A DNA stretch of 64,000 bases from the NCBI RefSeq assembly GCF_017302985.1, contig NZ_JAFIMU010000008.1, positions 186,001 through 250,000 of the forward strand. Reading direction: 5' to 3'. The translations under genes were made by a program, and so were the position numbers. Origin of the DNA: Corallococcus macrosporus. GTDB lineage: Bacteria; Myxococcota; Myxococcia; Myxococcales; Myxococcaceae. Position 1 is the stretch's first letter. Each line of letters begins with the position of its first letter. Below are positions 1 to 64,000 of the stretch, one piece after another. The notes under the pieces were generated by a model. It saw only the letters and a list, made by a program, of their open reading frames with translations, was not told the origin of the DNA and made no database searches.

Positions 1-1220
1 CCCCGGGAGGTCATCGTCGCGCCGAACAGGCTGGTCTGGCTGCGTGTCGTGGCGACCAGGGGCTCGGCCGTGCCCTGGTTGAAGAGGGACCGCACCTGGA
101 GGAAGCGGGGATTGAACCCGTTCGGCTCACGGTAGATCAGCGTCGGCTCTCCCGTGCCGCCCTCTTCCAACGGAGCTGTCAGCAGCATCCGGGGAAGGGC
201 CCCATACTTCACGGTGAGGATGCGCTCGTCCCCCACGGGCAGGAGGTCGCGGTCGAAACGCCGCAGCCAGACCCGCGTGTCATCGAACGAGCCCTGCTTG
301 TTCTCATTCGCCTTCACCAGGAAGCCGCCATCGCCCAGGGCCAGCACCTCCGCCTCGGAGAGGGTCAGCGGGTCCGACGTGTGCAGCACGCGCGCGGCGG
401 CCAGGACCTGGCCGGCGGGGTCCACGGTCATGCCGTGCACTTCGCGGGCCCCTCCGAGCTCCCACGCCCAGAGCACCGCGAGCCGCTCTCCATCCAGGGA
501 CGGGGCCACGTGCACGGTCACCCAGCTATAGGGCCCCTCGATGACGACGAGGCCCTCGGGCGGGCCGATGGGAGCGCCCTGCTCGTCGAGCGGCACGAAG
601 TGCACCTGCGAGTGGTAGGCCGGCTCCGGGTACACGGTGGCGTAGAAGAGCGCGACGCCTCGCGAGGTGCGCACCAGCTGGGCCCCCGTCACGCGAATGG
701 GCGCGGGCGACAGCGGCAGGGCCACCGAGCCCTGGAGGCGCAGGGACGCATCGAGCCGGAGCACCTGGATGGAGCCCAGGCCGTCGGAGGAGACGAACAG
801 GAAGCCCCCCTCCACGGGCAGGCTGTCCGCCCATTTTTCATTCGGAGCCCACTGCATCGGCGCGGCATCCGTCCACGTCGTCGGATCCGCGACGCCGTCG
901 CAGTCGTTGTCCAGGTTGTCGCAGCGCGTCTCCGCGGCCTCATAGTCCGCGCCGTACGAGCGCGCGGTGCACACGGCCTCATAGGCCCCGTCCACCCACG
1001 CCCGCTTCGCGCCGGCACAGACGCCCTGGGTCTTCTCGCAGGGCAGGCCTTCCGCGATACCACTGTCCGGCGTCCCCGCGTCGTCCGTGACGCCCGCGTC
1101 GACAGAAGTCCCCGCATCCACCTGCGTGCCCGCGTCCCGCTCCGGCTCCGACGGGCTCGTGGAGGATCCACAGCCCACGAGCACCAGGGCCAGCACCAAC
1201 GACTTCACGACCGATTGCAT
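1..1220 (-). CDS. Lipoprotein with MopE-like metal-binding motif (3' end outside window)
   Basis: The frame is open from an ATG at 1220 to the left edge, so about 406 residues are visible and the C-terminus is missing. Residues 1-17 form a lipoprotein signal (hydrophobic LVLALVLVG, then Cys17 in an LVGC lipobox). An Asp/Ala/Gly/Thr-rich linker with several VDAG-type repeats follows, as is common in myxobacterial surface lipoproteins. Near residue 100 is RCDNLDNDCDGVAD, the short Asp/Cys motif of putative metal-binding MopE-type proteins. The rest resembles the beta-rich repetitive lipoproteins that myxobacteria carry in large numbers, but I recognise no enzymatic domain. It probably sits in the outer membrane or on the cell surface. 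The gene runs in the same direction as the pseudouridine synthase upstream of it. Role unknown. Confidence 0.75.
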   Translation of the reverse strand, partial: MQSVVKSLVLALVLVGCGSSTSPSEPERDAGTQVDAGTSVDAGVTDDAGTPDSGIAEGLPCEKTQGVCAGAKRAWVDGAYEAVCTARSYGADYEAAETRCDNLDNDCDGVADPTTWTDAAPMQWAPNEKWADSLPVEGGFLFVSSDGLGSIQVLRLDASLRLQGSVALPLSPAPIRVTGAQLVRTSRGVALFYATVYPEPAYHSQVHFVPLDEQGAPIGPPEGLVVIEGPYSWVTVHVAPSLDGERLAVLWAWELGGAREVHGMTVDPAGQVLAAARVLHTSDPLTLSEAEVLALGDGGFLVKANENKQGSFDDTRVWLRRFDRDLLPVGDERILTVKYGALPRMLLTAPLEEGGTGEPTLIYREPNGFNPRFLQVRSLFNQGTAEPLVATTRSQTSLFGATMTSR

Positions 1221-1250
1221 GTTCCCCTCTTCCCCAATGCTCAAAACGTA

Positions 1251-2177
1251 TCACGCGGTCTGACGTAGCACCGTGAGCCCCCGCATGAAGTCCTCCGGCA
1301 GCGGGGACTCCACCTGGATGATCCGCCCCGTCGCGGAGGACGGTACCTCCAGCCGCCACGCGTGCAGGGCCTGACGCCCCACCGCGAGCGCCGCCGGGTG
1401 CTTGCGCGCGTCTTCCGTGCCGTAGAGCGAATCCCCCAGCACCGGATACCCGGCCTCCGACAGCTGCACGCGGATCTGATGCGTGCGCCCCGTGTCCAGG
1501 TCGATGTCCAGCAGCGCCCCCTCCCGGAACCGCTCGCGCACCGTGAACGTCAGCGCCGCGCGCCGGGCGGAGGGCACGCGCGTGGTGAAGCGGCGCGGAT
1601 CCTTCGGGTCCCTCGCGTAGGGCCCCTCCAGCCTTCCGGTGTCCGGAGGCCGCCCCAGCACCAGCGTCTGGTAGCGCTTGTCCACGCGCTTCTCCTGGAA
1701 CGCCTTCAAGAGCGCCGCCACCGCGTCGTCCGTCCGGGCCAACGCCAGACAGCCGCTCGTCTCGCGGTCCAGCCGGTGCACCACGCCCGGCTGTGCCACG
1801 CCCTCCACGTCGAACGGCGGGCACCGCGCCGCGAGCAGCCCCACCACCGACGCCGCCCGCCCCTCCGGCTCCACCACCAGGTCCGGCGGCTTGGCCACGA
1901 TGACGAGCGCCGCGTCGTCGTACAGCACCGGCAGCTCCGGGCCTTCCATGGACGCATGCGGCGACGGCCGGGGCTCCGGCGTCTCCAGCGTGAGTTCCTC
2001 GCCGCCCCACAGCTTGCGCGTCGCCTGCGCCTTCTTGCCCCGGATGCGCACCCGTCCCGCGTCCAGCATCGCGCGCGCCCGCTCCGGCGTGAGGCCCGGG
2101 ACGTGCTTCGTCAGGAACCGGTCGAGCCGCTCGCCGGCAATCTCCCGGGGAACCACGAGAACCTTGTGCCGCGTCAT
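1251..2177 (-). CDS. RluA/RluD-family 23S rRNA pseudouridine synthase
   Basis: This 308-residue protein isomerises uridines in rRNA or tRNA to pseudouridine. An S4-type RNA-binding segment lies at about residues 1-70 (ERLDRFL, then ARAMLDAGRVRIRG). The catalytic domain carries the family signature HRLDRETSG with the catalytic Asp at about residue 135, and the later GRTHQIRVQ and GYPVLGDSLYG motifs. I chose the ATG at 2177 because GGGGAAAGG sits just upstream; a longer frame from 2243 adds 22 unconserved residues. Which uridine is modified cannot be told from sequence alone. The start lies about 100 bp from the divergent MFS gene. Confidence 0.9.
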   Translation of the reverse strand: MTRHKVLVVPREIAGERLDRFLTKHVPGLTPERARAMLDAGRVRIRGKKAQATRKLWGGEELTLETPEPRPSPHASMEGPELPVLYDDAALVIVAKPPDLVVEPEGRAASVVGLLAARCPPFDVEGVAQPGVVHRLDRETSGCLALARTDDAVAALLKAFQEKRVDKRYQTLVLGRPPDTGRLEGPYARDPKDPRRFTTRVPSARRAALTFTVRERFREGALLDIDLDTGRTHQIRVQLSEAGYPVLGDSLYGTEDARKHPAALAVGRQALHAWRLEVPSSATGRIIQVESPLPEDFMRGLTVLRQTA

Positions 2178-2276
2178 GCCTTTCCCCGTCTCCCAAGGCA
2201 GGCAGGGAGTCAACCACCGTGTAGGCGTGCGCCCACCGAGCACACGTCAGGGGCGCGCAGTAGAAAGGGGCCCTCC

Positions 2277-3515
2277 GTGGCCACCTCCTTGTTTTCCCGT
2301 TCGGGCTCCGCTCGGGCCCTGTCCCACCGCGACTTCACCCTCCTCTGGCTGGGCACGCTCGTGTCCAACATCGGCACGTGGATGGAGTCCGTCGCGCTGG
2401 GGGTCTACGTCACGCAGGTGACGGGCCAGGCCGCCTGGACGGGCGGCGTCGCGGCGCTGACGCACCTGCCCTCGATGGTGCTCGCGCCCCTGGGCGGCGC
2501 GCTCGCGGACCGCTTCGACCGGCGCACCTTCATGGCCGTGTGCGTGTGCGTGCAGGCGCTCCTGGCCGCGCTGCTCACGGTGCTGGCCGGCACGGGGAAC
2601 CTGTCCGTGCCGTGGGTGGCGGCCATCTCGCTGCTCAACGGCGCGTTCAGCACGCTGGTCATCCCCTGCGCCACGGCGCTCACCGTGGCCGTGGTGCCCA
2701 AGGAGGACCTGCACAACGCGCTCAGCCTGGACTCGGCGCAGTTCAACCTGGGCCGCATCATCGGGCCCGTGCTGGCCGCGCTCGTGCTGACGAAGGTGGG
2801 CATCGCCGGGGCGCTCTTCGTCAACACCCTGTCCTTCCTCGCCGTGCTGCTGGCGCTCGCGGCCATGCGGGGCGCGGCGGCGAGCGCCATCCCCCCGCGG
2901 GTGGAGGCGCTGTGGGCCGGCATCATGCGCGGCGTGCGCCTGGCGTGGACGGACCCGGGCATCGCGCTCGCGCTGGGCTCCGGGGCGCTGGTGGGGCTGC
3001 TCATCTCCCCGTTCGTGGGGCTGGTGCCGGTGTTCGCCCTGAAGGTGCTGGGCGGGGACGCGACCACCACGTCCATGCTGCTCACCGCGCAGGGCACGGG
3101 CGCGGTCATCGCGGCGTTCGGCTCGGGCGCCATCGCCGCGAGGATGGGGCGGCAGGCCTTCCTGGAGTCCGCGCTGCTGCTCGTGGGGCTGTGCTCCGCC
3201 GCCTACTGGCTGTCCCCCACGCTGCCGGTGGCCCTGGTGACGCTGTTCATCCTGGGCGCCGTGTACCTGGTGGCCTTCACCGGCCTGAAGACGGTGTGTC
3301 AGGCGCGTACGCCGCCGGAGCTCCAGGCGCGCGTGAGCAGCCTGTTCCTCCTGCTGGTGAACGCGGGCTACATCCTGGGCGTCTGGGGCCAGGGCGCGCT
3401 GTCGGACCGCGTGGGCGTGCGGCCCATCACCGCCGGGTGCGCCCTGCTCTTCTTCGGCATCGTGGTGGGGATGCGCACGCTGCGCGCCCGGGGCCTGGCC
3501 GCGCTGGGCACCTGA
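2277..3515 (+). CDS. MFS transporter, EntS-like exporter family
   Basis: This is a 412-residue inner-membrane protein with about twelve hydrophobic segments. It begins at a GTG preceded by GAAAGGGG. The N-terminal half has the typical major facilitator loop, with GGALADRFDRR between the second and third helices. The layout matches the MFS_3/enterobactin-exporter (EntS) branch, whose members export siderophores and other small molecules. It ends tail to tail with lysK, and the two stop codons lie in the palindrome TGAGCGCTCA (3513-3522). Being next to the AmCP/NRPS cluster, it could export the product, but it could equally be unrelated. Substrate not determinable. Confidence 0.85.
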   Translation: MATSLFSRSGSARALSHRDFTLLWLGTLVSNIGTWMESVALGVYVTQVTGQAAWTGGVAALTHLPSMVLAPLGGALADRFDRRTFMAVCVCVQALLAALLTVLAGTGNLSVPWVAAISLLNGAFSTLVIPCATALTVAVVPKEDLHNALSLDSAQFNLGRIIGPVLAALVLTKVGIAGALFVNTLSFLAVLLALAAMRGAAASAIPPRVEALWAGIMRGVRLAWTDPGIALALGSGALVGLLISPFVGLVPVFALKVLGGDATTTSMLLTAQGTGAVIAAFGSGAIAARMGRQAFLESALLLVGLCSAAYWLSPTLPVALVTLFILGAVYLVAFTGLKTVCQARTPPELQARVSSLFLLLVNAGYILGVWGQGALSDRVGVRPITAGCALLFFGIVVGMRTLRARGLAALGT

Positions 3516-3519
3516 GCGC

Positions 3520-4596
3520 TCAGCTCCCCGCGGGCGCCTTCGCCGGCAGCAGCGCCAGCACGCGCGCGAGGACGGCGACGCCCTCCTCGTACTCCGGCAG
3601 GTCGATGTGCTCGTTCGGCGTGTGGTCCAGCGCCGCGTCGCCGGGGCCGTAGGCCACCGTGGGCACGCTCCACGCGGAGGCCACGGTGTTCCAGTCGGAC
3701 GTGCCCGTCTTCAGGCGCAGCGTGGGCTTCGCGCCGCGCTCGCGGATGGCCTGCTTGAAGACGCGGGAGAGCGCGTCGTTGCCGTTGGTGGACACGGCGT
3801 CCTTGCGCGCCACGGTGCGCACCGTGACGGTGGGCACGGTGGCCAGCGCCGCGAGCAGCGCTGCCGTGTCCGTGGACGGGCCGGTGCGGATGCTCACCGC
3901 GGCCGTGGCCCACTCCTCCGTCTCCGTGGCGCCGGTGTGGAAGGCGTTGAGCGAGGGCAGGTTCTGCTCGAAGAGGGACGGCCGCTCGCGGTTCCAGTCG
4001 TCACACAACCGCTTGAGCGCGTTCCACGCGTCGATGACGTGTTCGGCGGCGGCGCGGTAGTCGCGGCTCGCGGTGTGGCGGCGGCTGGCGCGGTGCTCCA
4101 GGTCCAGGCGCAGCAGCCCCTTGTAGCCGATGGTCACCGCGTGCGCGCCGCTGGGCTCGCCGTTGATGACGAAGTCCGGGGCGTACTGCTCGCGCACGTG
4201 CAGGGCGCCGCGCGTGATGGCGACCTCCTCCTCCACGCAGCCCAGGAGGAGGAACTGCTTGCCGGCGCGCTCCGCGTCGTCCAGCAGCTCCACGGCTTCG
4301 ATGAACGCGCACAGCGGGCCCTTGGCGTCCACGGCGCCCCGGCCGTAGAGCTTCTGGCCCTCCAGCCGCACCGGCACCTCTCCGGGCACGGTGTCGATGT
4401 GGCCCAGGAACGCGATGACGGTGTCGCCGTCCCCATAGCGGGCAATGGCGTTGCCCATGGCGTCGGTGTGCGCCCGCCAGCCGCGCGTGCCCAGCCGCTC
4501 CACCAGCGCTCCGGCGAAGGAGGCCTCCTGGTGGCTGGGGCTGTACTGCTCCACCATCCACCGCAACAAGTCGACGCCCGGCTCACGCGCCCGCAT
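3520..4596 (-). CDS. lysK: LysK-type [LysW]-amino acid hydrolase (M20 peptidase family)
   Basis: This 358-residue zinc-dependent amidohydrolase of the ArgE/DapE/LysK group has metal ligands in GHIDTVPG (about residue 65), GRGAVDAKGP (about 86) and CVEEE (about 118). In LysW systems the enzyme cuts the amide between the carrier's C-terminal Glu and the finished amino acid, and so is the release step. It is the last gene of the minus-strand operon and overlaps the end of lysZ by 14 bp, which fits translational coupling. The other LysW enzymes in the same operon support LysK over a plain acetylornithine deacetylase. The released substrate is probably not lysine, because no homocitrate-branch genes or LysJ aminotransferase are present here. 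Confidence 0.85.
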   Translation of the reverse strand: MRAREPGVDLLRWMVEQYSPSHQEASFAGALVERLGTRGWRAHTDAMGNAIARYGDGDTVIAFLGHIDTVPGEVPVRLEGQKLYGRGAVDAKGPLCAFIEAVELLDDAERAGKQFLLLGCVEEEVAITRGALHVREQYAPDFVINGEPSGAHAVTIGYKGLLRLDLEHRASRRHTASRDYRAAAEHVIDAWNALKRLCDDWNRERPSLFEQNLPSLNAFHTGATETEEWATAAVSIRTGPSTDTAALLAALATVPTVTVRTVARKDAVSTNGNDALSRVFKQAIRERGAKPTLRLKTGTSDWNTVASAWSVPTVAYGPGDAALDHTPNEHIDLPEYEEGVAVLARVLALLPAKAPAGS

Positions 4597-5452
4597 CCGC
4601 CCCGCCTTTGTCCCGAAGGGTGAACTTCGTGCCGCCCGCCTCCTCCAGCGCGGAGAACACCGGCCGCGCCACGCGAGACGCGCTCACGTACGCGGAAGGA
4701 ACGCCGCCCTCCAGCGCCCGGCGCACGGCCTCCAGCTTGTAGCGCATGCGCCCGCCCGCCAGCGGCATGCAGCCCTCCACGTCATCGCTCGCGCGCACCA
4801 GCGTCGCGGGGTCCTTCGGATCCGCGAGCAGCCCCGGCACGTTGGAGAGGATGACGAGCGCCCGGGCCCCGAGCGCCGCCGCGATGGAGGACGCCACGTG
4901 GTCCGCGTCCACGTTCACGAGCACGCCGTCTTCCGTCACCGCCGGAGGGCACACGACGGGCACGTAGCCGCCGTCCAGGAGCGTCCCGAGGAGCGCCGCG
5001 TTGACGGAGGAGACCTCACCGGCCAGGTGCTCGCGGTCGATGCGCATCCGCCCGTCCGCGCCCTGCAGCTTGAGCGGCGGCCGCCTGCGCGCGGTGAGCA
5101 CGCGGCCGTCCGCGCCGCACAGCCCCAGCGCGGTGACGCCCTTCGCGAGCAGCGCCAGCACCACGGCCTTGTTCACCTCACCCACCCACGCCATGGTGAG
5201 CGCGCGCAGCGTGGGCGCGTAGGTGAGGCGCACGACGTTGCCGTTCGCGGTGGTCGCCTCCGGGCGCTCCATGCCCAGCGAGCCCAACAGCCGCTCACCG
5301 GCCTCCGAGCCGCCGTTGACGACGACGACGCGCGCCCCCTGGCGGACGAGCTCCACCACGTCCGCGCAGACGTTCTCCAGATCCACGCCCGCCGCGCCGC
5401 CAATCTTCACGACGACGGGGCGGGAAGCGGAAGAAGCGGGGATGGAGCTCAT
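4583..5452 (-). CDS. lysZ: LysZ-type [LysW]-aminoadipate/glutamate kinase
   Basis: This 289-residue amino-acid kinase phosphorylates the side-chain carboxylate of the carrier-bound amino acid, giving an acyl phosphate for LysY. It has the N-terminal VVVKIGGAAG nucleotide-binding strand, VVVNGGS, NVDADHVASSIAAALGA in the middle and LSNVPGLL, all typical of the ArgB/LysZ family. The ATG at 5452 has GGAG upstream. A 27-codon frame directly upstream (5449-5532) repeats this gene's own N-terminus and overlaps the start codon, so translation may be coupled. It precedes lysK and follows the SDR gene. Substrate chain length (glutamate or aminoadipate) cannot be read from the sequence. Confidence 0.85.
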   Translation of the reverse strand: MSSIPASSASRPVVVKIGGAAGVDLENVCADVVELVRQGARVVVVNGGSEAGERLLGSLGMERPEATTANGNVVRLTYAPTLRALTMAWVGEVNKAVVLALLAKGVTALGLCGADGRVLTARRRPPLKLQGADGRMRIDREHLAGEVSSVNAALLGTLLDGGYVPVVCPPAVTEDGVLVNVDADHVASSIAAALGARALVILSNVPGLLADPKDPATLVRASDDVEGCMPLAGGRMRYKLEAVRRALEGGVPSAYVSASRVARPVFSALEEAGGTKFTLRDKGGADAGA

Positions 5453-5532
5453 AGGCACTCCAGGTCCACGCTCGCCGCGCCGCCAATCTTCACGATGGGG
5501 CGGCGGGACGGAGTAGCGGCGTTGGCGCTCAT
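5449..5532 (-). pseudogene. Short duplicated copy of the lysZ N-terminus (27 codons)
   Basis: The ATG at 5532 overlaps the SDR stop codon (ATGA), and the frame ends in a TGA that overlaps the lysZ start. The peptide contains RRPIVKIGGAASVDLE, which mirrors RPVVVKIGGAAGVDLE at the start of LysZ. The nucleotides around 5475-5495 repeat those around 5390-5410. It is best read as a partial tandem duplication of the lysZ start. It may be translated as a leader peptide coupling SDR to lysZ, but it is too short to be an enzyme. Confidence 0.6.
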
Positions 5533-6305
5533 CCGATGACGCTCGCGCCGCCGTCCACCAACTGCACGGTGCCGGTGATGAAGGATGCGCGCTCACTGGC
5601 GAGGAACACCGCCGCGGCGGCGAACTCCTCCGGGAGCCCCACGCGCTTGAGCGGGATGTGGGCGCCCATGGCGCGAAGTCCCGCCTCCACGTCGCCCGCG
5701 TTGCCGGCGGTGCGCTCCACGGGCGGCGTGCGCATGTAGCCCGGTGCCAGCACGTTGACGGTGATGCCGCTGTCGCCCAGCTCCTGCACCAGCGCGGCGG
5801 AGAAGCCGACGATGCCCAGGCGAGCGAAGCCGGACAGCGCGAAGCGGGCCACCGGCCGCACCACCGTCTCCGACGTGATGAACAGCAGCCGTCCCCACCC
5901 GGCCTTCTTCATGTGGGGCAGCGCCGCGAGCGCCAGGGAGATGGGCGGCAGGAGCACCGCGTCCGCCGCGCTCCGGTACGCGTCCACGCCGAAGGTGGAG
6001 GCCGGGCCGGGAGGAGGACCGCCGCTGTTGGTGACGACGACGTGCAGCGCGCCCAGCTTCGCCGCGACGTCATCCACCCAGCGGCGCACGTCCGCGTCGT
6101 CCTTCACGTCCACGCGCGTCGCCAGCACACGGCCACCGCGCGCCACGGCCTTGAGCCGAGCCTCCGCCTGGGCCAGCCGGTCCGTGTCCCGCGCGCCGAT
6201 GGCGACGTGCGCGCCCTCCTTCGCCAGTTCCTCCGCGACGGCGAGTCCCAGCCCGCTGGAGCCACCCGCGACGAGCGCGACCTTGTTGGCGAGTCCCAGT
6301 TCCAT
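5529..6305 (-). CDS. Short-chain dehydrogenase/reductase (SDR) with atypical active site
   Basis: This 258-residue Rossmann protein has GGSSGLGLA for NAD(P) binding at about residues 15-23, a TNSGGP segment at about 92-97 and a SDR-typical end (AVFLASERASFITG...VDGG). The conserved serine region reads ITSETVVRP, but the usual Tyr-x-x-x-Lys is replaced by a stretch containing FALSGFARLG. Its catalysis therefore differs from textbook SDRs, or it belongs to the FabG-like subgroup with a substituted tyrosine. GGAGGG lies six bases before the ATG. It is the first gene downstream of the palindromic repeat array and precedes lysZ. A likely role is reducing or oxidising the ketol made by the split transketolase; this is inference. 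Confidence 0.8.
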   Translation of the reverse strand: MELGLANKVALVAGGSSGLGLAVAEELAKEGAHVAIGARDTDRLAQAEARLKAVARGGRVLATRVDVKDDADVRRWVDDVAAKLGALHVVVTNSGGPPPGPASTFGVDAYRSAADAVLLPPISLALAALPHMKKAGWGRLLFITSETVVRPVARFALSGFARLGIVGFSAALVQELGDSGITVNVLAPGYMRTPPVERTAGNAGDVEAGLRAMGAHIPLKRVGLPEEFAAAAVFLASERASFITGTVQLVDGGASVIG

Positions 6306-6380
6306 CCGCGTCCCTCCAGAAGTCGGCGCCAACCGCGCCTGAGTCATCCCACCGCACGCCACCGGACCGCGCATCAAGGT

Positions 6381-6829
6381 CCCAACCGATCCGACTGTCG
6401 GGCCCGCTTCCGCCGCTCGGGTGGAGCACGCCTTCCCTGCCGCCGTTCCCCAACCGGTCCGACTGTCGGACCACTTCCCGCAGACCGGGCCGTTCAGCCC
6501 TCTCCTGCCGCCATTCCCAACGGGTCCCACTGTCGGCCCACTTCCCGCGGCCCGGGCCGTTCAGCCCTACCCCGCCGCCGTCCTCCAACGGGTCCAACTG
6601 TCGGACCACTTCCCACGGCCCGGGTGGAGCAGCCTTCCCCGCCGCCATTCCCAACGGGTCCGACTGTCGGACCACTTCCCACGGCCCGGGTGGAGCACGC
6701 CTTCCCTGCCGCCGTTCCCCAACCGGTCCGACTGTCGGACCACTTTCTACGGTTCGGGTGGGGCAGCCCCTCCCTGCCGCCGTTCCCCAACGGGTCCGAC
6801 TGTCGGACCAGTTCGTCCGGTTCGCCGCC
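6381..6829. repeat. Seven tandem ~68-bp repeats, each with a 15-bp palindrome
   Basis: The 593-bp gap between the sulfotransferase stop and the SDR start contains no credible gene. It is filled by seven units with 66-68 bp spacing. Each carries a core close to GGTCCGACTGTCGGACC, whose arms GTCCGAC and GTCGGAC pair around a single T. Cores start at 6388, 6456, 6523, 6591, 6657, 6725 and 6793. The intervening text (CCACTTCCC, CGGGTGGAGCA, TTCCCTGCCGCC) is also conserved, so this is a true tandem array and not a spacer array. The first and third cores are imperfect. Possible roles are an operator cluster for SDR-lysZ-lysK, a transcript-processing or attenuation region, or a selfish repeat. Confidence 0.9.
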
Positions 6830-6898
6830 GCCGGGGAGGCCCCTCCGGGTTCTCACCTTCTCAACCCCGGGGATGGGATTCAGGCCCGAGGGCTCAGC

Positions 6899-7894
6899 TC
6901 AGGAGCGGGGCTCCACGCCCGCGGCGTCCGGCGCGGCCCCACCGATGGGCGCGCGCTTTGCGCCGCTGAAGTACCCGTACTTCGCCATCAGCGGCCACGC
7001 GAGCGCCACGGTGAGCGCCTTCGCTCCGGACGCCAGCTCGCCCTTCCAGGCGTCGTCCTCGCCGCGCAGGAGCGTGGGGCCGCTGCGGAAGCGGTCCGGG
7101 TTGCCGGTGACGGTGTGGTTCTTCCCCAGCACCACCGTGCGGCCCTTCACCGGGTTCTGCGCACGCGGCACGCCCACCAGGTCCAACACCGTGTCCACGG
7201 CGCGGTCCGGCGCGGCGATGAAGTCCTCGTATCGCAGGAAGAGCGACTGGCCGGGGAACCGGCGCGTCACCTCTTCCGACGCGGCGTTGAAGCCCACCCA
7301 GTACGCCGTGCTGCGCGCGGCCGACATGGGGACGACGTACTGCTTCGTCTTCGTCCACGAGTGCGTCACCGCACGCGGGTCCCGCACCAGGTGCAGATAC
7401 AGCGGCCGGATGCCTTCCACGCGCGGCAGCAGCGCCGCCTCGGACGGGAACTTCCCGCTGTCCACCAGCACCGTGCTCCCCGTGGCCCGCGCGATGGTGC
7501 GGTACGTGCGCGCCAGGAAGTCCGCGTGCGCCTGGAGCGCCTGCGAGTCCCCCGCCTCGTCCAGCACCCGCAGCGTGTGCCGCGTGCGCACGGCGGCCTG
7601 CTGCCGCTTCACCACCGCCTCGGCGTGCGCGCGGGGCGTGAGGCCCGCCGGCACGTCGGAGGTCAGCACCGTGTTCCAGATGCCGCACTCCACCAACTGC
7701 TGGCCGCAGCCGCACAGCGTGTTGGAGCCGTTCCCGTACGCGTTCTTCCACAGGAAGCTCAGCTCCCCCACGTGGAAGAACCCCGGCACCTCGTTGAGCA
7801 CGTTGCCCAGGATGGTGCTGCCGCTGCGGCACCAGCCGGTGATGTAGAGGACGGTGAGCGGCGCGGCCTCGCTCTTCGCGCTCGCGGTGGCCAT
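6899..7894 (-). CDS. PAPS-dependent sulfotransferase
   Basis: This 331-residue cytosolic protein should transfer sulfate from PAPS to a hydroxyl or amine of a small molecule. The 5'-phosphosulfate loop GWCRSGSTILGNVL is at about residues 20-33, and the 3'-phosphate-binding motif LVRDPRAVTHSW at about 168-179. A Cys-rich stretch (LCGCGQQLVECG) is at about residue 60. Its start overlaps the stop of the encapsulin-like gene (TGATG), so the two are probably translated together. Sulfotransferases recur beside natural-product encapsulins as far as I know. Probable substrate: the AmCP-built amino acid or the finished NRPS/PKS product. The C-terminal ~20 residues are Gly/Ala/Pro-rich and look flexible. 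Confidence 0.88.
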   Translation of the reverse strand: MATASAKSEAAPLTVLYITGWCRSGSTILGNVLNEVPGFFHVGELSFLWKNAYGNGSNTLCGCGQQLVECGIWNTVLTSDVPAGLTPRAHAEAVVKRQQAAVRTRHTLRVLDEAGDSQALQAHADFLARTYRTIARATGSTVLVDSGKFPSEAALLPRVEGIRPLYLHLVRDPRAVTHSWTKTKQYVVPMSAARSTAYWVGFNAASEEVTRRFPGQSLFLRYEDFIAAPDRAVDTVLDLVGVPRAQNPVKGRTVVLGKNHTVTGNPDRFRSGPTLLRGEDDAWKGELASGAKALTVALAWPLMAKYGYFSGAKRAPIGGAAPDAAGVEPRS

Positions 7895-8739
7895 CAGGTC
7901 AGCGACGCCACGAAGAAGTGGGTGGGCAGGTGCACCGCGAGCGTCGTGTAGACCTCGCCGTAGGCCGCCAGCCCCTCGCGCGGGAAGATGCCCGGCGGCG
8001 GCTCCGCGAACCGGATGACCGAGCGCTCGCTGTCATACAGCGTCGCCGCGGCGGTGAAGTCCCCCACGATGATGGTGCCCGGGTTCACCATGCGCGTGCG
8101 GCACAGGCGGATGCCCATGGCGGCCAGGTCCGACAGCAGCGACTGCTGGCCCACGAGGTGCTCGTAGAAGTCCAGCGAGTTGATGACGATGCCGTCCGCG
8201 GAGCCGCCCATCTGCTCCACCTGCGCGCAGGCGTTGAGCAGCGAGCGCACCGCGGTCTTCTGCGCCGGCAGCCGCACGATGCCCGGCGTGTGCAAGAGGC
8301 CCCGCACGCCGTCCCCACCCTTGCCGATGCACAGCGCCTGGTTCTCCGCCGTGTTCAGCCGCACCAGCAGGCGGAAGTCGATGAACTGCGCCAGCGACTT
8401 CGGATCCTCCAGCAGGTTGCGCGGCACCTGGATCCACGCGCGCGTGGGCTTGAGCGCCTGCGTGTCCTGGTGGAACTCGAAGCCGGCTTCCGGGCGCAGC
8501 TCCACGTCCTGCACCGGCCCGCTGGGCTTCGTCTGGGGGTGCGTCTCGTACCAGAACGGCACCGGGTCGCGCTCGGCCTTGGCCGTCTTGAACATGCCGC
8601 GCACCGCGATGCGCGGACGGCGCTTGAAGCCGGGGAACGCGTCCACGATGGAGTGGTCGTAGTCCACGTGCGCCTTCGTGCCCTGCTTCTGGACCGCGGC
8701 CGCGAACACCTCACCAGGGGACTTCGTGGTCAAGCTCAT
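7894..8739 (-). CDS. Encapsulin-like HK97-fold shell protein (probable Family 3 natural-product encapsulin)
   Basis: The 281-residue protein follows the order of HK97-type capsid and encapsulin proteins. It has an N-terminal arm (about 1-75), an E-loop-like strand pair with VELRPEAGFEFHQDTQ (about 79-94), then VPRNLLEDPKSLAQFIDFRL (105-124). The P-domain helix runs into ENQALCIGKGGDGVRGLL (132-149), followed by the A-domain helix and NSLDFYEHLVG (187-197). The C-terminal part has NPGTIIVGDFTAAATLY (219-235) and an acidic/aromatic ending. No terminase, portal, protease or tail genes are near, so it is not a phage structural gene in a prophage. It lies between lysY and a sulfotransferase inside a biosynthetic operon, the setting reported for Family 3 encapsulins. 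It should self-assemble into an icosahedral shell; cargo unknown. Family assignment is from motif order, without a structural search. Confidence 0.75.
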   Translation of the reverse strand: MSLTTKSPGEVFAAAVQKQGTKAHVDYDHSIVDAFPGFKRRPRIAVRGMFKTAKAERDPVPFWYETHPQTKPSGPVQDVELRPEAGFEFHQDTQALKPTRAWIQVPRNLLEDPKSLAQFIDFRLLVRLNTAENQALCIGKGGDGVRGLLHTPGIVRLPAQKTAVRSLLNACAQVEQMGGSADGIVINSLDFYEHLVGQQSLLSDLAAMGIRLCRTRMVNPGTIIVGDFTAAATLYDSERSVIRFAEPPPGIFPREGLAAYGEVYTTLAVHLPTHFFVASLT

Positions 8740-8770
8740 GGGATGCGGCTCCTCTAAAAAGAACAGCGGT

Positions 8771-9814
8771 CTAGAGCGGATGCAGGCCCCGGAAGCCCAG
8801 GCCTTCGGTCTCCGGACGGCCCAGCATCAGGTTCAGCGCATGCACCGCCGTACCGGCGGCGCCCTTCACCAGGTTGTCGATGGCGGCGTTCACCACGATG
8901 CGGCCCCGCTCCGCGTCCACGTCCACCGCCAGGTCGCAGTGGTTCGTGCCCAGCAGCGGCCCCGGCTCCGGGAACGGCGACAGGGACGCGCTGGGGCGCA
9001 AGAGCCGCACGAAGGGCTTTTCGCGGTAGCGCGTGGCGATGGCGCGCACCACCTCCGCCTCATCCACCGGCCGCGCCGCGAAGGCGTGCACCGTCGCCAG
9101 GATGCCGCGCACGCCCGGCACCGCCGTGGCGCTGAAGTGGATGGTGGGCTTCTGGCCGGTGACGTGCTCCGCCACGCCCTCCAGCTCGCCCGTGTGCCGG
9201 TGGCCCACCGGCTTGTAGCAGCGCAGCGCGTTCGCGCGCTCCGGGTGGTGCGAGGAGCGGTCCGGCGTCGAGCCGCCCCCGGACGAGCCCGTCTTCGCGT
9301 CCACCACCAGCACGTCCGGGCGCGCGAGCCCCGCGTGCAACAGCGGCAGCAGCGCCAGCAGCCCCGCGTGCGCCATGCAGCCGGGAATGGCCACGTGGCG
9401 CGCATTCGGCAGCGCGTCACCCATCCACTCCGGCAATCCGTAGACGAACGCGGGCACGTCCTCCGGGCGCGGGTGCTTGCCGTACCAGCGCGCGTGCCCC
9501 GCGGGGTCCAGGCGGAAGTCCGCGCTCAGGTCCACCACCCGCTCCGCCAGCCGGCACACCCTCGGCCAGCGATGGAGCAATTCGCCTTGAGGCAGGCAGC
9601 TCACCAGCACGTCGCAGGACTCCAGCGCGTCGTGCGGCGTGTAGCGCAGCGTCCCCGCCCCGCGCAGGTGCGGGTGCGGGAAGTCCAGGCGCTTGCCGGC
9701 GAACTGGCCGGAGGTGGCCTGCACCACCTCCACGGCCGGGTGCGCGAGCAGCAGGCGCAGCACCTCGCCGCCGGTGTAGCCCGCGGCTCCCAGCACCGCC
9801 ACGCGCGCGCTCAT
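8771..9814 (-). CDS. lysY: LysY-type [LysW]-acyl-phosphate reductase (ArgC family)
   Basis: This 347-residue NADPH-dependent semialdehyde dehydrogenase has the N-terminal Rossmann loop GAAGYTGGEVLRLL. The nucleophile cysteine lies in AIPGCMAHAGLLAL (about residues 143-156; ArgC usually has PGCY/NPT). SSGGGSTPDRSSHH and GHRHTGELE follow. It reduces the carrier-bound acyl phosphate made by LysZ to the semialdehyde, which is the C2 acceptor if the transketolase acts here. Its start overlaps the lysX stop (ATGA), while the encapsulin-like gene follows after about 30 bp. Choosing LysY over ArgC rests on the linked lysW, lysX, lysZ and lysK. Confidence 0.86.
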   Translation of the reverse strand: MSARVAVLGAAGYTGGEVLRLLLAHPAVEVVQATSGQFAGKRLDFPHPHLRGAGTLRYTPHDALESCDVLVSCLPQGELLHRWPRVCRLAERVVDLSADFRLDPAGHARWYGKHPRPEDVPAFVYGLPEWMGDALPNARHVAIPGCMAHAGLLALLPLLHAGLARPDVLVVDAKTGSSGGGSTPDRSSHHPERANALRCYKPVGHRHTGELEGVAEHVTGQKPTIHFSATAVPGVRGILATVHAFAARPVDEAEVVRAIATRYREKPFVRLLRPSASLSPFPEPGPLLGTNHCDLAVDVDAERGRIVVNAAIDNLVKGAAGTAVHALNLMLGRPETEGLGFRGLHPL

Positions 9815-10662
9815 CGCCCGGCTCCGGCTCCGGAGGCGACGTACTCCGCGATGAGGTCCGGCAGCGGGACGCCCGTCTCGTCGATGCTGCGCGCGAACTC
9901 CACGCAGTGGTTGATCTCGTTGACGTAGATGTCGCCGCCGCGCGTCTCCAGCAGGTCCACCGCCACCATGTCCCCGCCCACCGCGTCCGCCGCGGCCTCC
10001 GCCAGCTTCGCGTGCACCCCCGACACCTCGTAGCGCTCCGGCACGGCGCCGCGCGCGGTGTTGGTGATCCAGTGCTCGGAGCGGCGGCGCAGGCCGCCCA
10101 CCGCACGGCCGATGACGTAGACGCGCAGGTCGTAGCCCGGCTTGTCCACGTACTCCTGCACCAGCGCCACGTGGTCCTGCGCGCCGCCGCTGCCAAAGCG
10201 CGTGGACAGCACGCCCTCCGCCGCGGAGCGCGAGTCCAGCCGGGCCACCATCCGGCCCCAGCTCCCCAGCACGGGCTTGGTCACCACCGGGTAGCCCCTG
10301 GCCTCAATCGCATCCAGGCACGCGTCCTCGTCGAAGGCCACGAACGCCCACGGCATGGGCACGCCCTTCGCGGCGAGCGCCGCGCTGGTGAGCGCCTTGT
10401 CCCCGCACAGGGAGATGGTGCGCGCGCTGTTGAGCACGCGCAGCCCCTTCATCTCCAGGAACGTGGCCAGGTAGCGCGCACGCGTGAAGGACATGCTGCG
10501 CATCAACACGGTGTCGGCCTCGTTGACGCGCTGCCGGTCCATCGACAGCACCATCCCGGAGTCCTGCACCAGGTTGACGGCGCAGTCGCGCCTGCGCAGC
10601 GCCTCGAGGAGGAGCTTCTCCTCGGTGCGAATGCGCGTATAGACGAGGTCGACCTTGCGCAT
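9811..10662 (-). CDS. lysX: LysX-type ATP-grasp ligase (LysW-amino acid ligase)
   Basis: This 283-residue ATP-grasp enzyme has VVTKPVLGSWGRM (about 126-138), which holds the ATP lysine and glycine-rich loop, then a YDLRVYVIG strand and the metal-binding VNEINHCVEFARS near residue 250. LysX, ArgX and RimK enzymes of this size join an amino acid's alpha-amino group to the C-terminal Glu of the LysW carrier. The Asn-x-x-Glu-Phe end matches the LysX/ArgX family, but the substrate-determining motif is not the Thermus aminoadipate form I remember. The loaded amino acid (glutamate or aminoadipate) is therefore open. It sits directly after lysW (9 bp gap) and overlaps lysY. Confidence 0.86.
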   Translation of the reverse strand: MRKVDLVYTRIRTEEKLLLEALRRRDCAVNLVQDSGMVLSMDRQRVNEADTVLMRSMSFTRARYLATFLEMKGLRVLNSARTISLCGDKALTSAALAAKGVPMPWAFVAFDEDACLDAIEARGYPVVTKPVLGSWGRMVARLDSRSAAEGVLSTRFGSGGAQDHVALVQEYVDKPGYDLRVYVIGRAVGGLRRRSEHWITNTARGAVPERYEVSGVHAKLAEAAADAVGGDMVAVDLLETRGGDIYVNEINHCVEFARSIDETGVPLPDLIAEYVASGAGAGR

Positions 10663-10671
10663 GGCGCGGGT

Positions 10672-10875
10672 CTACTCCCCCCAGTCTTCCTCGACCTCGG
10701 GTGCTTCCTCGAGCCGCAGCGGGTTCACGCCCACCACCTCCAGCTCTGCGGAACAGCCGTCACAGGAGAGCACCTCGCCCACCATCCGGTTGCCCGCGGG
10801 CACCGGCTGCGCGCACAGGGGACACTGGTCGGCCGGCACGGACTGCGTCATCGGGTTCGGGTTCTGGACCTGCAT
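10672..10875 (-). CDS. lysW: LysW-type amino-group carrier protein (AmCP)
   Basis: This 67-residue acidic zinc-ribbon protein has cysteine pairs CPLC (18-21) and CDGC (38-41). It ends in the diagnostic EEDWGE, whose terminal Glu67 gamma-carboxylate carries the substrate amino group. LysW proteins both protect the alpha-amine and present the substrate electrostatically to LysX, LysZ, LysY and LysK, all present in this operon. The ATG at 10875 has GAGGAGGG upstream and starts one base after the stop of the transketolase C-half. The N-terminal 15 residues (Gln/Asn/Pro-rich) extend beyond the Thermus form. The intact GE tail argues for a functional carrier. Confidence 0.92.
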   Translation of the reverse strand: MQVQNPNPMTQSVPADQCPLCAQPVPAGNRMVGEVLSCDGCSAELEVVGVNPLRLEEAPEVEEDWGE

Positions 10876-10876
10876 G

Positions 10877-11914
10877 TCAGTCCCTCCTCGGTTCGGATCC
10901 CACGGCAAACACCGGGGTTCTTGGGAGCACTCCCAGGATGCGCTCGGCCACCTGCCCGCCCTCCAGCCCGTGGCCCTTGAGCAAGGCTTCGTGCGAACCG
11001 GCGCGCGGGTCGTAGCGGTCCTGGATGCCCACGCGCAGCACGCGCCGCCCCAGGTCCAGCGAGCACACCGTCTCACACACCGCGCTGCCCAGGCCGCCGA
11101 GCACGTTGTGCTCCTCCACGGTCACGAGCAGCCGCGTGCGCGACGACGTCTCGCGCACCGCCTCCTCGTCCAGCGGCTTGAGCGTGTGCACGTTGAGCAC
11201 GCGCGCGGAGACGCCCTGCGCCTCCAACAGCTTCGCGGCGTCCAGCGCCACGGCCACGCCCACCTCGCCGTGCGCGAGGAGCCCCACGTCGTCGCCCTCG
11301 CGCAGGAGCGCGGCGCGGCCCAGTTCGAAGGGCGGGCGTTGAATGTCCAGGCGGGTGACGCGGTTGCGGCCCAGCCGCAGGTACACCGGCCCCTCGTGCG
11401 CGAGCATCGCCTGCGTGGCCTGCACCGTCTCCAGGCCGTCCGCGGGCGACACCACCGTGAGGTTGGGCATCGCGCGCAGCACGGCCAGGTCTTCGATGGC
11501 GTGGTGCGTGGGGCCGAAGAACGCGCCCGCCACGCCGCCGTAATCACAGACGAGCTTCACGTTGGCGCGCGCGTAGGCCAGGTTGAGCCGCACCTGCTCG
11601 CACGCGCGCATCACGCCGAACGCCGCGAAGCTGTGCGCGATGACGGTGTGCCCGCCGTGCGCCAGGCCACACGCCATGTCCAGCATGGTGGCCTCGCAGA
11701 TGCCCAGGTTGAAGTAGCGCTGCGGGTGGCGCTTCTCGAACGGGTCCCCGCCGCCGCCCAGGTCCGCCTCCAGGAAGACGACGCGCGTGTCATCTTGAGC
11801 GAAGCGCGCCGCCGCGTGCCGGAACACCAGCCGGCTGGACAGCTCCGGGTGCGCGGCGAGCCACGCCTCCGGCGCCTGGGCCAGGTCCACCGCCGGGGCC
11901 AGCGACGCGCTCAT
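10877..11914 (-). CDS. Transketolase C-terminal half (pyrimidine-binding subunit)
   Basis: This 345-residue protein covers the Pyr and C-terminal domains of transketolase: VVFLEADLGGGGD, FNLGICEATMLDMACGLAHGG (19 residues apart from the next motif), the FAAFGVMRACEQVR helix, YGGVAGAFFGPTHHAIEDLAVLRAMPN in the middle, and a C-terminal VEEHNVLGGLGSAV. It pairs with the N-half encoded directly upstream; their stop and start codons overlap (ATGA). Split transketolases are frequent in specialised metabolism and in AmCP clusters, where they add a two-carbon ketol unit to the carrier-bound semialdehyde. An ordinary pentose-phosphate role is less likely given the operon. Confidence 0.88.
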   Translation of the reverse strand: MSASLAPAVDLAQAPEAWLAAHPELSSRLVFRHAAARFAQDDTRVVFLEADLGGGGDPFEKRHPQRYFNLGICEATMLDMACGLAHGGHTVIAHSFAAFGVMRACEQVRLNLAYARANVKLVCDYGGVAGAFFGPTHHAIEDLAVLRAMPNLTVVSPADGLETVQATQAMLAHEGPVYLRLGRNRVTRLDIQRPPFELGRAALLREGDDVGLLAHGEVGVAVALDAAKLLEAQGVSARVLNVHTLKPLDEEAVRETSSRTRLLVTVEEHNVLGGLGSAVCETVCSLDLGRRVLRVGIQDRYDPRAGSHEALLKGHGLEGGQVAERILGVLPRTPVFAVGSEPRRD

Positions 11915-12858
11915 TGGCCGTCCTCCCCCAGCGACGCGAGCGCCCGGCGCAGGTGCTCCGCGGAGAACACGGCGTAGTGCGGCCCCTTGCCCTTGAGCAT
12001 GGGCACGCCCGCGCCCTTCTGCGTCCGGGCGACGACCGCGCGCGGACGGCCCCCCACGACCGGCGCCTCCAGCGCGGCGCACAGGGCGGGCAGGTCGTGC
12101 CCGTCCACCTCCAGCGACTGGAAGCCGAACGCGTCCAGCCGCTGCACCAGCGCCTCCTGCGACAGGATGGACTCGGTGGGCCCGTCGTTCTGCCCGCCGT
12201 TGCGGTCGATGATCAGCGTCAGGCCCGTGAGCTTGCGGTGCGACGCCACCTGGAGCGCTTCCCAGTTGGAGCCCTCGCCCATCTCGCCGTCGCCGCAGAT
12301 GACGAAGGTGCGGTTGGGTTCACCGCGCAGCGCGTGCGCCAGCGTCAGCCCCACGCCCAGCCCCAGCCCGTGGCCCAGGCTGCCGGTGGCGAACTCCACG
12401 CCCGGCACCGCCGCGTTCACGTGCCCGGTGAAGATGCTGCCGTCCGCGTTGTAGTCGCGCACCAGCGTCTCCACGTCCACGAAGCCGAACTCCGCGAGCG
12501 CCGCGTAGAGCCCCGCCGCCGCGTGTCCCTTGGACAGGATGAGGTGGTCGCGCTCCGGCATCTTCGGCGCGCGCGGATCCACGCGCATCACCCGGCCCAG
12601 CAGCGCCACCAATATCTCCACCATCGACAGCGAGCCGCCCAGGTGACAGCCCGACGGCGTCGCCGCCAGCCGCACGATGGTCTGACGGATGCGCTTCGCT
12701 CGCCGGGGCAGCAGCGCCAGCCCCGCGTCCGACGCGGCGCCCGAGGGGCCGTCTCCAGTGCGAGCAGGCATCGCCGGGCCGCTGGAGGCCGTGGGTTCAT
12801 CTGGCGTCCGCGCGTCGCGCGACAGCCCGGGAGTCGTTGGATTCGCCGAGAAAGTCAT
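11911..12858 (-). CDS. Transketolase N-terminal half (TPP-binding subunit) with flexible extension
   Basis: About 315 residues. The thiamine-diphosphate domain begins near residue 52 (RRAKRIRQTIVRLAA), with CHLGGSLSMVEI, ILSKGHAAAGLYA, GSLGHGLGLGVG and the TPP motif GDGEMGEGSNWEA...DRNGGQNDG. The first ~50 residues are Pro/Ala/Ser/Gly/Thr-rich and look disordered, which is unusual for a split transketolase. The ATG at 12858 was chosen for position only; the frame continues to 12909 and no strong ribosome site is seen. It is the first gene of the minus-strand operon, read divergently from the adenylating enzyme. Together with the C-half it should transfer a C2 ketol from a ketose phosphate to an aldehyde. 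Confidence 0.86.
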   Translation of the reverse strand: MTFSANPTTPGLSRDARTPDEPTASSGPAMPARTGDGPSGAASDAGLALLPRRAKRIRQTIVRLAATPSGCHLGGSLSMVEILVALLGRVMRVDPRAPKMPERDHLILSKGHAAAGLYAALAEFGFVDVETLVRDYNADGSIFTGHVNAAVPGVEFATGSLGHGLGLGVGLTLAHALRGEPNRTFVICGDGEMGEGSNWEALQVASHRKLTGLTLIIDRNGGQNDGPTESILSQEALVQRLDAFGFQSLEVDGHDLPALCAALEAPVVGGRPRAVVARTQKGAGVPMLKGKGPHYAVFSAEHLRRALASLGEDGQ

Positions 12859-13057
12859 GCCCGTAGCGTCGCTGTCACAGCCCCGGAATCCGGCTGTTGT
12901 GAGACACACTAGGAAATCGCATTATGCGCCGTCAACGCGGATTTTCTTAAGATGTAGATGTACGAGAAAAAACCGTCTTGCCCGGTAATCTCGCGGTGTT
13001 ACACGCGCGGCACGCTCTGCATTCCCAGGCCTCGCGTCAATGGGAGGAGACCTTCAG
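12859..13057. promoter_or_regulatory. Divergent intergenic region between AmCP operon and NRPS genes
   Basis: These 200 bp separate the two divergent transcription units and are much richer in A/T (about 12890-13010) than the rest of the window, including AGATGTAGATGTACGAG and a GCGCATAATGCG-like word on the minus strand. Both promoters of the cluster should lie here. I cannot assign -35/-10 pairs with confidence. The plus-strand end carries the ribosome site GGGAGGAG (13042-13049) for the ATG at 13058. Confidence 0.5.
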
Positions 13058-14725
13058 ATGGGGCAGCGTTTCCATAACGCAGCGGCGTTGGAGAAGGGTT
13101 CGGAGTACCGCCGGAAGGGTTGGTGGCGTGACACCACGGTGGTTGACGATCTGCGTCGCTGCGTCCAATCGCATCCGGACAAGACCGCGATCATTGCCGC
13201 ACGGTACTTTTCCAAGGACATCACGCGTCTGACCTACGCGGAGCTGGCGCGGTACATGGACCGCTTCGCGCTGGGCCTGCGCGATTTGGGCGTGGGGCGC
13301 GAGGACATCGTCGCGGTGCAGCTGCCCAATGGGTGGCACTTCACGGCGCTGGCGCTGGCGTGCGCGCGGATCGGGGCGGTCATCGCGCCCATCCCGCCCG
13401 ACTACCGGCGGCGCGAGGTGGAGTTCATCCTGGGGCGCACGGAGGCGTCCGTTTACGTGGGGCCCACGTCATGGACGGGGCACTCACACCGGGACATGGC
13501 CCGCGACATCGCGGCGGCGCTTCCGTCGCTGCGCCACCGGGTGCTGCTCGGCAGCAACGACGGGCTCCAGGCAGGCGAGCGGGACTTCGAGCGCCACTTC
13601 ATCGAGCGGGAGTGGGAGAAGGAGGCGTCGCTGGAGGGCGTGGCCCCGGCGGCCGCGGACGACGTCTGCAACATCCTCTACACGTCCGGCACCACGGGCG
13701 AGCCGAAGGGCGTGGTGCACTCGCACAACACGAACTACGGCATCACGCGCGCGCTCTGCGACACGCTGGGCATCGACGGCACGGACGTGGTGGCGCTGCC
13801 CTCGCTGCTGACGGCGTCCACGGGGTTCACGTACTCGTACCTGATGCCCATGCTGCTGGGCGCCACGGCCATCTACATGGACGTGGGCGACCCGGAGCTG
13901 ACGCTCAAGCTCTTCGAGGAGCATGGCGTCACGTTCACGTACGGCATTCCCACGTACCTGATGAACCTCATCGCGTTGCAGAAGAAGCGCCAGCGAAACA
14001 CCTCCTCGCTGAGGCAGCTGGCCACGGGCTCCATCCCGGTGCCGCCGCACCTCATCGCGGCGGTGCGCGAGGTGTTCGGCGTGCGGCTGCACACGCTGTG
14101 GGGCATGACGGAGAACGGCGCGGTCACCATCACGCGCCATGAGGACCCGCCGGACTGGCCCAGCCAGAGTGACGGGCGGGCGGTGGCGTGGATGGAGACG
14201 AAGATCGTCCCCGCGCTCGCGGAGGACGGCACGCCGTATCCGGACGGGACGGGGCGGCTGCTGGTGCGCGGCGCCAGCCAGTGCCTCACCTACTTCAAGC
14301 GCGACGACGTGTACGCCGCGGCGGTGGACGCGGAGGGCTGGTTCGACACGGGCGACCTGGCGCGCGACGACGGACGCGGCGGCATCCGCATCGTGGGGCG
14401 GCTCAAGGACGTCATCTTCCGGTACGGCTACAAGATCCCCGTGGTGGAGGTGGAGTCCGCGCTGTACTCGCACCCGAAGGTGAAGGAGGTCGCCGTCGTC
14501 GCGCACTCGGACGACAAGATTGGCGGCGAGCGGGTGTGCGCCGTCGTGGTGGTGCGCGAGGGCGAGGCCCCGCCGACGCTCACCGAGCTGCGCGACCACC
14601 TCAAGCAGCAGGGCATGTCCAACCAGTACTGGCCGGACCGCCTGGACATCATCGACGAGATGCCCAAGACGGCCACCGGCAAGGTGCGCAAGTACCTCTT
14701 GCGTGAACGCCTGAAGCCCGCGTGA
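13058..14725 (+). CDS. Free-standing adenylating enzyme (acyl-CoA synthetase / NRPS A-domain family)
   Basis: This 555-residue ANL-superfamily enzyme activates a carboxylic acid as the adenylate and should pass it to a carrier protein or CoA. Core motifs are intact: YTSGTTGEPKG near residue 220, LWGMTENG near 348, FDTGDLARDDG near 430, GRLKDVIFRYGYKI near 447, and the C-terminal lysine in TATGKVRKYLL. The starts at 13040 and 13058 are in frame; GGAGGAG precedes 13058. A carrier-protein gene follows after 19 bp, so this pair is a plausible loading module for NRPS 1. Similarity is closer to fatty/alicyclic acyl ligases than to amino-acid A domains, which suggests an acyl starter. It could also load in trans the NRPS modules whose own A domains are broken. 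Confidence 0.85.
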   Translation: MGQRFHNAAALEKGSEYRRKGWWRDTTVVDDLRRCVQSHPDKTAIIAARYFSKDITRLTYAELARYMDRFALGLRDLGVGREDIVAVQLPNGWHFTALALACARIGAVIAPIPPDYRRREVEFILGRTEASVYVGPTSWTGHSHRDMARDIAAALPSLRHRVLLGSNDGLQAGERDFERHFIEREWEKEASLEGVAPAAADDVCNILYTSGTTGEPKGVVHSHNTNYGITRALCDTLGIDGTDVVALPSLLTASTGFTYSYLMPMLLGATAIYMDVGDPELTLKLFEEHGVTFTYGIPTYLMNLIALQKKRQRNTSSLRQLATGSIPVPPHLIAAVREVFGVRLHTLWGMTENGAVTITRHEDPPDWPSQSDGRAVAWMETKIVPALAEDGTPYPDGTGRLLVRGASQCLTYFKRDDVYAAAVDAEGWFDTGDLARDDGRGGIRIVGRLKDVIFRYGYKIPVVEVESALYSHPKVKEVAVVAHSDDKIGGERVCAVVVVREGEAPPTLTELRDHLKQQGMSNQYWPDRLDIIDEMPKTATGKVRKYLLRERLKPA

Positions 14726-14744
14726 GCGGACGGGAGGAACGGCC

Positions 14745-15005
14745 ATGAATCCGAGCACCGAAGAAGCCGCCACCAGCGGCACGGAAGCGACGCTCGCCGC
14801 GTGGTGGAAGGAGCTGCTGGGCGTGGAGGTCGTGCGCCCGGAGGACCACTTCCTGGAGATTGGCGGCAACTCCCTCATGGCCACGGTCCTGTCCAACCGC
14901 ATCGAGAGCGAGCTGGGCGTGGAGGTGTCCATGGTGGAGCTGTTCGACACGCTCCGCGCCGTGGCCACGCTGTGCGACGAGCTGCGCCAGGAGCAGACCG
15001 CTTGA
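14745..15005 (+). CDS. Free-standing acyl/peptidyl carrier protein
   Basis: This is an 86-residue carrier protein. The phosphopantetheine serine lies in HFLEIGGNSLMATVLSNRI, typical of ACP/PCP domains. It is co-oriented with the adenylating enzyme (19 bp upstream) and with NRPS 1 (start 55 bp downstream). It probably accepts the starter unit and hands it to the first condensation domain of NRPS 1. The 3' part of this gene and the sequence after it are duplicated at 27903 onward, in front of NRPS 2, where the carrier gene is broken. The intact homologue at 37816 differs throughout, so the two carriers may serve different partners. Confidence 0.88.
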   Translation: MNPSTEEAATSGTEATLAAWWKELLGVEVVRPEDHFLEIGGNSLMATVLSNRIESELGVEVSMVELFDTLRAVATLCDELRQEQTA

Positions 15006-18000
15006 GCCGCGCCGCCCCTTGAGGGCGGCCCCCTTCTCCCCGCTTCCCTTCGAGGGCGACATGACGACCGAGCACCCCGGCTCCCCTTCCGCCTCCGCGC
15101 CGAAGTCCCGTCGCCGTGCGCCTCCGGTGGTGCCTGTCTCCCGCGACGCGTTGTTGCCGCTCTCCTTCGGGCAGCAGCGCATGTGGTTCATCGAGCAGCT
15201 CACGCCCGGGGGCATCTCCTACAACGTCCCGTACTTCGCGAGGCTCACCGGCGCGCTGGACGTCCCCGCGCTGGAGCGCGCCCTGGCCGTGCTGGTGGAG
15301 CGGCACGAAGCGCTGCGCACCACATTCGCCGTGGTGGATGGACAGCCCGTGCAGCGCATCGCACCGTCCCTGTCCCTGCCGCTGCGGGTGGAGTCGCTGG
15401 AGGCACTGCCCGCGTCCGAGCGGGAGCAGGCCCTGCGGCGGACCGCGGAGGCGGAGGCGCGCACGCCCTTCGACCTGGGCGCGGGGCCGCTGGTGCGCGT
15501 GCGGCTGCTGCGGCTGGGCGAGACGGAGCACGTGCTGCTCCTGATGCTGCACCACATCTGCTGCGACGGCTGGTCGCTCACGGTGATGGAGCGGGAGCTT
15601 CAAGCGCTCTACGCGGCCTTTCGCACCGGCACGACGCCCGCGCTGCCCGCGCTGCCCGTGCAGTACGCCGACCATGCGGTGTGGCAGCGGCAGTGGCTCC
15701 AGGGCGAGCACCTGACGCAGCAGTTGGAGTGGTGGCGCGGTGAATTGTCGGGAGCGCCCCCCGCGCTGGAGCTGCCCACGGACCGGCCCCGTCCCTCCGC
15801 GCAGTCCACTCGCGGCGCGGTGCACCGCCACGCGCTTCCTCCGGAGCTGGGGAAAGCGCTGGAGGTGTTGTGCCGCAGGCAGGGCGTCACGCTCTTCATG
15901 GCGCTCTTGGGTGGCATGCACCTGCTGCTCTCGCGGCTCAGCGGCCAGGACGACGTCGTCATCGGCTCGCCCATCTCCGGCCGCACGCGCCAGGAGGTGG
16001 AACCGCTCATCGGCTTCTTCATCAACACCCTGCCCTTGCGCGTGCAGGGGGAGGGCTCGCTCGGCTTCGGGGAGCTGCTGCGCCGCGTGCGCAAGACGTG
16101 CCTGGACGCGTACGCGCACCAGGAAGTGCCTTTCGAGCAACTGGTGGACGCGCTCCAGCCCGAGCGCGACTTGAGCCGCCCGCCGCTCTTCCAGGTGCTC
16201 TTCACGCTCCAGCACTCGGCCGTGCCCGCGCTGGAGTTGGAGGGCTTGAAGACGTCCGAGCTGGACTTCGAGCCGGGCGTCTCTCGCATGGACCTCACCG
16301 TCTTCCTGCGCGAGACGCCTGAAGGGCTCGTGAGCCTTTGGGAGTACAGCACCGACCTCTTCGACGCGGCCACGGTGGCGCGCTTCGCGGAGCACTACAC
16401 GCGCCTGCTGGAGGCCGCGGTCGCGGAGCCCGAGCGGCCCGTGGCCACGCTGCCGATGCTCAGCGAGGCGGAGCGCCAGCGCCTGCTCGAGCTGGGCACG
16501 GGCGCCGCCGTCCCCTACCCGCGCGAGGCGTCCCTGCCCGCCCTCTTCGCGGAGCAGGCCGCGCGCACGCCTGACGCGGTCGCCCTGGAGGCAGGAAGTC
16601 AGAAGCTCACGTACGCGGAGCAGGCCGCTCGCATACCTGATGCGATTGCCCCGGAGGCCAGAGGCCAGCGGCTCACATATGCGGAGCAGGCCGCGCGCAC
16701 GCCTGACGCGGTCGCCCTGGAGGCCGGAGGTCAGCGGCTCACGTACGCGGAACTGGAGGCACGCGCCAACCAACTCGCGCACCACCTGCGGGGCCAGGGC
16801 GTAAGCCTGGGAACTCCGGTGGGCCTGTGCGCGAGCCGTTCTCTGGAGATGGTCGTGGCGACGCTCGCCATCCTCAAGGCGGGGGGCGCGTACGTCCCGC
16901 TGGATCCGTCCTACCCGTCCGAGCGCCTGGAGTTCATGGCGCGCGACGCGCGCATCTCCGTGCTCCTGGTGGAGCCAGGCCGTGAGTCCGCGCTGAAGGG
17001 CCTGGCCTCGCGGGTCGTGGTGCTCGACCCGTCGTGGCGGACCTTCGCGGGCCACCCGGAGTCCGCGCCCGACGTGCACATCCCCGCGGATGCGCTCGCG
17101 TACGTCATGTACACGTCCGGGAGCACGGGGCGGCCCAAGGGCGTGGGCGTTCCCCACCGGGCCGTGACGCGGCTGGTGAAGGGCGTGTCCTACGTCCGGT
17201 TCGACGCGCAGGACGTCGTCCTCCAGTTGGCCACCACGTCATTCGACGCCGCGACGCTGGAGCTGTGGGGAGCGCTGCTCAATGGCGCGAAGCTGTTCCT
17301 CTACCCGCCGGTAACGCCATCGCTGGAGGAACTGGAAGCGACGCTGGAGCGCGAGCACATCAGCGTGCTGTTCCTCACCACCGCCTTCTTCGAACAGATG
17401 GCGCTCAACCGGCCCGCTTCACTCGCGCGGGTGAAGCAGGTCATCACCGGTGGCGACGTCCTGTCTCCGCTGGCCGCGCGCAAGCTGCTGGACGCGGGCC
17501 GTGCAGTCGTCAACGGCTACGGCCCCACGGAGAACACCACCTTCTCCGCCACCTACCAGGTGAAGCGGGACCTGGATGCGCGGATGCCCGTGCCCATTGG
17601 CCGGCCGCTGGAGAACTCCCAGGCGCTGGTGCTGGACGCGCGCCTGGAGCCCGTGCCGCCCGGCGTGGTGGGCGACCTGTACGTGGGAGGCGACGGCCTC
17701 GCGTGGGGCTACCTCGACCGGCCGGAGCTCACCGCGGACCGCTTCGTCCCCCATCCCTTCAGCGAAACTCCCGGCGCACGCCTCTACCGCACCGGAGACC
17801 GCGCGCGGTGGCTGCCCTCCGGCGAGCTGGCATTCATGGGCCGCGCGGACTCGCAGGTGAAGCTGCGCGGCTTCCGCATCGAGCTGGGAGAGATTGAGAC
17901 CGCCCTGCGCCACCTGCCCGGCGTGGAGGACGCCGTGGCGGAGGTGCGAGAGTACGCCCCCGGCGACAAGCGGTTGGTGGCGTGGGTGGCCGGCACCACC

Positions 18001-18365
18001 GTGGACATGAGCGCGCTGCGCCCAAGTCTGGCCGCGCGGCTGCCCGCGCCGCTGGTCCCCTCCGCCTTCGTGAAGCTGGACCGGCTGCCGCTGACGCCCG
18101 TGGGCAAGGTGGACCGCAAGGCGCTCGCCACCCCCATGGGTGACGCGCCCACGGGCGAGTCCTCCGTGGCGCCCGTCACCCCGACGGAGACGGCGGTCGC
18201 GGAGGTCTGGGCCGCGCTCCTGGGCCGCACGCGCGTCGGCGCGCAGGACTCCTTCTTCGAATTGGGCGGGCACTCGCTGCTCGCCACGCAGGTCGTCTCG
18301 CGGCTGCGGGAAACGTTCGCCGTGGACCTGTCCGTGCGCATGCTGTTCGAGGCGCCCACGGTCAG
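14957..18365. repeat. 3.3-kb direct repeat, copy 1 (carrier 3' end to first NRPS module)
   Basis: It spans the last ~50 bp of the carrier gene and the whole C-A-T first module of NRPS 1. It matches 27903-31245 almost base for base. The offset is 12946 bp up to the 66-bp tandem repeats and 12880 bp after them, because this copy has one extra 66-bp unit. Sequence identity drops sharply just after the first carrier domain (VDLSVR...LFEAPTV). It is a recent segmental duplication or gene-conversion tract. Confidence 0.92.
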
Positions 18366-21300
18366 CGGACTGGGTGCGCGCATCGACGCCCTGCGCGGCG
18401 AGGGGCCATGGACCAAGGGGCTCCCGTTGGTGCCCGGCCCGCGCGAGGGGTGGCAGCCCCAGTCGTTCGCGCAGCAGCGGCTGTGGATCATCTCGCAGCT
18501 CGATCCGCTGGGCGCGTCCTACAACGTCCCGCTGGTGACGCGCCTGCGCGGACCGCTGGACGCACGAGCCCTGGAAGCCAGCCTCGTCTCGGTCATCGAG
18601 CGCCACGCCGTCCTGCGAACCACCTTCGGGACCGTGGATGGCCAGTCGATGCAACGCATCGGGCCCGCGGGGGACTTCACGCTGCAACGGGAGGACGTGG
18701 ACGCGGGCGCGGTCCAGGCGCGGGTGGAGGCGGAGGCCCTCCAGCCTTTCGACCTGCGACAGGGGCCGGTGGTCCGAGCCCGGCTGCTGCGCGTCGCGGA
18801 CGATGACCACGTCCTGGTGCTCGTCATCCACCACATCGTCTTCGACGGATGGTCCATCGACGTGCTCCAGCGCGAACTCGACGCGCTCTACCCCGCGAAC
18901 GGACAGAGCACGCTGCCCGCCCTGCCCATCCAGTATGTGGACTTCGCGCGCTGGCAGCGAGAGGTCTTCCAGGGCGAGGAGTTGGAGGCCCACCTCACCT
19001 GGTGGCGTGATCAACTGGACGGCGTCCCGCACGTCCTGGAGCTGCCCGCCGACAAGGCGCGCCCGGCCGTGCAGACCTTCGCGGGCTCCAGCCTCCAGGT
19101 CCCCCTGTCGCCCGAGCTGTCACGGGCCCTCACCACGCTGGGCCAACGAGAGGGCGCCACCCTCTTCATGACGCTGCTGGCCGGCTTCCAGGCCCTGCTG
19201 TCGCGCTACAGCGGCCAGCCGGACTTCCTCGTCGGCTCGCCCATCTCCGGCCGCAATCGCCGCGAGGTGGAGGGCCTGCTGGGCTTCTTCGTCAACACGC
19301 TGGCCCTGCGCGCGGACCTCTCTGGTGCTCCGTCCTTCCAGCAGTTGCTCGGCCGCGTGCGCGAAGCCTGCCTGGGCGCCTTCGCTCATGAAGACCTGCC
19401 GTTCGAGCAACTGGTGGACGCGCTCAAGCCGCCGCGCGATCCCGCCCGTTCCCCGCTGGTCCAGATCCTCTTCGTCCTCCAGCGCGCCGCCGCGCCCCTC
19501 GCCCTCCCCGGCCTCCAGGCCGAGGACGTCCCGTTCCGGTCCGGCACCAGCCGTGGCGACCTGATGCTCTTCGTGCGCCAGACCGCGCACGGACTCGTCG
19601 CGTATTGGGAGTACAGCACCGCCCTCTTCGAGGAGGCGACGGTGCTGCGGATGGCCGCGCACTACGTCCGGCTGCTGGAGGGCGCGGTCGCGCGTCCTGA
19701 TCTGCCCGTGGCATCCCTGCCCCTCATGTCCGCCGAGGAGCGCCAGCAGGTCCTGGTGACCTGGAACGCCCGCGGGGTTCGCATCCCCGCGACGAGCCGA
19801 CTCCCGCTCCCCAAGGACGTGGAGGGACCTCCTGCCTGGACCACCCGCGAGGCGTTGAGCTGGCGGAAGGAGGCAGGCGGTGCTCCGGCGTCGCCGCCCT
19901 TCTCCGTCTACGTGTTGGATCCGCTGCGCGAGCCGTGCCCCATCGGCGTTCCGGGCGAGCTGTACGTCAGCGGTGAGGGCTTCGCGACCGAGGACGCCGG
20001 ACGCCCGGACCTCGCCGCCGAGCGCTTCGTGCCGTCGCACCTGGGCACCGTGCCCGGCGCCCGGCTGTACCGCACGGGTGAGCGGGCCCGGTGGCTCGCG
20101 GATGGCCAGTTGGAGCGGCTGCCTCCCTTGCCCCGCGCCGCGCCCCCCCGCGCCTTCCGGGCAGAGCTGGGCCGGGTGGAGACGGCCCTGCGCGTCCTCA
20201 ATGCCGTGCGCGACGTCGCCGTGGTGTTGCGCGAGGACACGCCGGGCCTGCGCCGGCTGGTCGCCTACGTCGTGCACCCGGAGTCCACCTTCGATCCGGA
20301 CCTCCTGCGCCAGACCCTCTCGCTCAAGTTGCCGGAGCACCTGGTGCCGTCCATCTTCGTGCGCCTGGACGCCCTGCCCCTGTCGCCCGGCGGCAAGGTG
20401 CACCGCGCCAGGCTGCCCGCGCCACCGGCGGCGCAGGAGGGCTACGTCCCGCCGCTGACGGAGGTGGAGCGGAAGGTCGCCGCGCTCTGGGCATCGCTGC
20501 TGGTGCGGCCGCGCGTGGGCCTGCGGGACCACTTCTTCGAGCTGGGCGGACACTCGCTGCTCGCCACGCGGGTCATCTCGCGGCTGCGCGAGGACTTCGG
20601 CGTGGACCTGCCGATGAGCGCCCTGTTCGAAGCACCGACCGTGGCGGGGCTCGCCGCGCGGGTGGAGGCACTGCTGCACGCGGCCCCTCGTGGCCTTGCG
20701 CCGCCGCTCGTCCCCGGTTCGCGCGAAGGGATCATCCCGCAGTCCCACGCCCAGCAACGGCTGTGGTTCATCTCCAAGCTGGACCCCAGCGCCCACGCCT
20801 ACAACGTGCCGCTGGTGACGCGCCTGCACGGACCGCTGGACGCACCGGCCCTGGAGGCCAGCCTCGTCGCGGTCATCCGCCGCCACGAGGTCCTGCGCAC
20901 CACCTTCGACGAGGTGGACGGCCAGCCTGCTCAGCGGATCCATCCCGCCTGGGACTTCAAGCTCGCGCGCGTGGACCTGCCCCCGAGCGAGCAGGACGCC
21001 TCCTCGCTCCGGCACCGCGTGGAGGCCGAGGCCCATGTGCCTTTCGATCTACGCCAGGGCCCGCTGATCCGCGCCACGCTGTTCCGGCTGTCGGACGACG
21101 ACCACGTCCTGGTGCTCGTGTTCCATCACACCGTCTTCGACGGGTGGTCCATCGCCGTGCTCCAGCGCGAACTGGACGCGCTCTACGCAGCGCGGGTGAA
21201 GGGCATGGAGGCCTCGCTGCCCGCGCTGCCCATCCAGTACGCGGACTTCGCGCGCTGGCAGCGCGACTGGCTGCGAGGGGACGTGCTGGAGGAGCAGGTG

Positions 21301-23979
21301 GCGTGGTGGCGCCGGCAACTCGCGGGGGTCCCTCCCGTGCTGGACCTGCCCACCGACAAGCCGCGTCCACCGGTGCAGTCCTTCAACGGCCACAGCCTCC
21401 AGGTCCCCCTGTCGCCCGAGCTGTCACGGGCCCTGACCACGCTGGGCCAGCGCGAGGGCGCCACCCTCTTCATGACCTTGCTGGCCGGCTTCCAGGCCCT
21501 GCTGTCGCGCTACAGCGGCCAGCCGGACTTCCTCGTCGGCTCGCCCATCTCCGGCCGCAATCGCCGCGAGGTGGAGGGCCTGCTGGGCTTCTTCGTCAAC
21601 ACGCTGGCCCTGCGCGCGGACCTCTCTGGTGCTCCGTCCTTCCAGCAGTTGCTCGGCCGCGTGCGCGAAGCCTGCCTGGGCGCCTTCGCCCATGAGGACC
21701 TGCCCTTCGAGCAACTGGTGGACGCGCTCAAGCCGCCGCGCGATCCCGCCCGCTCTCCGCTGGTCCAGCACCTCTTCGTCCTCCAGCGCGCCGCCGTGCC
21801 GCTCACCCTTCCGGGACTCCAGGCCGAGGACGTCCCGTTCCAGACGGGCGTGGCGCGCTTCGACCTCATGCTCTTCGTGCGCGAGTCGGATCAGGGCCTG
21901 ACGGCGTTCTGGGAGTACGACACCGCCCTCTTCGAAGAGGCCACGGTCCAGCGGATGGCCGCGCACTACATCCGGTTGCTGGAGGGCGCGGTGGCCCAAC
22001 CCGACCGCCCCGTGGCCGCGCTGTCGCTGCTCTCCGAGGAGGAGCGCCGCCAGGTCGTCGTGACCTGGAACGCGGAGAAGGACACGTCGTTCGCGCCGGG
22101 GCTGATGCACCGGTGGGTGGAGGCACAGGTCGCGCGCACGCCGGACGCCATCGCCGTGACGGACGGCGAGTCGTCGCTCACGTACGCGCGACTGGAGGTC
22201 CGTGCGAACCAGCTCGCGCATCACCTCATCGCGCTGGGTGTCACGCCCGGCAGCGTCGTGGGCCTGTGCCTGGAGCGCTCCAGCCTGGACATGCCCGTCG
22301 CGGTGCTGGCGACGCTCAAGGCCGGAGCCGCCTACGTGCCGCTGGATCCGGACTATCCGCGCGAGCGACTGGCGATGATGCTGGAGGACACGCGCCCGCC
22401 CGTCGTCCTCGCGCATGCGTCCTTCGTGGGCTCGCTGCCCCCGGCGCGCATCGTCACGCTGGAGGAGCAGACCGCCGCGCTGGCCACGCGCCCCGAATCC
22501 CCTCCGCCCGTGGAGGTGTCGCCCGAGTCGGGCTGCTATGTCATCTTCACGTCGGGCAGCACCGGACGGCCCAAGGGCATCGCCATGTCCCACCGGGCCG
22601 TGGGCAACATGGTGGGCTGGCTCATCCAGCGCGCCGTCCGCGCCCAGGCCACCACGCTCCAGTTCGCGTCGCTCAACTTCGACGTCTCCTTCCAGGAGTT
22701 CTTCGGCACCTGGTGCCTGGGAGGCCGGCTGCTCCTGTGCTCCAGCGAGATCCGCCGCGACCCCTCCGCGCTCCTGCGCCACCTGACGCATCACCGCGTG
22801 GAGCGCCTCTTCCTGCCGTTCGTCGCGCTCCAGATGCTCAGCGAGGCGGCACGCAACGCACCGGAGCTGCCTCCGCTCAACGAGGTCATCACCGCGGGCG
22901 AGCAACTCCAGGTGACGCCCGCGCTCGTCGCCCTCTTCGAGCGGCTGCCCGGCTGCGTCCTGGAGAACGAATACGGTCCTTCGGAGACCCACGTCGTCAC
23001 CGCCTGGCGCGCCTCCGGTCCTCCGGCCACCTGGCCCGCTCTGCCGCCCATCGGTGCACCCCTCCCCAACACGCAGACCTACGTCCTGGACACGCGCGGC
23101 GCGCCCTGCCCCATCGGCATCCCGGGCGAGCTGTTCCTCGGCGGCGCGGGGCTCGCCAGCGGATACCACCGGCGCCCGGACCTCACCGCCGAGCGCTTCC
23201 TGCCGGACCCGTTCAGCGACGCGCCGGGCGCGCGGATGTACCGCACGGGCGACGTGGTGCGCTGGCTGCCGGACGGCACGCTGGAGTTCCGCGGGCGCGC
23301 CGACTCGCAGGTGAAGGTGCGCGGCTTCCGCGTCGAGCTGGGTGAAGTGGAGGCCGCACTGCTCGCGCTGCCGTCGGTGAAGGAAGCCGCGGTGACGGTG
23401 CGCGAGGAGCCCCCCGGCCCGAAGCGGCTGGTGGGCTACGTGGTGCCGCGTGAAGGAACACCGCTCACGGTGGACACCCTGCGGGCCGAATTGCGCCGGT
23501 CGCTCGCGGAGCACGCGGTCCCTTCCACCTTCGTGCTGCTGGAGCGCCTGCCGCTCACGCCCAGCGGAAAGGTGGACCGCCGCGCCCTGCCAGCACCGGA
23601 GGCCCTGCGCCCCGAGCTGAGCGAGGACTACCGCGCGCCCGAAGCAGGCCTGGAACAGGCGCTGTCCGCCATCTGGTCCCAGGTGCTCCACGTGGACCGG
23701 GTGGGCGCGGGCGACAACTTCTTCGACCTGGGGGGCAACTCGCTGCTGCTCCAGTCGGTGCACGCGAAGCTGGAGACGCTGGTGGGCCGCAAGGTCTCGC
23801 TGGTGACGCTCTTCCAGTACCCCACGGTGCGCGCCCTTGCCGCGCACCTCGCGCCGGCTCCGGAGACTCCCTCGCAAGCCCCCGTGCCCACGACGCCGCC
23901 TCCGGAAGCCGGGGCCCAGCGGCGCGACAACCTGCGGCGCATGGCCCAGCGGCGCGGCCGGCCGCCGGGCTCCGGATGA
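15061..23979 (+). CDS. Non-ribosomal peptide synthetase 1: C-A-T-C-(truncated A)-T-C-A-T
   Basis: This protein of 2972 residues has three modules. Module 1: C about 30-470 (HHICCDG at 164), A about 489-1023 (TSGSTGRPKG at 685), T with Ser1072 in GGHSL. Module 2: C about 1134-1562 (HHIVFDG at 1257), an A remnant about 1567-1785, T Ser1832. Module 3: C about 1894-2330 (HHTVFDG at 2022), A about 2344-2844 (core motif at 2497), T Ser2894 in GGNSL. It ends in a basic tail (QRRDNLRRMAQRRGR) shared with NRPS 2, a possible docking segment. There is no epimerase, methyltransferase or thioesterase domain. The module 2 A remnant keeps GELYVSGEG, YRTGERARW and GGKVHR but lacks the whole nucleotide-binding core. 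The ATG at 15061 is shared with NRPS 2. Manual pocket reading suggests a Val-like residue for module 1 and a Pro-like pocket with an acidic substitution for module 3; treat as weak. Confidence 0.93.
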   Translation: MTTEHPGSPSASAPKSRRRAPPVVPVSRDALLPLSFGQQRMWFIEQLTPGGISYNVPYFARLTGALDVPALERALAVLVERHEALRTTFAVVDGQPVQRIAPSLSLPLRVESLEALPASEREQALRRTAEAEARTPFDLGAGPLVRVRLLRLGETEHVLLLMLHHICCDGWSLTVMERELQALYAAFRTGTTPALPALPVQYADHAVWQRQWLQGEHLTQQLEWWRGELSGAPPALELPTDRPRPSAQSTRGAVHRHALPPELGKALEVLCRRQGVTLFMALLGGMHLLLSRLSGQDDVVIGSPISGRTRQEVEPLIGFFINTLPLRVQGEGSLGFGELLRRVRKTCLDAYAHQEVPFEQLVDALQPERDLSRPPLFQVLFTLQHSAVPALELEGLKTSELDFEPGVSRMDLTVFLRETPEGLVSLWEYSTDLFDAATVARFAEHYTRLLEAAVAEPERPVATLPMLSEAERQRLLELGTGAAVPYPREASLPALFAEQAARTPDAVALEAGSQKLTYAEQAARIPDAIAPEARGQRLTYAEQAARTPDAVALEAGGQRLTYAELEARANQLAHHLRGQGVSLGTPVGLCASRSLEMVVATLAILKAGGAYVPLDPSYPSERLEFMARDARISVLLVEPGRESALKGLASRVVVLDPSWRTFAGHPESAPDVHIPADALAYVMYTSGSTGRPKGVGVPHRAVTRLVKGVSYVRFDAQDVVLQLATTSFDAATLELWGALLNGAKLFLYPPVTPSLEELEATLEREHISVLFLTTAFFEQMALNRPASLARVKQVITGGDVLSPLAARKLLDAGRAVVNGYGPTENTTFSATYQVKRDLDARMPVPIGRPLENSQALVLDARLEPVPPGVVGDLYVGGDGLAWGYLDRPELTADRFVPHPFSETPGARLYRTGDRARWLPSGELAFMGRADSQVKLRGFRIELGEIETALRHLPGVEDAVAEVREYAPGDKRLVAWVAGTTVDMSALRPSLAARLPAPLVPSAFVKLDRLPLTPVGKVDRKALATPMGDAPTGESSVAPVTPTETAVAEVWAALLGRTRVGAQDSFFELGGHSLLATQVVSRLRETFAVDLSVRMLFEAPTVSGLGARIDALRGEGPWTKGLPLVPGPREGWQPQSFAQQRLWIISQLDPLGASYNVPLVTRLRGPLDARALEASLVSVIERHAVLRTTFGTVDGQSMQRIGPAGDFTLQREDVDAGAVQARVEAEALQPFDLRQGPVVRARLLRVADDDHVLVLVIHHIVFDGWSIDVLQRELDALYPANGQSTLPALPIQYVDFARWQREVFQGEELEAHLTWWRDQLDGVPHVLELPADKARPAVQTFAGSSLQVPLSPELSRALTTLGQREGATLFMTLLAGFQALLSRYSGQPDFLVGSPISGRNRREVEGLLGFFVNTLALRADLSGAPSFQQLLGRVREACLGAFAHEDLPFEQLVDALKPPRDPARSPLVQILFVLQRAAAPLALPGLQAEDVPFRSGTSRGDLMLFVRQTAHGLVAYWEYSTALFEEATVLRMAAHYVRLLEGAVARPDLPVASLPLMSAEERQQVLVTWNARGVRIPATSRLPLPKDVEGPPAWTTREALSWRKEAGGAPASPPFSVYVLDPLREPCPIGVPGELYVSGEGFATEDAGRPDLAAERFVPSHLGTVPGARLYRTGERARWLADGQLERLPPLPRAAPPRAFRAELGRVETALRVLNAVRDVAVVLREDTPGLRRLVAYVVHPESTFDPDLLRQTLSLKLPEHLVPSIFVRLDALPLSPGGKVHRARLPAPPAAQEGYVPPLTEVERKVAALWASLLVRPRVGLRDHFFELGGHSLLATRVISRLREDFGVDLPMSALFEAPTVAGLAARVEALLHAAPRGLAPPLVPGSREGIIPQSHAQQRLWFISKLDPSAHAYNVPLVTRLHGPLDAPALEASLVAVIRRHEVLRTTFDEVDGQPAQRIHPAWDFKLARVDLPPSEQDASSLRHRVEAEAHVPFDLRQGPLIRATLFRLSDDDHVLVLVFHHTVFDGWSIAVLQRELDALYAARVKGMEASLPALPIQYADFARWQRDWLRGDVLEEQVAWWRRQLAGVPPVLDLPTDKPRPPVQSFNGHSLQVPLSPELSRALTTLGQREGATLFMTLLAGFQALLSRYSGQPDFLVGSPISGRNRREVEGLLGFFVNTLALRADLSGAPSFQQLLGRVREACLGAFAHEDLPFEQLVDALKPPRDPARSPLVQHLFVLQRAAVPLTLPGLQAEDVPFQTGVARFDLMLFVRESDQGLTAFWEYDTALFEEATVQRMAAHYIRLLEGAVAQPDRPVAALSLLSEEERRQVVVTWNAEKDTSFAPGLMHRWVEAQVARTPDAIAVTDGESSLTYARLEVRANQLAHHLIALGVTPGSVVGLCLERSSLDMPVAVLATLKAGAAYVPLDPDYPRERLAMMLEDTRPPVVLAHASFVGSLPPARIVTLEEQTAALATRPESPPPVEVSPESGCYVIFTSGSTGRPKGIAMSHRAVGNMVGWLIQRAVRAQATTLQFASLNFDVSFQEFFGTWCLGGRLLLCSSEIRRDPSALLRHLTHHRVERLFLPFVALQMLSEAARNAPELPPLNEVITAGEQLQVTPALVALFERLPGCVLENEYGPSETHVVTAWRASGPPATWPALPPIGAPLPNTQTYVLDTRGAPCPIGIPGELFLGGAGLASGYHRRPDLTAERFLPDPFSDAPGARMYRTGDVVRWLPDGTLEFRGRADSQVKVRGFRVELGEVEAALLALPSVKEAAVTVREEPPGPKRLVGYVVPREGTPLTVDTLRAELRRSLAEHAVPSTFVLLERLPLTPSGKVDRRALPAPEALRPELSEDYRAPEAGLEQALSAIWSQVLHVDRVGAGDNFFDLGGNSLLLQSVHAKLETLVGRKVSLVTLFQYPTVRALAAHLAPAPETPSQAPVPTTPPPEAGAQRRDNLRRMAQRRGRPPGSG
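16552..16749 (+). repeat. In-frame 66-bp tandem repeat, three units, in NRPS 1 A domain
   Basis: Three 22-codon units start at 16552, 16618 and 16684, each encoding a version of EQAARTPDAVALEAGGQRLT plus YA. The segment is the start of the adenylation domain, just before the LTYAEL motif, and is present once in ordinary A domains. NRPS 2 has two units at the equivalent place. Reading frame is preserved. Confidence 0.95.
19091..19497 (+). repeat. Internal ~407-bp duplication in NRPS 1, copy in C2
   Basis: The second half of condensation domain 2 (from LQVPLSPELSRALTTL to LFVLQRAA) is nearly identical in DNA to 21395-21801 in condensation domain 3 (offset 2304 bp), while the flanking halves differ clearly. 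This suggests gene conversion between modules. Confidence 0.85.
21395..21801 (+). repeat. Internal ~407-bp duplication in NRPS 1, copy in C3
   Basis: Partner of 19091-19497. It covers the C-terminal lobe of condensation domain 3, including the GSPISGRNRREVEGLLGFFV stretch and PFEQLVDAL. Only a few silent or single-residue changes are visible between the copies. Confidence 0.85.
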
Positions 23980-23989
23980 ACTCCGGGCG

Positions 23990-26900
23990 TCAGGGGATGA
24001 GCGCCGCCAGCTTCGCGCCCAGCGCGGCGGCGTTCTCGCCGGTGAGCATGGAGTTGTGGTCGCCGGGCACCGTCTCCACCCGCACCACGGCGCCCGTCTT
24101 CAGCCACTCCAGCCCCAGGTGCTCCGGCAGCGGCTCCACCACGGTGGCGGCGCGGAAGAACTGGATGGTGCCACCCTCGAAGGGAGGCATCGGGTAGCGG
24201 AGCAGCGCCTGGATGTTCGCGTCCCATACGCGCAGGAAGCGGCGCTCCTGCTCCGGATCCATGAAGGGCGCGGCGTTCTCCAGGCCCGTGCCCCCGCCCT
24301 TCTCCAGCGCCTTCACGATGTCGGCGGGGCCCGGCGAGTCGAACATCGCGCACAGCGGCACCGCGTGGCCCTCGGCGGTCAGCCGGCGGGCCATCTCGTA
24401 GATGACCGCGCCGCCGAAGGACGCGCCCGCGAGCAGGTACGGCCCCTGGGGTTGCAGCGCGCGCAGGCCCTCCAGATAGGCCGTGGCCATCTCCTCCACC
24501 GACGTGTGCACGGGGCCGTCCGGATCCAGGCCCCGGGACTCGAACGCGTAGACCGGGCGGCCCTCGCCCAGGGATTGCGCCAGCTGGCGGTAGAACACCG
24601 AGTGCCCGCCCGCCGCGTGGACGAAGAAGACCGGCGGCCCGCGCGTGCCCTGCTGGAGCGGCACCACGCCTGGAGGCAACTGGGTCCCCTTCTCCTCGGT
24701 GCCGCCCAGCTTCTTCGCCAGCAACTCCACCGTGGGCGCGGTCAGCATCTCCCGCAGCGCCAGCCGCTTGCCGAAGCGCTCGGACACCATGGCCAGCAGC
24801 CGCAGCGCCAGCAGCGAGTCACCGCCCAGGGCGAAGAAGTCGTCGCGGATCCCCACCTCCTCCACGCGGAACAGTTGCTGGAAGCACTCCACCAGGTCGC
24901 GCTCCGTGGCGTCGCGGGGCGCCACGCGCGAGGCGCTTCTCCGCGCCTCGGCGGCCCGGGGCGCGGGACGGGGCTCGCGCGAGGCGCGAGGCTGCGCGAC
25001 GGCCGGAGCCTCCTCCAGGCTGTAGTACACGCGGTCGAAGCTGTACGTGGGCAGGTCCACGCGGCGGCGCTTCTCTCCATCGCGGAAGCGCTCCCAGTCC
25101 ACGTCCACGCCCGCGGCCCACGCCTCGCCCAGGGCCTCCAGCGAGCTCACGGTCACGCCGTCCTTCGTCGGCAGCGTGGCGAGCACGGGCTGCGTCTTGC
25201 GCGCCGGGTGCTGGCGCGCGAGCGAGGTCAGCGTCGTCCCCGGGCCCACTTCGATGAGCGCGCGGTCGCCGGACTCCAGCAGGCACTCCAGCGCGTCGGA
25301 GAAGCGCACCGTGTGCCGCAGGTGCCGCACCCAGTATTCCGGAGACGTCGCCTCGCGCTCCTGGAGCCAGCGGCCGGTGAGGCTGGAGACGACGGGCAGC
25401 GTGGGGGCGCGCAGCTTCACCTTCGCGACCTCGCGCGCGAAGCCCTCCAGGAAGGGCTCCATCATCGCGGAGTGGGCCGCGCGCGCGTAGCGCACCCGCT
25501 TGAACTCCACGCCTTCCTTCGTGAGCGCCGCCTCCACGGCCTCCAGCGTGGGCAGCGGCCCGGAGAGCACGCACGTCTGGGGGCCGTTGACGGCGGCCAC
25601 CGACACGCCGGTCCCCAGCAGCGCCTCCACGCGGGACACCGGAGCGAGCACCGACACCATCCCGCCCGGAGGCATGGCCTCCATGAGGCGCCCTCGCGCG
25701 ACCACGAGACCCAGCGCCTCCTCCAGCGTGAACACGCCCGCGAGGCACGCGGCCACGTACTCGCCCAGCGAGTGCCCCAGCAGCGCCGCCGGCTTCACGC
25801 CCCACGACAGCCAGAGCTGCGCCAGGGCCCAGTCACACGCGAACAGCGCCGGCTGCGACCACAGCGGCCGGTCCAGCTCCCGGGCCGCGGCCTCCTGCCG
25901 GTCCGGGCCCGCGAACAGCACCTCTCGCAAGTCCGCGCCCATCGGCCCGCGAAGCAGCTCCGCGCAGGTGTCCAGCGCCGCGCGGAAGGCGGGCTCCCGC
26001 AGGAACGACTCGCCCATGTTCACCCGCTGCGCGCCGCCCCCCGGGAAGAGGAAGGCCACGCCGCGCCCCTCGCCCTCGTCGAACACGGTGCGCGCCGGGG
26101 AAGCCTCACCCGACAGCAGCGAAGCCGCGTCAGGGCCCCGGCCCACCACTACGAAGCGGCGCCAGGGAAAGCGCGCCCGGCCCACCTGCAACGTGTGCGC
26201 GACGTCCGCCAGCGCCTCCGGGATGGCCTCACGCGGATCCCCCCCCGCACTCCCCGCCTGCTCCCGCAGCCTCTCCACGAGCGCGAGCGTCATCCGCTCC
26301 AGTGCGCCCTCCGTCTTCGCGGACACGAGCAGCAGCTCCTCCCGCCGCCGGGCCTTGTCCGCCTCCACGCGCGGCGCCTCCTGCAACACGACGTGCGCGT
26401 TGGTGCCGCCAATCCCCAGCGAGCTCACCCCCGCGCGCAGCGGCAGGGGCCCCTCCCACGGCCGCAGGCGGGACACGACGTGGAACGGACTGCCCTCCAG
26501 CTCCAGCAACGGATGCGGCGCGGTGAAGTTCAGCGTCGGCGGCAGTTGCCGGTGCTCCAGCGCCAGCACCGTCTTGATGACGCCCACCAGCCCCGCCACC
26601 GCGCCCAGGTGCCCGACGTTGCTCTTCACCGACCCCAGGCCGCACACCCCGGGCGCCACGCCCTGGAACACCTGCCGCAGCGCCGCGACCTCGATGGGGT
26701 CCCCCAGCGCCGTCGCCGTCCCGTGCGCCTCGATATAGGACACGTCCCCGGGCGCCACGCCCGCCACCGCCTGCGCGTCCGCGATGACCGCCACCTGCCC
26801 GTCCACCGACGGCGCCGTGAAGCCCGTCTTCCCGCTGCCGTCGTTGTTCAGCGCCGTGCCCAGCACCACGGCGCGGATGGGGTCGCGGTCCGCCACCGCG

Positions 26901-27655
26901 TCGTCCAGCCGCTTGAGCACCACCGCCGCCACGCCGTTGCTCGCCACCGTCCCGCCCGCCTTCACGTCGAAGGGCCGGCACCAGCCGTCCGGCGACACGA
27001 TGTCCCCCTCCTGGAAGCGGTACGGCGCCAGCTGCGGCAGCCGGATGGACACCCCGCCCGCGATGGCCATGTCGCACTCACCCGCCAGCAGTGACTGGGT
27101 CGCCAGGTGCAGCGCCACCAGCGCCGTGGAGCACCCGGTCTGCACCGTCATCGCCGGCCCCTTCAGGTCCAGCTCGTACGACACGCGCGTCGCCAGGAAG
27201 TCCAGGGACACGCCCACCGCCAGCCCCGCCCCCACGTCCGGGTCGCGCAGCCCGTACAGCGAGTAGCCTCCGCCCGCGAACACGGCCACCCGCTGGGGCT
27301 TGCCCCGGGGCGCGTGCCCTGCGGACTCCAGCGCGGACCACGCGCACTCCAGGAAGGCGCGCTGCTGCGGATCCATGCCCTCCGCCTCGCGCGGCGAGTA
27401 CCCGAAGAACGCGGCGTCGAAGGACTCCGCCGCCTCCAGCACGCCCGCCGCGACGACCCACTCGTCCCCCTGCGGCATCCCCGCCTTCGCCCGGCCCGCG
27501 TCGTCCAGCCGCGTGATGGAGTCCACCCCGCCCGCCAGGTTGCGCCAGAACTCCCGCGCATCCGCCGCCCCCGGAAAGCGCAGGGCCAGGCCCACCACCG
27601 CCACCGCCATCGACGGCTCGGGGGCCGTCGCTTCGCTCGCGTTCGCGTCGTCCAT
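23990..27655 (-). CDS. Modular polyketide synthase: KS-AT-ACP-TE
   Basis: This protein of 1221 residues has a ketosynthase at about 16-430 with Cys175 (TGCSTALVALH), His311 (HGTATALGD) and His349 (NVGHLGA). The acyltransferase is at about 535-850 with Ser629 in GHSLGEYVAA and a RAAHS segment, more like malonyl- than methylmalonyl-specific enzymes. The ACP has Ser947 in LGGDSL, and the type I thioesterase is at about 1005-1221 with Ser1079 in GASFGG and a terminal GDHNSML histidine. No KR, DH or ER is present, so one C2 extension keeping the beta-keto group is expected, then release. It is the only thioesterase in the window, so it likely ends the NRPS/PKS line although it lies on the opposite strand between the two NRPS genes. 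The ATG at 27655 was chosen because conserved sequence begins soon after; the frame continues to 27757. Confidence 0.92.
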   Translation of the reverse strand: MDDANASEATAPEPSMAVAVVGLALRFPGAADAREFWRNLAGGVDSITRLDDAGRAKAGMPQGDEWVVAAGVLEAAESFDAAFFGYSPREAEGMDPQQRAFLECAWSALESAGHAPRGKPQRVAVFAGGGYSLYGLRDPDVGAGLAVGVSLDFLATRVSYELDLKGPAMTVQTGCSTALVALHLATQSLLAGECDMAIAGGVSIRLPQLAPYRFQEGDIVSPDGWCRPFDVKAGGTVASNGVAAVVLKRLDDAVADRDPIRAVVLGTALNNDGSGKTGFTAPSVDGQVAVIADAQAVAGVAPGDVSYIEAHGTATALGDPIEVAALRQVFQGVAPGVCGLGSVKSNVGHLGAVAGLVGVIKTVLALEHRQLPPTLNFTAPHPLLELEGSPFHVVSRLRPWEGPLPLRAGVSSLGIGGTNAHVVLQEAPRVEADKARRREELLLVSAKTEGALERMTLALVERLREQAGSAGGDPREAIPEALADVAHTLQVGRARFPWRRFVVVGRGPDAASLLSGEASPARTVFDEGEGRGVAFLFPGGGAQRVNMGESFLREPAFRAALDTCAELLRGPMGADLREVLFAGPDRQEAAARELDRPLWSQPALFACDWALAQLWLSWGVKPAALLGHSLGEYVAACLAGVFTLEEALGLVVARGRLMEAMPPGGMVSVLAPVSRVEALLGTGVSVAAVNGPQTCVLSGPLPTLEAVEAALTKEGVEFKRVRYARAAHSAMMEPFLEGFAREVAKVKLRAPTLPVVSSLTGRWLQEREATSPEYWVRHLRHTVRFSDALECLLESGDRALIEVGPGTTLTSLARQHPARKTQPVLATLPTKDGVTVSSLEALGEAWAAGVDVDWERFRDGEKRRRVDLPTYSFDRVYYSLEEAPAVAQPRASREPRPAPRAAEARRSASRVAPRDATERDLVECFQQLFRVEEVGIRDDFFALGGDSLLALRLLAMVSERFGKRLALREMLTAPTVELLAKKLGGTEEKGTQLPPGVVPLQQGTRGPPVFFVHAAGGHSVFYRQLAQSLGEGRPVYAFESRGLDPDGPVHTSVEEMATAYLEGLRALQPQGPYLLAGASFGGAVIYEMARRLTAEGHAVPLCAMFDSPGPADIVKALEKGGGTGLENAAPFMDPEQERRFLRVWDANIQALLRYPMPPFEGGTIQFFRAATVVEPLPEHLGLEWLKTGAVVRVETVPGDHNSMLTGENAAALGAKLAALIP

Positions 27656-27704
27656 GCCGGCCAGACTGCCAAAGAAGCCCGGAACCCGGGGAAGGACCGA
27701 ACCT

Positions 27705-27753
27705 GCCTGCCTGCCCTGGGGCTGTGTGTGCTCGCGCGGGAGTTCTATTTTCC
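27705..27753 (+). promoter_or_regulatory. Conserved two-block element upstream of the carrier relic and NRPS 2
   Basis: GCCTGCCTGCCCTGG (27705-27719) and AGTTCTATTTTCC (27741-27753) recur at 37728-37776 with exactly the same 36-bp start-to-start spacing, while the 21 bp between them differ. In both places a carrier-protein start lies 52-55 bp after the second block. It is either a duplicated promoter region or the residue of a segmental duplication. Here it also overlaps the divergent PKS start region. Confidence 0.55.
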
Positions 27754-27795
27754 GCATTTCGAAACCGCTCGAGCGTCCCTCGGGCAGGAGCCTCC

Positions 27796-27951
27796 ATCAG
27801 CACGCGGAGTGGAATCACCTCATCCATGGAGGCGTGGCTGGCCGGCACGGGCAGAAGCTGCTGGGCGTGGATGTGTCGATGCTGGATGTTCAACTGGCTC
27901 TGCGCCGTGGCCAGGTCGTGCGACGAGCTGAGCCAGGAGCAGACCGCTTGA
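27796..27951 (+). pseudogene. Carrier-protein pseudogene, chimeric and internally deleted
   Basis: The sequence aligns at its 5' side with the carrier gene at 37816: a CAGGAG ribosome-site remnant, ATC at 27796 where that gene has ATG, then GGCTGGCCGG and GCTGCTGGGCGTGGA. Its 3' side matches the carrier at 14745 (CGCCGTGGCC, CGACGAGCTG, GAGCAGACCGCTTGA). The middle, including the GGNSL phosphopantetheine site, is missing and there is at least one frameshift. It cannot encode a working carrier. It sits where an intact carrier precedes NRPS 1, so NRPS 2 has lost its dedicated upstream carrier. Confidence 0.8.
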
Positions 27952-30900
27952 GCCGTGCCGCTCCTCGAGGGCGGCCCCCTTCTCTCCGCATCCCTTCGAG
28001 GGCGACATGACGACCGAGCACCCCGGCTCCCCTTCCGCCTCCGCGCCGAAGTCCCGTCGCCGTGCGCCTCCGGTGGTGCCTGTCTCCCGCGACGCGTTGT
28101 TGCCGCTCTCCTTCGGGCAGCAGCGCATGTGGTTCATCGAGCAGCTCACGCCCGGGGGCATCTCCTACAACGTCCCGTACTTCGCGAGGCTCACCGGCGC
28201 GCTGGACGTCCCCGCGCTGGAGCGCGCCCTGGCCGTGCTGGTGGAGCGGCACGAAGCGCTGCGCACCACATTCGCCGTGGTGGATGGACAGCCCGTGCAG
28301 CGCATCGCACCGTCCCTGTCCCTGCCGCTGCGGGTGGAGTCGCTGGAGGCACTGCCCGCGTCCGAGCGGGAGCAGGCCCTGCGGCGGACCGCGGAGGCGG
28401 AGGCGCGCACGCCCTTCGACCTGGGCGCGGGGCCGCTGGTGCGCGTGCGGCTGCTGCGGCTGGGCGAGACGGAGCACGTGCTGCTCCTGATGCTGCACCA
28501 CATCTGCTGCGACGGCTGGTCGCTCACGGTGATGGAGCGGGAGCTTCAAGCGCTCTACGCGGCCTTTCGCACCGGCACGACGCCCGCGCTGCCCGCGCTG
28601 CCCGTGCAGTACGCCGACCATGCAGTGTGGCAGCGGCAGTGGCTTCGGGGGGAGCACCTGACGCAGCAGTTGGAGTGGTGGCGGGGTGCATTGACGGGAG
28701 CGCCCCCCGCGCTGGAGCTGCCCACGGACCGGCCCCGTCCCTCCGCGCAGTCCACTCGCGGCGCGGTGCACCGCCACGCGCTTCCTCCGGAGTTGGGGAA
28801 AGCGCTGGAGGTGTTGTGCCGCAGGCAGGGCGTCACGCTCTTCATGGCGCTCTTGGGTGGCATGCACCTGCTGCTCTCGCGGCTCAGCGGCCAGGACGAC
28901 ATCGTCATCGGCTCGCCCATCTCCGGCCGCACGCGCCAGGAGGTGGAACCGCTCATCGGCTTCTTCATCAACACCCTGCCCTTGCGCGTGCAGGGGGAAG
29001 GCTCGCTCGGCTTCGGGGAGCTGCTGCGCCGCGTGCGCAAGACGTGCCTGGACGCGTACGCGCACCAGGAAGTGCCCTTCGAGCAACTGGTGGACGCGCT
29101 CCAGCCCGAGCGCGACTTGAGCCGCCCGCCGCTCTTCCAGGTGCTCTTCACGCTCCAGCACTCGGCCGTGCCCGCGCTGGAGTTGGAGGGCCTCAAGACG
29201 TCCGAGCTGGACTTCGAGCCGGGCGTCTCTCGCATGGACCTCACCGTCTTCCTGCGCGAGACGCCCGAAGGCCTCGTGAGCCTCTGGGAGTACAGCACCG
29301 ACCTCTTCGACGCGGCCACGGTGGCGCGCTTCGCGGAGCACTACACGCGCCTGCTGGAGGCCGCGGTCGCGGAGCCCGAGCGGCCCGTGGCCACGCTGCC
29401 GATGCTCAGCGAGGCGGAGCGCCAGCGCCTGCTCGAGCTGGGCACGGGCGCCGCCGTCCCCTACCCGCGAGAGGCGTCCCTGCCCGCCCTCTTCGCGGAG
29501 CAGGCCGCGCGCACACCTGACGCGGTCGCCCTGGAGGCAGGAAGTCAGAAGCTCACGTACGCGGAGCAGGCCGCGCGCACGCCTGACGCGATTGCCCCGG
29601 AGGCCGGAGGCCAGCGGCTCACGTACGCGGAACTGGAGGCACGCGCCAACCAACTCGCGCACCACCTGCGTGGCCAGGGCGTAAGCCTGGGGACTCCGGT
29701 GGGCCTGTGCGCGAGCCGTTCTCTGGAGATGGTCGTCGCCACGCTCGCCATCCTCAAGGCGGGGGGCGCGTACGTCCCGCTGGATCCGTCCTACCCGTCC
29801 GAGCGCCTGGAGTTCATGGCGCGTGACGCGCGCATCTCCGTGCTCCTGGTGGAGCCGGGCCGTGAGTCCGCGCTGGAGTCCCTGGCCTCGCGGGTCGTGG
29901 TGCTCGACCCGTCGTGGCGGACCTTCGCGGGCCACCCGGAGTCCGCGCCCGACGTGCACATCCCCGCGGATGCACTCGCGTACGTCATGTACACGTCCGG
30001 GAGCACGGGGCGGCCCAAGGGCGTGGGCGTTCCCCACCGGGCCGTGACTCGGTTGGTGAAGGGCGTGTCCTACGTCCGGTTCGACGCGCAGGACGTCGTC
30101 CTCCAGTTGGCCACCACGTCATTCGACGCCGCGACGCTGGAGCTGTGGGGAGCGCTGCTCAATGGCGCGAAGCTGTTCCTCTACCCGCCGGTAACGCCAT
30201 CGCTGGAGGAACTGGAAGCGACGCTGGAGCGCGAGCACATCAGCGTGCTGTTCCTCACCACCGCCTTCTTCGAACAGATGGCGCTCAACCGGCCCGCTTC
30301 ACTCGCGCGGGTGAAGCAGGTCATCACCGGTGGCGACGTCCTGTCTCCGCTGGCCGCGCGCAAGCTGCTGGACGCGGGCCGTGCAGTCGTCAACGGCTAC
30401 GGCCCCACGGAGAACACCACCTTCTCCGCCACCTACCAGGTGAAGCGGGACCTGGATGCGCGGATGCCCGTGCCCATTGGCCGGCCGCTGGAGAACTCCC
30501 AGGCGCTGGTGCTGGACGCGCGCCTGGAGCCCGTGCCGCCCGGCGTGGTGGGCGACCTGTACGTGGGAGGCGACGGCCTCGCGTGGGGCTACCTCGACCG
30601 GCCGGAGCTCACCGCGGACCGCTTCGTCCCCCATCCCTTCAGCGAAACTCCCGGCGCACGCCTCTACCGCACCGGAGACCGCGCGCGGTGGCTGCCCTCC
30701 GGCGAGCTGGCATTCATGGGCCGCGCGGACTCGCAGGTGAAGCTGCGCGGCTTCCGCATCGAGCTGGGAGAGATTGAGACCGCCCTGCGCCACCTGCCCG
30801 GCGTGGAGGACGCCGTGGCGGAGGTGCGCGAGTACGCCCCCGGCGACAAGCGGTTGGTGGCGTGGGTGGCTGGACCCACCGTGGACATGAGCGCGCTGCG

Positions 30901-31245
30901 CCCAAGTCTGGCCGCGCGGCTGCCCGCGCCGCTGGTCCCCTCCGCCTTCGTGAAGCTGGACCGGCTGCCGCTGACGCCCGTGGGCAAGGTGGACCGCAAG
31001 GCGCTCGTCACGCCCATGGGTGACGCACCCACGGGCGAGTCCTCCGTGGCGCCCGTCACCCCGACGGAGACGGCGGTGGCGGAGGTCTGGGCCGCGCTCC
31101 TGGGCCGCACGCGCGTCGGCGCGCAGGACTCCTTCTTCGAATTGGGCGGGCACTCGCTGCTCGCCACGCAGGTCGTCTCCCGGCTGCGGGAGACATTCGC
31201 CGTGGACCTGTCCGTGCGGGCCCTGTTCGAGGCGCCCACGGTCAC
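27903..31245. repeat. 3.3-kb direct repeat, copy 2 (carrier relic to first NRPS 2 module)
   Basis: Second copy of 14957-18365. It includes the 3' end of the broken carrier gene, the spacer with the ribosome site, and the entire first C-A-T module of NRPS 2. It has one 66-bp unit fewer than copy 1. The predicted first-module substrate is therefore the same in both synthetases. Confidence 0.92.
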
Positions 31246-34200
31246 CAGTCTCGCGGCCCGGATCGATGCGCTGCGGCTGGGGAGCCACCGTCTCCAGGCG
31301 CTGCCGCTCGTGCCCGGCCCCCGGGATGGGTGGCAGCCCCAGTCGTTCGCGCAGCAGCGGCTGTGGATCATCTCGCAGCTCGACCCGCTGGGCTACGCGT
31401 ACAACGTGCCCCTGGTCACGCGGCTGAGGGGCGCGCTGGACACGGACGCCCTGGAGCGGAGCCTCGCGGAGATCATCCGGCGCCACGACGTCCTGCGCAC
31501 CACGTTCAACGAGGTGGACGGGCAGCCGGTGCAGCGCATCGGGCCCGCGGGGGACTTCACGCTGCAAAGGGTGGACGTGGCGGCCGCGCAGCTCGCGGAG
31601 CGCCTGTCCACCGAAGCGCGCCGCCCGTTCGACCTGCGACGCGGTCCCCTGATGCGGGGCCTGCTCCTGCGCGTCGCCGATGACGACCAGGTGTTGATGC
31701 TCGTCATCCACCACATCGTCTTCGACGGCTGGTCCGTCGACGTGCTCCAGCGCGAACTGAACGCGCTCTACCCCTCGAAAGGACAGGGCACGCTGCTGCC
31801 CCTGTCCCTCCAGTACGTGGACTACGCGCGGTGGCAGCGTGAGTCCTTCCACGCAGAGGAGCTGGAGGACCAGCTCACGTGGTGGAGGGAGGCGCTCCGG
31901 GGAGCACCGCCCGTGCTGGAGCTGCCCACCGACAAGCCGCGCCCGTCCATGCAGACCTTCCAGGGCGCGAACTTCGAGGTGCGGCTGCCCCAGTCCCTCC
32001 ACGGCGCGCTCCAGTCGCTGGGCCAGCGCGAAGGCGCCACGCTGTTCATGACGCTGCTGGCGGGCTTCCAGGCCCTGCTCGCGCGCTACAGCGGGCAGGA
32101 GGATCTCGTCGTCGGCTCGCCCATCTCCGGCCGCAACCGCCGCGAGGTGGAGGGGCTCATCGGCTTCTTCGTCAACACGCTCGCCCTGCGCGCGGACGTC
32201 TCGGGGACGCGGTCCTTCCGGCAGTTGCTGCGCGGCGTGCGCGAAAGCTGCCTGGGTGCGTTCGCGCATCAGGACCTGCCGTTCGAACAACTGGTGGATG
32301 CGCTCAAGCCGCCCCGCGACCTCAGCCGCACGCCCCTGGTGCAGGCGATGTTCGTCCTGCAGCGGGCCGCGACGCCGCTGTCCCTGCCCGGCCTCGCGGT
32401 GGAGGACTTCCCGTTCCAGGCGGGCATCTCGCGCTTCGACCTCATGCTGTTCATGCGGCAGACGCCGCACGGACTCGTCGCCTACTGGGAATACAACACC
32501 GCCCTCTTCGAGGAGGCGACCCTGGCCCGGATGGCCGCGCATCACGTGCGCCTGCTCGAAGGCGTCACCGCGAACCCGGACCTGGCCCTGGTGGACGTGC
32601 CGCTGCTGTCACCGGAGGAACGCGAGCAACTGCTGGTCGCGTGGAACCACCGGGAGGAACAGCTCCCCGCACGCGAGCGGATCCACGTCCGGGTGGAGGC
32701 GCAGGCCGAGCGGACACCGGACGCGGTCGCCCTCACGAACGCAGCGGAGTCGCTGACGTACGCGCAACTGGACGCACGCGCCAATCAGCTCGCGCACCAC
32801 CTCATCGCCCTGGGCGTCACGCCGGGCAGCTCCGTCGGGCTGTGCCTGGAGCGCTCCAGCCTGGACATGCCCATCGCGGTGCTCGCCACCCTCAAGGCCG
32901 GCGCGGCCTGCGTCCCGCTGGATCCGAACGCCCCGGCCGAAAGTTGGGTGCCCGTACTGGAGGACACCCGCGCGCCCGTGGTCCTCGCGCATGAGCGCTT
33001 CGTGCGTGCCCTGCCTCCAGACACCTCCGCGCGCATCGTGACGCTGGAGGCCGCCTCCGTGGCACGCCATCCCGCGTCGTCACCCGACGTGCGGCTGTCA
33101 CCCGAGGCGGTCTGCTACGTCGTCTTCACCTCGGCCGGGGCGGACCGTCCCAGGGGCATCGCCATGTCCCACCGGGGCCTCGGAAACGTGCTCGCCTGGC
33201 GGACCCGCCATGCCGTCCGCGCGCGGGCCACCACGCTCCAGCTCGCCCCGCCCGGCTCCGACACCTTCTTCCAGGAGCTCTTCAGCACCTGGTGCGCCGG
33301 TGGCCGGCTGGTGATCAGCGACGAAGAAGCACGCCGCGACCCACGGTCCCTGCTGCGCTTCCTCACCCGGCACCCCATCGAGCGGCTCTTCCTGCCATCC
33401 GTCGAACTCCAGTCGCTGAGCGAAGCCGCGCACGCCGCGCCAGGCCTTCCTCCGCTCCACGAGGTCATCACGTCAGGCGAACCGCTCCAGGTGACGCCGG
33501 CCCTCGTGTCCTTCTTCGAGCGGCTGCCCGGCTGCGTCCTCGAAAGCCAGTACGGCCCTCCCGAAACCCATGCGGCCTGCGCGTGGCGCGCTGCGGGCGC
33601 CCCCAGCACCTGGCCCGCACGCCCTCCCCTGGGAAGGCCGCTGCCTTCGGTCCAGCTCTACGTGCTGGACCCGCGGCAACAGCCCTGCCCCGTCGGAGTT
33701 CCGGGCGAGCTGTACGTGGGCGGAGAAGGACTCGCGCACGGTCTGCCGGGCTGGCCAGGGCTCACCGCGGAGCGCTTCGTTCCCGCTCCCTTCAGCACCA
33801 CGCCGGGCGCGCGCCTCTACCGCACGGGCGACAAGGGCCGCTGGCTCGCGGACGGACAACTGGAGCGGCTTGGACGCATGGACGGACAGGTGCGGCTGCG
33901 CGGCTTGCGTATCGCGCTGGGCGAAGTGGAGTCCGCCCTGCGCGCCCTGCCCGACGTGCGGGACGCCGCCGTGGTGGTCCGCGAGGACACGCCGGGACGC
34001 AAGCAATTGGTGGCCTACGTGGTCCAGCCGGAGGCGGCCTTCTCACAACGGGTGCTGCGGCAGGCGCTCGCGCGGCGGTTGCCGGAGCACGGGGTGCCGG
34101 CCGTGCTGGTGCGCATGGACGCGCTGCCGCTGGGCCCCAGCGGCAGGGTGGACCGCAACGCCCTGCCCGCGCCCGTGGAGGAAACGGCGGACGACACCGG

Positions 34201-37200
34201 CTCGCGGGCCCCCATGACGGCGGTGGAGAAGGTGATCGCCGACATCTGGGCCTCCCTGCTCGTGGTGCCCCAGGTGAGCCTCCAGGCCCACTTCTTCGAG
34301 CTGGGGGGACACTCGCTGCTCGCCACGCAGGTGGTCTCCCGGCTGCGGGAGGCCTTCGGGGTGGACCTGTCCCTGCGCGTCCTCTTCGAGGCGCCGACGC
34401 TCGCGGAGCTGGCCGCGCGGGTCGAGGCCCTGCGCCAGCAAGCCCATCCCCTCCGCACCCCGCCCTTGATGCGCCTGGAGGGTGGCGACTCCGCGCCCCA
34501 GTCCTTCCCGCAGCAGCGCCTGTGGTTCATCGACGCGCTCGCGCCGGGCGGGTTCGCCTTCAACGTCCCCCTGTTCGTCCGGTGCAAGGGACCGCTCGAC
34601 GTGGCCGCGCTGGAGCGGTCGCTCGTGGCGCTCATCGACCGTCACGAGTCCCTGCGCACGGTGTTCGCGCAAGAGGACGGCCAGCCCGTGCAGCGCGTGC
34701 TGCCCTCGGTCCCGTTCGCGCTCGTGCATGAGCCACGGGAGGACGTGCCGCCCCACGAGCGCGACACCGTGCTCCGCCAGCACGCGGAAGCGCGGATGCG
34801 CCACGTCTTCGACCTGCGCTCGGGTCCGCTGCTGACGGCGACGCTGGTGCGGCTGGACGCGGAGGACCACGCGCTCTTGCTGCTCATGCATCACATCATC
34901 ACGGACGGCTGGTCCACGGAGGTGATGGGACGCGAGCTGGGCATCCTCTACGACGCCTTCACCCGGAACCAGACGCCGCGCCTGCCGCCCCTGCCCATCC
35001 GTTACACGGACTACGCCCGCTGGCAGCGCGCGACCCTGCGGGGCGAGGGGCTGGACGCGCAGGTGGCCTGGTGGAAACAGCACCTGGAGGGCGCGCCCCC
35101 CGCGCTGGAGCTGCCCACCGACCGCCCACGGCCGCCCGTGCAGGCCCAGACTGGCGCGGCCCATGTCGTCCGGCTCCCCGCCGCCGTGGACGCCGCCGTG
35201 AAGGAGCTGTGTCACCAGCAGGGCGTCACGCCCTTCATGGCGCTGCTCGCGGGCTTCCAGGCGCTGCTGTCGCGCTACAGCGGGCAGGACGACCTCGTCG
35301 TCGGCTCGCCCATCTCCGGCCGCAATCACCGCGAGCTGGAAGGGCTCATCGGCTTCTTCGTCAACGCCCTGCCGCTGCGCGTGAAGGTCTCCGGCGCCAG
35401 GTCCTTCCAGGGACTCCTGCACCAGGTGCGCGAGACGTGCCTGGGCGCGTACGCGCACCAGGAGGTGCCCTTCGAACAACTGGTGGACGCGCTCCAGACG
35501 CCGCGAGACCTCAGCCGCACACCGGTGTTCCAGGCCGTGTTCGCCCTCTTCCAGGACTTCCCCGGCATCCCGCTGCGAGGGCTGGAGACGGCGCCGGTGT
35601 CCTTCGATCCGGGACTCGCGAAACACGACCTCACCCTCTTCGTGCGCGAGTCCGCCTCCGGGACGCTGACGCACTGGGAATACAACACCGCCCTCTTCGA
35701 CGCGGCGACGGTGGAGCGCATGGCGGGGCACTACGTGCGGCTGCTGGAGCAGTTGACGCGAACCCCGGAGCGTCCGCTCGCGTCGCTGTCCCTGCTGACG
35801 GAAGCCGAGCGGCGGCAGTTGCTCGTCGCGTGGAACGACACGGCGCTCGAGGTGCCGGCGGACGTACGCGTGCTCCCGTGCATCACGCGGCAGGCGCGGC
35901 AAAGGCCGGATGCACTCGCGCTGGCGAGCGACGGGCAACGCCTCACGTTCCAGGAGCTGGAGACGGGGGCGAACCGGCTGGCGCACCTGCTGCGCGCGCA
36001 CGGCGTGGGGCCGGAGACCGTGGTCGCCCTGTGCATGGACCGCACGCCCGGCTACGTGTGCGGCGCGCTGGGCATCCTCAAGGCGGGAGCGGCCTACCTG
36101 CCCATGGACCTGAAGTGGCCGGAGGCCTGGTGGCGGCACGTGCTGACGGACAGTGACGCGCGCGTCGTCGTCACGAGGCAGGCCTTCGCCTCCCGCTTCG
36201 AGGACCGCGGCGTGCGCGTGCTCTGCCTGGACGCGGAGCCCGCGCTGGAAGCGCAGCCCACCACCGCGCCCGGGGTGACGCCGCACGATGAGGCGATGGC
36301 GTACGTCATCTACACGTCGGGCAGCACGGGCAAGCCCAAGGGCGTCGCGGTGACGCATGGCACGCTGGCGAACCTCGTCGCGGGGCTCGGCACGGTGGCG
36401 GCAATCGCGCCGGGGGACCGGGCCACGCTGCTGACGGGGCTCGCGTTCGACGCGACCGTCTTCGAGACCTGGCCCGCGCTCTCGCATGGCGCCAGCCTCC
36501 ACCTGCCGTCGGACGAGGTGCGCGCGGAGCCCGCGCGGCTGGTGCGATGGCTCGCGTCGGAGGGAATCACGCTCACGACGCTGCCCACGCCCATGGCGGA
36601 GGCGGCGCTGGAGCAGCCCTGGCCCGCCGGCATGCCGCTGCGACGGGTGCACGTCGCGGGGGACGTGCTGCACCGCCGCCCGGGCCCCTCCGTTCCAGGC
36701 CGGTGGTTCAACTGCTACGGCCCCACGGAGAACACCGTCATCGCGACCTCCGGCGTCGTGACGCCCGAAGTCCCCCAGGGCCCGCTGCCGCCCATCGGCA
36801 CCCCTGAGCCGAACGTGCGCGTGTACGTGCTGGATGGCGCGGGACAGCCCGTGCCGGTGGGCCTGTGGGGCGAGCTGTTCCTGGGAGGCGCCCAGGTGGC
36901 GCGGGGCTACCTGGGCCAGCCCGCGCTCACGGCGGAGCGCTTCGGGCCGGATCCGTTCTCCCCAGAGCCCGGCGCGCGCCTGTACCGCACGGGCGACGTG
37001 GCGCGGTGGCTCGCGGACGGGACGCTGGAGTTCCGGGGCCGCGCGGATTCGCAGGTGAAGCTGCGCGGCTTCCGCATCGAGCTGGGCGAAGTGGAGGCCG
37101 CGCTGCTCGCCCAGCCCCGCGTGAAGGAAGCGGTGGCCCAGGTGCGCGAGGACGTGCCCGGCCAGCGCCGGCTGGTCGCCTACGTCGTGCTCCACGAAGG

Positions 37201-37702
37201 GACGGCGTTCACGGTGGACGCGCTGCGCGCGTCGCTGCGCGGGGCGCTCGCGGAGCACGCCGTGCCCTCGGCGTTCGTGGTGCTGGAGCGCCTGCCCCTC
37301 ACCGCGAACGGCAAGCTGGACCGCAAGGCCCTGCCCGCGCCAGACGCGCACCGCCCCGAGCTGAGCGAGGACTACCGCGTCCCCGAGGCCGGCCTGGAAG
37401 AGACGCTGGCCGCGCTCTGGGCCGGAGTGCTGGGCCTGGAGCGCGTGGGCGCGAGCGACAACTTCTTCGACCTGGGCGGCAACTCCCTGCTGCTCCAGGC
37501 CGTGCACGCGAAGCTGGAGGCGCGGGTGGGCCGCAAGGTCCCGCTGCTGACGCTCTTCCAGTACCCCACGGTGCGCGCGCTCGCCGGCCACCTCTCACCG
37601 CCGGGGGACCCGCCACCGGGAGCCAAGCCCACCCCCACCCAGGACGCGGGAGCCCAACGCCGGGACAACCTGCGGCGCATGGCCCAGCGGCGCGGACGCT
37701 GA
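28007..37702 (+). CDS. Non-ribosomal peptide synthetase 2: C-A-T-C-(degenerate A)-T-C-A-T
   Basis: This protein of 3231 residues has three modules. Module 1 is nearly identical to that of NRPS 1 (HHICCDG at 164, A core at 663, T Ser1050). Module 2: C with HHIVFDG at 1235, an A domain about 1545-2053 that is full length but degenerate (TSAGADRPRG at 1708 instead of TSGSTGxPKG; the motif-10 lysine is Arg2047 in SGRVDRN), T Ser2103. Module 3: C with HHIITDG at 2295, A about 2612-3113 with TSGSTGKPKG at 2770, T Ser3160 in GGNSL. It ends with the same basic tail (QRRDNLRRMAQRRGR) as NRPS 1. There is no release or tailoring domain. Intact condensation domains on both sides of the dead A domain mean module 2 must be loaded in trans or skipped. 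The order of NRPS 1 and 2 in the line is not settled by sequence. Confidence 0.93.
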   Translation: MTTEHPGSPSASAPKSRRRAPPVVPVSRDALLPLSFGQQRMWFIEQLTPGGISYNVPYFARLTGALDVPALERALAVLVERHEALRTTFAVVDGQPVQRIAPSLSLPLRVESLEALPASEREQALRRTAEAEARTPFDLGAGPLVRVRLLRLGETEHVLLLMLHHICCDGWSLTVMERELQALYAAFRTGTTPALPALPVQYADHAVWQRQWLRGEHLTQQLEWWRGALTGAPPALELPTDRPRPSAQSTRGAVHRHALPPELGKALEVLCRRQGVTLFMALLGGMHLLLSRLSGQDDIVIGSPISGRTRQEVEPLIGFFINTLPLRVQGEGSLGFGELLRRVRKTCLDAYAHQEVPFEQLVDALQPERDLSRPPLFQVLFTLQHSAVPALELEGLKTSELDFEPGVSRMDLTVFLRETPEGLVSLWEYSTDLFDAATVARFAEHYTRLLEAAVAEPERPVATLPMLSEAERQRLLELGTGAAVPYPREASLPALFAEQAARTPDAVALEAGSQKLTYAEQAARTPDAIAPEAGGQRLTYAELEARANQLAHHLRGQGVSLGTPVGLCASRSLEMVVATLAILKAGGAYVPLDPSYPSERLEFMARDARISVLLVEPGRESALESLASRVVVLDPSWRTFAGHPESAPDVHIPADALAYVMYTSGSTGRPKGVGVPHRAVTRLVKGVSYVRFDAQDVVLQLATTSFDAATLELWGALLNGAKLFLYPPVTPSLEELEATLEREHISVLFLTTAFFEQMALNRPASLARVKQVITGGDVLSPLAARKLLDAGRAVVNGYGPTENTTFSATYQVKRDLDARMPVPIGRPLENSQALVLDARLEPVPPGVVGDLYVGGDGLAWGYLDRPELTADRFVPHPFSETPGARLYRTGDRARWLPSGELAFMGRADSQVKLRGFRIELGEIETALRHLPGVEDAVAEVREYAPGDKRLVAWVAGPTVDMSALRPSLAARLPAPLVPSAFVKLDRLPLTPVGKVDRKALVTPMGDAPTGESSVAPVTPTETAVAEVWAALLGRTRVGAQDSFFELGGHSLLATQVVSRLRETFAVDLSVRALFEAPTVTSLAARIDALRLGSHRLQALPLVPGPRDGWQPQSFAQQRLWIISQLDPLGYAYNVPLVTRLRGALDTDALERSLAEIIRRHDVLRTTFNEVDGQPVQRIGPAGDFTLQRVDVAAAQLAERLSTEARRPFDLRRGPLMRGLLLRVADDDQVLMLVIHHIVFDGWSVDVLQRELNALYPSKGQGTLLPLSLQYVDYARWQRESFHAEELEDQLTWWREALRGAPPVLELPTDKPRPSMQTFQGANFEVRLPQSLHGALQSLGQREGATLFMTLLAGFQALLARYSGQEDLVVGSPISGRNRREVEGLIGFFVNTLALRADVSGTRSFRQLLRGVRESCLGAFAHQDLPFEQLVDALKPPRDLSRTPLVQAMFVLQRAATPLSLPGLAVEDFPFQAGISRFDLMLFMRQTPHGLVAYWEYNTALFEEATLARMAAHHVRLLEGVTANPDLALVDVPLLSPEEREQLLVAWNHREEQLPARERIHVRVEAQAERTPDAVALTNAAESLTYAQLDARANQLAHHLIALGVTPGSSVGLCLERSSLDMPIAVLATLKAGAACVPLDPNAPAESWVPVLEDTRAPVVLAHERFVRALPPDTSARIVTLEAASVARHPASSPDVRLSPEAVCYVVFTSAGADRPRGIAMSHRGLGNVLAWRTRHAVRARATTLQLAPPGSDTFFQELFSTWCAGGRLVISDEEARRDPRSLLRFLTRHPIERLFLPSVELQSLSEAAHAAPGLPPLHEVITSGEPLQVTPALVSFFERLPGCVLESQYGPPETHAACAWRAAGAPSTWPARPPLGRPLPSVQLYVLDPRQQPCPVGVPGELYVGGEGLAHGLPGWPGLTAERFVPAPFSTTPGARLYRTGDKGRWLADGQLERLGRMDGQVRLRGLRIALGEVESALRALPDVRDAAVVVREDTPGRKQLVAYVVQPEAAFSQRVLRQALARRLPEHGVPAVLVRMDALPLGPSGRVDRNALPAPVEETADDTGSRAPMTAVEKVIADIWASLLVVPQVSLQAHFFELGGHSLLATQVVSRLREAFGVDLSLRVLFEAPTLAELAARVEALRQQAHPLRTPPLMRLEGGDSAPQSFPQQRLWFIDALAPGGFAFNVPLFVRCKGPLDVAALERSLVALIDRHESLRTVFAQEDGQPVQRVLPSVPFALVHEPREDVPPHERDTVLRQHAEARMRHVFDLRSGPLLTATLVRLDAEDHALLLLMHHIITDGWSTEVMGRELGILYDAFTRNQTPRLPPLPIRYTDYARWQRATLRGEGLDAQVAWWKQHLEGAPPALELPTDRPRPPVQAQTGAAHVVRLPAAVDAAVKELCHQQGVTPFMALLAGFQALLSRYSGQDDLVVGSPISGRNHRELEGLIGFFVNALPLRVKVSGARSFQGLLHQVRETCLGAYAHQEVPFEQLVDALQTPRDLSRTPVFQAVFALFQDFPGIPLRGLETAPVSFDPGLAKHDLTLFVRESASGTLTHWEYNTALFDAATVERMAGHYVRLLEQLTRTPERPLASLSLLTEAERRQLLVAWNDTALEVPADVRVLPCITRQARQRPDALALASDGQRLTFQELETGANRLAHLLRAHGVGPETVVALCMDRTPGYVCGALGILKAGAAYLPMDLKWPEAWWRHVLTDSDARVVVTRQAFASRFEDRGVRVLCLDAEPALEAQPTTAPGVTPHDEAMAYVIYTSGSTGKPKGVAVTHGTLANLVAGLGTVAAIAPGDRATLLTGLAFDATVFETWPALSHGASLHLPSDEVRAEPARLVRWLASEGITLTTLPTPMAEAALEQPWPAGMPLRRVHVAGDVLHRRPGPSVPGRWFNCYGPTENTVIATSGVVTPEVPQGPLPPIGTPEPNVRVYVLDGAGQPVPVGLWGELFLGGAQVARGYLGQPALTAERFGPDPFSPEPGARLYRTGDVARWLADGTLEFRGRADSQVKLRGFRIELGEVEAALLAQPRVKEAVAQVREDVPGQRRLVAYVVLHEGTAFTVDALRASLRGALAEHAVPSAFVVLERLPLTANGKLDRKALPAPDAHRPELSEDYRVPEAGLEETLAALWAGVLGLERVGASDNFFDLGGNSLLLQAVHAKLEARVGRKVPLLTLFQYPTVRALAGHLSPPGDPPPGAKPTPTQDAGAQRRDNLRRMAQRRGR
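29498..29629 (+). repeat. In-frame 66-bp tandem repeat, two units, in NRPS 2 A domain
   Basis: Two 22-codon units at 29498 and 29564, equivalent to the three-unit array at 16552-16749. The second unit is a blend of units 2 and 3 of NRPS 1, consistent with unit loss or gain by slippage or unequal exchange. Confidence 0.95.
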
Positions 37703-37727
37703 GGAGGCCCGGGGAGCCCTCCAGCCC

Positions 37728-37776
37728 GCCTGCCTGCCCTGGCGTCGTCAGACTTGACGCGGTAGTTCTATTTTCC
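37728..37776 (+). promoter_or_regulatory. Conserved two-block element upstream of second carrier gene
   Basis: Same two blocks as at 27705-27753 (GCCTGCCTGCCCTGG at 37728-37742, AGTTCTATTTTCC at 37764-37776) with identical spacing. TTGACG at 37754-37759 lies between the blocks and could be a -35 element, but no convincing -10 follows at normal distance. The region is locally AT-rich, unusual in this window. Confidence 0.5.
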
Positions 37777-37815
37777 TCAATTTACAGCCATTCAAGCATT
37801 CCGGAGGAGCCCACC

Positions 37816-38076
37816 ATGAGCACACCGAGCGCCGTCCCCTCGCCCATGGAGTCCCGGCTGGCCGGGTACTGGCAGGAGCTGCTGGGCGTGGACGCCGTGC
37901 GGCCGGAGGACCACTTCCTGGAGGTCGGGGGCAACTCGCTCCTGGCCACGATGCTGGCCAACCGCATCGAGGACGACCTGGGCCTCCAGGTGGGCATGGT
38001 GGACCTGTTCAACACGCTGAGCGCGGTGGCGGCCGTCTGCGAGCGCCTCCAGCAGGAGACCCAGGCCGCCGGCTGA
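37816..38076 (+). CDS. Free-standing acyl/peptidyl carrier protein
   Basis: This 86-residue carrier has its phosphopantetheine serine in [19 protein letters not shown], preceded by a perfect GGAGGAG seven bases before the ATG. It is homologous to the carrier at 14745 (shared [13 protein letters not shown] and GGNSL blocks) and follows NRPS 2 after 113 bp containing its own conserved upstream element. It may bridge the NRPS chain to the PKS, or hold a residue for in-trans loading of the modules with broken A domains. Both are inferences. Confidence 0.87.
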
Positions 38077-38173
38077 CCTGGAGGGCGCCGCGTGGCCGCA
38101 AGACGACGGGCCGGGCGGGTGGACGGGGCTTGCCTCTTTTCCGCCCGCCCCCGGTTGGGCTAGCAGGGGGGCC

Positions 38174-38773
38174 ATGCCCATCCTCGCCCTCGTCCGTCAT
38201 GGTCAGTCGCTCTGGAACCTCGAGAACCGCTTCACCGGCTTCGTGGACGTGCCCCTCACCGAGCAGGGCCGCAACGAGGCCCGCAAGGCCGCGGACGCCC
38301 TCAAGGGCGTGAAGTTCGACGTCGCCTACACCTCCGCCCTGAGCCGGGCGCAGCAGACGCTGGCCATCCTGCTGGAGACGCTGGGGCAGACCCCGCCCGT
38401 CATCCGCGACGCGGCCCTCAACGAGCGCCACTACGGCGACCTGCAGGGCCTCAACAAGGCGGACGCCGCCAAGGAGTTCGGCGAGAAGCAGGTCCACGTC
38501 TGGCGCCGCTCCTTCGACGTGCCGCCCCCCAACGGCGAGTCCCTGGAGATGACCGCGAAGCGCGTGCTGCCCTTCTACGACCGCGCCATCGCGGGCGACC
38601 TGCGCCAGGGCAAGAACGTGCTCGTCGTGGCGCACGGCAACTCCAACCGCTCGCTGGTGATGCGCCTGGACAAGCTGTCCGGTGAGACCGTGGTGGGCCT
38701 GGAGCTCGCCACCGGCGTGCCGCTCGTCTACGAGATTGGCGCCGACGGACAGGTCGTCTCCAAGCGCGGCTAG
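38174..38773 (+). CDS. gpmA: Phosphoglycerate mutase (2,3-bisphosphoglycerate-dependent type)
   Basis: This 199-residue histidine phosphatase-superfamily enzyme interconverts 3- and 2-phosphoglycerate in glycolysis. The catalytic [10 protein letters not shown] is at residues 6-15, [15 protein letters not shown] follows, [12 protein letters not shown] is at about 86-97 and [13 protein letters not shown] at about 154-166. These are the marks of the GpmA branch. It is somewhat shorter than the E. coli enzyme (about 250), like other compact forms. It marks the end of the biosynthetic cluster on this side. GGGGGG precedes the ATG. Confidence 0.92.
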
Positions 38774-38894
38774 AGGCCGCCCGCCGGTGCTTCACCAGGG
38801 CTTCCCTGGGGGATGTTCGTGAGGGGGGCTTGAATGAGCGCCCCTCTGTCCCGTCAGATGGGACGAAGCAAGAACACCCCCAAGGATGCACACC

Positions 38895-39620
38895 ATGAAG
38901 GCCCTGACCCTCGCCGTTGTCCTGCTGTCCTCCGCCGCCTCGCTCGCCCAGACCGCGCCGCGCGCCGAGGACTCGGTCAATGCCGCCGCCGCCTCGGAGT
39001 TCCGCCGCCCGCCGCCGCCGGGCCACTCCACGCCCCGCCCCCCGATGCCGCAGCCGCAGCCCGTTCCGCCCCCGCCGCCCGCGCGCAACCTGGCCGTCGT
39101 GGACCGCGACCAGGTGGAGCGCCGCATCGACCGGCTGGAGAACGCGCTGCGCGACGCGATGTCCCGCACGAAGGACGCCAAGGGCCGCGAGAGCATCCGC
39201 GCCGCGATGGAGCAGCTGGACAAGCTGAGCGAGTACGTGGACGAGGCCGCGCCCTACGGCACGGGCCTGCCGCCCCCGGTGGTCAACCAGCCCGCGCCGA
39301 TGCCGCCCCCGCCGCCGGTGGTGCGCCCCATCGCGGACGCGCAGTTCCGCGGCCTCACCCAGGCGATGCTCCGTGAGGCCTTCCCGCGCGAGAAGCTGCG
39401 CATCCTGTCGCAGGTGGCGTCCAACGAGAACTTCCTCGTGACGCACATCATGTCCGTGCTGGGGCAGTTCTCCTTCTCCAACGACAAGCTGGAGGTGGTG
39501 CGCCTCATGCGGCCCACGCTGCTGGACCCGCAGAACAGCTACCAGCTCTACCAGGCGTTCCCCTTCTCCAGCGACAAGGAGCGGCTGGAGACCATCCTGG
39601 ACGGCGGCGGGCGCTACTAG
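38895..39620 (+). CDS. Secreted DUF4476-type protein
   Basis: About 241 residues, with a signal peptide (KALTLAVVLLSSAASLAQ) followed by a Pro-rich linker (PPPPPGH..., PMPQPQPVPPPPP). A charged helical segment lies around residues 70-120, with a second Pro-rich linker after it. The C-terminal ~95 residues (ILSQVASNENFLVTHIMSVL, FSFSNDKLEVVR, SSDKERLETI) match what I know as DUF4476, a domain common in myxobacteria and Bacteroidetes. AAGGA lies eight bases before the ATG at 38895; a second ATG at 38886 is in frame. Exported, function unknown. Confidence 0.75.
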   Translation: MKALTLAVVLLSSAASLAQTAPRAEDSVNAAAASEFRRPPPPGHSTPRPPMPQPQPVPPPPPARNLAVVDRDQVERRIDRLENALRDAMSRTKDAKGRESIRAAMEQLDKLSEYVDEAAPYGTGLPPPVVNQPAPMPPPPPVVRPIADAQFRGLTQAMLREAFPREKLRILSQVASNENFLVTHIMSVLGQFSFSNDKLEVVRLMRPTLLDPQNSYQLYQAFPFSSDKERLETILDGGGRY

Positions 39621-39630
39621 CCTTGCGCCG

Positions 39631-40176
39631 TCACCGCTGGAGCGCGGACCAGATGGCCCGCGCCTCCGGCGAGTCCACGGTGGCATGGACGCTGGCCACC
39701 ACGCGTCCTTCCGCGTCCAGCGCCAGGACGTAGGGGGTGTCGCTGGAGGCAAGTCCCAGCGCCTTCGCCATGCCGCCGTTCTTGTCCAGCCAGGTGTCCT
39801 TCCAGGAGTCCTTCGGCACCTGGTTCTTCGCCTTGCCCCGCGCCGCGCCCTCGCTGACGAAGAACGGCAGCTTGAGGGTGATGAGCGACTGACGGTGCAC
39901 CGAGTCCGTCACGTGCCGGTCCGCCGCGTCGAACCACCCGCGCATCCGGTCGCCCGCGTCCTTGTCGGTGATGATGACCAGCAGCGTGGGACGCCCCTTC
40001 AGCTCGCCGCTCGCGTGAGGGCCGGACGTCAGGTCGCGCGCGGAGAACTCCGGCAAAGGCTGGCCGTTGGAGGGCAGCGCGAACGCGGCGCCCGGAGCCG
40101 TGAGCAGCGCCCCGGCCAGCACCAGCCCTCCCAGCGTGGAGCGGCCCCAACGCGAGTTCCCGGGTCGGTGTGTCAT
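39631..40176 (-). CDS. Exported thioredoxin-fold-like protein, function unknown
   Basis: About 181 residues, with an N-terminal basic segment and hydrophobic stretch (LGGLVLAGALLTAPGAAFA), a likely signal peptide. The mature part has GQPLPEFSARDL followed by GRPTLLVIITDKDAGD, the opening beta-alpha-beta pattern of peroxiredoxin/TlpA-like proteins. No CxxC is present, so it is unlikely to be a redox enzyme; resemblance to YtfJ-type proteins is possible. The start is uncertain: no clear ribosome site precedes the ATG at 40176, and the frame continues to a GTG at 40233. It stands alone between convergent and divergent neighbours. Confidence 0.55.
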   Translation of the reverse strand: MTHRPGNSRWGRSTLGGLVLAGALLTAPGAAFALPSNGQPLPEFSARDLTSGPHASGELKGRPTLLVIITDKDAGDRMRGWFDAADRHVTDSVHRQSLITLKLPFFVSEGAARGKAKNQVPKDSWKDTWLDKNGGMAKALGLASSDTPYVLALDAEGRVVASVHATVDSPEARAIWSALQR

Positions 40177-40310
40177 GGGAGGACAGGTGCTCACGGGCCC
40201 GCCGGTCACCAAGCGTCCGGGATGCCTGCGCACGACAGGCTGCCTGCTTTGCCTGGATATCCGGTAGCGTGGGGGTCCCCCCTTACCCCCCTGTACCGGG
40301 AGGCCCCCCC

Positions 40311-41801
40311 TTGAGAACCGTTTCCCTCGCCCTGCTCCTGCTGCCCCTGACGGGCGGCGCGGCCGTGAAGAGCGTCTCCACCCCGGCCCAGCTCCAGACC
40401 GCGCTGTCGTCCGCGCAGGCCGGTGACGAGATCGTCCTGGAGGACGGCACGTACGCCTTCAGCGTGAACCTCACCTGCGCGGCGGAAGGCACGTCGGCGG
40501 CGCCCATCGTGGTGCGCGCGAAGAACCGCCACGCGGCCCTCATCCGCTTCAACGCGCAGGAGGGCTTCAAGGTGTCCGGCCGCTACTGGACCTTCGACGG
40601 GCTGACCGTGGAGGGCGTCTGCTCGAACGACCAGACCTGCGAGCACGCCTTCCACGTCACCGGCCACGCGGAGAACTTCGTCCTGCGCAACAGCCGCGTG
40701 CGCGACTTCAACTCGCAGCTCAAGGCGAACGCGACGCAGAACGGCAGCGTCTGGGAGATGCCCCACCGCGGCCTCATCGAGAACAACGAAATCTACGACA
40801 CGCGCGTGCGCGCGACGGGCACGCCCGTCAACAAGCTGAACATCGACACGGGCGATGACTGGGTGGTCCGCGACAACGAAATTCACGACTTCGGCAAGCA
40901 GGGCGGCGTCTCGTACGGCGCCTTCATGAAGAGCGGCGGCAAGCGGGGCCTCTTCGAAAGGAACCGCGTCCTGTGCGCGAAGGACCGGACCGGCGAGACC
41001 GACACGCGCATCGGCCTGTCCTTCGGCGGTGGCGGCACCGGCAACCAGTACTGCGCGCCGGCCTTCGACCCCAACGTGCCGTGCTCGCCGGAGCACACGG
41101 ACGGAATCATCCGCAACAACATCGTGGCGAACTGCACGGACGCCGCCGTGTACCTGAACAAGGCCGCGAACACGCGCGTGCTGTTCAACACGTTCGTCGG
41201 CAACGGGCTGGGCGTGGACTTCCGCTACGCCGCGTCCACCGGCCAGGCCACCGGCAACGTGATGGCGAGCACCGTCCGCAACCGCGACAGCGCCACCGGT
41301 ACCTTCACCGCGAACCGGACGGGCGTGGACAACGCCACCTTCGCGTCCTGGTACGTGGCGCCGCTCAAGGGCGACCTGACGCTCAAGGGCAACGTGTCGT
41401 CGCTCATCGGCGCGGCCCCGAAGAACGCGCTGGCGCCGGAGGACTTCTGCCTGCGGACCCGGCCCGCCTCGGCCACGCTGGGCGCGCTGGAGCACTCGCT
41501 GGGCAACTGCACCCCGGGCACCGGCGGCGGCACGGACGGAGGCACCGGCACGGGCGGAGGCACGGACGCCGGCACCGGCGGAGGCACGGACGCGGGCACC
41601 GGCACGGGCGGAGGCACGGACGCGGGCACCGGCCTGGACGCGGGCACGGGCGGCATCATCCCGGACGCGGGCACGGGTCCGGAGGAGGAAGCCCCCGGCG
41701 ATGACGACGAGGATGGCGGTTGCAGCGCGAGCCCGGGCCTGCTGCCCGCGCTCCTCGCCCTGCTCGCGCCCCTGGCCCTGCGCCGTCGCGCCCGCCGCTA
41801 G
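40311..41801 (+). CDS. Secreted right-handed beta-helix protein with MYXO-CTERM tail
   Basis: This 496-residue protein begins at a TTG preceded by GGGAGG, with a signal peptide (TVSLALLLLPLTGGAA). Residues about 20-400 have the look of a chondroitinase-B/polysaccharide-lyase-type beta-helix: repeated Asn-rich turns such as NNEIYDTR, DNEIHDFG, NNIVANC. A low-complexity Gly/Thr/Asp/Ala linker follows (about 405-465). The protein ends in DGGCSASPGLLPALLALLAPL followed by Arg-rich residues, the MYXO-CTERM sorting signal (Cys, hydrophobic helix, basic end). It is probably anchored at the cell surface. Catalytic residues for a specific polysaccharide are not evident, so substrate unknown. Confidence 0.82.
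   Translation: MRTVSLALLLLPLTGGAAVKSVSTPAQLQTALSSAQAGDEIVLEDGTYAFSVNLTCAAEGTSAAPIVVRAKNRHAALIRFNAQEGFKVSGRYWTFDGLTVEGVCSNDQTCEHAFHVTGHAENFVLRNSRVRDFNSQLKANATQNGSVWEMPHRGLIENNEIYDTRVRATGTPVNKLNIDTGDDWVVRDNEIHDFGKQGGVSYGAFMKSGGKRGLFERNRVLCAKDRTGETDTRIGLSFGGGGTGNQYCAPAFDPNVPCSPEHTDGIIRNNIVANCTDAAVYLNKAANTRVLFNTFVGNGLGVDFRYAASTGQATGNVMASTVRNRDSATGTFTANRTGVDNATFASWYVAPLKGDLTLKGNVSSLIGAAPKNALAPEDFCLRTRPASATLGALEHSLGNCTPGTGGGTDGGTGTGGGTDAGTGGGTDAGTGTGGGTDAGTGLDAGTGGIIPDAGTGPEEEAPGDDDEDGGCSASPGLLPALLALLAPLALRRRARR
41521..41665 (+). repeat. Coding tandem repeat (GT/GG/DAG linker)
   Basis: Degenerate repeats built on GGCGGAGGCACGGACGCGGG encode the flexible GTGGGTDAGTG linker before the MYXO-CTERM tail. 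Low-complexity linkers of this kind vary in length between strains. Confidence 0.8.
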
Positions 41802-41853
41802 CGAAGGCACGTCGCGGGGAGGCTGGCGCTCCAGCCTCCTCGCGGCACCCGCG

Positions 41854-42291
41854 TCAGAACGCGGTGGAGACGAACAGGCCCGGGCGGATGGACAGGATGC
41901 CGCCCGCCACGAGCAGCAGCGACACCAGCGTGCCCACCAGCACCGGCACGTAGCCGGGCACGGGCCGCGCCGCGCCGGACGCGGAGGCCTCGCCGCTGGC
42001 CTTCAGGCGCCGGCGGGTGGCGCCCAGGGGGCCCTGGATGGCCCCCACCGCCAGGACCATCATCACGATGTGGCCGATGAGCGCCGGGTAGTACCCGCGC
42101 GTCACCAGCACCGCGATGCCCACGAGCACCTGCAACTGCAGCAGGCCGGAGTAGGACGCGCCGACGATGCGCCCCACCTTGTCGAACGGGCGCTTCGTGG
42201 CGACCGCGAACGCGAAGAACGCGAGCGCGATGACGCCGGACAGCAGCACCAGGTAGCGAAGGCCCGAGTGGAGATGGAAGAAGAAGGTCAT
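41854..42291 (-). CDS. Small four-helix membrane protein, unknown function
   Basis: This 145-residue protein has four predicted membrane segments: about 10-29 (YLVLLSGVIALAFFAFAV), 46-65, 68-88 and 115-137. A conserved-looking HSGLRYLVLL start and a GHIVMM segment in the third helix are visible, with a basic loop (RRRLKASG) before the last helix. I do not recognise the family. It is encoded just downstream of the di-heme peroxidase gene on the same strand (50 bp gap), so co-transcription is likely and a role with that electron-transfer protein is possible. Confidence 0.7.
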   Translation of the reverse strand: MTFFFHLHSGLRYLVLLSGVIALAFFAFAVATKRPFDKVGRIVGASYSGLLQLQVLVGIAVLVTRGYYPALIGHIVMMVLAVGAIQGPLGATRRRLKASGEASASGAARPVPGYVPVLVGTLVSLLLVAGGILSIRPGLFVSTAF

Positions 42292-42341
42292 GGGCGCAGG
42301 GGTTTAGCACCCGCCGGGCGGGACGCGACGTTTCCGGAAGG

Positions 42342-43463
<1,122 letters not shown>

Positions 43464-43661
43464 GAACAAGGCCTCCCGTCAGCGGCACGGAACGAAGCGC
43501 ACCGTACCAGCGCCCCGGGCGGCGGGAGCAGGGACGGAAAGTCGCACCACCCGCCGGGCTTTCCCATGCCATCAGTCCGGCAGCGCCCGTCCGGACAGCG
43601 GCCCGGCGGGCACGGAGTGGGGGTGCTGCGGAACAACACCGGCACCGCTACCCCTTCTTCT

Positions 43662-44441
43662 TCAAGGCCCCGGCGGCGTGCCGGGGACGCGGACCGGCGC
43701 GTCCGCCTGGAAGCGGGGCGCCACGGAGGACGGCGGATGCAGGACGACGACACGGGCGGCAAGGGGCGGGAGGTGGACGTGCTCGTCTGCCGCAAGTGCC
43801 TGACGAAGAGCGCCCGGAGCGGCGGGCAGGACCTGCCGCGCTGGCTCCAGGGAGAGCTGGCCGAGCGGGGCCTCGCCGGACAGGTGCGCATCACGCCAAC
43901 GGGCTGCATGAACCAGTGCCCGCGCCGGCAGGTCACCGTGCTCGTCTCCGACTCCGATGATCCGCAAGGCCGCATGCTGCTGGTGGAGCCCCGGCTCCAG
44001 CGCGACCTGCTCCTGAAGTTCGTGGAGCGCCGCGCGCGGCCGGACGCGCCCGCCGCTTCGCCTGGCGGCGGCGACGGTGCGGGGCGGGGGCAGGAGCACC
44101 TCGGTGATGAACCGGTCCACGAGGAACGCGGCCAGTAGCCCCGTCGCGGTGCCGGCGGTGTCCCACGCCAGGTCCTTCAGGGAGAAGGCGTTGCCGCGAG
44201 CGCGGTCGTAGACCTCCTTGCCCAGCCCCACGCCCAATCCCAGTCCCACGCCGGTAAGCGCCCGCGCTCCTGGTGAATCGAACAGCACCGCGCCCGCGCC
44301 GTAGCCCACGCCCGTGGCGGCGGCGCACGCCGCGAAGTGTCTGGGCTTGTCGTCGCCAAACCAGTCATCACCGGACGCGGCGAGGGAGGAGGCCGGGACG
44401 GCGGACAGCGCGAGGGCGGCGAGCACGGCGCGAGGGGGCAT
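43662..44441 (-). CDS. Exported YfiM/DUF2279-like protein with long overlapping 3' end
   Basis: Signal peptide (RAVLAALALSAVPASSLAAS), then DDWFGDDKPRHFAACAAATGVGYGAG and LGLGVGLGKEVYDRARG, followed by DLAWDTAGTATGLLAAFLVDRF. This pattern of small Gly-rich helices is that of YfiM/DUF2279-type lipoproteins and membrane-associated proteins. The believable domain ends near 44090 (about 117 residues). The frame then runs on to 43662 across the opposing ferredoxin gene with no recognisable content. Either the stop codon is lost or a sequencing frameshift is present. Function unknown. Confidence 0.6.
   Translation of the reverse strand: MPPRAVLAALALSAVPASSLAASGDDWFGDDKPRHFAACAAATGVGYGAGAVLFDSPGARALTGVGLGLGVGLGKEVYDRARGNAFSLKDLAWDTAGTATGLLAAFLVDRFITEVLLPPPRTVAAARRSGGRVRPRAALHELQEQVALEPGLHQQHAALRIIGVGDEHGDLPARALVHAARWRDAHLSGEAPLGQLSLEPARQVLPAAPGALRQALAADEHVHLPPLAARVVVLHPPSSVAPRFQADAPVRVPGTPPGP
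43737..44138 (+). CDS. (2Fe-2S) ferredoxin-like protein, thioredoxin fold
   Basis: 133 residues. VDVLVCRKCLTKSARSGG near the N-terminus and TPTGCMNQCPRRQVTV near residue 60 give the four cysteines spaced as in thioredoxin-like [2Fe-2S] proteins. The final ~35 residues are Gly/Asp/Glu-rich and look unstructured. GGAGG precedes the ATG at 43737. The 3' end overlaps the opposing gene that starts at 44441, whose open frame continues to 43662. In the overlap the cysteine-bearing frame is more convincing here; in 44150-44441 the other strand is. Confidence 0.72.
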   Translation: MQDDDTGGKGREVDVLVCRKCLTKSARSGGQDLPRWLQGELAERGLAGQVRITPTGCMNQCPRRQVTVLVSDSDDPQGRMLLVEPRLQRDLLLKFVERRARPDAPAASPGGGDGAGRGQEHLGDEPVHEERGQ

Positions 44442-44531
44442 GCATCCATCCTGTAGCATTCCCCGCACGAGGACGGGACCTGGGCTGAGAGTGAAATCCA
44501 GGGGTGTTTCCACGCTTGCCGACCCCCACGG

Positions 44532-45674
44532 TTGGTGCGTTTTGGAGACGGAGCCCGCAGGTGGGCTTATGCTCGACTGGCTTTGAAAGGCTTCGGTCCC
44601 TCGCTCAGCTTCCGGCAGGCCCGTCACCCCGCGCTCGATGGCGCGCGGGGGTTGGCCGTGCTCGCCATGGTGATGGGTCACACGCTGGACGCGCTCTTGG
44701 CGCCGGCCTTCCGCGACCATCCGTGGGTCCAGGAGTACTGGAAGCTGCGGGGCATCACCGCCCCGCTGTTCCTCCTGGTGAGCGGCTGGGCGGTGGTGAT
44801 GGCGCTGGGCACGAAGCCGGGCGCGGCGAAGGACTCCTTCGGCCGCCGGTTCCGCCGCGCGCTGTTGCTGTTGTTCCTAGGTTACCTGCTGCACTGGCCG
44901 GGCTGGGGCGCGGTGCGCGAGCTGGGCTTCAGCGACGCCATGCTGGCCAAGGTCTTCCAGTTCGACGCGCTCCAGTGCATCGGCGCGGCGCTGATGCTGG
45001 GCGCGATGGCGCTGGTGGTGACGCCGCACCGGGGCGCGCGGGCGCTGCTCCTGGGCGGGCTGGCGGTGGGAATTCCCCTGGCCAGCGCGGGCATGTGGCA
45101 CGCGGGCGCGCACCTGCCGGTGCCGCTGCAGCAGTTCCTTGGCAACGGGGAGGGCAGCCGCTTCCCGTTCTTCCCCTGGGCGGGCTTCTTCTTCGCGGGC
45201 GCGTTCGCCGCGCACGGGCTGCACCTGTTGAAGCCGGGCCTGGCGCAGGGCTTCGCGCTGCTCGCGCTGGGCGGGGCGCTGGTGGCGCTCACCCGCTGGG
45301 TGCCCATCGAGTGGACGCCCACCAGCCCCACGATGGTGATGTACCGCGTGGCGCAGGGCCTGATGGTGCTGGGCGCGGTGAACCTGCTGCCGCAGCGGCT
45401 GAGCGGCCTGCTGGCGCCGCTGGGGCGGCTGTCGCTGTGGATCTACGTGCTGCACCTGCCGGTGGTGTACGGCTGGGCGGACACCGCGGGCCTCGCGCAG
45501 CGCATCGGTCCCCGGCTGGGCATCGCGGCGGCGCTGGGCGTGTCCGTGGCGCTGCTGGTGGGCTGCTATCTCGTCGCCCGCGTCGGCCGCTGGGTGCGAG
45601 AGCAGGCCCGCCCCTGGCGCGCGGGCTCCACGACCCTGGGCGCCAGTGTCGGCACCGCGCGCCTGGGCCAGTAG
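44532..45674 (+). CDS. DUF1624-type membrane acyltransferase (heparan-N-acetyltransferase-like)
   Basis: About 380 residues with about ten hydrophobic segments. RHPALDGARGLAVLAMVMGHTLDAL near residue 33 carries the conserved Arg/Asp/Arg and His of the YeiB/DUF1624/OpgC-like acyltransferase group, and LFLLVSGWAVVMALG and FPFFPWAGFFFAGAF follow. Such proteins move acyl groups to sugars across the inner membrane. The start is uncertain: the frame opens at a TTG at 44532 followed by GTG, with no good ribosome site, and a TTG near 44582 is an alternative. Last gene before the convergent DTW gene. Acceptor unknown. Confidence 0.72.
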   Translation: MVRFGDGARRWAYARLALKGFGPSLSFRQARHPALDGARGLAVLAMVMGHTLDALLAPAFRDHPWVQEYWKLRGITAPLFLLVSGWAVVMALGTKPGAAKDSFGRRFRRALLLLFLGYLLHWPGWGAVRELGFSDAMLAKVFQFDALQCIGAALMLGAMALVVTPHRGARALLLGGLAVGIPLASAGMWHAGAHLPVPLQQFLGNGEGSRFPFFPWAGFFFAGAFAAHGLHLLKPGLAQGFALLALGGALVALTRWVPIEWTPTSPTMVMYRVAQGLMVLGAVNLLPQRLSGLLAPLGRLSLWIYVLHLPVVYGWADTAGLAQRIGPRLGIAAALGVSVALLVGCYLVARVGRWVREQARPWRAGSTTLGASVGTARLGQ

Positions 45675-45680
45675 AACGCT

Positions 45681-46865
45681 TCAGCCTTCGGAGCCGGTGC
45701 GCGGCAGCTTCGCGGGAGGCTCGGTGGCATTGCCCCGGGCCACCAGCTCGCGGGCCACGGACTCCAGTGCGCTGATGCGGCGGCCCGCGCGGCCCCGGGC
45801 CCACGTGGCCACCTCCGGCGCCTTGAGCAGCGACACCGCCTGCTCCACGCCGCCCGCCTTGCCCTTGAGCGCCCGCGCCGTGGCCAGCCGCACGTTGCGC
45901 GCGGACCTGCGCGCCAGGCCGCCGTTCCACAGCAGGTCCAGGGCGAAGGTGGTCCACACCGTCAGCTCGTCGTCCGGACGCAGGAACGCCTCGAAGCGGG
46001 CCAGCGCCTGCGCGCGCGGCTCACCGGCGCGCAGCGCCTCCTCCGGCAGCTCGACATGCAGCGGCGTGCTGTGCGCGATGGGCTGCTCCGGCGCGATGAC
46101 CGCCTCGAAGCGCTCGCCCGTGGCGTAGCGGACCGCCACCAGGTGCACCAGCTCCGGCGGGATGCCCGCCTCCAGCGCGTGCGCGTTCGCTTCCGCGTAG
46201 AAGAGGACCAGCCGGTCCGCGGCATCCGCCAGCGAGCGCAGCTCCAGCGGCGGGCGCCACTCGCTCTTGTAGATGCGGCGCCGGTTGGGCCCCGTGCGCG
46301 TCTCCTGCCGCTCCAGCTGCGTGTCCACCATGAACTCGAACGCGCCCAGCATGCGGTCGAAGTAGTCCGGCTTGCCCTCCAGCTGGCCGAGGATTTCCGC
46401 CACCGCCTCGATGGTGGAGACGCAGTGGTCCGCCGGCTCCGCGCGGATGCGGTAGTTGCTGGGGCGGCGAGGCACGAAGCCGATGCGCGGCAGCGCCGCG
46501 AGCACCGGGTTGCGCATCACCACCTTCTTCGCCTGCGGCCAGGTGCCGTCCACGACGATGAGCGTCTCCGGCGGGTTCGCCTGGGCCTCCTCCACGGAGA
46601 TGGCGTCCTCGCCCGGGAAGAGCACCGCGACGCGCTCGGGGTGCTTCGCCAGCTCCTCCAGCCGCGCGTGGCCGGTGAAGTCCACGCCCCGGTGCAGCTC
46701 CGAGTTGGGCAGCGACAGGTGCGCCATGCGCGCCGTGCCGATGGCCACGCGCCGCTCCCGCGGATGCTGGAGGAACACCACGCGCGTGCGCGTCTGGAGC
46801 TGGGGGACGTGCGCGCAGTAGCACGCGCTTTCAGGACGCAGACACTTGATGCAGAAGGTACGCAC
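45681..46865 (-). CDS. DTW-domain tRNA-uridine aminocarboxypropyltransferase
   Basis: 394 residues. The N-terminal CIKCLRPESACYCAH is the zinc-type cysteine cluster of DTW proteins. It is followed by LQHPRE (about 33), LFPGEDA, VVDGTWPQAKKVV with the name-giving D-T-W (about 108-120) and YRIRAEPADHCVSTIEA. DTW enzymes (TapT/TuaA) transfer the aminocarboxypropyl group of SAM to uridine in tRNA (acp3U). The C-terminal ~170 residues form a helical extension not needed in the family core, so this is a long member. Confidence 0.85.
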   Translation of the reverse strand: MRTFCIKCLRPESACYCAHVPQLQTRTRVVFLQHPRERRVAIGTARMAHLSLPNSELHRGVDFTGHARLEELAKHPERVAVLFPGEDAISVEEAQANPPETLIVVDGTWPQAKKVVMRNPVLAALPRIGFVPRRPSNYRIRAEPADHCVSTIEAVAEILGQLEGKPDYFDRMLGAFEFMVDTQLERQETRTGPNRRRIYKSEWRPPLELRSLADAADRLVLFYAEANAHALEAGIPPELVHLVAVRYATGERFEAVIAPEQPIAHSTPLHVELPEEALRAGEPRAQALARFEAFLRPDDELTVWTTFALDLLWNGGLARRSARNVRLATARALKGKAGGVEQAVSLLKAPEVATWARGRAGRRISALESVARELVARGNATEPPAKLPRTGSEG

Positions 46866-46962
46866 GCCCGGCCCTTTATCACGGCCCCGCCCCCAGCGGC
46901 CGGGAGGGGCGCCCGCGCACGGAAAGGGCCGCCCCCTCCCCTGCCCGCCCGGGAACGGCTAC

Positions 46963-47709
46963 ATGGGGCCTACCGTGAACCTGCTCCTGCTCTTCGACGA
47001 GGACTTCCAGCCGGACGGCACCGCCCGGCTCACCGGCCGCCGCGCCCAGCACGCCCGCGAGGTCCTCAAGGCCGAACCCGGCGAGTCCCTGCGCGTGGGC
47101 CGCCTGGACGGCCCCACCGGCACGGGCGAGGTGCTGGAGAACGCCCCCGGTCTGCTCCACCTGCGCGTCACCCTCACGGACCCGCCCCCGCCCAGGGCCG
47201 GCGTGGACCTGCTGCTGGCCATCCCCCGCCCCAAGGCGCTCAAGAAGGTGCTGCCCGCCGTCGCGTCCCTGGGCGTGGACCGCGTGGTGCTGGTGAACGC
47301 GGCCCGCGTGGAGAAGAGCTACTTCGACTCCAAGGTGCTCAACGAGGCCTTCGTCCGCGAGCTGCTCCACCAGGGCCTGGAACAGGCCCGCGACACACGC
47401 GCCCCGGAGGTGCTGATCCGCGAGCGCTTCCGGCCCTTCGTCGAGGACGAACTCGACGCCGTCTTGGGCACGGAATCACTGCGCCTGCTCCCCCATCCAC
47501 CGGCCAGCCAGCCGCTCGGGGCCCAAGGGGTGGAGCGCGCCCGGCGCGTGGTGCTCGCCATCGGTCCGGATGGCGGCTGGGTGCCCTTCGAGGCGCAGCT
47601 GCTGGAAGCGCACGGCTTCCAGCCCTTCTCCCTGGGCCCGCGCATCCTCCGTGTGGAGACGGCGGTCCCGGTGCTGCTGGGTCAGGTGACGCTGCTCAAG
47701 GCGCCGTAG
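46963..47709 (+). CDS. rsmE: 16S rRNA (uracil-1498-N3)-methyltransferase
   Basis: 248-residue SPOUT-class methyltransferase. An N-terminal PUA-like domain (LTGRRAQHAREVLKAEPGESLRVG) precedes the knotted SAM site near the C-terminus with AIGPDGGWVPFEAQLLEAHGF and LGPRILRVETA, the RsmE signature. LAIPRPKALKKVLPAVASLGVD marks the start of the SPOUT domain. It methylates U1498 of 16S rRNA in assembled small subunits. The ATG at 46963 and an in-frame GTG at 46975 are both possible starts. Confidence 0.9.
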   Translation: MGPTVNLLLLFDEDFQPDGTARLTGRRAQHAREVLKAEPGESLRVGRLDGPTGTGEVLENAPGLLHLRVTLTDPPPPRAGVDLLLAIPRPKALKKVLPAVASLGVDRVVLVNAARVEKSYFDSKVLNEAFVRELLHQGLEQARDTRAPEVLIRERFRPFVEDELDAVLGTESLRLLPHPPASQPLGAQGVERARRVVLAIGPDGGWVPFEAQLLEAHGFQPFSLGPRILRVETAVPVLLGQVTLLKAP

Positions 47710-49069
47710 CCGCCGCGGGCGCCGTCGCTGGCGCGGGAGGCGGCTGGAGCTTCTGCCACTCCTCCAGCGGCAGGGGCTTGGTGACCTTGAGCACGGACAC
47801 GTCCACCCTCTCCGGGCGCGGCTCGGTGCGCGTGTCCTCGGTGACGGTGAAGTTCAGGCGGTTGATTTCATGCCCGGCCTCCGTCTCCAGCACGACGCGC
47901 CAGTCGCCCGGCTTGGGCGTGGTGCCCGGCTGCGCGTAGTAGCGGTAGCCCCCCTCCGAGCCGTTACTGCTCACGCTGGCCAGGAAGCCCTTGCCCAGCG
48001 CCGTCCAGCCCTTCTCCGGGTGGTCGTAGTACCAGCGCACGCGCACGCGGTACGGCTCGAAGCCCTTGGGCGCGAAGATGCGGAAGAAGTACATGGGCTG
48101 CTCGCCGGGCCGCACCGTGAAGTCCTGATCGCCGTGGTGGAACGCCGTCCAGACCTTCCACCAGGGCTGCGCCTCCGACGTCAGGTGATACACGCCCGGC
48201 GAGACGCGCTTCACCTGGTGGTAGATGCCGCTGTACTGCACCGCCAGGGGCACCGGGGGAATCACGCCCAGGAAGTAGCACCCGAGCAGCAGCGCCTGCG
48301 CGCCGAAGCCGGGCACCGCCACCGTGCGCAGCAGCGCCTTCTCATCCGGGCGCCACCGCTTGAGCACGCGCAGGAGCCCGTAGACGCTGCCGCAGCCCAG
48401 CAGGACGGAGAGCGTGAAGATCCACCACCCCACCCTCCCGAAGAGCACCGGCAGCAGCGACGCGAAGTACAGCGTCACGCACAGGCTGAAGACGGCCACG
48501 CGGATGACGGGCCCCAGTTGCCGGAAGCGCGGCAGCTCGTTCGCCACCAAGAGCCCGAACATGCCCGCCATGAACAGCAGCGGCGTCAGGCCCGACGAGC
48601 TCTTGAAGAGGAACAGCGTGAACGCGCTCAAGAGGCTGCCCAGGAAGAAGTGCAGCGCGTCCTCGCGGAAGCGCCACACCTTCGCCAGGAGCTTCGGCGG
48701 CTCCACGCCCTCGGGGTAGCGCTGCTCCAGCACCAGCAGGCCCGCGAGGATGGCCAGGTAGACGAAGTTCTGCACCTCCGTGAGCGCGTCGTCGACGGGG
48801 CTCAGCGTGAGGACGTCGTAGAGGAAGCCCGCGAAGAAGAAGAGGGCCATCTCCTGCTTCTCGTACTTCGCGCGGAAGGCCTGCACGCGGTCCACCAGCG
48901 TGGGCGTCTTCTCCGTGCTGACGAGGTCGTCCGGATCCGCGACGCCAGCGCCGGGCATGGCGACCGCGACGTTCGGCCCGGGCGGCAGGGGGCCTGTCCC
49001 CACCGGGCTTCCGGGCACTTCGGTGGACGCGTCCTGCGGCTTCGAATCAGGCGGTGTGACGGTGAGCAC
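47696..49069 (-). CDS. Membrane protein with DUF2914-type C-terminal domain
   Basis: 457 residues. A Pro/Gly/Val-rich cytoplasmic start (1-65), then about seven hydrophobic segments between 75 and 285 (ALFFFAGFLYDVLTL, YLAILAGLLVLEQ, FFLGSLLSAFTLFLF, TPLLFMAGMFGLLV and others). A soluble periplasmic end follows, where RVRWYYDHPEKGWTALGKGF, YRYYAQPG and GDWRVVLETEAGHEI match the DUF2914 pattern. The protein ends in a Pro/Ala-rich tail. Function is unknown. Its 3' end overlaps rsmE by 14 bp tail to tail. Confidence 0.72.
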   Translation of the reverse strand: MLTVTPPDSKPQDASTEVPGSPVGTGPLPPGPNVAVAMPGAGVADPDDLVSTEKTPTLVDRVQAFRAKYEKQEMALFFFAGFLYDVLTLSPVDDALTEVQNFVYLAILAGLLVLEQRYPEGVEPPKLLAKVWRFREDALHFFLGSLLSAFTLFLFKSSSGLTPLLFMAGMFGLLVANELPRFRQLGPVIRVAVFSLCVTLYFASLLPVLFGRVGWWIFTLSVLLGCGSVYGLLRVLKRWRPDEKALLRTVAVPGFGAQALLLGCYFLGVIPPVPLAVQYSGIYHQVKRVSPGVYHLTSEAQPWWKVWTAFHHGDQDFTVRPGEQPMYFFRIFAPKGFEPYRVRVRWYYDHPEKGWTALGKGFLASVSSNGSEGGYRYYAQPGTTPKPGDWRVVLETEAGHEINRLNFTVTEDTRTEPRPERVDVSVLKVTKPLPLEEWQKLQPPPAPATAPAAATAP

Positions 49070-49160
49070 GGCGGCGAGACCCCTCTTGGCGACCGCCGCC
49101 CAGTCTACGCGGGGGACGGGGCCCGGGTCTTCCCCCCGGCCCCGAGCCCTTTGCTTGCGC

Positions 49161-49478
49161 CTACTTGCCGCCGGCGGCGACCAGGTCCCGCAGCTCGCCG
49201 CGCTCCGCCAGCTCCATCAGGATGTCGGAGCCGCCCACGAACTTCCCGTGGATGTAGACCTGCGGAATCGTGGGCCAGTTGGAGTAGTCCTTGATGCCCT
49301 GGCGCACGGCCGGGTCCGCCAGCACGTCCACCGTGTGCACCGGGCCCAGCGGCTGCAGCAACTGGAGGGCGCGCGCGGAGAAGCCGCACTGGGGGAACAG
49401 GGCATTGCCCTTCATGAAGAGGACGATGGGGTGCGACTTCACCGTCTCGTCGAACTGGGCCTTGAGGTTCGCGTCCAT
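49161..49478 (-). CDS. Monothiol glutaredoxin, Grx4/GrxD family
   Basis: 105 residues with the CGFS active site in PQCGFSARALQLL (about 30-42) and TIPQVYIHGKFVGGSDIL, the glutathione-binding and dimer surface. Monothiol glutaredoxins carry or repair [2Fe-2S] clusters, often as a complex with BolA proteins. AAGGAG precedes the ATG at 49478. The bolA-like gene is directly upstream, which strongly suggests that pairing here. The sequence before the CGFS motif (LFMKGNALFPQ) is slightly divergent from the usual FMKGTP. Confidence 0.92.
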   Translation of the reverse strand: MDANLKAQFDETVKSHPIVLFMKGNALFPQCGFSARALQLLQPLGPVHTVDVLADPAVRQGIKDYSNWPTIPQVYIHGKFVGGSDILMELAERGELRDLVAAGGK

Positions 49479-49495
49479 GAAACGTTGCTCCTTCT

Positions 49496-49753
49496 TCAGC
49501 GGGGCCCGAGCTTCTTCCACTGCTCGGGCGAATAGGTCTTGAGCGCCAGCGCATGCAGCTCGCCGGACTTCAGCCACTGCTGCAGCGGCGCGTACACCAG
49601 CTGGTGCTGTTCCACCATCGTCTTGCCGGTGAAGGCGGGAGACACGACACGCGCCTCGAAGTGGTCTCCCGTCCCCGTGGTGTCGTTCAACTCCACCTCC
49701 GAGCCCGGCAAGGCGTCGAGGAGGTAACGGCGAAGCGTCTCGGCGTCGAGCAT
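49496..49753 (-). CDS. BolA family protein
   Basis: 85 residues. The BolA helix-turn fold is seen in LRRYLLDALPGSEVELNDTTG, HFEARVVSPAF and the conserved VEQHQLVYAPLQQWL with the Fe-S-coordinating histidine. The C-terminal ALKTYSPEQW is typical. BolA proteins join monothiol glutaredoxins in Fe-S trafficking. Its start codon overlaps the stop of the AlgH-type gene (TGATG), and the glutaredoxin gene follows 17 bp later. GGGGAT precedes the ATG. Confidence 0.9.
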   Translation of the reverse strand: MLDAETLRRYLLDALPGSEVELNDTTGTGDHFEARVVSPAFTGKTMVEQHQLVYAPLQQWLKSGELHALALKTYSPEQWKKLGPR

Positions 49754-50310
49754 CAGTTCATCCCCTTTCCCATCACCAACATGGCCGGGTCCACGCCCAG
49801 CCCACGCAGGGTGGCATCCCACAGCTTCCCCGGGTCCTGTCCCAGCACCGCGTCCGCGGTGGCGTCGGCGTACAGCCACGAGCCCGCGGCAATCTCACTC
49901 TCCAACTGCTTGGGGCCCCAGCCCGCGTACCCCAGGCAGAAGCGCACGCGCGGGTCGGTCCGCTGCAAGAGGGGCCCCAGCGCGTCCAGGGTGACGCTCA
50001 GGTAGAGGCCGGGCAGGACGACGTGCTTCTCCGGAACGGATTCGTCGTCATGCAGGACGAAGCCCCGCTGGGGCTCCACCGGGCCGCCCACGAACACCGG
50101 CTGCGACACGCGGTCGGTCGAGATGTCCATCGACTGACCGCGCGCCAGCTCACCGAGCGTCAGGGGCGCTCCCCGGTTCACGACGAGCCCCATGGAGCCC
50201 GTCTCCCCGTGTTCGATCATCAGGATGACCGAGCGGTAGAAGTTCGGGTCTCCGAGCTGGGGCATGGCCAGCAGGAAGCCTGAGACGAGGTTCTTCACGC
50301 CAGGGAGCAT
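49753..50310 (-). CDS. YqgE/AlgH family protein
   Basis: 185 residues. The family pattern is clear: SGFLLAMPQLGDPNFYRSVI at the N-terminus, HGETGSMGLVVNR, VFVGGPVEPQRGFVLH, RFCLGYAGWGPKQLESEI and GSWLYADA near the end. Structure is known for the family; its biochemical role is not. The ATG at 50310 was preferred over a TTG at 50334. It forms an operon with bolA and glutaredoxin. Confidence 0.87.
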   Translation of the reverse strand: MLPGVKNLVSGFLLAMPQLGDPNFYRSVILMIEHGETGSMGLVVNRGAPLTLGELARGQSMDISTDRVSQPVFVGGPVEPQRGFVLHDDESVPEKHVVLPGLYLSVTLDALGPLLQRTDPRVRFCLGYAGWGPKQLESEIAAGSWLYADATADAVLGQDPGKLWDATLRGLGVDPAMLVMGKGMN

Positions 50311-50358
50311 CGGCCGTCCGGCGGGGGTGTGCAACCGGAACCCGCTCCCCTGCTGGCC

Positions 50359-50808
50359 TCAGTGCCAGCTCTGGTGCTTGGACTTCAGCGCCTTGGCCAG
50401 CTTCTCCGGATCCAACGGCTTGCCGATGAAGAGGTCCGCGCCCAGGCCCTTGCACTTGCGCGCGGTGGCCGCGTCGCTCATGGCGCTGACGCCGATGAGG
50501 ACCGCCTGCGGGAACTTCTCACGCAGCTTGGACATGAGCGTGGTGCCGCTGCGGCCGGGCAGGAACACGTCCACGATGGCGGCGTCCATGCGCTTGTTGC
50601 GCACGGCGAACTCGGCCTCCTCCGCGCTGCCCACGGGCATGGCGTCGTAGCCCCAGCCGCTCACCATCTCCACCAGGAGCTCGCGGTGCGCGGCGTCGTC
50701 CTCCACCACCAGCACTGAACCCCGGACGGTCTCCTTCCGCAGACCGTCGTCACGCGGACGCTCATCACGGGCAGGCGAGAGAGGGATTTCTTCCGTCGGG
50801 AGCGACAT
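50359..50808 (-). CDS. Single-domain response regulator (receiver only)
   Basis: 149 residues: an ~28-residue charged N-terminal extension, then a CheY-like receiver. VLVVEDDAAHREL gives the acidic pair, AIVDVFLPGRSG the phospho-acceptor Asp (about residue 79), IGVSAMSDA the Thr/Ser position and FIGKPLDPEKLAKAL the conserved Lys. No output domain is present, so it should act through protein contacts, as many myxobacterial receivers do. No histidine kinase lies nearby. Start at the ATG 50808. Confidence 0.87.
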   Translation of the reverse strand: MSLPTEEIPLSPARDERPRDDGLRKETVRGSVLVVEDDAAHRELLVEMVSGWGYDAMPVGSAEEAEFAVRNKRMDAAIVDVFLPGRSGTTLMSKLREKFPQAVLIGVSAMSDAATARKCKGLGADLFIGKPLDPEKLAKALKSKHQSWH

Positions 50809-50873
50809 GGTGTTCACCTGGGGGCAAAGGGTTTCCGTTCGAATGGAACCTTTGTCCCAATGTGCGGCATTCC

Positions 50874-51686
50874 TCACACTTCGCGACGGCGACCTCCCCC
50901 CAAGGCCTGTGAAGCGAGCGAGGCGCCAAGCACCAGCAGGACGAGCAATCCCCACGCGGGAATAACGACGCGGCCCCCGCCCTCGTAGATGAGCGCGGCG
51001 TAGGAAGTCCCCAGGTAGCGGCCCAGGGACATGGGCTCCATGCGGGCGATGCCGAAGAAGCTCACCGTGGACTCGGTGAGGATGGCGTTGGGCAGGCGGC
51101 TCAGGAACACGGCGAGCACGAACGGGCGCAGCATGGGCCACAGGTGCACACGCAGGACGTGCAGCCCGCCGCCGCCCAGGGCCCTCGCGGCGGCCACGTA
51201 CTCCTGGCCCTCCAGCGTGGCCAGGCGGTCGCGGAACATGCGCGCGGGGCCGGCCCAGCCCACCAGGGCCAGGGACGTCACCATCAAGCCAAAGGGGCCC
51301 AGGCCGCCGCCCATGCCCGCGTCCATGAGGGACTGGCCCGCGAGCTGGAGCACCATCACCACGAGCACGTCCGGCAGGGCGAACACGGCGTCGACGGCGC
51401 GAAGGAGCACCTGCTCCGTCACCCCGCCGGACAGCCGCGCGAGCGCCGCGACGGCGAGCCCCAGCACGGTGGACAGCGCACCGGCCGCGAGCCCCACGGC
51501 CAGGGACACCCACAGGCCGCCGAAGGCCAGCTCGCACACGCTGCGGTCAGGGCGGTTCAAGTCCCAGCCCAGCGGGCAGGTGTTGGACAGGGCTTCCGGG
51601 AACAGGCGTCCGGCCAGGAGGCTCAGGACGCCCAGGCCCACCAGGAGGACCAGTCCCACCCAGGCGCGCACGGGGACGCGGCTCAA
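50874..51686 (-). CDS. ABC transporter permease, DppC/OppC-like
   Basis: 270-residue inner-membrane protein with about six helices. The permease coupling loop near residue 165 reads EYVAAARALGGGGLHVLRVH, and the C-terminal STVSFFGIARMEPMSLGRYL is typical of DppC/OppC proteins. The start is a TTG at 51686 whose last two bases open the TGA stop of the partner permease; GGGAGG lies upstream. Works with the DppB-like protein and the lipoprotein encoded before it to import peptides or similar solutes. No ATPase genes follow. Confidence 0.85.
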   Translation of the reverse strand: MSRVPVRAWVGLVLLVGLGVLSLLAGRLFPEALSNTCPLGWDLNRPDRSVCELAFGGLWVSLAVGLAAGALSTVLGLAVAALARLSGGVTEQVLLRAVDAVFALPDVLVVMVLQLAGQSLMDAGMGGGLGPFGLMVTSLALVGWAGPARMFRDRLATLEGQEYVAAARALGGGGLHVLRVHLWPMLRPFVLAVFLSRLPNAILTESTVSFFGIARMEPMSLGRYLGTSYAALIYEGGGRVVIPAWGLLVLLVLGASLASQALGGGRRREV

Positions 51687-52567
51687 GCGCGGGCCTCCCG
51701 GGCGCGCGGATCCACGAGCATGCGCAGGAGCTCCACGGTGAGGCTCACGACGACGAGCACGGTGGCGAAGGTGGTGGTGGACACGACGACGACGGCGACC
51801 TGCTTGTTGAGCACGGCGAGCACGTAGAGCTGGCCGAAGTAGGGCAGGCCGAAGACGCGCTCCGCGGCGAACGAGCCCGCGAGCAGCGCGGTGGCGACGG
51901 GCGTCACGGCGTCCAGGAGCGCGGGCCACACGTTGGGGAGCACGTGGCGGCGCAGCACGGTGCCCGGGTCCAGGCCCTTGCTGAGCGCGGTGCGCACGTA
52001 GTCGCGGGACAGCTCGGTCTCCAGCGCGTCGCCCACGAGCGTGCCCAGGAAGGTCCCGGGCCAGATGGCGATGACGACCGCCGCGCAGAGCTCCGGCAGC
52101 AGGTGTCCGCGCTCCACCACGGCGGGGGCCAGGAGCAGCGCGGGGATGAACACCGGCGTGCCGAACGCCACGGCGGGGAGCACATCACCGAAGACAGCGA
52201 AGCGCCCTCGCCGCCACCGGGTGCGAAGGAGCGCGAAGGCCACGGCCCAGGCCAGGGCCAGGGGCAGCGCGACCAGCCCCACGCCCACGCTGCCGGAGAG
52301 CTTCTGGAGGAGCTCATCGCCGGTGATGCCCTGCGCGCTGGTGCCCAGCCGCTCCCCGGAGAAGAGTTTCTGCCAGGGCCGCAGGAACCCGAGCGGCTCA
52401 CCGATGCCCAGGTCGCGCTGGTACGAAGCCGCCAGCTCCGGAGACACCTGCCGCTTGGCGTCGCTCTCCGTGGTGAGCGGCAGCGCGGCCATGAGGAAGT
52501 AAGAGGCCACCGCCACCACCGGCACGAGCACGAGCTGGCGCACAAGGCGCGTCGCGATGAGGCGCAT
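51683..52567 (-). CDS. ABC transporter permease, DppB/OppB-like
   Basis: 294 residues with about six membrane helices. The first helix starts at once (RLVRQLVLVPVVAVASYFLM). The cytoplasmic coupling loop DYVRTALSKGLDPGTVLRRHVLPN (over residues 190-213) carries the EAA-type motif of dipeptide permeases. A typical LPYFGQLYVLAVLN follows. Encoded between the substrate-binding lipoprotein and the DppC-like permease. The TonB/ATPase components are not in the window. Confidence 0.86.
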   Translation of the reverse strand: MRLIATRLVRQLVLVPVVAVASYFLMAALPLTTESDAKRQVSPELAASYQRDLGIGEPLGFLRPWQKLFSGERLGTSAQGITGDELLQKLSGSVGVGLVALPLALAWAVAFALLRTRWRRGRFAVFGDVLPAVAFGTPVFIPALLLAPAVVERGHLLPELCAAVVIAIWPGTFLGTLVGDALETELSRDYVRTALSKGLDPGTVLRRHVLPNVWPALLDAVTPVATALLAGSFAAERVFGLPYFGQLYVLAVLNKQVAVVVVSTTTFATVLVVVSLTVELLRMLVDPRAREARA

Positions 52568-52852
52568 GCGCTAGCGCCCCTGCCCTGAAAGCCGTGACGG
52601 AGGGATGCGCCAGTCGCTCACCGGACACGTCACCACGTTCCACGGCGCCTGCCGCAAAGGCCGTGATGAGCACGCGCGCCATGCGCCTCCGGCGAAGTAC
52701 GGCCGGACGGTTCGCATTGAGCCTTCACGCGAAGGGACTGCGCCGCGAGACGCGATGCCTCGCGACCGGGACCTCGCGCGAATGCGGCAACCGTGCGGAG
52801 CACGCAGGCAGTGCGACGTCACACTTCGCATCACGGAATCCGTGCGCATGCG
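52568..52852. other. Intergenic gap inside the ABC operon
   Basis: These 285 bp between the binding-protein stop and the permease start hold no credible gene. No clear promoter or terminator is recognised. The long spacing is unusual inside an ABC operon and may hold a second promoter for the permeases. Confidence 0.4.
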
Positions 52853-54559
52853 CTACGGCCCCTGCCCTTCCGCGCGGGCGTTGGCCGTCTCATCCGGTCC
52901 CAGCCGCAACGCGCGCAGTGCGAGGAAGTTGAACGGATCCACGTCCAGACCGTGCAGCCGGGCCCGCGCTCGGAAGTAGCGGTCCGGGTGGTACAGCGGC
53001 GCGATGACGGCCTGCTCCCCCACCAGCACCTCCTGCGCCTTCGCGTACAGCTCGCGCGCATGCGCCGGATCCGGGTCGCCGTCCGCCGCCTCCAGCAACT
53101 GCTCGAAGCGGCGCATCGGTTCGCCACCGGCCTGCGTCTCCCAGCCGGTCTGGTGGTTGCCCTGGCGTTCGAACAGCGTGAAGAACGTGTTCGGGTGCGC
53201 GTAGTCCGCGCCCAGCCGCCGCAGCTGCAGGTCATACGCGCGCGGCCCCTGCGGCGTCCTGCGCGCCACCTCCGCGGAGAAGTCCGAGCGCGAATCCACC
53301 ACCACCTGCACGCCCACCTTCGCCAGCTGCGCCGCGATGCGCTCCGCCAGCGCCTCCTCCGGCACGAACGAGTCCCCCGCCTTCACCACCAGCCGCAGCG
53401 GCCGGTCCAGCCCCTTCGCCCCCGCCAGCTCCGCCTTCGCCCGCTCCGGCTCGTAGCGAGGCAGCCGCGCCGCCTGCTCCGGCGTCGCCGCGTCCGGCAG
53501 CTCCGGAGGCAGCAGCACGTTCGTCGCGCGCGCCGCCGGCAACAACCCAGCGAGCAGCGCGTCCCGATCCAGCGCCCGAGCCAGCGCCCGGCGCACCTCC
53601 GGCCGGTCCAACGGCGGACGCTCCGTGTTGAAGGCCAGGAAGTACGTGGACAACAGCGGCTCGCGCTTCAGGTCCGCGGCCCGCATCCCGCGCAGCGCCG
53701 CCGCGCTGTCCACGAACACGAAGTCCACCCGGCCCCGCTCATAGAGCGCCGGGCCGATCTCCGACTTCATCAGCGTCAGCACCGGCGCCGGCGTCTCCCC
53801 CGGCCCCAGCGGTGGAGGGAACGCGCTGCGTGGGTTGTAGACCAGCCGCACGCGCTCACCCGCGCGGTCCCATCGCTCCACGCGGTAAGGCCCCACCGCC
53901 AGCGGACGCCCGTCACGAGGCCGGTCGAAGTAGTCGCGCACCGCCTCGTCCGACTTGCCCTCCAGGTCCGCCGACGGCGCGGGAAAGAACAGGTACACGT
54001 TCGCGAGCCGCGCCAGGAAGTAGCTCCGGGGCCGCTCCAACGTCACCCGCAGCGTCCGAGCATCCACCGCCTCCACGCCCACGCGCGCCAGCGCCGCCTT
54101 CACCTCCGCCTCCGGCGCCCCGCGCTCCAGCAACGCGAGCACCTCCTCCGCTCCCTGGAGGTCCGCCATCTCGCCACGCTCGCGCCCCAGCAACGCCCGG
54201 TGCCACCCGAAGACGAAGTCGCGCGCCGTCACGGGCGAACCGTCCGACCACGTCACGCCGGGCTTGAGGTGGAAGGTGTAGACCTCGTGCCCGGCCGCGT
54301 CCGCCTCGCGCTCCCAGCGTTCCGCCAGGCCCGGCTGGACGGAGTGGTCCGCGCCCAGCGTGGTGAGCCCCTTTTGCGTGGCCAGCATCACCGGGTAGTT
54401 CACCCAGCTCTGCGGATCCGAGTGGCTCCAGTCGAGCGTGGTGGGCATCGCGGGCACCACCACCTTCACGCCCGGCTCGGGCTGGAAGCCGCAGGGCCCG
54501 CAGGCCGCGGCCATCACCAGCACCAGGGAGTAGGACAGGATTCGCGCGCGGGGAGCCAC
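52853..54559 (-). CDS. ABC transporter substrate-binding lipoprotein, peptide/nickel family (SBP_bac_5)
   Basis: 568 residues. Lipoprotein signal [13 protein letters not shown] (Cys near residue 20). Family features include [49 protein letters not shown] (over 85-110), [14 protein letters not shown] with [13 protein letters not shown], and the C-terminal PLYHPDRYF. It should bind oligopeptides or a similar solute in the periplasm and deliver it to the two permeases downstream. Starts opposite no conflicting gene; lon lies 120 bp upstream, so it may be partly co-transcribed. Confidence 0.9.
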
Positions 54560-54681
54560 CGTCCGCGTTGTACCCCGACCGGCGCCGGAAAAGAGAGAAG
54601 CCAGGAGACCGGCGACTCCTGGTCGGCCGGCATCCTGGCTTCGTCACTGCCCGGCCCCCTCAAGGGGCCGAAGGCTCAACC

Positions 54682-57135
<2,454 letters not shown>

Positions 57136-57151
57136 GTATCCGCCACCCGCT

Positions 57152-57291
57152 GGCCTGCCAGACAGGCAGGCCCTTCAAGAGTTGCCCACATGCCGCCCAA
57201 GCGCGCATGCAGGGTGAAACACCGCTCTATAACACGCCGGTCGCAGGCCCCGTTCCCGTCACAAGATTGGGGGCCTGCCCCCTGCCATCAA
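57152..57291 (-). promoter_or_regulatory. lon upstream region: inverted repeat and heat-shock-like promoter words
   Basis: On the minus strand TTGATG (57286-57291), 13 bp, then CCCCAAT (57266-57272) resembles the sigma-32 pattern (CTTGAA, 13-15 bp, CCCCAT-T). Nearer the gene, GGCCTGCC (57152-57159), AGACA, GGCAGGCC (57165-57172) is a perfect 8-bp inverted repeat ending 17 bp before the ATG, with CTTGAA directly upstream of it. It could be an operator, a transcript hairpin or a thermosensor. Matches were made by eye only. Confidence 0.45.
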
Positions 57292-57329
57292 GGGAACACC
57301 GGGAGGCAGGACTGTGTCCTGCCCCGATT

Positions 57330-59540
57330 CTAACGGCTCTCGGCCGCTACCCCTGCATCCGGCCGTGCCACGCCCAGGACCTGGAAGAGGAAGGCGTACA
57401 TGTCGACGCTGGACTCGATGGCCTTGGCCACCTGGTCCGCCCCTCCGTGGCCCGCGTTGGCCTCAATGCGTAGCAACGTGGGCGCCGCATTGCCCTTCGC
57501 GTTCTGCACCGCCGCCACGAACTTGCGCGCGTGCATGGGGTCCACGCGGTCGTCGTGGTCGGAGCTCATCATCAGGAGCGCCGGGTACTGCACGTCCTGC
57601 CGCACGTGGTGGTAGGGCGAATAGGCGTACAGGGTCTTGAACTGCCCGGCGTCCTCCGCCGACCCGTACTCCGGCACCCACGTCCGCCCGCTGCCGAACA
57701 GGTGGAAGCGAACCATGTCCAGGAGCGGCACGCCGCACACCACCGCGCCGTACAGCTCCGGGCGCTGCGTCATGGCCGCGCCCACCAGGAGGCCGCCGTT
57801 GCTGCCGCCGTAGATGGCCAGCTTCTTGGCTTGAGTGTACTTCTCCTTCGCCAGGTACTCGGCCGCGCCGGCGAAGTCGTCGAAGACGTTCTGCTTGTTC
57901 GCGCCCTTGCCCGCCTCGTGCCACGCGGTGCCGTACTCACCGCCGCCGCGCAGGTTGGCCACCGCGTAGACGCCGCCCGCGTCCAGCCAGGGCAGGATGC
58001 TCGCGCGGAAGGAGGGCTGCATGCTGACGAGGAAGCCGCCGTACCCGTACAGGAGCGTGGGCGCGGAGCCGTCCTTCTTCAGGCCCTTCTTGTACACGAG
58101 GAACATGGGCACCTTCGTGCCGTCCTTCGACGTGTAGAAGACCTGCTCCGTGGTGTACGCGTCCGGGTCCATGGGCACTTCCACCTTCGCCCACAGGTCC
58201 ACCTTCCCGCTCTTCACGGACGTCCGGTACACCTGCCGGGGCGTGGTGAAGGAGCTGTAGGAGAAGTAGGCGTCGTCCTGGTCCTCCAGGCCCGTCAGGT
58301 TGCTGGCGGCGCCCACGCCCGGCAGCTGCACGGTGCGCACCGGCTTGCCCTCCAGCGTGGTGATGCGCAGCTCCGTCGTCACGTCCTTGAGGTACTCCAG
58401 CGCCAGGTGGCCGCCCACCAGCGACACGCTCTCCAGCGTCGCCTTGGGGTCCTCGGGCACCAGCTCCTTCCAGTTCGCGCGCTCGGTCTTCTTCGGGTCC
58501 ACGGCGAAGATGCGCTGGCGCGGGGCGCCCTCGTCGGTGACGACGTAGAAGCGGTCCTTCCAGGCGAGGACGTTGTACTTGGCGCCCTTGCCCTTCACGA
58601 GCAGCCGCCAGTCCTTCTCCGCCGGGTGCTTCCAGTAGACGTCGTTCTCGCTCCAGCCGCGCAGGATGGACGCGAAGAGGTACTTGCCGTCGCGGGACAG
58701 GTCGCCCTGGAGGAACGTGGTGGGGTCGCCCGTGCGCTCGTGCACGACGACGTCCTTCTTCGGGTCCTCGCCCAGCTTGTGGAACTTGAGCGTGGTGTAG
58801 CCCGGGCGCGCGTCCACCGGGATGGAGGGGTCCGTGGGCAGCCACTCGTAGTAGAAGCCCTTGCCGTCCGGGGTCCAGTTCGTGTTGGCGTACTTCGCGC
58901 CCTCAATCACGTCGACCTTGGACCACTCGCCGGTGTCCACGTCGATGACGTGCAGGGTGGCCTCGTCCGCGGCGTTGGGGCGCACCGGGAAGGCCACGCG
59001 CTTGCCGTCCCACGACGGCACCCAGCGGCCCAGGGACACCGGGGCCGCCTTGCTCATCTCGTTCGGGTCCAGCAGCACCTTCTCCTGTCCGGACTCGCCG
59101 TCCTTCCAGTAGACGATGGCCTTCTCCTTGTCCTTGTGGGTCCGCATGTAGAAGAAGCGGTTGCCCCGGCGGAACGGCGCCGTCACCGAGTCCACGTAGA
59201 ACAGCTCCGTGAAGCGCTTCGCCAGCGCGTCGCGGCCCGGCATCTTCGCCAGCGCGTCACGGGTGAAGCCGTCCTGCGTCTTCATCCAGGCCTGGACCTC
59301 CGGGGCCTTCTCGTCCTCCAGCCAGCGGTACGGGTCCGCCACCTGCTGGCCGTGCAGCGTGTCCACCACCGCTTCGGAACGGGTCGCCGGGTAGGCCATG
59401 CGGGAAGGGCCCTCCCGGGCCGGAGCGCTGTCGCCCTTCGTGTGGGAAGACGCGGAGGCAGGGGCCTCTTCGCGCGTGGCTTCCTTCGTCGAGGTGCAGG
59501 CCACGAGCGACAGCAGGGCAGGCATGAGGAGCTTTCTCAT
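57330..59540 (-). CDS. Prolyl oligopeptidase family lipoprotein (S9A)
   Basis: 736 residues with a lipoprotein signal (LLMPALLSLVAC). The N-terminal beta-propeller has the family start PATRSEAVVDTLHGQQVADPYRWLED (over about 45-70). The C-terminal alpha/beta-hydrolase has GGGEYGTAWHEAG, the nucleophile in YGGSNGGLLVGA, the acid in SSDHDDRVDPMHARKF and the histidine in NAGHGGADQV. It cleaves short peptides after proline, here probably in the periplasm or outer membrane. Its place between clpX and lon is unusual for this conserved proteolysis cluster. Start at the ATG 59540 with no obvious ribosome site. Confidence 0.92.
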   Translation of the reverse strand: MRKLLMPALLSLVACTSTKEATREEAPASASSHTKGDSAPAREGPSRMAYPATRSEAVVDTLHGQQVADPYRWLEDEKAPEVQAWMKTQDGFTRDALAKMPGRDALAKRFTELFYVDSVTAPFRRGNRFFYMRTHKDKEKAIVYWKDGESGQEKVLLDPNEMSKAAPVSLGRWVPSWDGKRVAFPVRPNAADEATLHVIDVDTGEWSKVDVIEGAKYANTNWTPDGKGFYYEWLPTDPSIPVDARPGYTTLKFHKLGEDPKKDVVVHERTGDPTTFLQGDLSRDGKYLFASILRGWSENDVYWKHPAEKDWRLLVKGKGAKYNVLAWKDRFYVVTDEGAPRQRIFAVDPKKTERANWKELVPEDPKATLESVSLVGGHLALEYLKDVTTELRITTLEGKPVRTVQLPGVGAASNLTGLEDQDDAYFSYSSFTTPRQVYRTSVKSGKVDLWAKVEVPMDPDAYTTEQVFYTSKDGTKVPMFLVYKKGLKKDGSAPTLLYGYGGFLVSMQPSFRASILPWLDAGGVYAVANLRGGGEYGTAWHEAGKGANKQNVFDDFAGAAEYLAKEKYTQAKKLAIYGGSNGGLLVGAAMTQRPELYGAVVCGVPLLDMVRFHLFGSGRTWVPEYGSAEDAGQFKTLYAYSPYHHVRQDVQYPALLMMSSDHDDRVDPMHARKFVAAVQNAKGNAAPTLLRIEANAGHGGADQVAKAIESSVDMYAFLFQVLGVARPDAGVAAESR

Positions 59541-59705
59541 GGGGGACAGCAGATACAAGAAGCCCCCGTTCCCAGCCCGGAAAAAGTGCGCCCCGCCTCC
59601 CCCGCCTGGACGCCCTGGAAAGACACAGGGCGCGCCCCGGTCAAGACCGTGACGCGCCCCGTCATCCTCTTCAGGCCCTTGCGAGCCCCTAGGGGATGCC
59701 TTCGC

Positions 59706-60989
<1,284 letters not shown>

Positions 60990-61224
60990 GAAATCCCTCG
61001 CTGCGCCTGAAAGGCCCCAACCCGCTTCGCGTCCGGTCCCCTGCCCCTGCGTCCAATCTAGTCAGCCCCCATCCGGAACGTCCACGCACCTTCCGGGTAC
61101 TTAACAAGGGGAAAATGCCGGTGACGGGAGAAACGAGAAGGCCGGAGGCGCGGGAGAAGATTCCCAGCACCCCCGGCCGCCGGCCGGGTGGTTGTCACCC
61201 CGGCACGTTCGGATGTCGGTGTGT

Positions 61225-61845
61225 CTACTTCTTCTCTTCCGGCTTCACGCCCACGACCTTCCGCGGGTCCTGGATGGCGTCGAGGATGCCGTACGCCTTC
61301 GCCTCCGCGGCGCCCATGAAGTAGTCGCGGTCCGTGTCCTTCTCCACGCGCTCGATCGTCTGGCCGGTGTGCTTGACGATGAGCTCGTTGAGCTTCGCCT
61401 TCATCCGGAGGATTTCGCGGGCCTGGATTTCGATGTCCGTCGCCTGACCGCGCGCGCCGCCGAGCGGCTGGTGGATCATGATGCGGCTGGAGGGCAGCGA
61501 GTAGCGCTTGCCCTTCGCGCCGGCGAGCAGCAGCACGGCGCCCATGGAGGCCGCCTGCCCCACGCAGATGGTGGAGACAGGCGCCTTGACGTACTGCATC
61601 GTGTCGTAGATGGCGAGGCCCGCCGTCACCGACCCGCCGGGCGAGTTGATGTAGAGGTTGATGTCCTTGTCCGGGTCCTCGGACTCCAGGAACAGGAGCT
61701 GGGCGACGATGGCGTTGGCCACGTCATCGTCGATCTCCGTTCCTAGCATGACGATGCGGTCCTTCAGGAGCCGGCTGTAGATGTCGTACGAGCGCTCACC
61801 CCGGTGGGTCTGCTCGATGACGTAGGGGACGGGCATGAAGGGCAT
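61225..61845 (-). CDS. clpP: ATP-dependent Clp protease proteolytic subunit ClpP
   Basis: 206 residues. Catalytic serine in [14 protein letters not shown] (about residue 100), histidine in [10 protein letters not shown] (about 125) and Asp near 175. The N-terminal [18 protein letters not shown] gives the axial pore region. It forms the 14-mer protease core partnered with ClpX. It follows the trigger factor gene after about 50 bp in the usual tig-clpP-clpX order. Confidence 0.96.
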
Positions 61846-61893
61846 GTCGGATGGACCTCTAGAAGGGACTTACGAAGACTTGAAGGAAAAGCC

Positions 61894-63171
61894 TCAAGAA
61901 TACTTCGCCCGGCCCTTGAGGAATTCAATCGTCTTTTCCTCGCGAAGTCGCAGAGACAACCCAAGGCGCTCGTCCGGGCCCTTGAAGTACTTCTTCACCT
62001 GGGCGACCGGCTGGTTGGCCTCGATGGCGAGGTCCTCGATGCGCTTCTCCACCTCTTCGTCGGACGCCTGGATGTTCTGCTGCTGGGCGATGGCCTCGAA
62101 CAGCAGCGTGCCCTTCACCTCCAGGGTGGCCTTCTCCCGCATCTCGTCGCGCAGGCGGTTGAAGTCCAGGCCCAGCTGGCGCGGGTCGATGCCCTGACGC
62201 TGCATCTGGCGGAAGGCGCCCTCCATCATGGAGTCGATGGCGCGCTCCACCATGGCGCGGGGCACGTCGAACGGGTTCTTCTCCAGCAGCGCCTTGATGA
62301 GCGCGTCGCGCTCGTCCACGGTGGCCTGGTTCTTCTTGGCCTTCTCCAGGTCCGAGCGGACCTTGGCGCGCAGCTCGTCCACCGTCTGCGCGACGCCCGT
62401 CTCCTTGGCGAAGTCGTCGTTGAGCTCCGGCACCACCGGCTTCTTCAGCTCCTTGACGGTGATGTGGAAGACGGCCGTCTTCCCGCGGACCTCTTCGGCC
62501 TGGTAGTCCTGGGCGAAGGTGTACTCGACGTCCTTGGACTCGCCGACCTTCACGCCCGCCAGCTGCGGGATGTTGCCCTGGATGAGGTCGCCATCCTGCA
62601 CGCGCACGCCAATGCCGTCCGCCTTGCTGCCGGGGAACGCATTGCCGTCCACCTTCGCCTCGAAGTCGATGGTAACCTGGTCACCCTGCGCCGCGGCGTC
62701 GCGGTCGGTGACGGGCTCGATGCGGCCCATGTTCTGGCGCATCTGCTCAATCTGCTGGTTCACGGCGTCGTCGGCGACGGCGGTGTCCACCTTGGTGAGG
62801 GCCAGGCCCTCGAAGTCCTTGGCCTCCACCTTCGGCTTCACCTCCACGCGCGCCTCGAAGCTGAAGGGGGCGCCGGGCTTGAGGCCGGAGTTGGTCACCT
62901 GGGGGGAGGCGACGGCCTCCACCTTGTGCTCGCGCACGGCATCCAGGTAGGCGCGCTGGACGACGCGCTGGATGACGTCGTCCTCCACCTGCTCGCGGTA
63001 CTTCTGCTCGAGGATGCGGCGGGGGACCTTGCCCTGGCGGAAGCCGGGCAGGCGCACCTGACCGCTGAGCGCGGCGTACGCGCGGTTGAGCTCCTCAGCA
63101 ACGCGGGCGTTGTCGACCTCGATGGAGAGCTTCTTCTCGATGGGAGAGAGCTCTTCGACCTGGACCTTCAT
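61894..63171 (-). CDS. tig: Trigger factor, ribosome-associated chaperone
   Basis: 425 residues. The ribosome-binding domain has [13 protein letters not shown] (about 42-54), the usual GFRxGKxP. A peptidyl-prolyl isomerase domain is near 150-240 ([29 protein letters not shown]), and the long C-terminal helical arms follow. It binds nascent chains at the exit tunnel. I chose the ATG at 63171 (MKVQVEEL) over 63195, since conserved sequence begins there. First gene of the proteostasis operon. Confidence 0.95.
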
Positions 63172-63275
63172 GCGGGCCTCGCTCGCCGCCTCCACGGGCC
63201 TTCGCGTCCCGGGGCGGCAACCGGAAAGTGGGACGTGCGGCTTTAGGGGATAGGCACGAACGGGTCAACGCGAAA

Positions 63276-63357
63276 TGGGCGAGGAGGGACTCGAACCCTC
63301 ACACCTTGCGGTACCAGATCCTAAGTCTGGCGCGTCTACCAGTTTCGCCACCCGCCC
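63276..63357 (-). tRNA. tRNA-Leu (anticodon UAG)
   Basis: 82 nt. Acceptor GGGCGGG pairs with CTCGCCC (one G-U), the D arm is GCG...CGC, and the anticodon stem CCAGA/TCTGG holds the loop CTTAGGA. A long variable arm (class II) follows, and the T arm is GAGGG/CCCTC around TTCGAGT. The discriminator is A; CCA is not encoded. Confidence 0.93.
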
Positions 63358-63444
63358 GACGCGTCGCGCGACCGCCGTCCTACTCCGAAACGTCCGTGGA
63401 CGACAGGGGCTTTCCCACCCACGCCCGTGGGCCAGGGGGATGCC

Positions 63445-63486
63445 GGAAAAGACACAGGGCCCCTTCCGTTTCCAGAAGGGGCCCTG
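63445..63486 (-). terminator. Rho-independent terminator after tRNA-Lys
   Basis: A perfect 12-bp stem (CAGGGCCCCTTC at 63455-63466 with GAAGGGGCCCTG at 63475-63486, 8-nt loop). On the minus strand it is followed by TGTCTTTTCC. It lies between the two tRNA genes, so they may be separate transcripts. Confidence 0.7.
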
Positions 63487-63490
63487 CGAG

Positions 63491-63563
63491 TGAGAGCGGA
63501 GGGAATCGAACCCACAACCTATGGATTAAGAGTCCATTGCTCTGCCAATTGAGCTACGCTCCC
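63491..63563 (-). tRNA. tRNA-Lys (anticodon CUU)
   Basis: 73 nt. Acceptor GGGAGCG with CGCTCTC (one G-U), anticodon stem ATGGA/TCCAT with the loop CTCTTAA, and a T arm with GTTCGATT and one mismatched pair in its stem. Discriminator A, no encoded CCA. Confidence 0.92.
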
Positions 63564-63861
63564 GGCTTTGCGTTCGGCCGCGTTGGCTGCGCGACGTCCG
63601 AGGTGGCGCGGTGAATACCGGGCGCCGCCCGCCCTGTCAAAACGTTTTTGCACCCTCCTGCCATTCTCCGCGTCGGAACCGGATGCCCGGCGTGCGGCCG
63701 ACCATCCAGGGCCCCCGGAAGCGATGCGAAGGGTCGGCCCGGCTCGCATGTTGATCCATGCCCCTTTTTCGCGCTGCAGGCCTGTAGCAGGGCCCGGAGC
63801 GCGTCGAGGGAAGCAACCAGGTGGGCGGGCGAGGGTCGTCCGTCCTTATCGGAGAGCGTGG
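63564..63861. other. Intergenic region between tRNA-Lys and the RecT/Bet-like gene
   Basis: About 300 bp without a credible gene. It presumably holds the tRNA-Lys promoter (minus strand) and the promoter of the gene at 63862 (plus strand). A short AT-rich word (AAAACGTTTTTGCA) is seen near 63640. No attachment-site copy of the tRNA ends was seen. Confidence 0.5.
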
Positions 63862-64000
63862 ATGCGGGACATGAGCGTGATCGAAGCGAATGGGAAGGCG
63901 GACGGAACGACGTCGCCGCAGGGTGCGGCCTGGAACCGCGAGCGGGTGGAGCTGGTGAAGCGGACCATCTGCCCCCGGGGCATCAGCGAGGACGAGTTCG
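63862..64000 (+). CDS. RecT/Bet-like recombination protein, N-terminal part (cut by window edge)
   Basis: 46 codons are visible. The ATG at 63862 has GGAGAG five bases before it; an alternative ATG is at 63871. After a Gly/Thr/Ser-rich start the text reads NRERVELVKRTICPRGISED, which resembles the opening of RecT/Bet single-strand annealing proteins (a phrase such as ...ELIKRTI...). This is a short piece, so the call is tentative. It could begin an integrated element beside the tRNA genes. Confidence 0.4.
   Translation, partial: MRDMSVIEANGKADGTTSPQGAAWNRERVELVKRTICPRGISEDEF

Follow-up and report, generated by a model that had tools for sequence, protein, structure and literature searches.

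Separation of a LysW carrier and family 3 encapsulin gene pair from its pathway genes points to the carrier as a possible partner of the shell in myxobacteria

Family 3 encapsulins were described by Andreas & Giessen in 2021 (PMC8346489) as 'natural product encapsulins' whose clusters also encode a carrier, an SDR, a sulfotransferase and NRPS/PKS proteins. The compartment hypothesis given there is also that of the original prediction for the locus described here, in which a reactive carrier-bound semialdehyde or ketol was supposed to be made in or at a protein shell and fed to an assembly line, so both the kind of cluster and the model were already published. The prediction further held that no product of such a set had been described in myxobacteria, a statement that has to be withdrawn because the same paper names chloromyxamide as a myxobacterial product. 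What the shell does in the sole family 3 cluster studied was stated there to be unknown, and in our literature search this paper alone mentioned both 'encapsulin' and 'LysW'.

The window is a 64,000-nucleotide stretch of DNA from Corallococcus macrosporus, a predatory soil bacterium. Open reading frame and Pfam profile searches found all ten co-directional genes on its minus strand at 3520-12858, from the stop codon of LysK to the ATG of TKN, in the order split transketolase (TKN, TKC), LysW, LysX, LysY, shell, sulfotransferase, SDR, LysZ and LysK. A line of AMP-ligase, carrier and NRPS genes runs divergently from this set. The features are as follows.

2270..3515 (start approximate), plus strand: MFS exporter, convergent with LysK (PF05977 6.8e-51 within ORF 1362-3515)
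3520..4596, minus strand: LysK-type M20 hydrolase (PF01546; NF003367, [LysW]-lysine hydrolase, 356.1 bits, below the cut-off of 363; TIGR01902 284, cut-off 163.1)
4583..5452, minus strand: LysZ kinase (PF00696; NF010659, [LysW]-aminoadipate kinase, 229.1 bits, cut-off 223)
5529..6305, minus strand: SDR, a short-chain dehydrogenase with the N-terminus MELGLANK (PF13561 4e-43; alignment)
6306..6898, minus strand: repeat array of about 60-65 bp units between sulfotransferase and SDR (seen in the sequence)
6899..7894, minus strand: sulfotransferase, which in the window stops before the repeat array (PF13469 2.7e-12)
7894..8739, minus strand: family 3 encapsulin shell protein (PF05065; NF041188, encap_f3, 353.4 bits, cut-off 180)
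8771..9814, minus strand: LysY/ArgC-type phosphate reductase (TIGR01850, argC, 325.1 bits, cut-off 233.6; semialdehyde dehydrogenase Pfam; 2ozp, 5eio)
9811..10662, minus strand: LysX-type ATP-grasp ligase (PF22626 and RimK; 3vpd 5.5e-61; 1uc8, 'lysine biosynthesis enzyme', 1.6e-56)
10672..10875, minus strand: LysW amino-group carrier, 67 aa (PF21344; TIGR01206 60.9 bits, cut-off 53.2)
10877..11914, minus strand: TKC, transketolase C-terminal subunit (PF02779, PF02780; best solved match 6yaj, 1.5e-60)
11911..12858, minus strand: TKN, transketolase N-terminal subunit (PF00456 7e-32; an alternative GTG start at 12909 is possible)
13040..14725, plus strand: stand-alone acyl-AMP ligase (PF00501 9e-76; aryl-AMP ligases in PDB, 5wm2 5.4e-64)
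14745..15005, plus strand: stand-alone carrier protein, PCP/ACP (PF00550 4e-14)
15061..23979 (start approximate), plus strand: NRPS1, three C, three T and two recognised A domains (scanned as ORF 14860-23979)
23990..27757, minus strand: PKS, KS-AT-ACP-TE (domain scan), between the two plus-strand NRPS genes
28007..37702, plus strand: NRPS2, three C, A and T domains

The predicted minus-strand set, with a LysW cycle, a split transketolase, an SDR, a sulfotransferase and a shell, was confirmed in all ten genes by Pfam and NCBIfam profiles. All five genes of the LysW cycle (LysW, LysX, LysY, LysZ, LysK) are recognisable by NCBIfam models, the scores of LysK and LysX falling slightly short of the equivalog thresholds (for LysX, 258.6 bits against the LysX_arch cut-off of 275.6), and 6yaj, the best PDB match of TKC, is the C-terminal chain of the Carboxydothermus split transketolase. 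The NCBIfam profile search matched no model to the sulfotransferase and, among the best 25 matches, no equivalog above cut-off to the acyl-AMP ligase. The predicted divergence from a two-NRPS plus PKS line holds for both NRPS genes but not for the PKS gene, which lies on the minus strand between them. The middle A region of NRPS1 looks degenerate by eye. Stretches similar to the repeat array are present elsewhere in the genome, and the array region contains the remnant of a longer sulfotransferase tail overlapping the SDR start. The LysW of the window has two CxxC pairs and the C-terminal end EEDWGE; residues 18-68 of its reading frame align to positions 4-54 of the TIGR01206 model, and its N-terminal end is about 14 residues longer than the model. 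The LysW of 31 relatives resembles it in the CxxC pairs and the EDWGE end, such an end having been required by the search pattern itself.

The shell protein, known here from its sequence and predicted fold, is a family 3 encapsulin by NCBIfam NF041188, in agreement with the nanocompartment shell that had been called probable. Its AlphaFold2 model (pLDDT 84.8) has the HK97 fold, with HK97 prohead at 9.8e-19 and encapsulins from 4.4e-12 in Foldseek. As phage capsids are the best fold matches of the model, and capsid sequences match at 25-29% identity (8 of 124 matches listed), a prophage remnant or part of a gene-transfer agent lying in the cluster by chance was considered. We regard this origin as very improbable: the match to a named encapsulin family reaches 353 bits, the position of the gene is kept in 23/23 genomes with the ten-gene arrangement, the shell had no PHROG match at E <= 0.001, and no phage gene was seen among the window ORFs scanned. 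Adjacent NRPS and PKS genes place the shell in a natural-product context.

We examined the distribution of the set in 96 genomes of the family, for which the genus and family grouping of the G-numbered genomes is our own inference. The shell occurs in 31, LysX in 32 and LysW above cut-off in 33, and all 31 shell genomes also have LysW and LysX. The extra genomes without a shell are G080, where the contig, 5.7 kb long, breaks off within LysY, short of the expected shell position, and G034, where a LysW-like match of 29 bits falls in an 852-aa frame. In the 23 shell genomes of the ten-gene type the gene order is the same as far as contigs reach (complete in 19 genomes, window included), which argues that the arrangement is not due to chance. 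The co-conservation of shell and LysW in 31/31 shell genomes supports the claim of the original prediction that shell and carrier pathway belong together.

The five recognisable cycle genes could be taken to mean that the carrier genes belong to primary synthesis of lysine or arginine and lie beside the assembly line by accident. This has hardly any probability in our judgement, since a different contig of the genome carries its own argC (325.6 bits) and argB (203.5 bits), 5 kb from each other, and the LysX described here is absent from 64 of the 96 family genomes at E <= 1e-40. To our knowledge, neither a transketolase nor a sulfotransferase has a place in the lysine or arginine pathways. A single LysW was found in the Corallococcus macrosporus contigs, and the two findings that would have counted against the original prediction, loss of co-conservation between shell and carrier genes and a primary lysine or arginine role, were not what the data gave.

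In 8 of the 31 shell genomes, all in genus group g19, the set is split over two distant loci. The first holds TKN-TKC-LysX-LysY-ST-SDR-LysZ-LysK together in 8/8, without LysW and shell, and the second holds LysW and shell 12-13 bp apart, again in all eight. In the ten-gene type LysW and shell are not neighbours, and the sulfotransferase gene adjoins the shell gene. The split genomes form an apparent natural experiment in which, of ten genes, carrier and shell stand apart and side by side. This points to a partnership of the shell with the carrier more than with the enzymes that make the semialdehyde. The surroundings of the pair were covered over 59.5 kb in three of the eight genomes and over 17-19.5 kb in the other five; in the three longer stretches an NRPS precedes the pair, its end being similar to the ACP-TE part of the window PKS. 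In G055, an MFS-like frame on the opposite strand lies between NRPS and LysW, and one weak LysX-like match (24% identity) lies within the 59.5 kb stretch around the pair. G072, which falls inside the split-type clade by rpoB, is without shell, LysX and LysW above cut-off, so that both distant loci are missing together. These observations point to the LysW-shell pair behaving as a portable module with the carrier as the shell's partner. The arrangement occurs in one clade only, and perhaps the split was one event. For genome mining, a single-locus tool applied to these eight genomes would overlook one part of the set, either the carrier-shell pair or the eight remaining genes.

In the split-type genomes the trees of shell and enzymes are in strong conflict, which is a further new finding. 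Split-type shells group with G003/5/6/56/70 (support 100/97), and their grouping with G053/63/67/68 is rejected (p-AU 0.004; the broken G021 was left out of the shell trees). The enzyme tree, built from the 27 of 32 LysX genomes with at least six of the eight genes by the start-codon rule, gives the reverse, uniting the split type with G053/63/67/68 at 100/100 and giving the shell-tree alternative (G003 group) a p-AU of 9e-40. The groupings under test were chosen with the trees already in view. G053 belongs to group g19, as do the split-type genomes. In the rpoB tree neither the split type with G053/63/67/68 nor the split type with the G003 group is a clade, both being rejected, and G056 and G070, whose shell and enzymes are those of the G003 group, are placed apart from G003/5/6, so that whole clusters have moved too. 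LysW is too short for tree placement, its domain in the split type being 70-73% identical to that of every other group, and adjacency is the basis for a history shared with the shell.

As a tentative reading, which we hold to be somewhat short of even odds, LysW and shell may be a portable module of two genes that works in trans for enzymes encoded far away. The client of the shell would then be the intermediate-loaded carrier protein, and the encapsulin would take up not an enzyme but a building block that is tethered and sulfate-activated. The module of the split type may have been acquired from a different lineage, displacing the native carrier together with the native shell.

The wider proposal, on which we are evenly balanced, is that this family 3 encapsulin cluster uses LysW to build an unusual C7 amino acid for delivery to the NRPS/PKS line, and that the main partner of the shell is LysW, not an enzyme. 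The parts, their order and co-occurrence, the LysW-shell split and the tree conflict were observed directly; substrate, chemistry and shell contents are inferred. LysX would tie the amino group of glutamate to the LysW tail, LysZ and LysY would convert the side chain to the semialdehyde, and the split transketolase would add two carbons to give a 2-amino-5,7-dihydroxy-6-oxoheptanoyl chain. The SDR might then reduce the ketone and the sulfotransferase sulfate a hydroxyl as leaving group; LysK would free the amino group from the carrier, after which ring closure on the activated carbon is possible. LysW would mask the amino group until this release, with the activated, carrier-bound intermediate held at or in the shell. 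The predicted ring product, a residue of the 5-hydroxy-6-hydroxymethyl-pipecolate type, would have the skeleton of the chloromyxamide building block, 6-chloromethyl-pipecolate, whose seven skeleton carbons, counted from the name, equal glutamate plus two. We propose this as a way to make a chlorinated pipecolate, the biosynthesis of which had been reported as unknown.

The sulfotransferase was read as a leaving-group maker because its two best solved neighbours in Foldseek were the CurM and olefin-synthase sulfotransferases, the CurM domain sulfating a hydroxyl before elimination (PMC6274090), and because sulfation precedes aziridine formation in azinomycin (PMC9570651). The likeness to CurM is modest (TM about 0.5, with tyrosylprotein sulfotransferases close behind), which weighs against this reading. 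Examination of the sulfotransferase C-terminal end and the LysW N-terminal extension established no cargo-loading signal. The stretch of DNA that encodes the sulfotransferase end DSRRDxxGTGTRQ also contains, in another frame, the SDR start codon and its ribosome-binding site, and the end is absent from nine genomes in the genus of the window, that of the window among them; its conservation can come from this overlap, and it was rejected as a cargo tag. The LysW extension, loosely conserved, was kept as a lead only. Counted by eye, LysW begins M-x-x-Q in 24/24 ten-gene-type loci, counting the fragment G080, and with MHALTKQ or MQALTKQ in 8/8 split-type loci.

Whether the shell instead packs the sulfotransferase, the SDR or other enzymes, as a vessel for aldehyde, ketone or sulfate-ester intermediates, is the question raised by the published hypothesis (PMC8346489). 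The sulfotransferase model (pLDDT 70.9) has a low-confidence tail at residues 311-331, its gene adjoins the shell gene in the ten-gene type, and a sulfotransferase-like gene with an aldo/keto reductase precedes the shell in 9/9 non-myxobacterial loci, suggesting that the sulfotransferase may be the older partner. Outside myxobacteria the shell occurs without LysW in seven of eight genomes, and a Streptomyces plasmid carries LysW, LysX and split transketolase with no shell among the genes that an incomplete gene table lists within 15 kb; both observations speak against a carrier client. Enzyme packing is nevertheless doubtful in our view, although it keeps a real share of the probability, because in eight genomes the shell adjoins LysW away from the sulfotransferase and seven other genes, the shell and enzyme trees disagree, and the tail end is lost in part of the window's own genus. 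A further alternative has the shell bind the finished electrophilic amino acid or peptide for self-protection, with LysW linked only through strains needing both. The NRPS end upstream of the split-type pair and an MFS gene adjoining the shell in 8/9 non-myxobacterial loci would fit this, but it leaves unexplained why LysW, of ten genes, stays with the shell, and we think it improbable.

Chloromyxamide was reportedly described by Gorges et al. in 2018 from Myxococcus sp. MCy10608. Its cluster shares the family 3 shell (PMC8346489), and 6-chloromethylpipecolate has the C7 skeleton predicted for the window enzymes; since no methyltransferase or halogenase domain was found in the window ORFs scanned, the window product is probably not chloromyxamide itself. 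A chloromyxamide cluster is listed for strain MSG2 (PMC10435759), and G068 has a single shell locus, in the ten-gene arrangement. PMC8538283 gives 'chloromyxamide 13%' for scaffold 18 of Citreicoccus inhibens, and locus L015 lies on NODE_18 of that species' genome. In azinomycin and vazabitide (glutamate plus two carbons by transketolase, DADH), a carrier- or acetyl-masked glutamate likewise passes through kinase, reductase and transketolase before a hydroxyl is sulfated to make it a leaving group (PMC9570651; Streptomyces L112). An aminotransferase, the enzyme that installs the second amino group in the DADH pathway, is listed for Streptomyces L112, and a shell, an SDR and a sulfotransferase are not; the window set has these three and no aminotransferase among its ten genes. 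LysW-mediated lysine and arginine synthesis shares LysW, LysX, LysZ, LysY and LysK, but the window set lacks a LysJ aminotransferase among its ten genes, adds transketolase, SDR and sulfotransferase, and does not contain the genome's only argB/argC. The family 3 encapsulins of PMC8346489 resemble it in the HK97-fold shell annotated as phage capsid, the NRPS/PKS cluster, the SDR, the sulfotransferase, the LysW-like carrier and the myxobacterial hosts; the split of carrier and shell from the other eight genes and the co-occurrence of LysW and shell over the whole family, both absent from section 9 of that paper, are what this work adds to them.

The kind of cluster found here is already known; what is new and testable is that its carrier goes with its shell as a single portable module. 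Andreas & Giessen (2021, PMC8346489) described 132 Family 3 encapsulin systems in natural-product clusters, mostly from Streptomyces and Myxococcus; these clusters hold genes for SDR, sulfotransferase, NRPS/PKS and LysW-like carriers. All ten genes of the original prediction were found in place in the window (G000:C8:186001-250000 of a 9.8 Mb genome), in an order well conserved in relatives.

12858 to 3520, minus strand: ten genes, TKN and TKC (split transketolase), LysW (amino-group carrier), LysX (ligase), LysY (reductase), shell, ST (sulfotransferase), SDR, LysZ (kinase), LysK (hydrolase)
6306-6898, between ST and SDR: repeat array, ~60-65 bp units, palindrome GGTCCGACAGTCGGACC
Plus strand, divergent from TKN: AMP-ligase, free carrier protein, NRPS1
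Minus strand, after NRPS1 and before NRPS2: PKS, KS-AT-ACP-TE
After the PKS: NRPS2
37855-38040, 3' of NRPS2: second stand-alone carrier domain
Convergent with LysK: MFS exporter gene

NRPS1 and NRPS2 (14912-19684 versus 27860-32564) shared 97.6% DNA identity across 1774 bp and ~90% over another 3 kb, which reflects either a recent duplication or an assembly effect. The middle A region of NRPS1 appeared degenerate by eye, and relatives G018 and G027 carried a single NRPS frame of ~4300 aa at the corresponding place. A free carrier like the 37855-38040 domain also lay at the far end of the G027 cluster. Parts of the repeat array matched many other sites in the genome, and the array cuts the window ST off from a tail present in other genomes; the ST-SDR gap in relatives, judged from tblastn hit ends, ranged from overlap to ~1.7 kb.

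The shell gene, which shares 99% identity with its C. interemptor counterpart, was labelled phage capsid by Pfam (1.9e-8) and 'family 3 encapsulin nanocompartment shell protein' by NCBIfam (353 bits, cut-off 180). An AlphaFold2 model built on 15 related sequences (pLDDT 84.8) matched HK97 proheads first (9.8e-19) and encapsulins next (from 4.4e-12) in the PDB; phage capsids shared 25-29% sequence identity with the shell among the best 8 of 124 records.

Shell and carrier proved to be co-conserved, with LysW and LysX present in all 31 shell genomes of the 96 in the family (30 above cut-off, plus G021, where the shell is broken across two contigs). At phylum level, a search across 195 genomes returned the same 31. 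LysW was above cut-off in 33/96 genomes and LysX, at E <= 1e-40, in 32/96; the exceptions were G080, with both genes on a 5.7 kb contig ending within LysY, and G034, where a LysW-like match at 29 bits falls within a frame of 852 aa. The set is not one for primary lysine or arginine synthesis, a role that would have refuted the original prediction: another argC and another argB, scoring 325.6 and 203.5 bits, are separated by 5 kb on contig C4 of the window genome, which has a single LysW.

Two arrangements were seen. In 23 of the 31 genomes the AMP-ligase diverged from TKN TKC LysW LysX LysY shell ST SDR LysZ LysK, an order complete in 19, the window among them, and truncated where contigs stop in G017, G019, G021 and G029. 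The remaining eight (G055, G057, G058, G060, G061, G064, G069 and G071, all of genus group g19) were split: LysW and shell, 12-13 bp apart, sat 3' of an NRPS-type adenylation gene, and another locus kept AMP-ligase, TKN, TKC, LysX, LysY, ST, SDR, LysZ and LysK in order, without LysW and shell (8/8). The two loci shared one long contig in G060, G069 and G071, separated by 4.7 to 5.6 Mb, and lay on different contigs in the other five. An ornithine-cyclodeaminase family gene (PF02423) stood 5' of the NRPS beside LysW and shell in G071 (L093:17335-18471) and, judging by gene start, in G055; none was seen before that NRPS in G069.

Shells and enzymes of the split type have conflicting histories. 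The split-type shells formed one clade (99/98), sister to those of G003, G005, G006, G056 and G070 (100/97; 98/95 with nine outside sequences added), and grouping them with G053/63/67/68 was rejected (p-AU 0.004). The enzymes, joined end to end for 27 genomes, placed the split type with G053/63/67/68 (100/100); placement with G003/5/6/56/70 was rejected (p-AU 9e-40). By rpoB, the split-type genomes made up a single clade (98/94) that includes G072, next to G069 (87/85), and G053/63/67/68 fell in another clade together with G056. In G072, which had no shell, no LysX and no LysW above cut-off, both distant loci were absent together. Most simply, the carrier-shell pair would have been replaced or moved as a unit and would act in trans for the resident enzymes, a reading drawn from one clade, with LysW too short for tree placement and the tested groups named after the trees were seen. 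The ten-gene order is probably older than the split arrangement, because it is present on both sides in the shell tree with outside sequences. A further caution is that whole clusters also seem to have moved between lineages, as the ten-gene clusters of G056 and G070 (group g19) resemble those of group g3.

Searching with the window shell retrieved nine non-myxobacterial loci (L018-L023, L025-L027; actinobacteria and Burkholderiales) at 42-50% identity. Taking neighbour domains as checked on a single example per gene kind, an aldo/keto reductase and a sulfotransferase-like gene lay 5' of the shell in 9/9, an NRPS-like A-T-reductase gene was present in 8/9 (partial in L026; the L027 contig begins past it), and an MFS gene lay 3' in 8/9 (not L021); the conserved gene order is NRPS-like A-T-reductase, aldo-keto reductase, sulfotransferase-like gene, shell, MFS. 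No LysW was found near the shell in the nine stretches (best E 0.62), and one of eight such genomes had LysW anywhere. In this sample, therefore, the wider companion of the shell is the sulfotransferase and the myxobacterial one is LysW. On a Streptomyces plasmid, the genes listed within 15 kb comprise LysX, LysW, kinase, reductase, M20 hydrolase, split transketolase, aminotransferase and adenylation-domain genes and include no shell.

The proposal that a carrier-bound semialdehyde or ketol is made in or at the shell and fed to the NRPS/PKS line is the model already published, as PMC8346489 suggests that the shell packs enzymes and sequesters reactive aldehydes or ketones. The azinomycin route runs through kinase, reductase, two-carbon extension by transketolase, aminotransferase, sulfation and displacement of sulfate by nitrogen (PMC9570651); in contrast, the ten window genes lack an aminotransferase and include an SDR. 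The product after the SDR would be 2-amino-5,6,7-trihydroxyheptanoate. Sulfation at C6 would let the freed 2-amino group close a six-membered ring there, giving 5-hydroxy-6-hydroxymethyl-pipecolate; equally, sulfate might sit at C7 and be displaced by chloride. Both the sulfated hydroxyl and SDR action on C6 are putative assignments. An ST model from eight sequences (pLDDT 70.9) was nearest to the CurM (2.1e-8) and olefin-synthase (2.2e-7) sulfotransferases, at TM about 0.5, followed by tyrosylprotein sulfotransferases (8e-7); up to E 0.1 its sequence matched only the CurM and olefin-synthase enzymes in the PDB, weakly. CurM ST sulfates a beta-hydroxyl before elimination (PMC6274090).

The original prediction knew of no described product of such a set in myxobacteria, which does not hold: the chloromyxamide cluster is the one studied Family 3 cluster, its shell's role given as unknown in 2021 (PMC8346489). 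A chloromyxamide cluster is listed for strain MSG2 (PMC10435759), and the sole shell locus of G068 has the ten-gene arrangement. In Citreicoccus inhibens, scaffold 18 is listed as 'chloromyxamide 13%' (PMC8538283), and shell locus L015 lies on NODE_18 of that species' genome. The product of the window cluster is probably a relative and not chloromyxamide itself, since the scanned window ORFs showed neither a methyltransferase nor a halogenase domain. Chloromyxamide contains 6-chloromethyl-5-methoxypipecolic acid (PMC8346489), a residue with the same seven-carbon skeleton as the building block proposed for the window.
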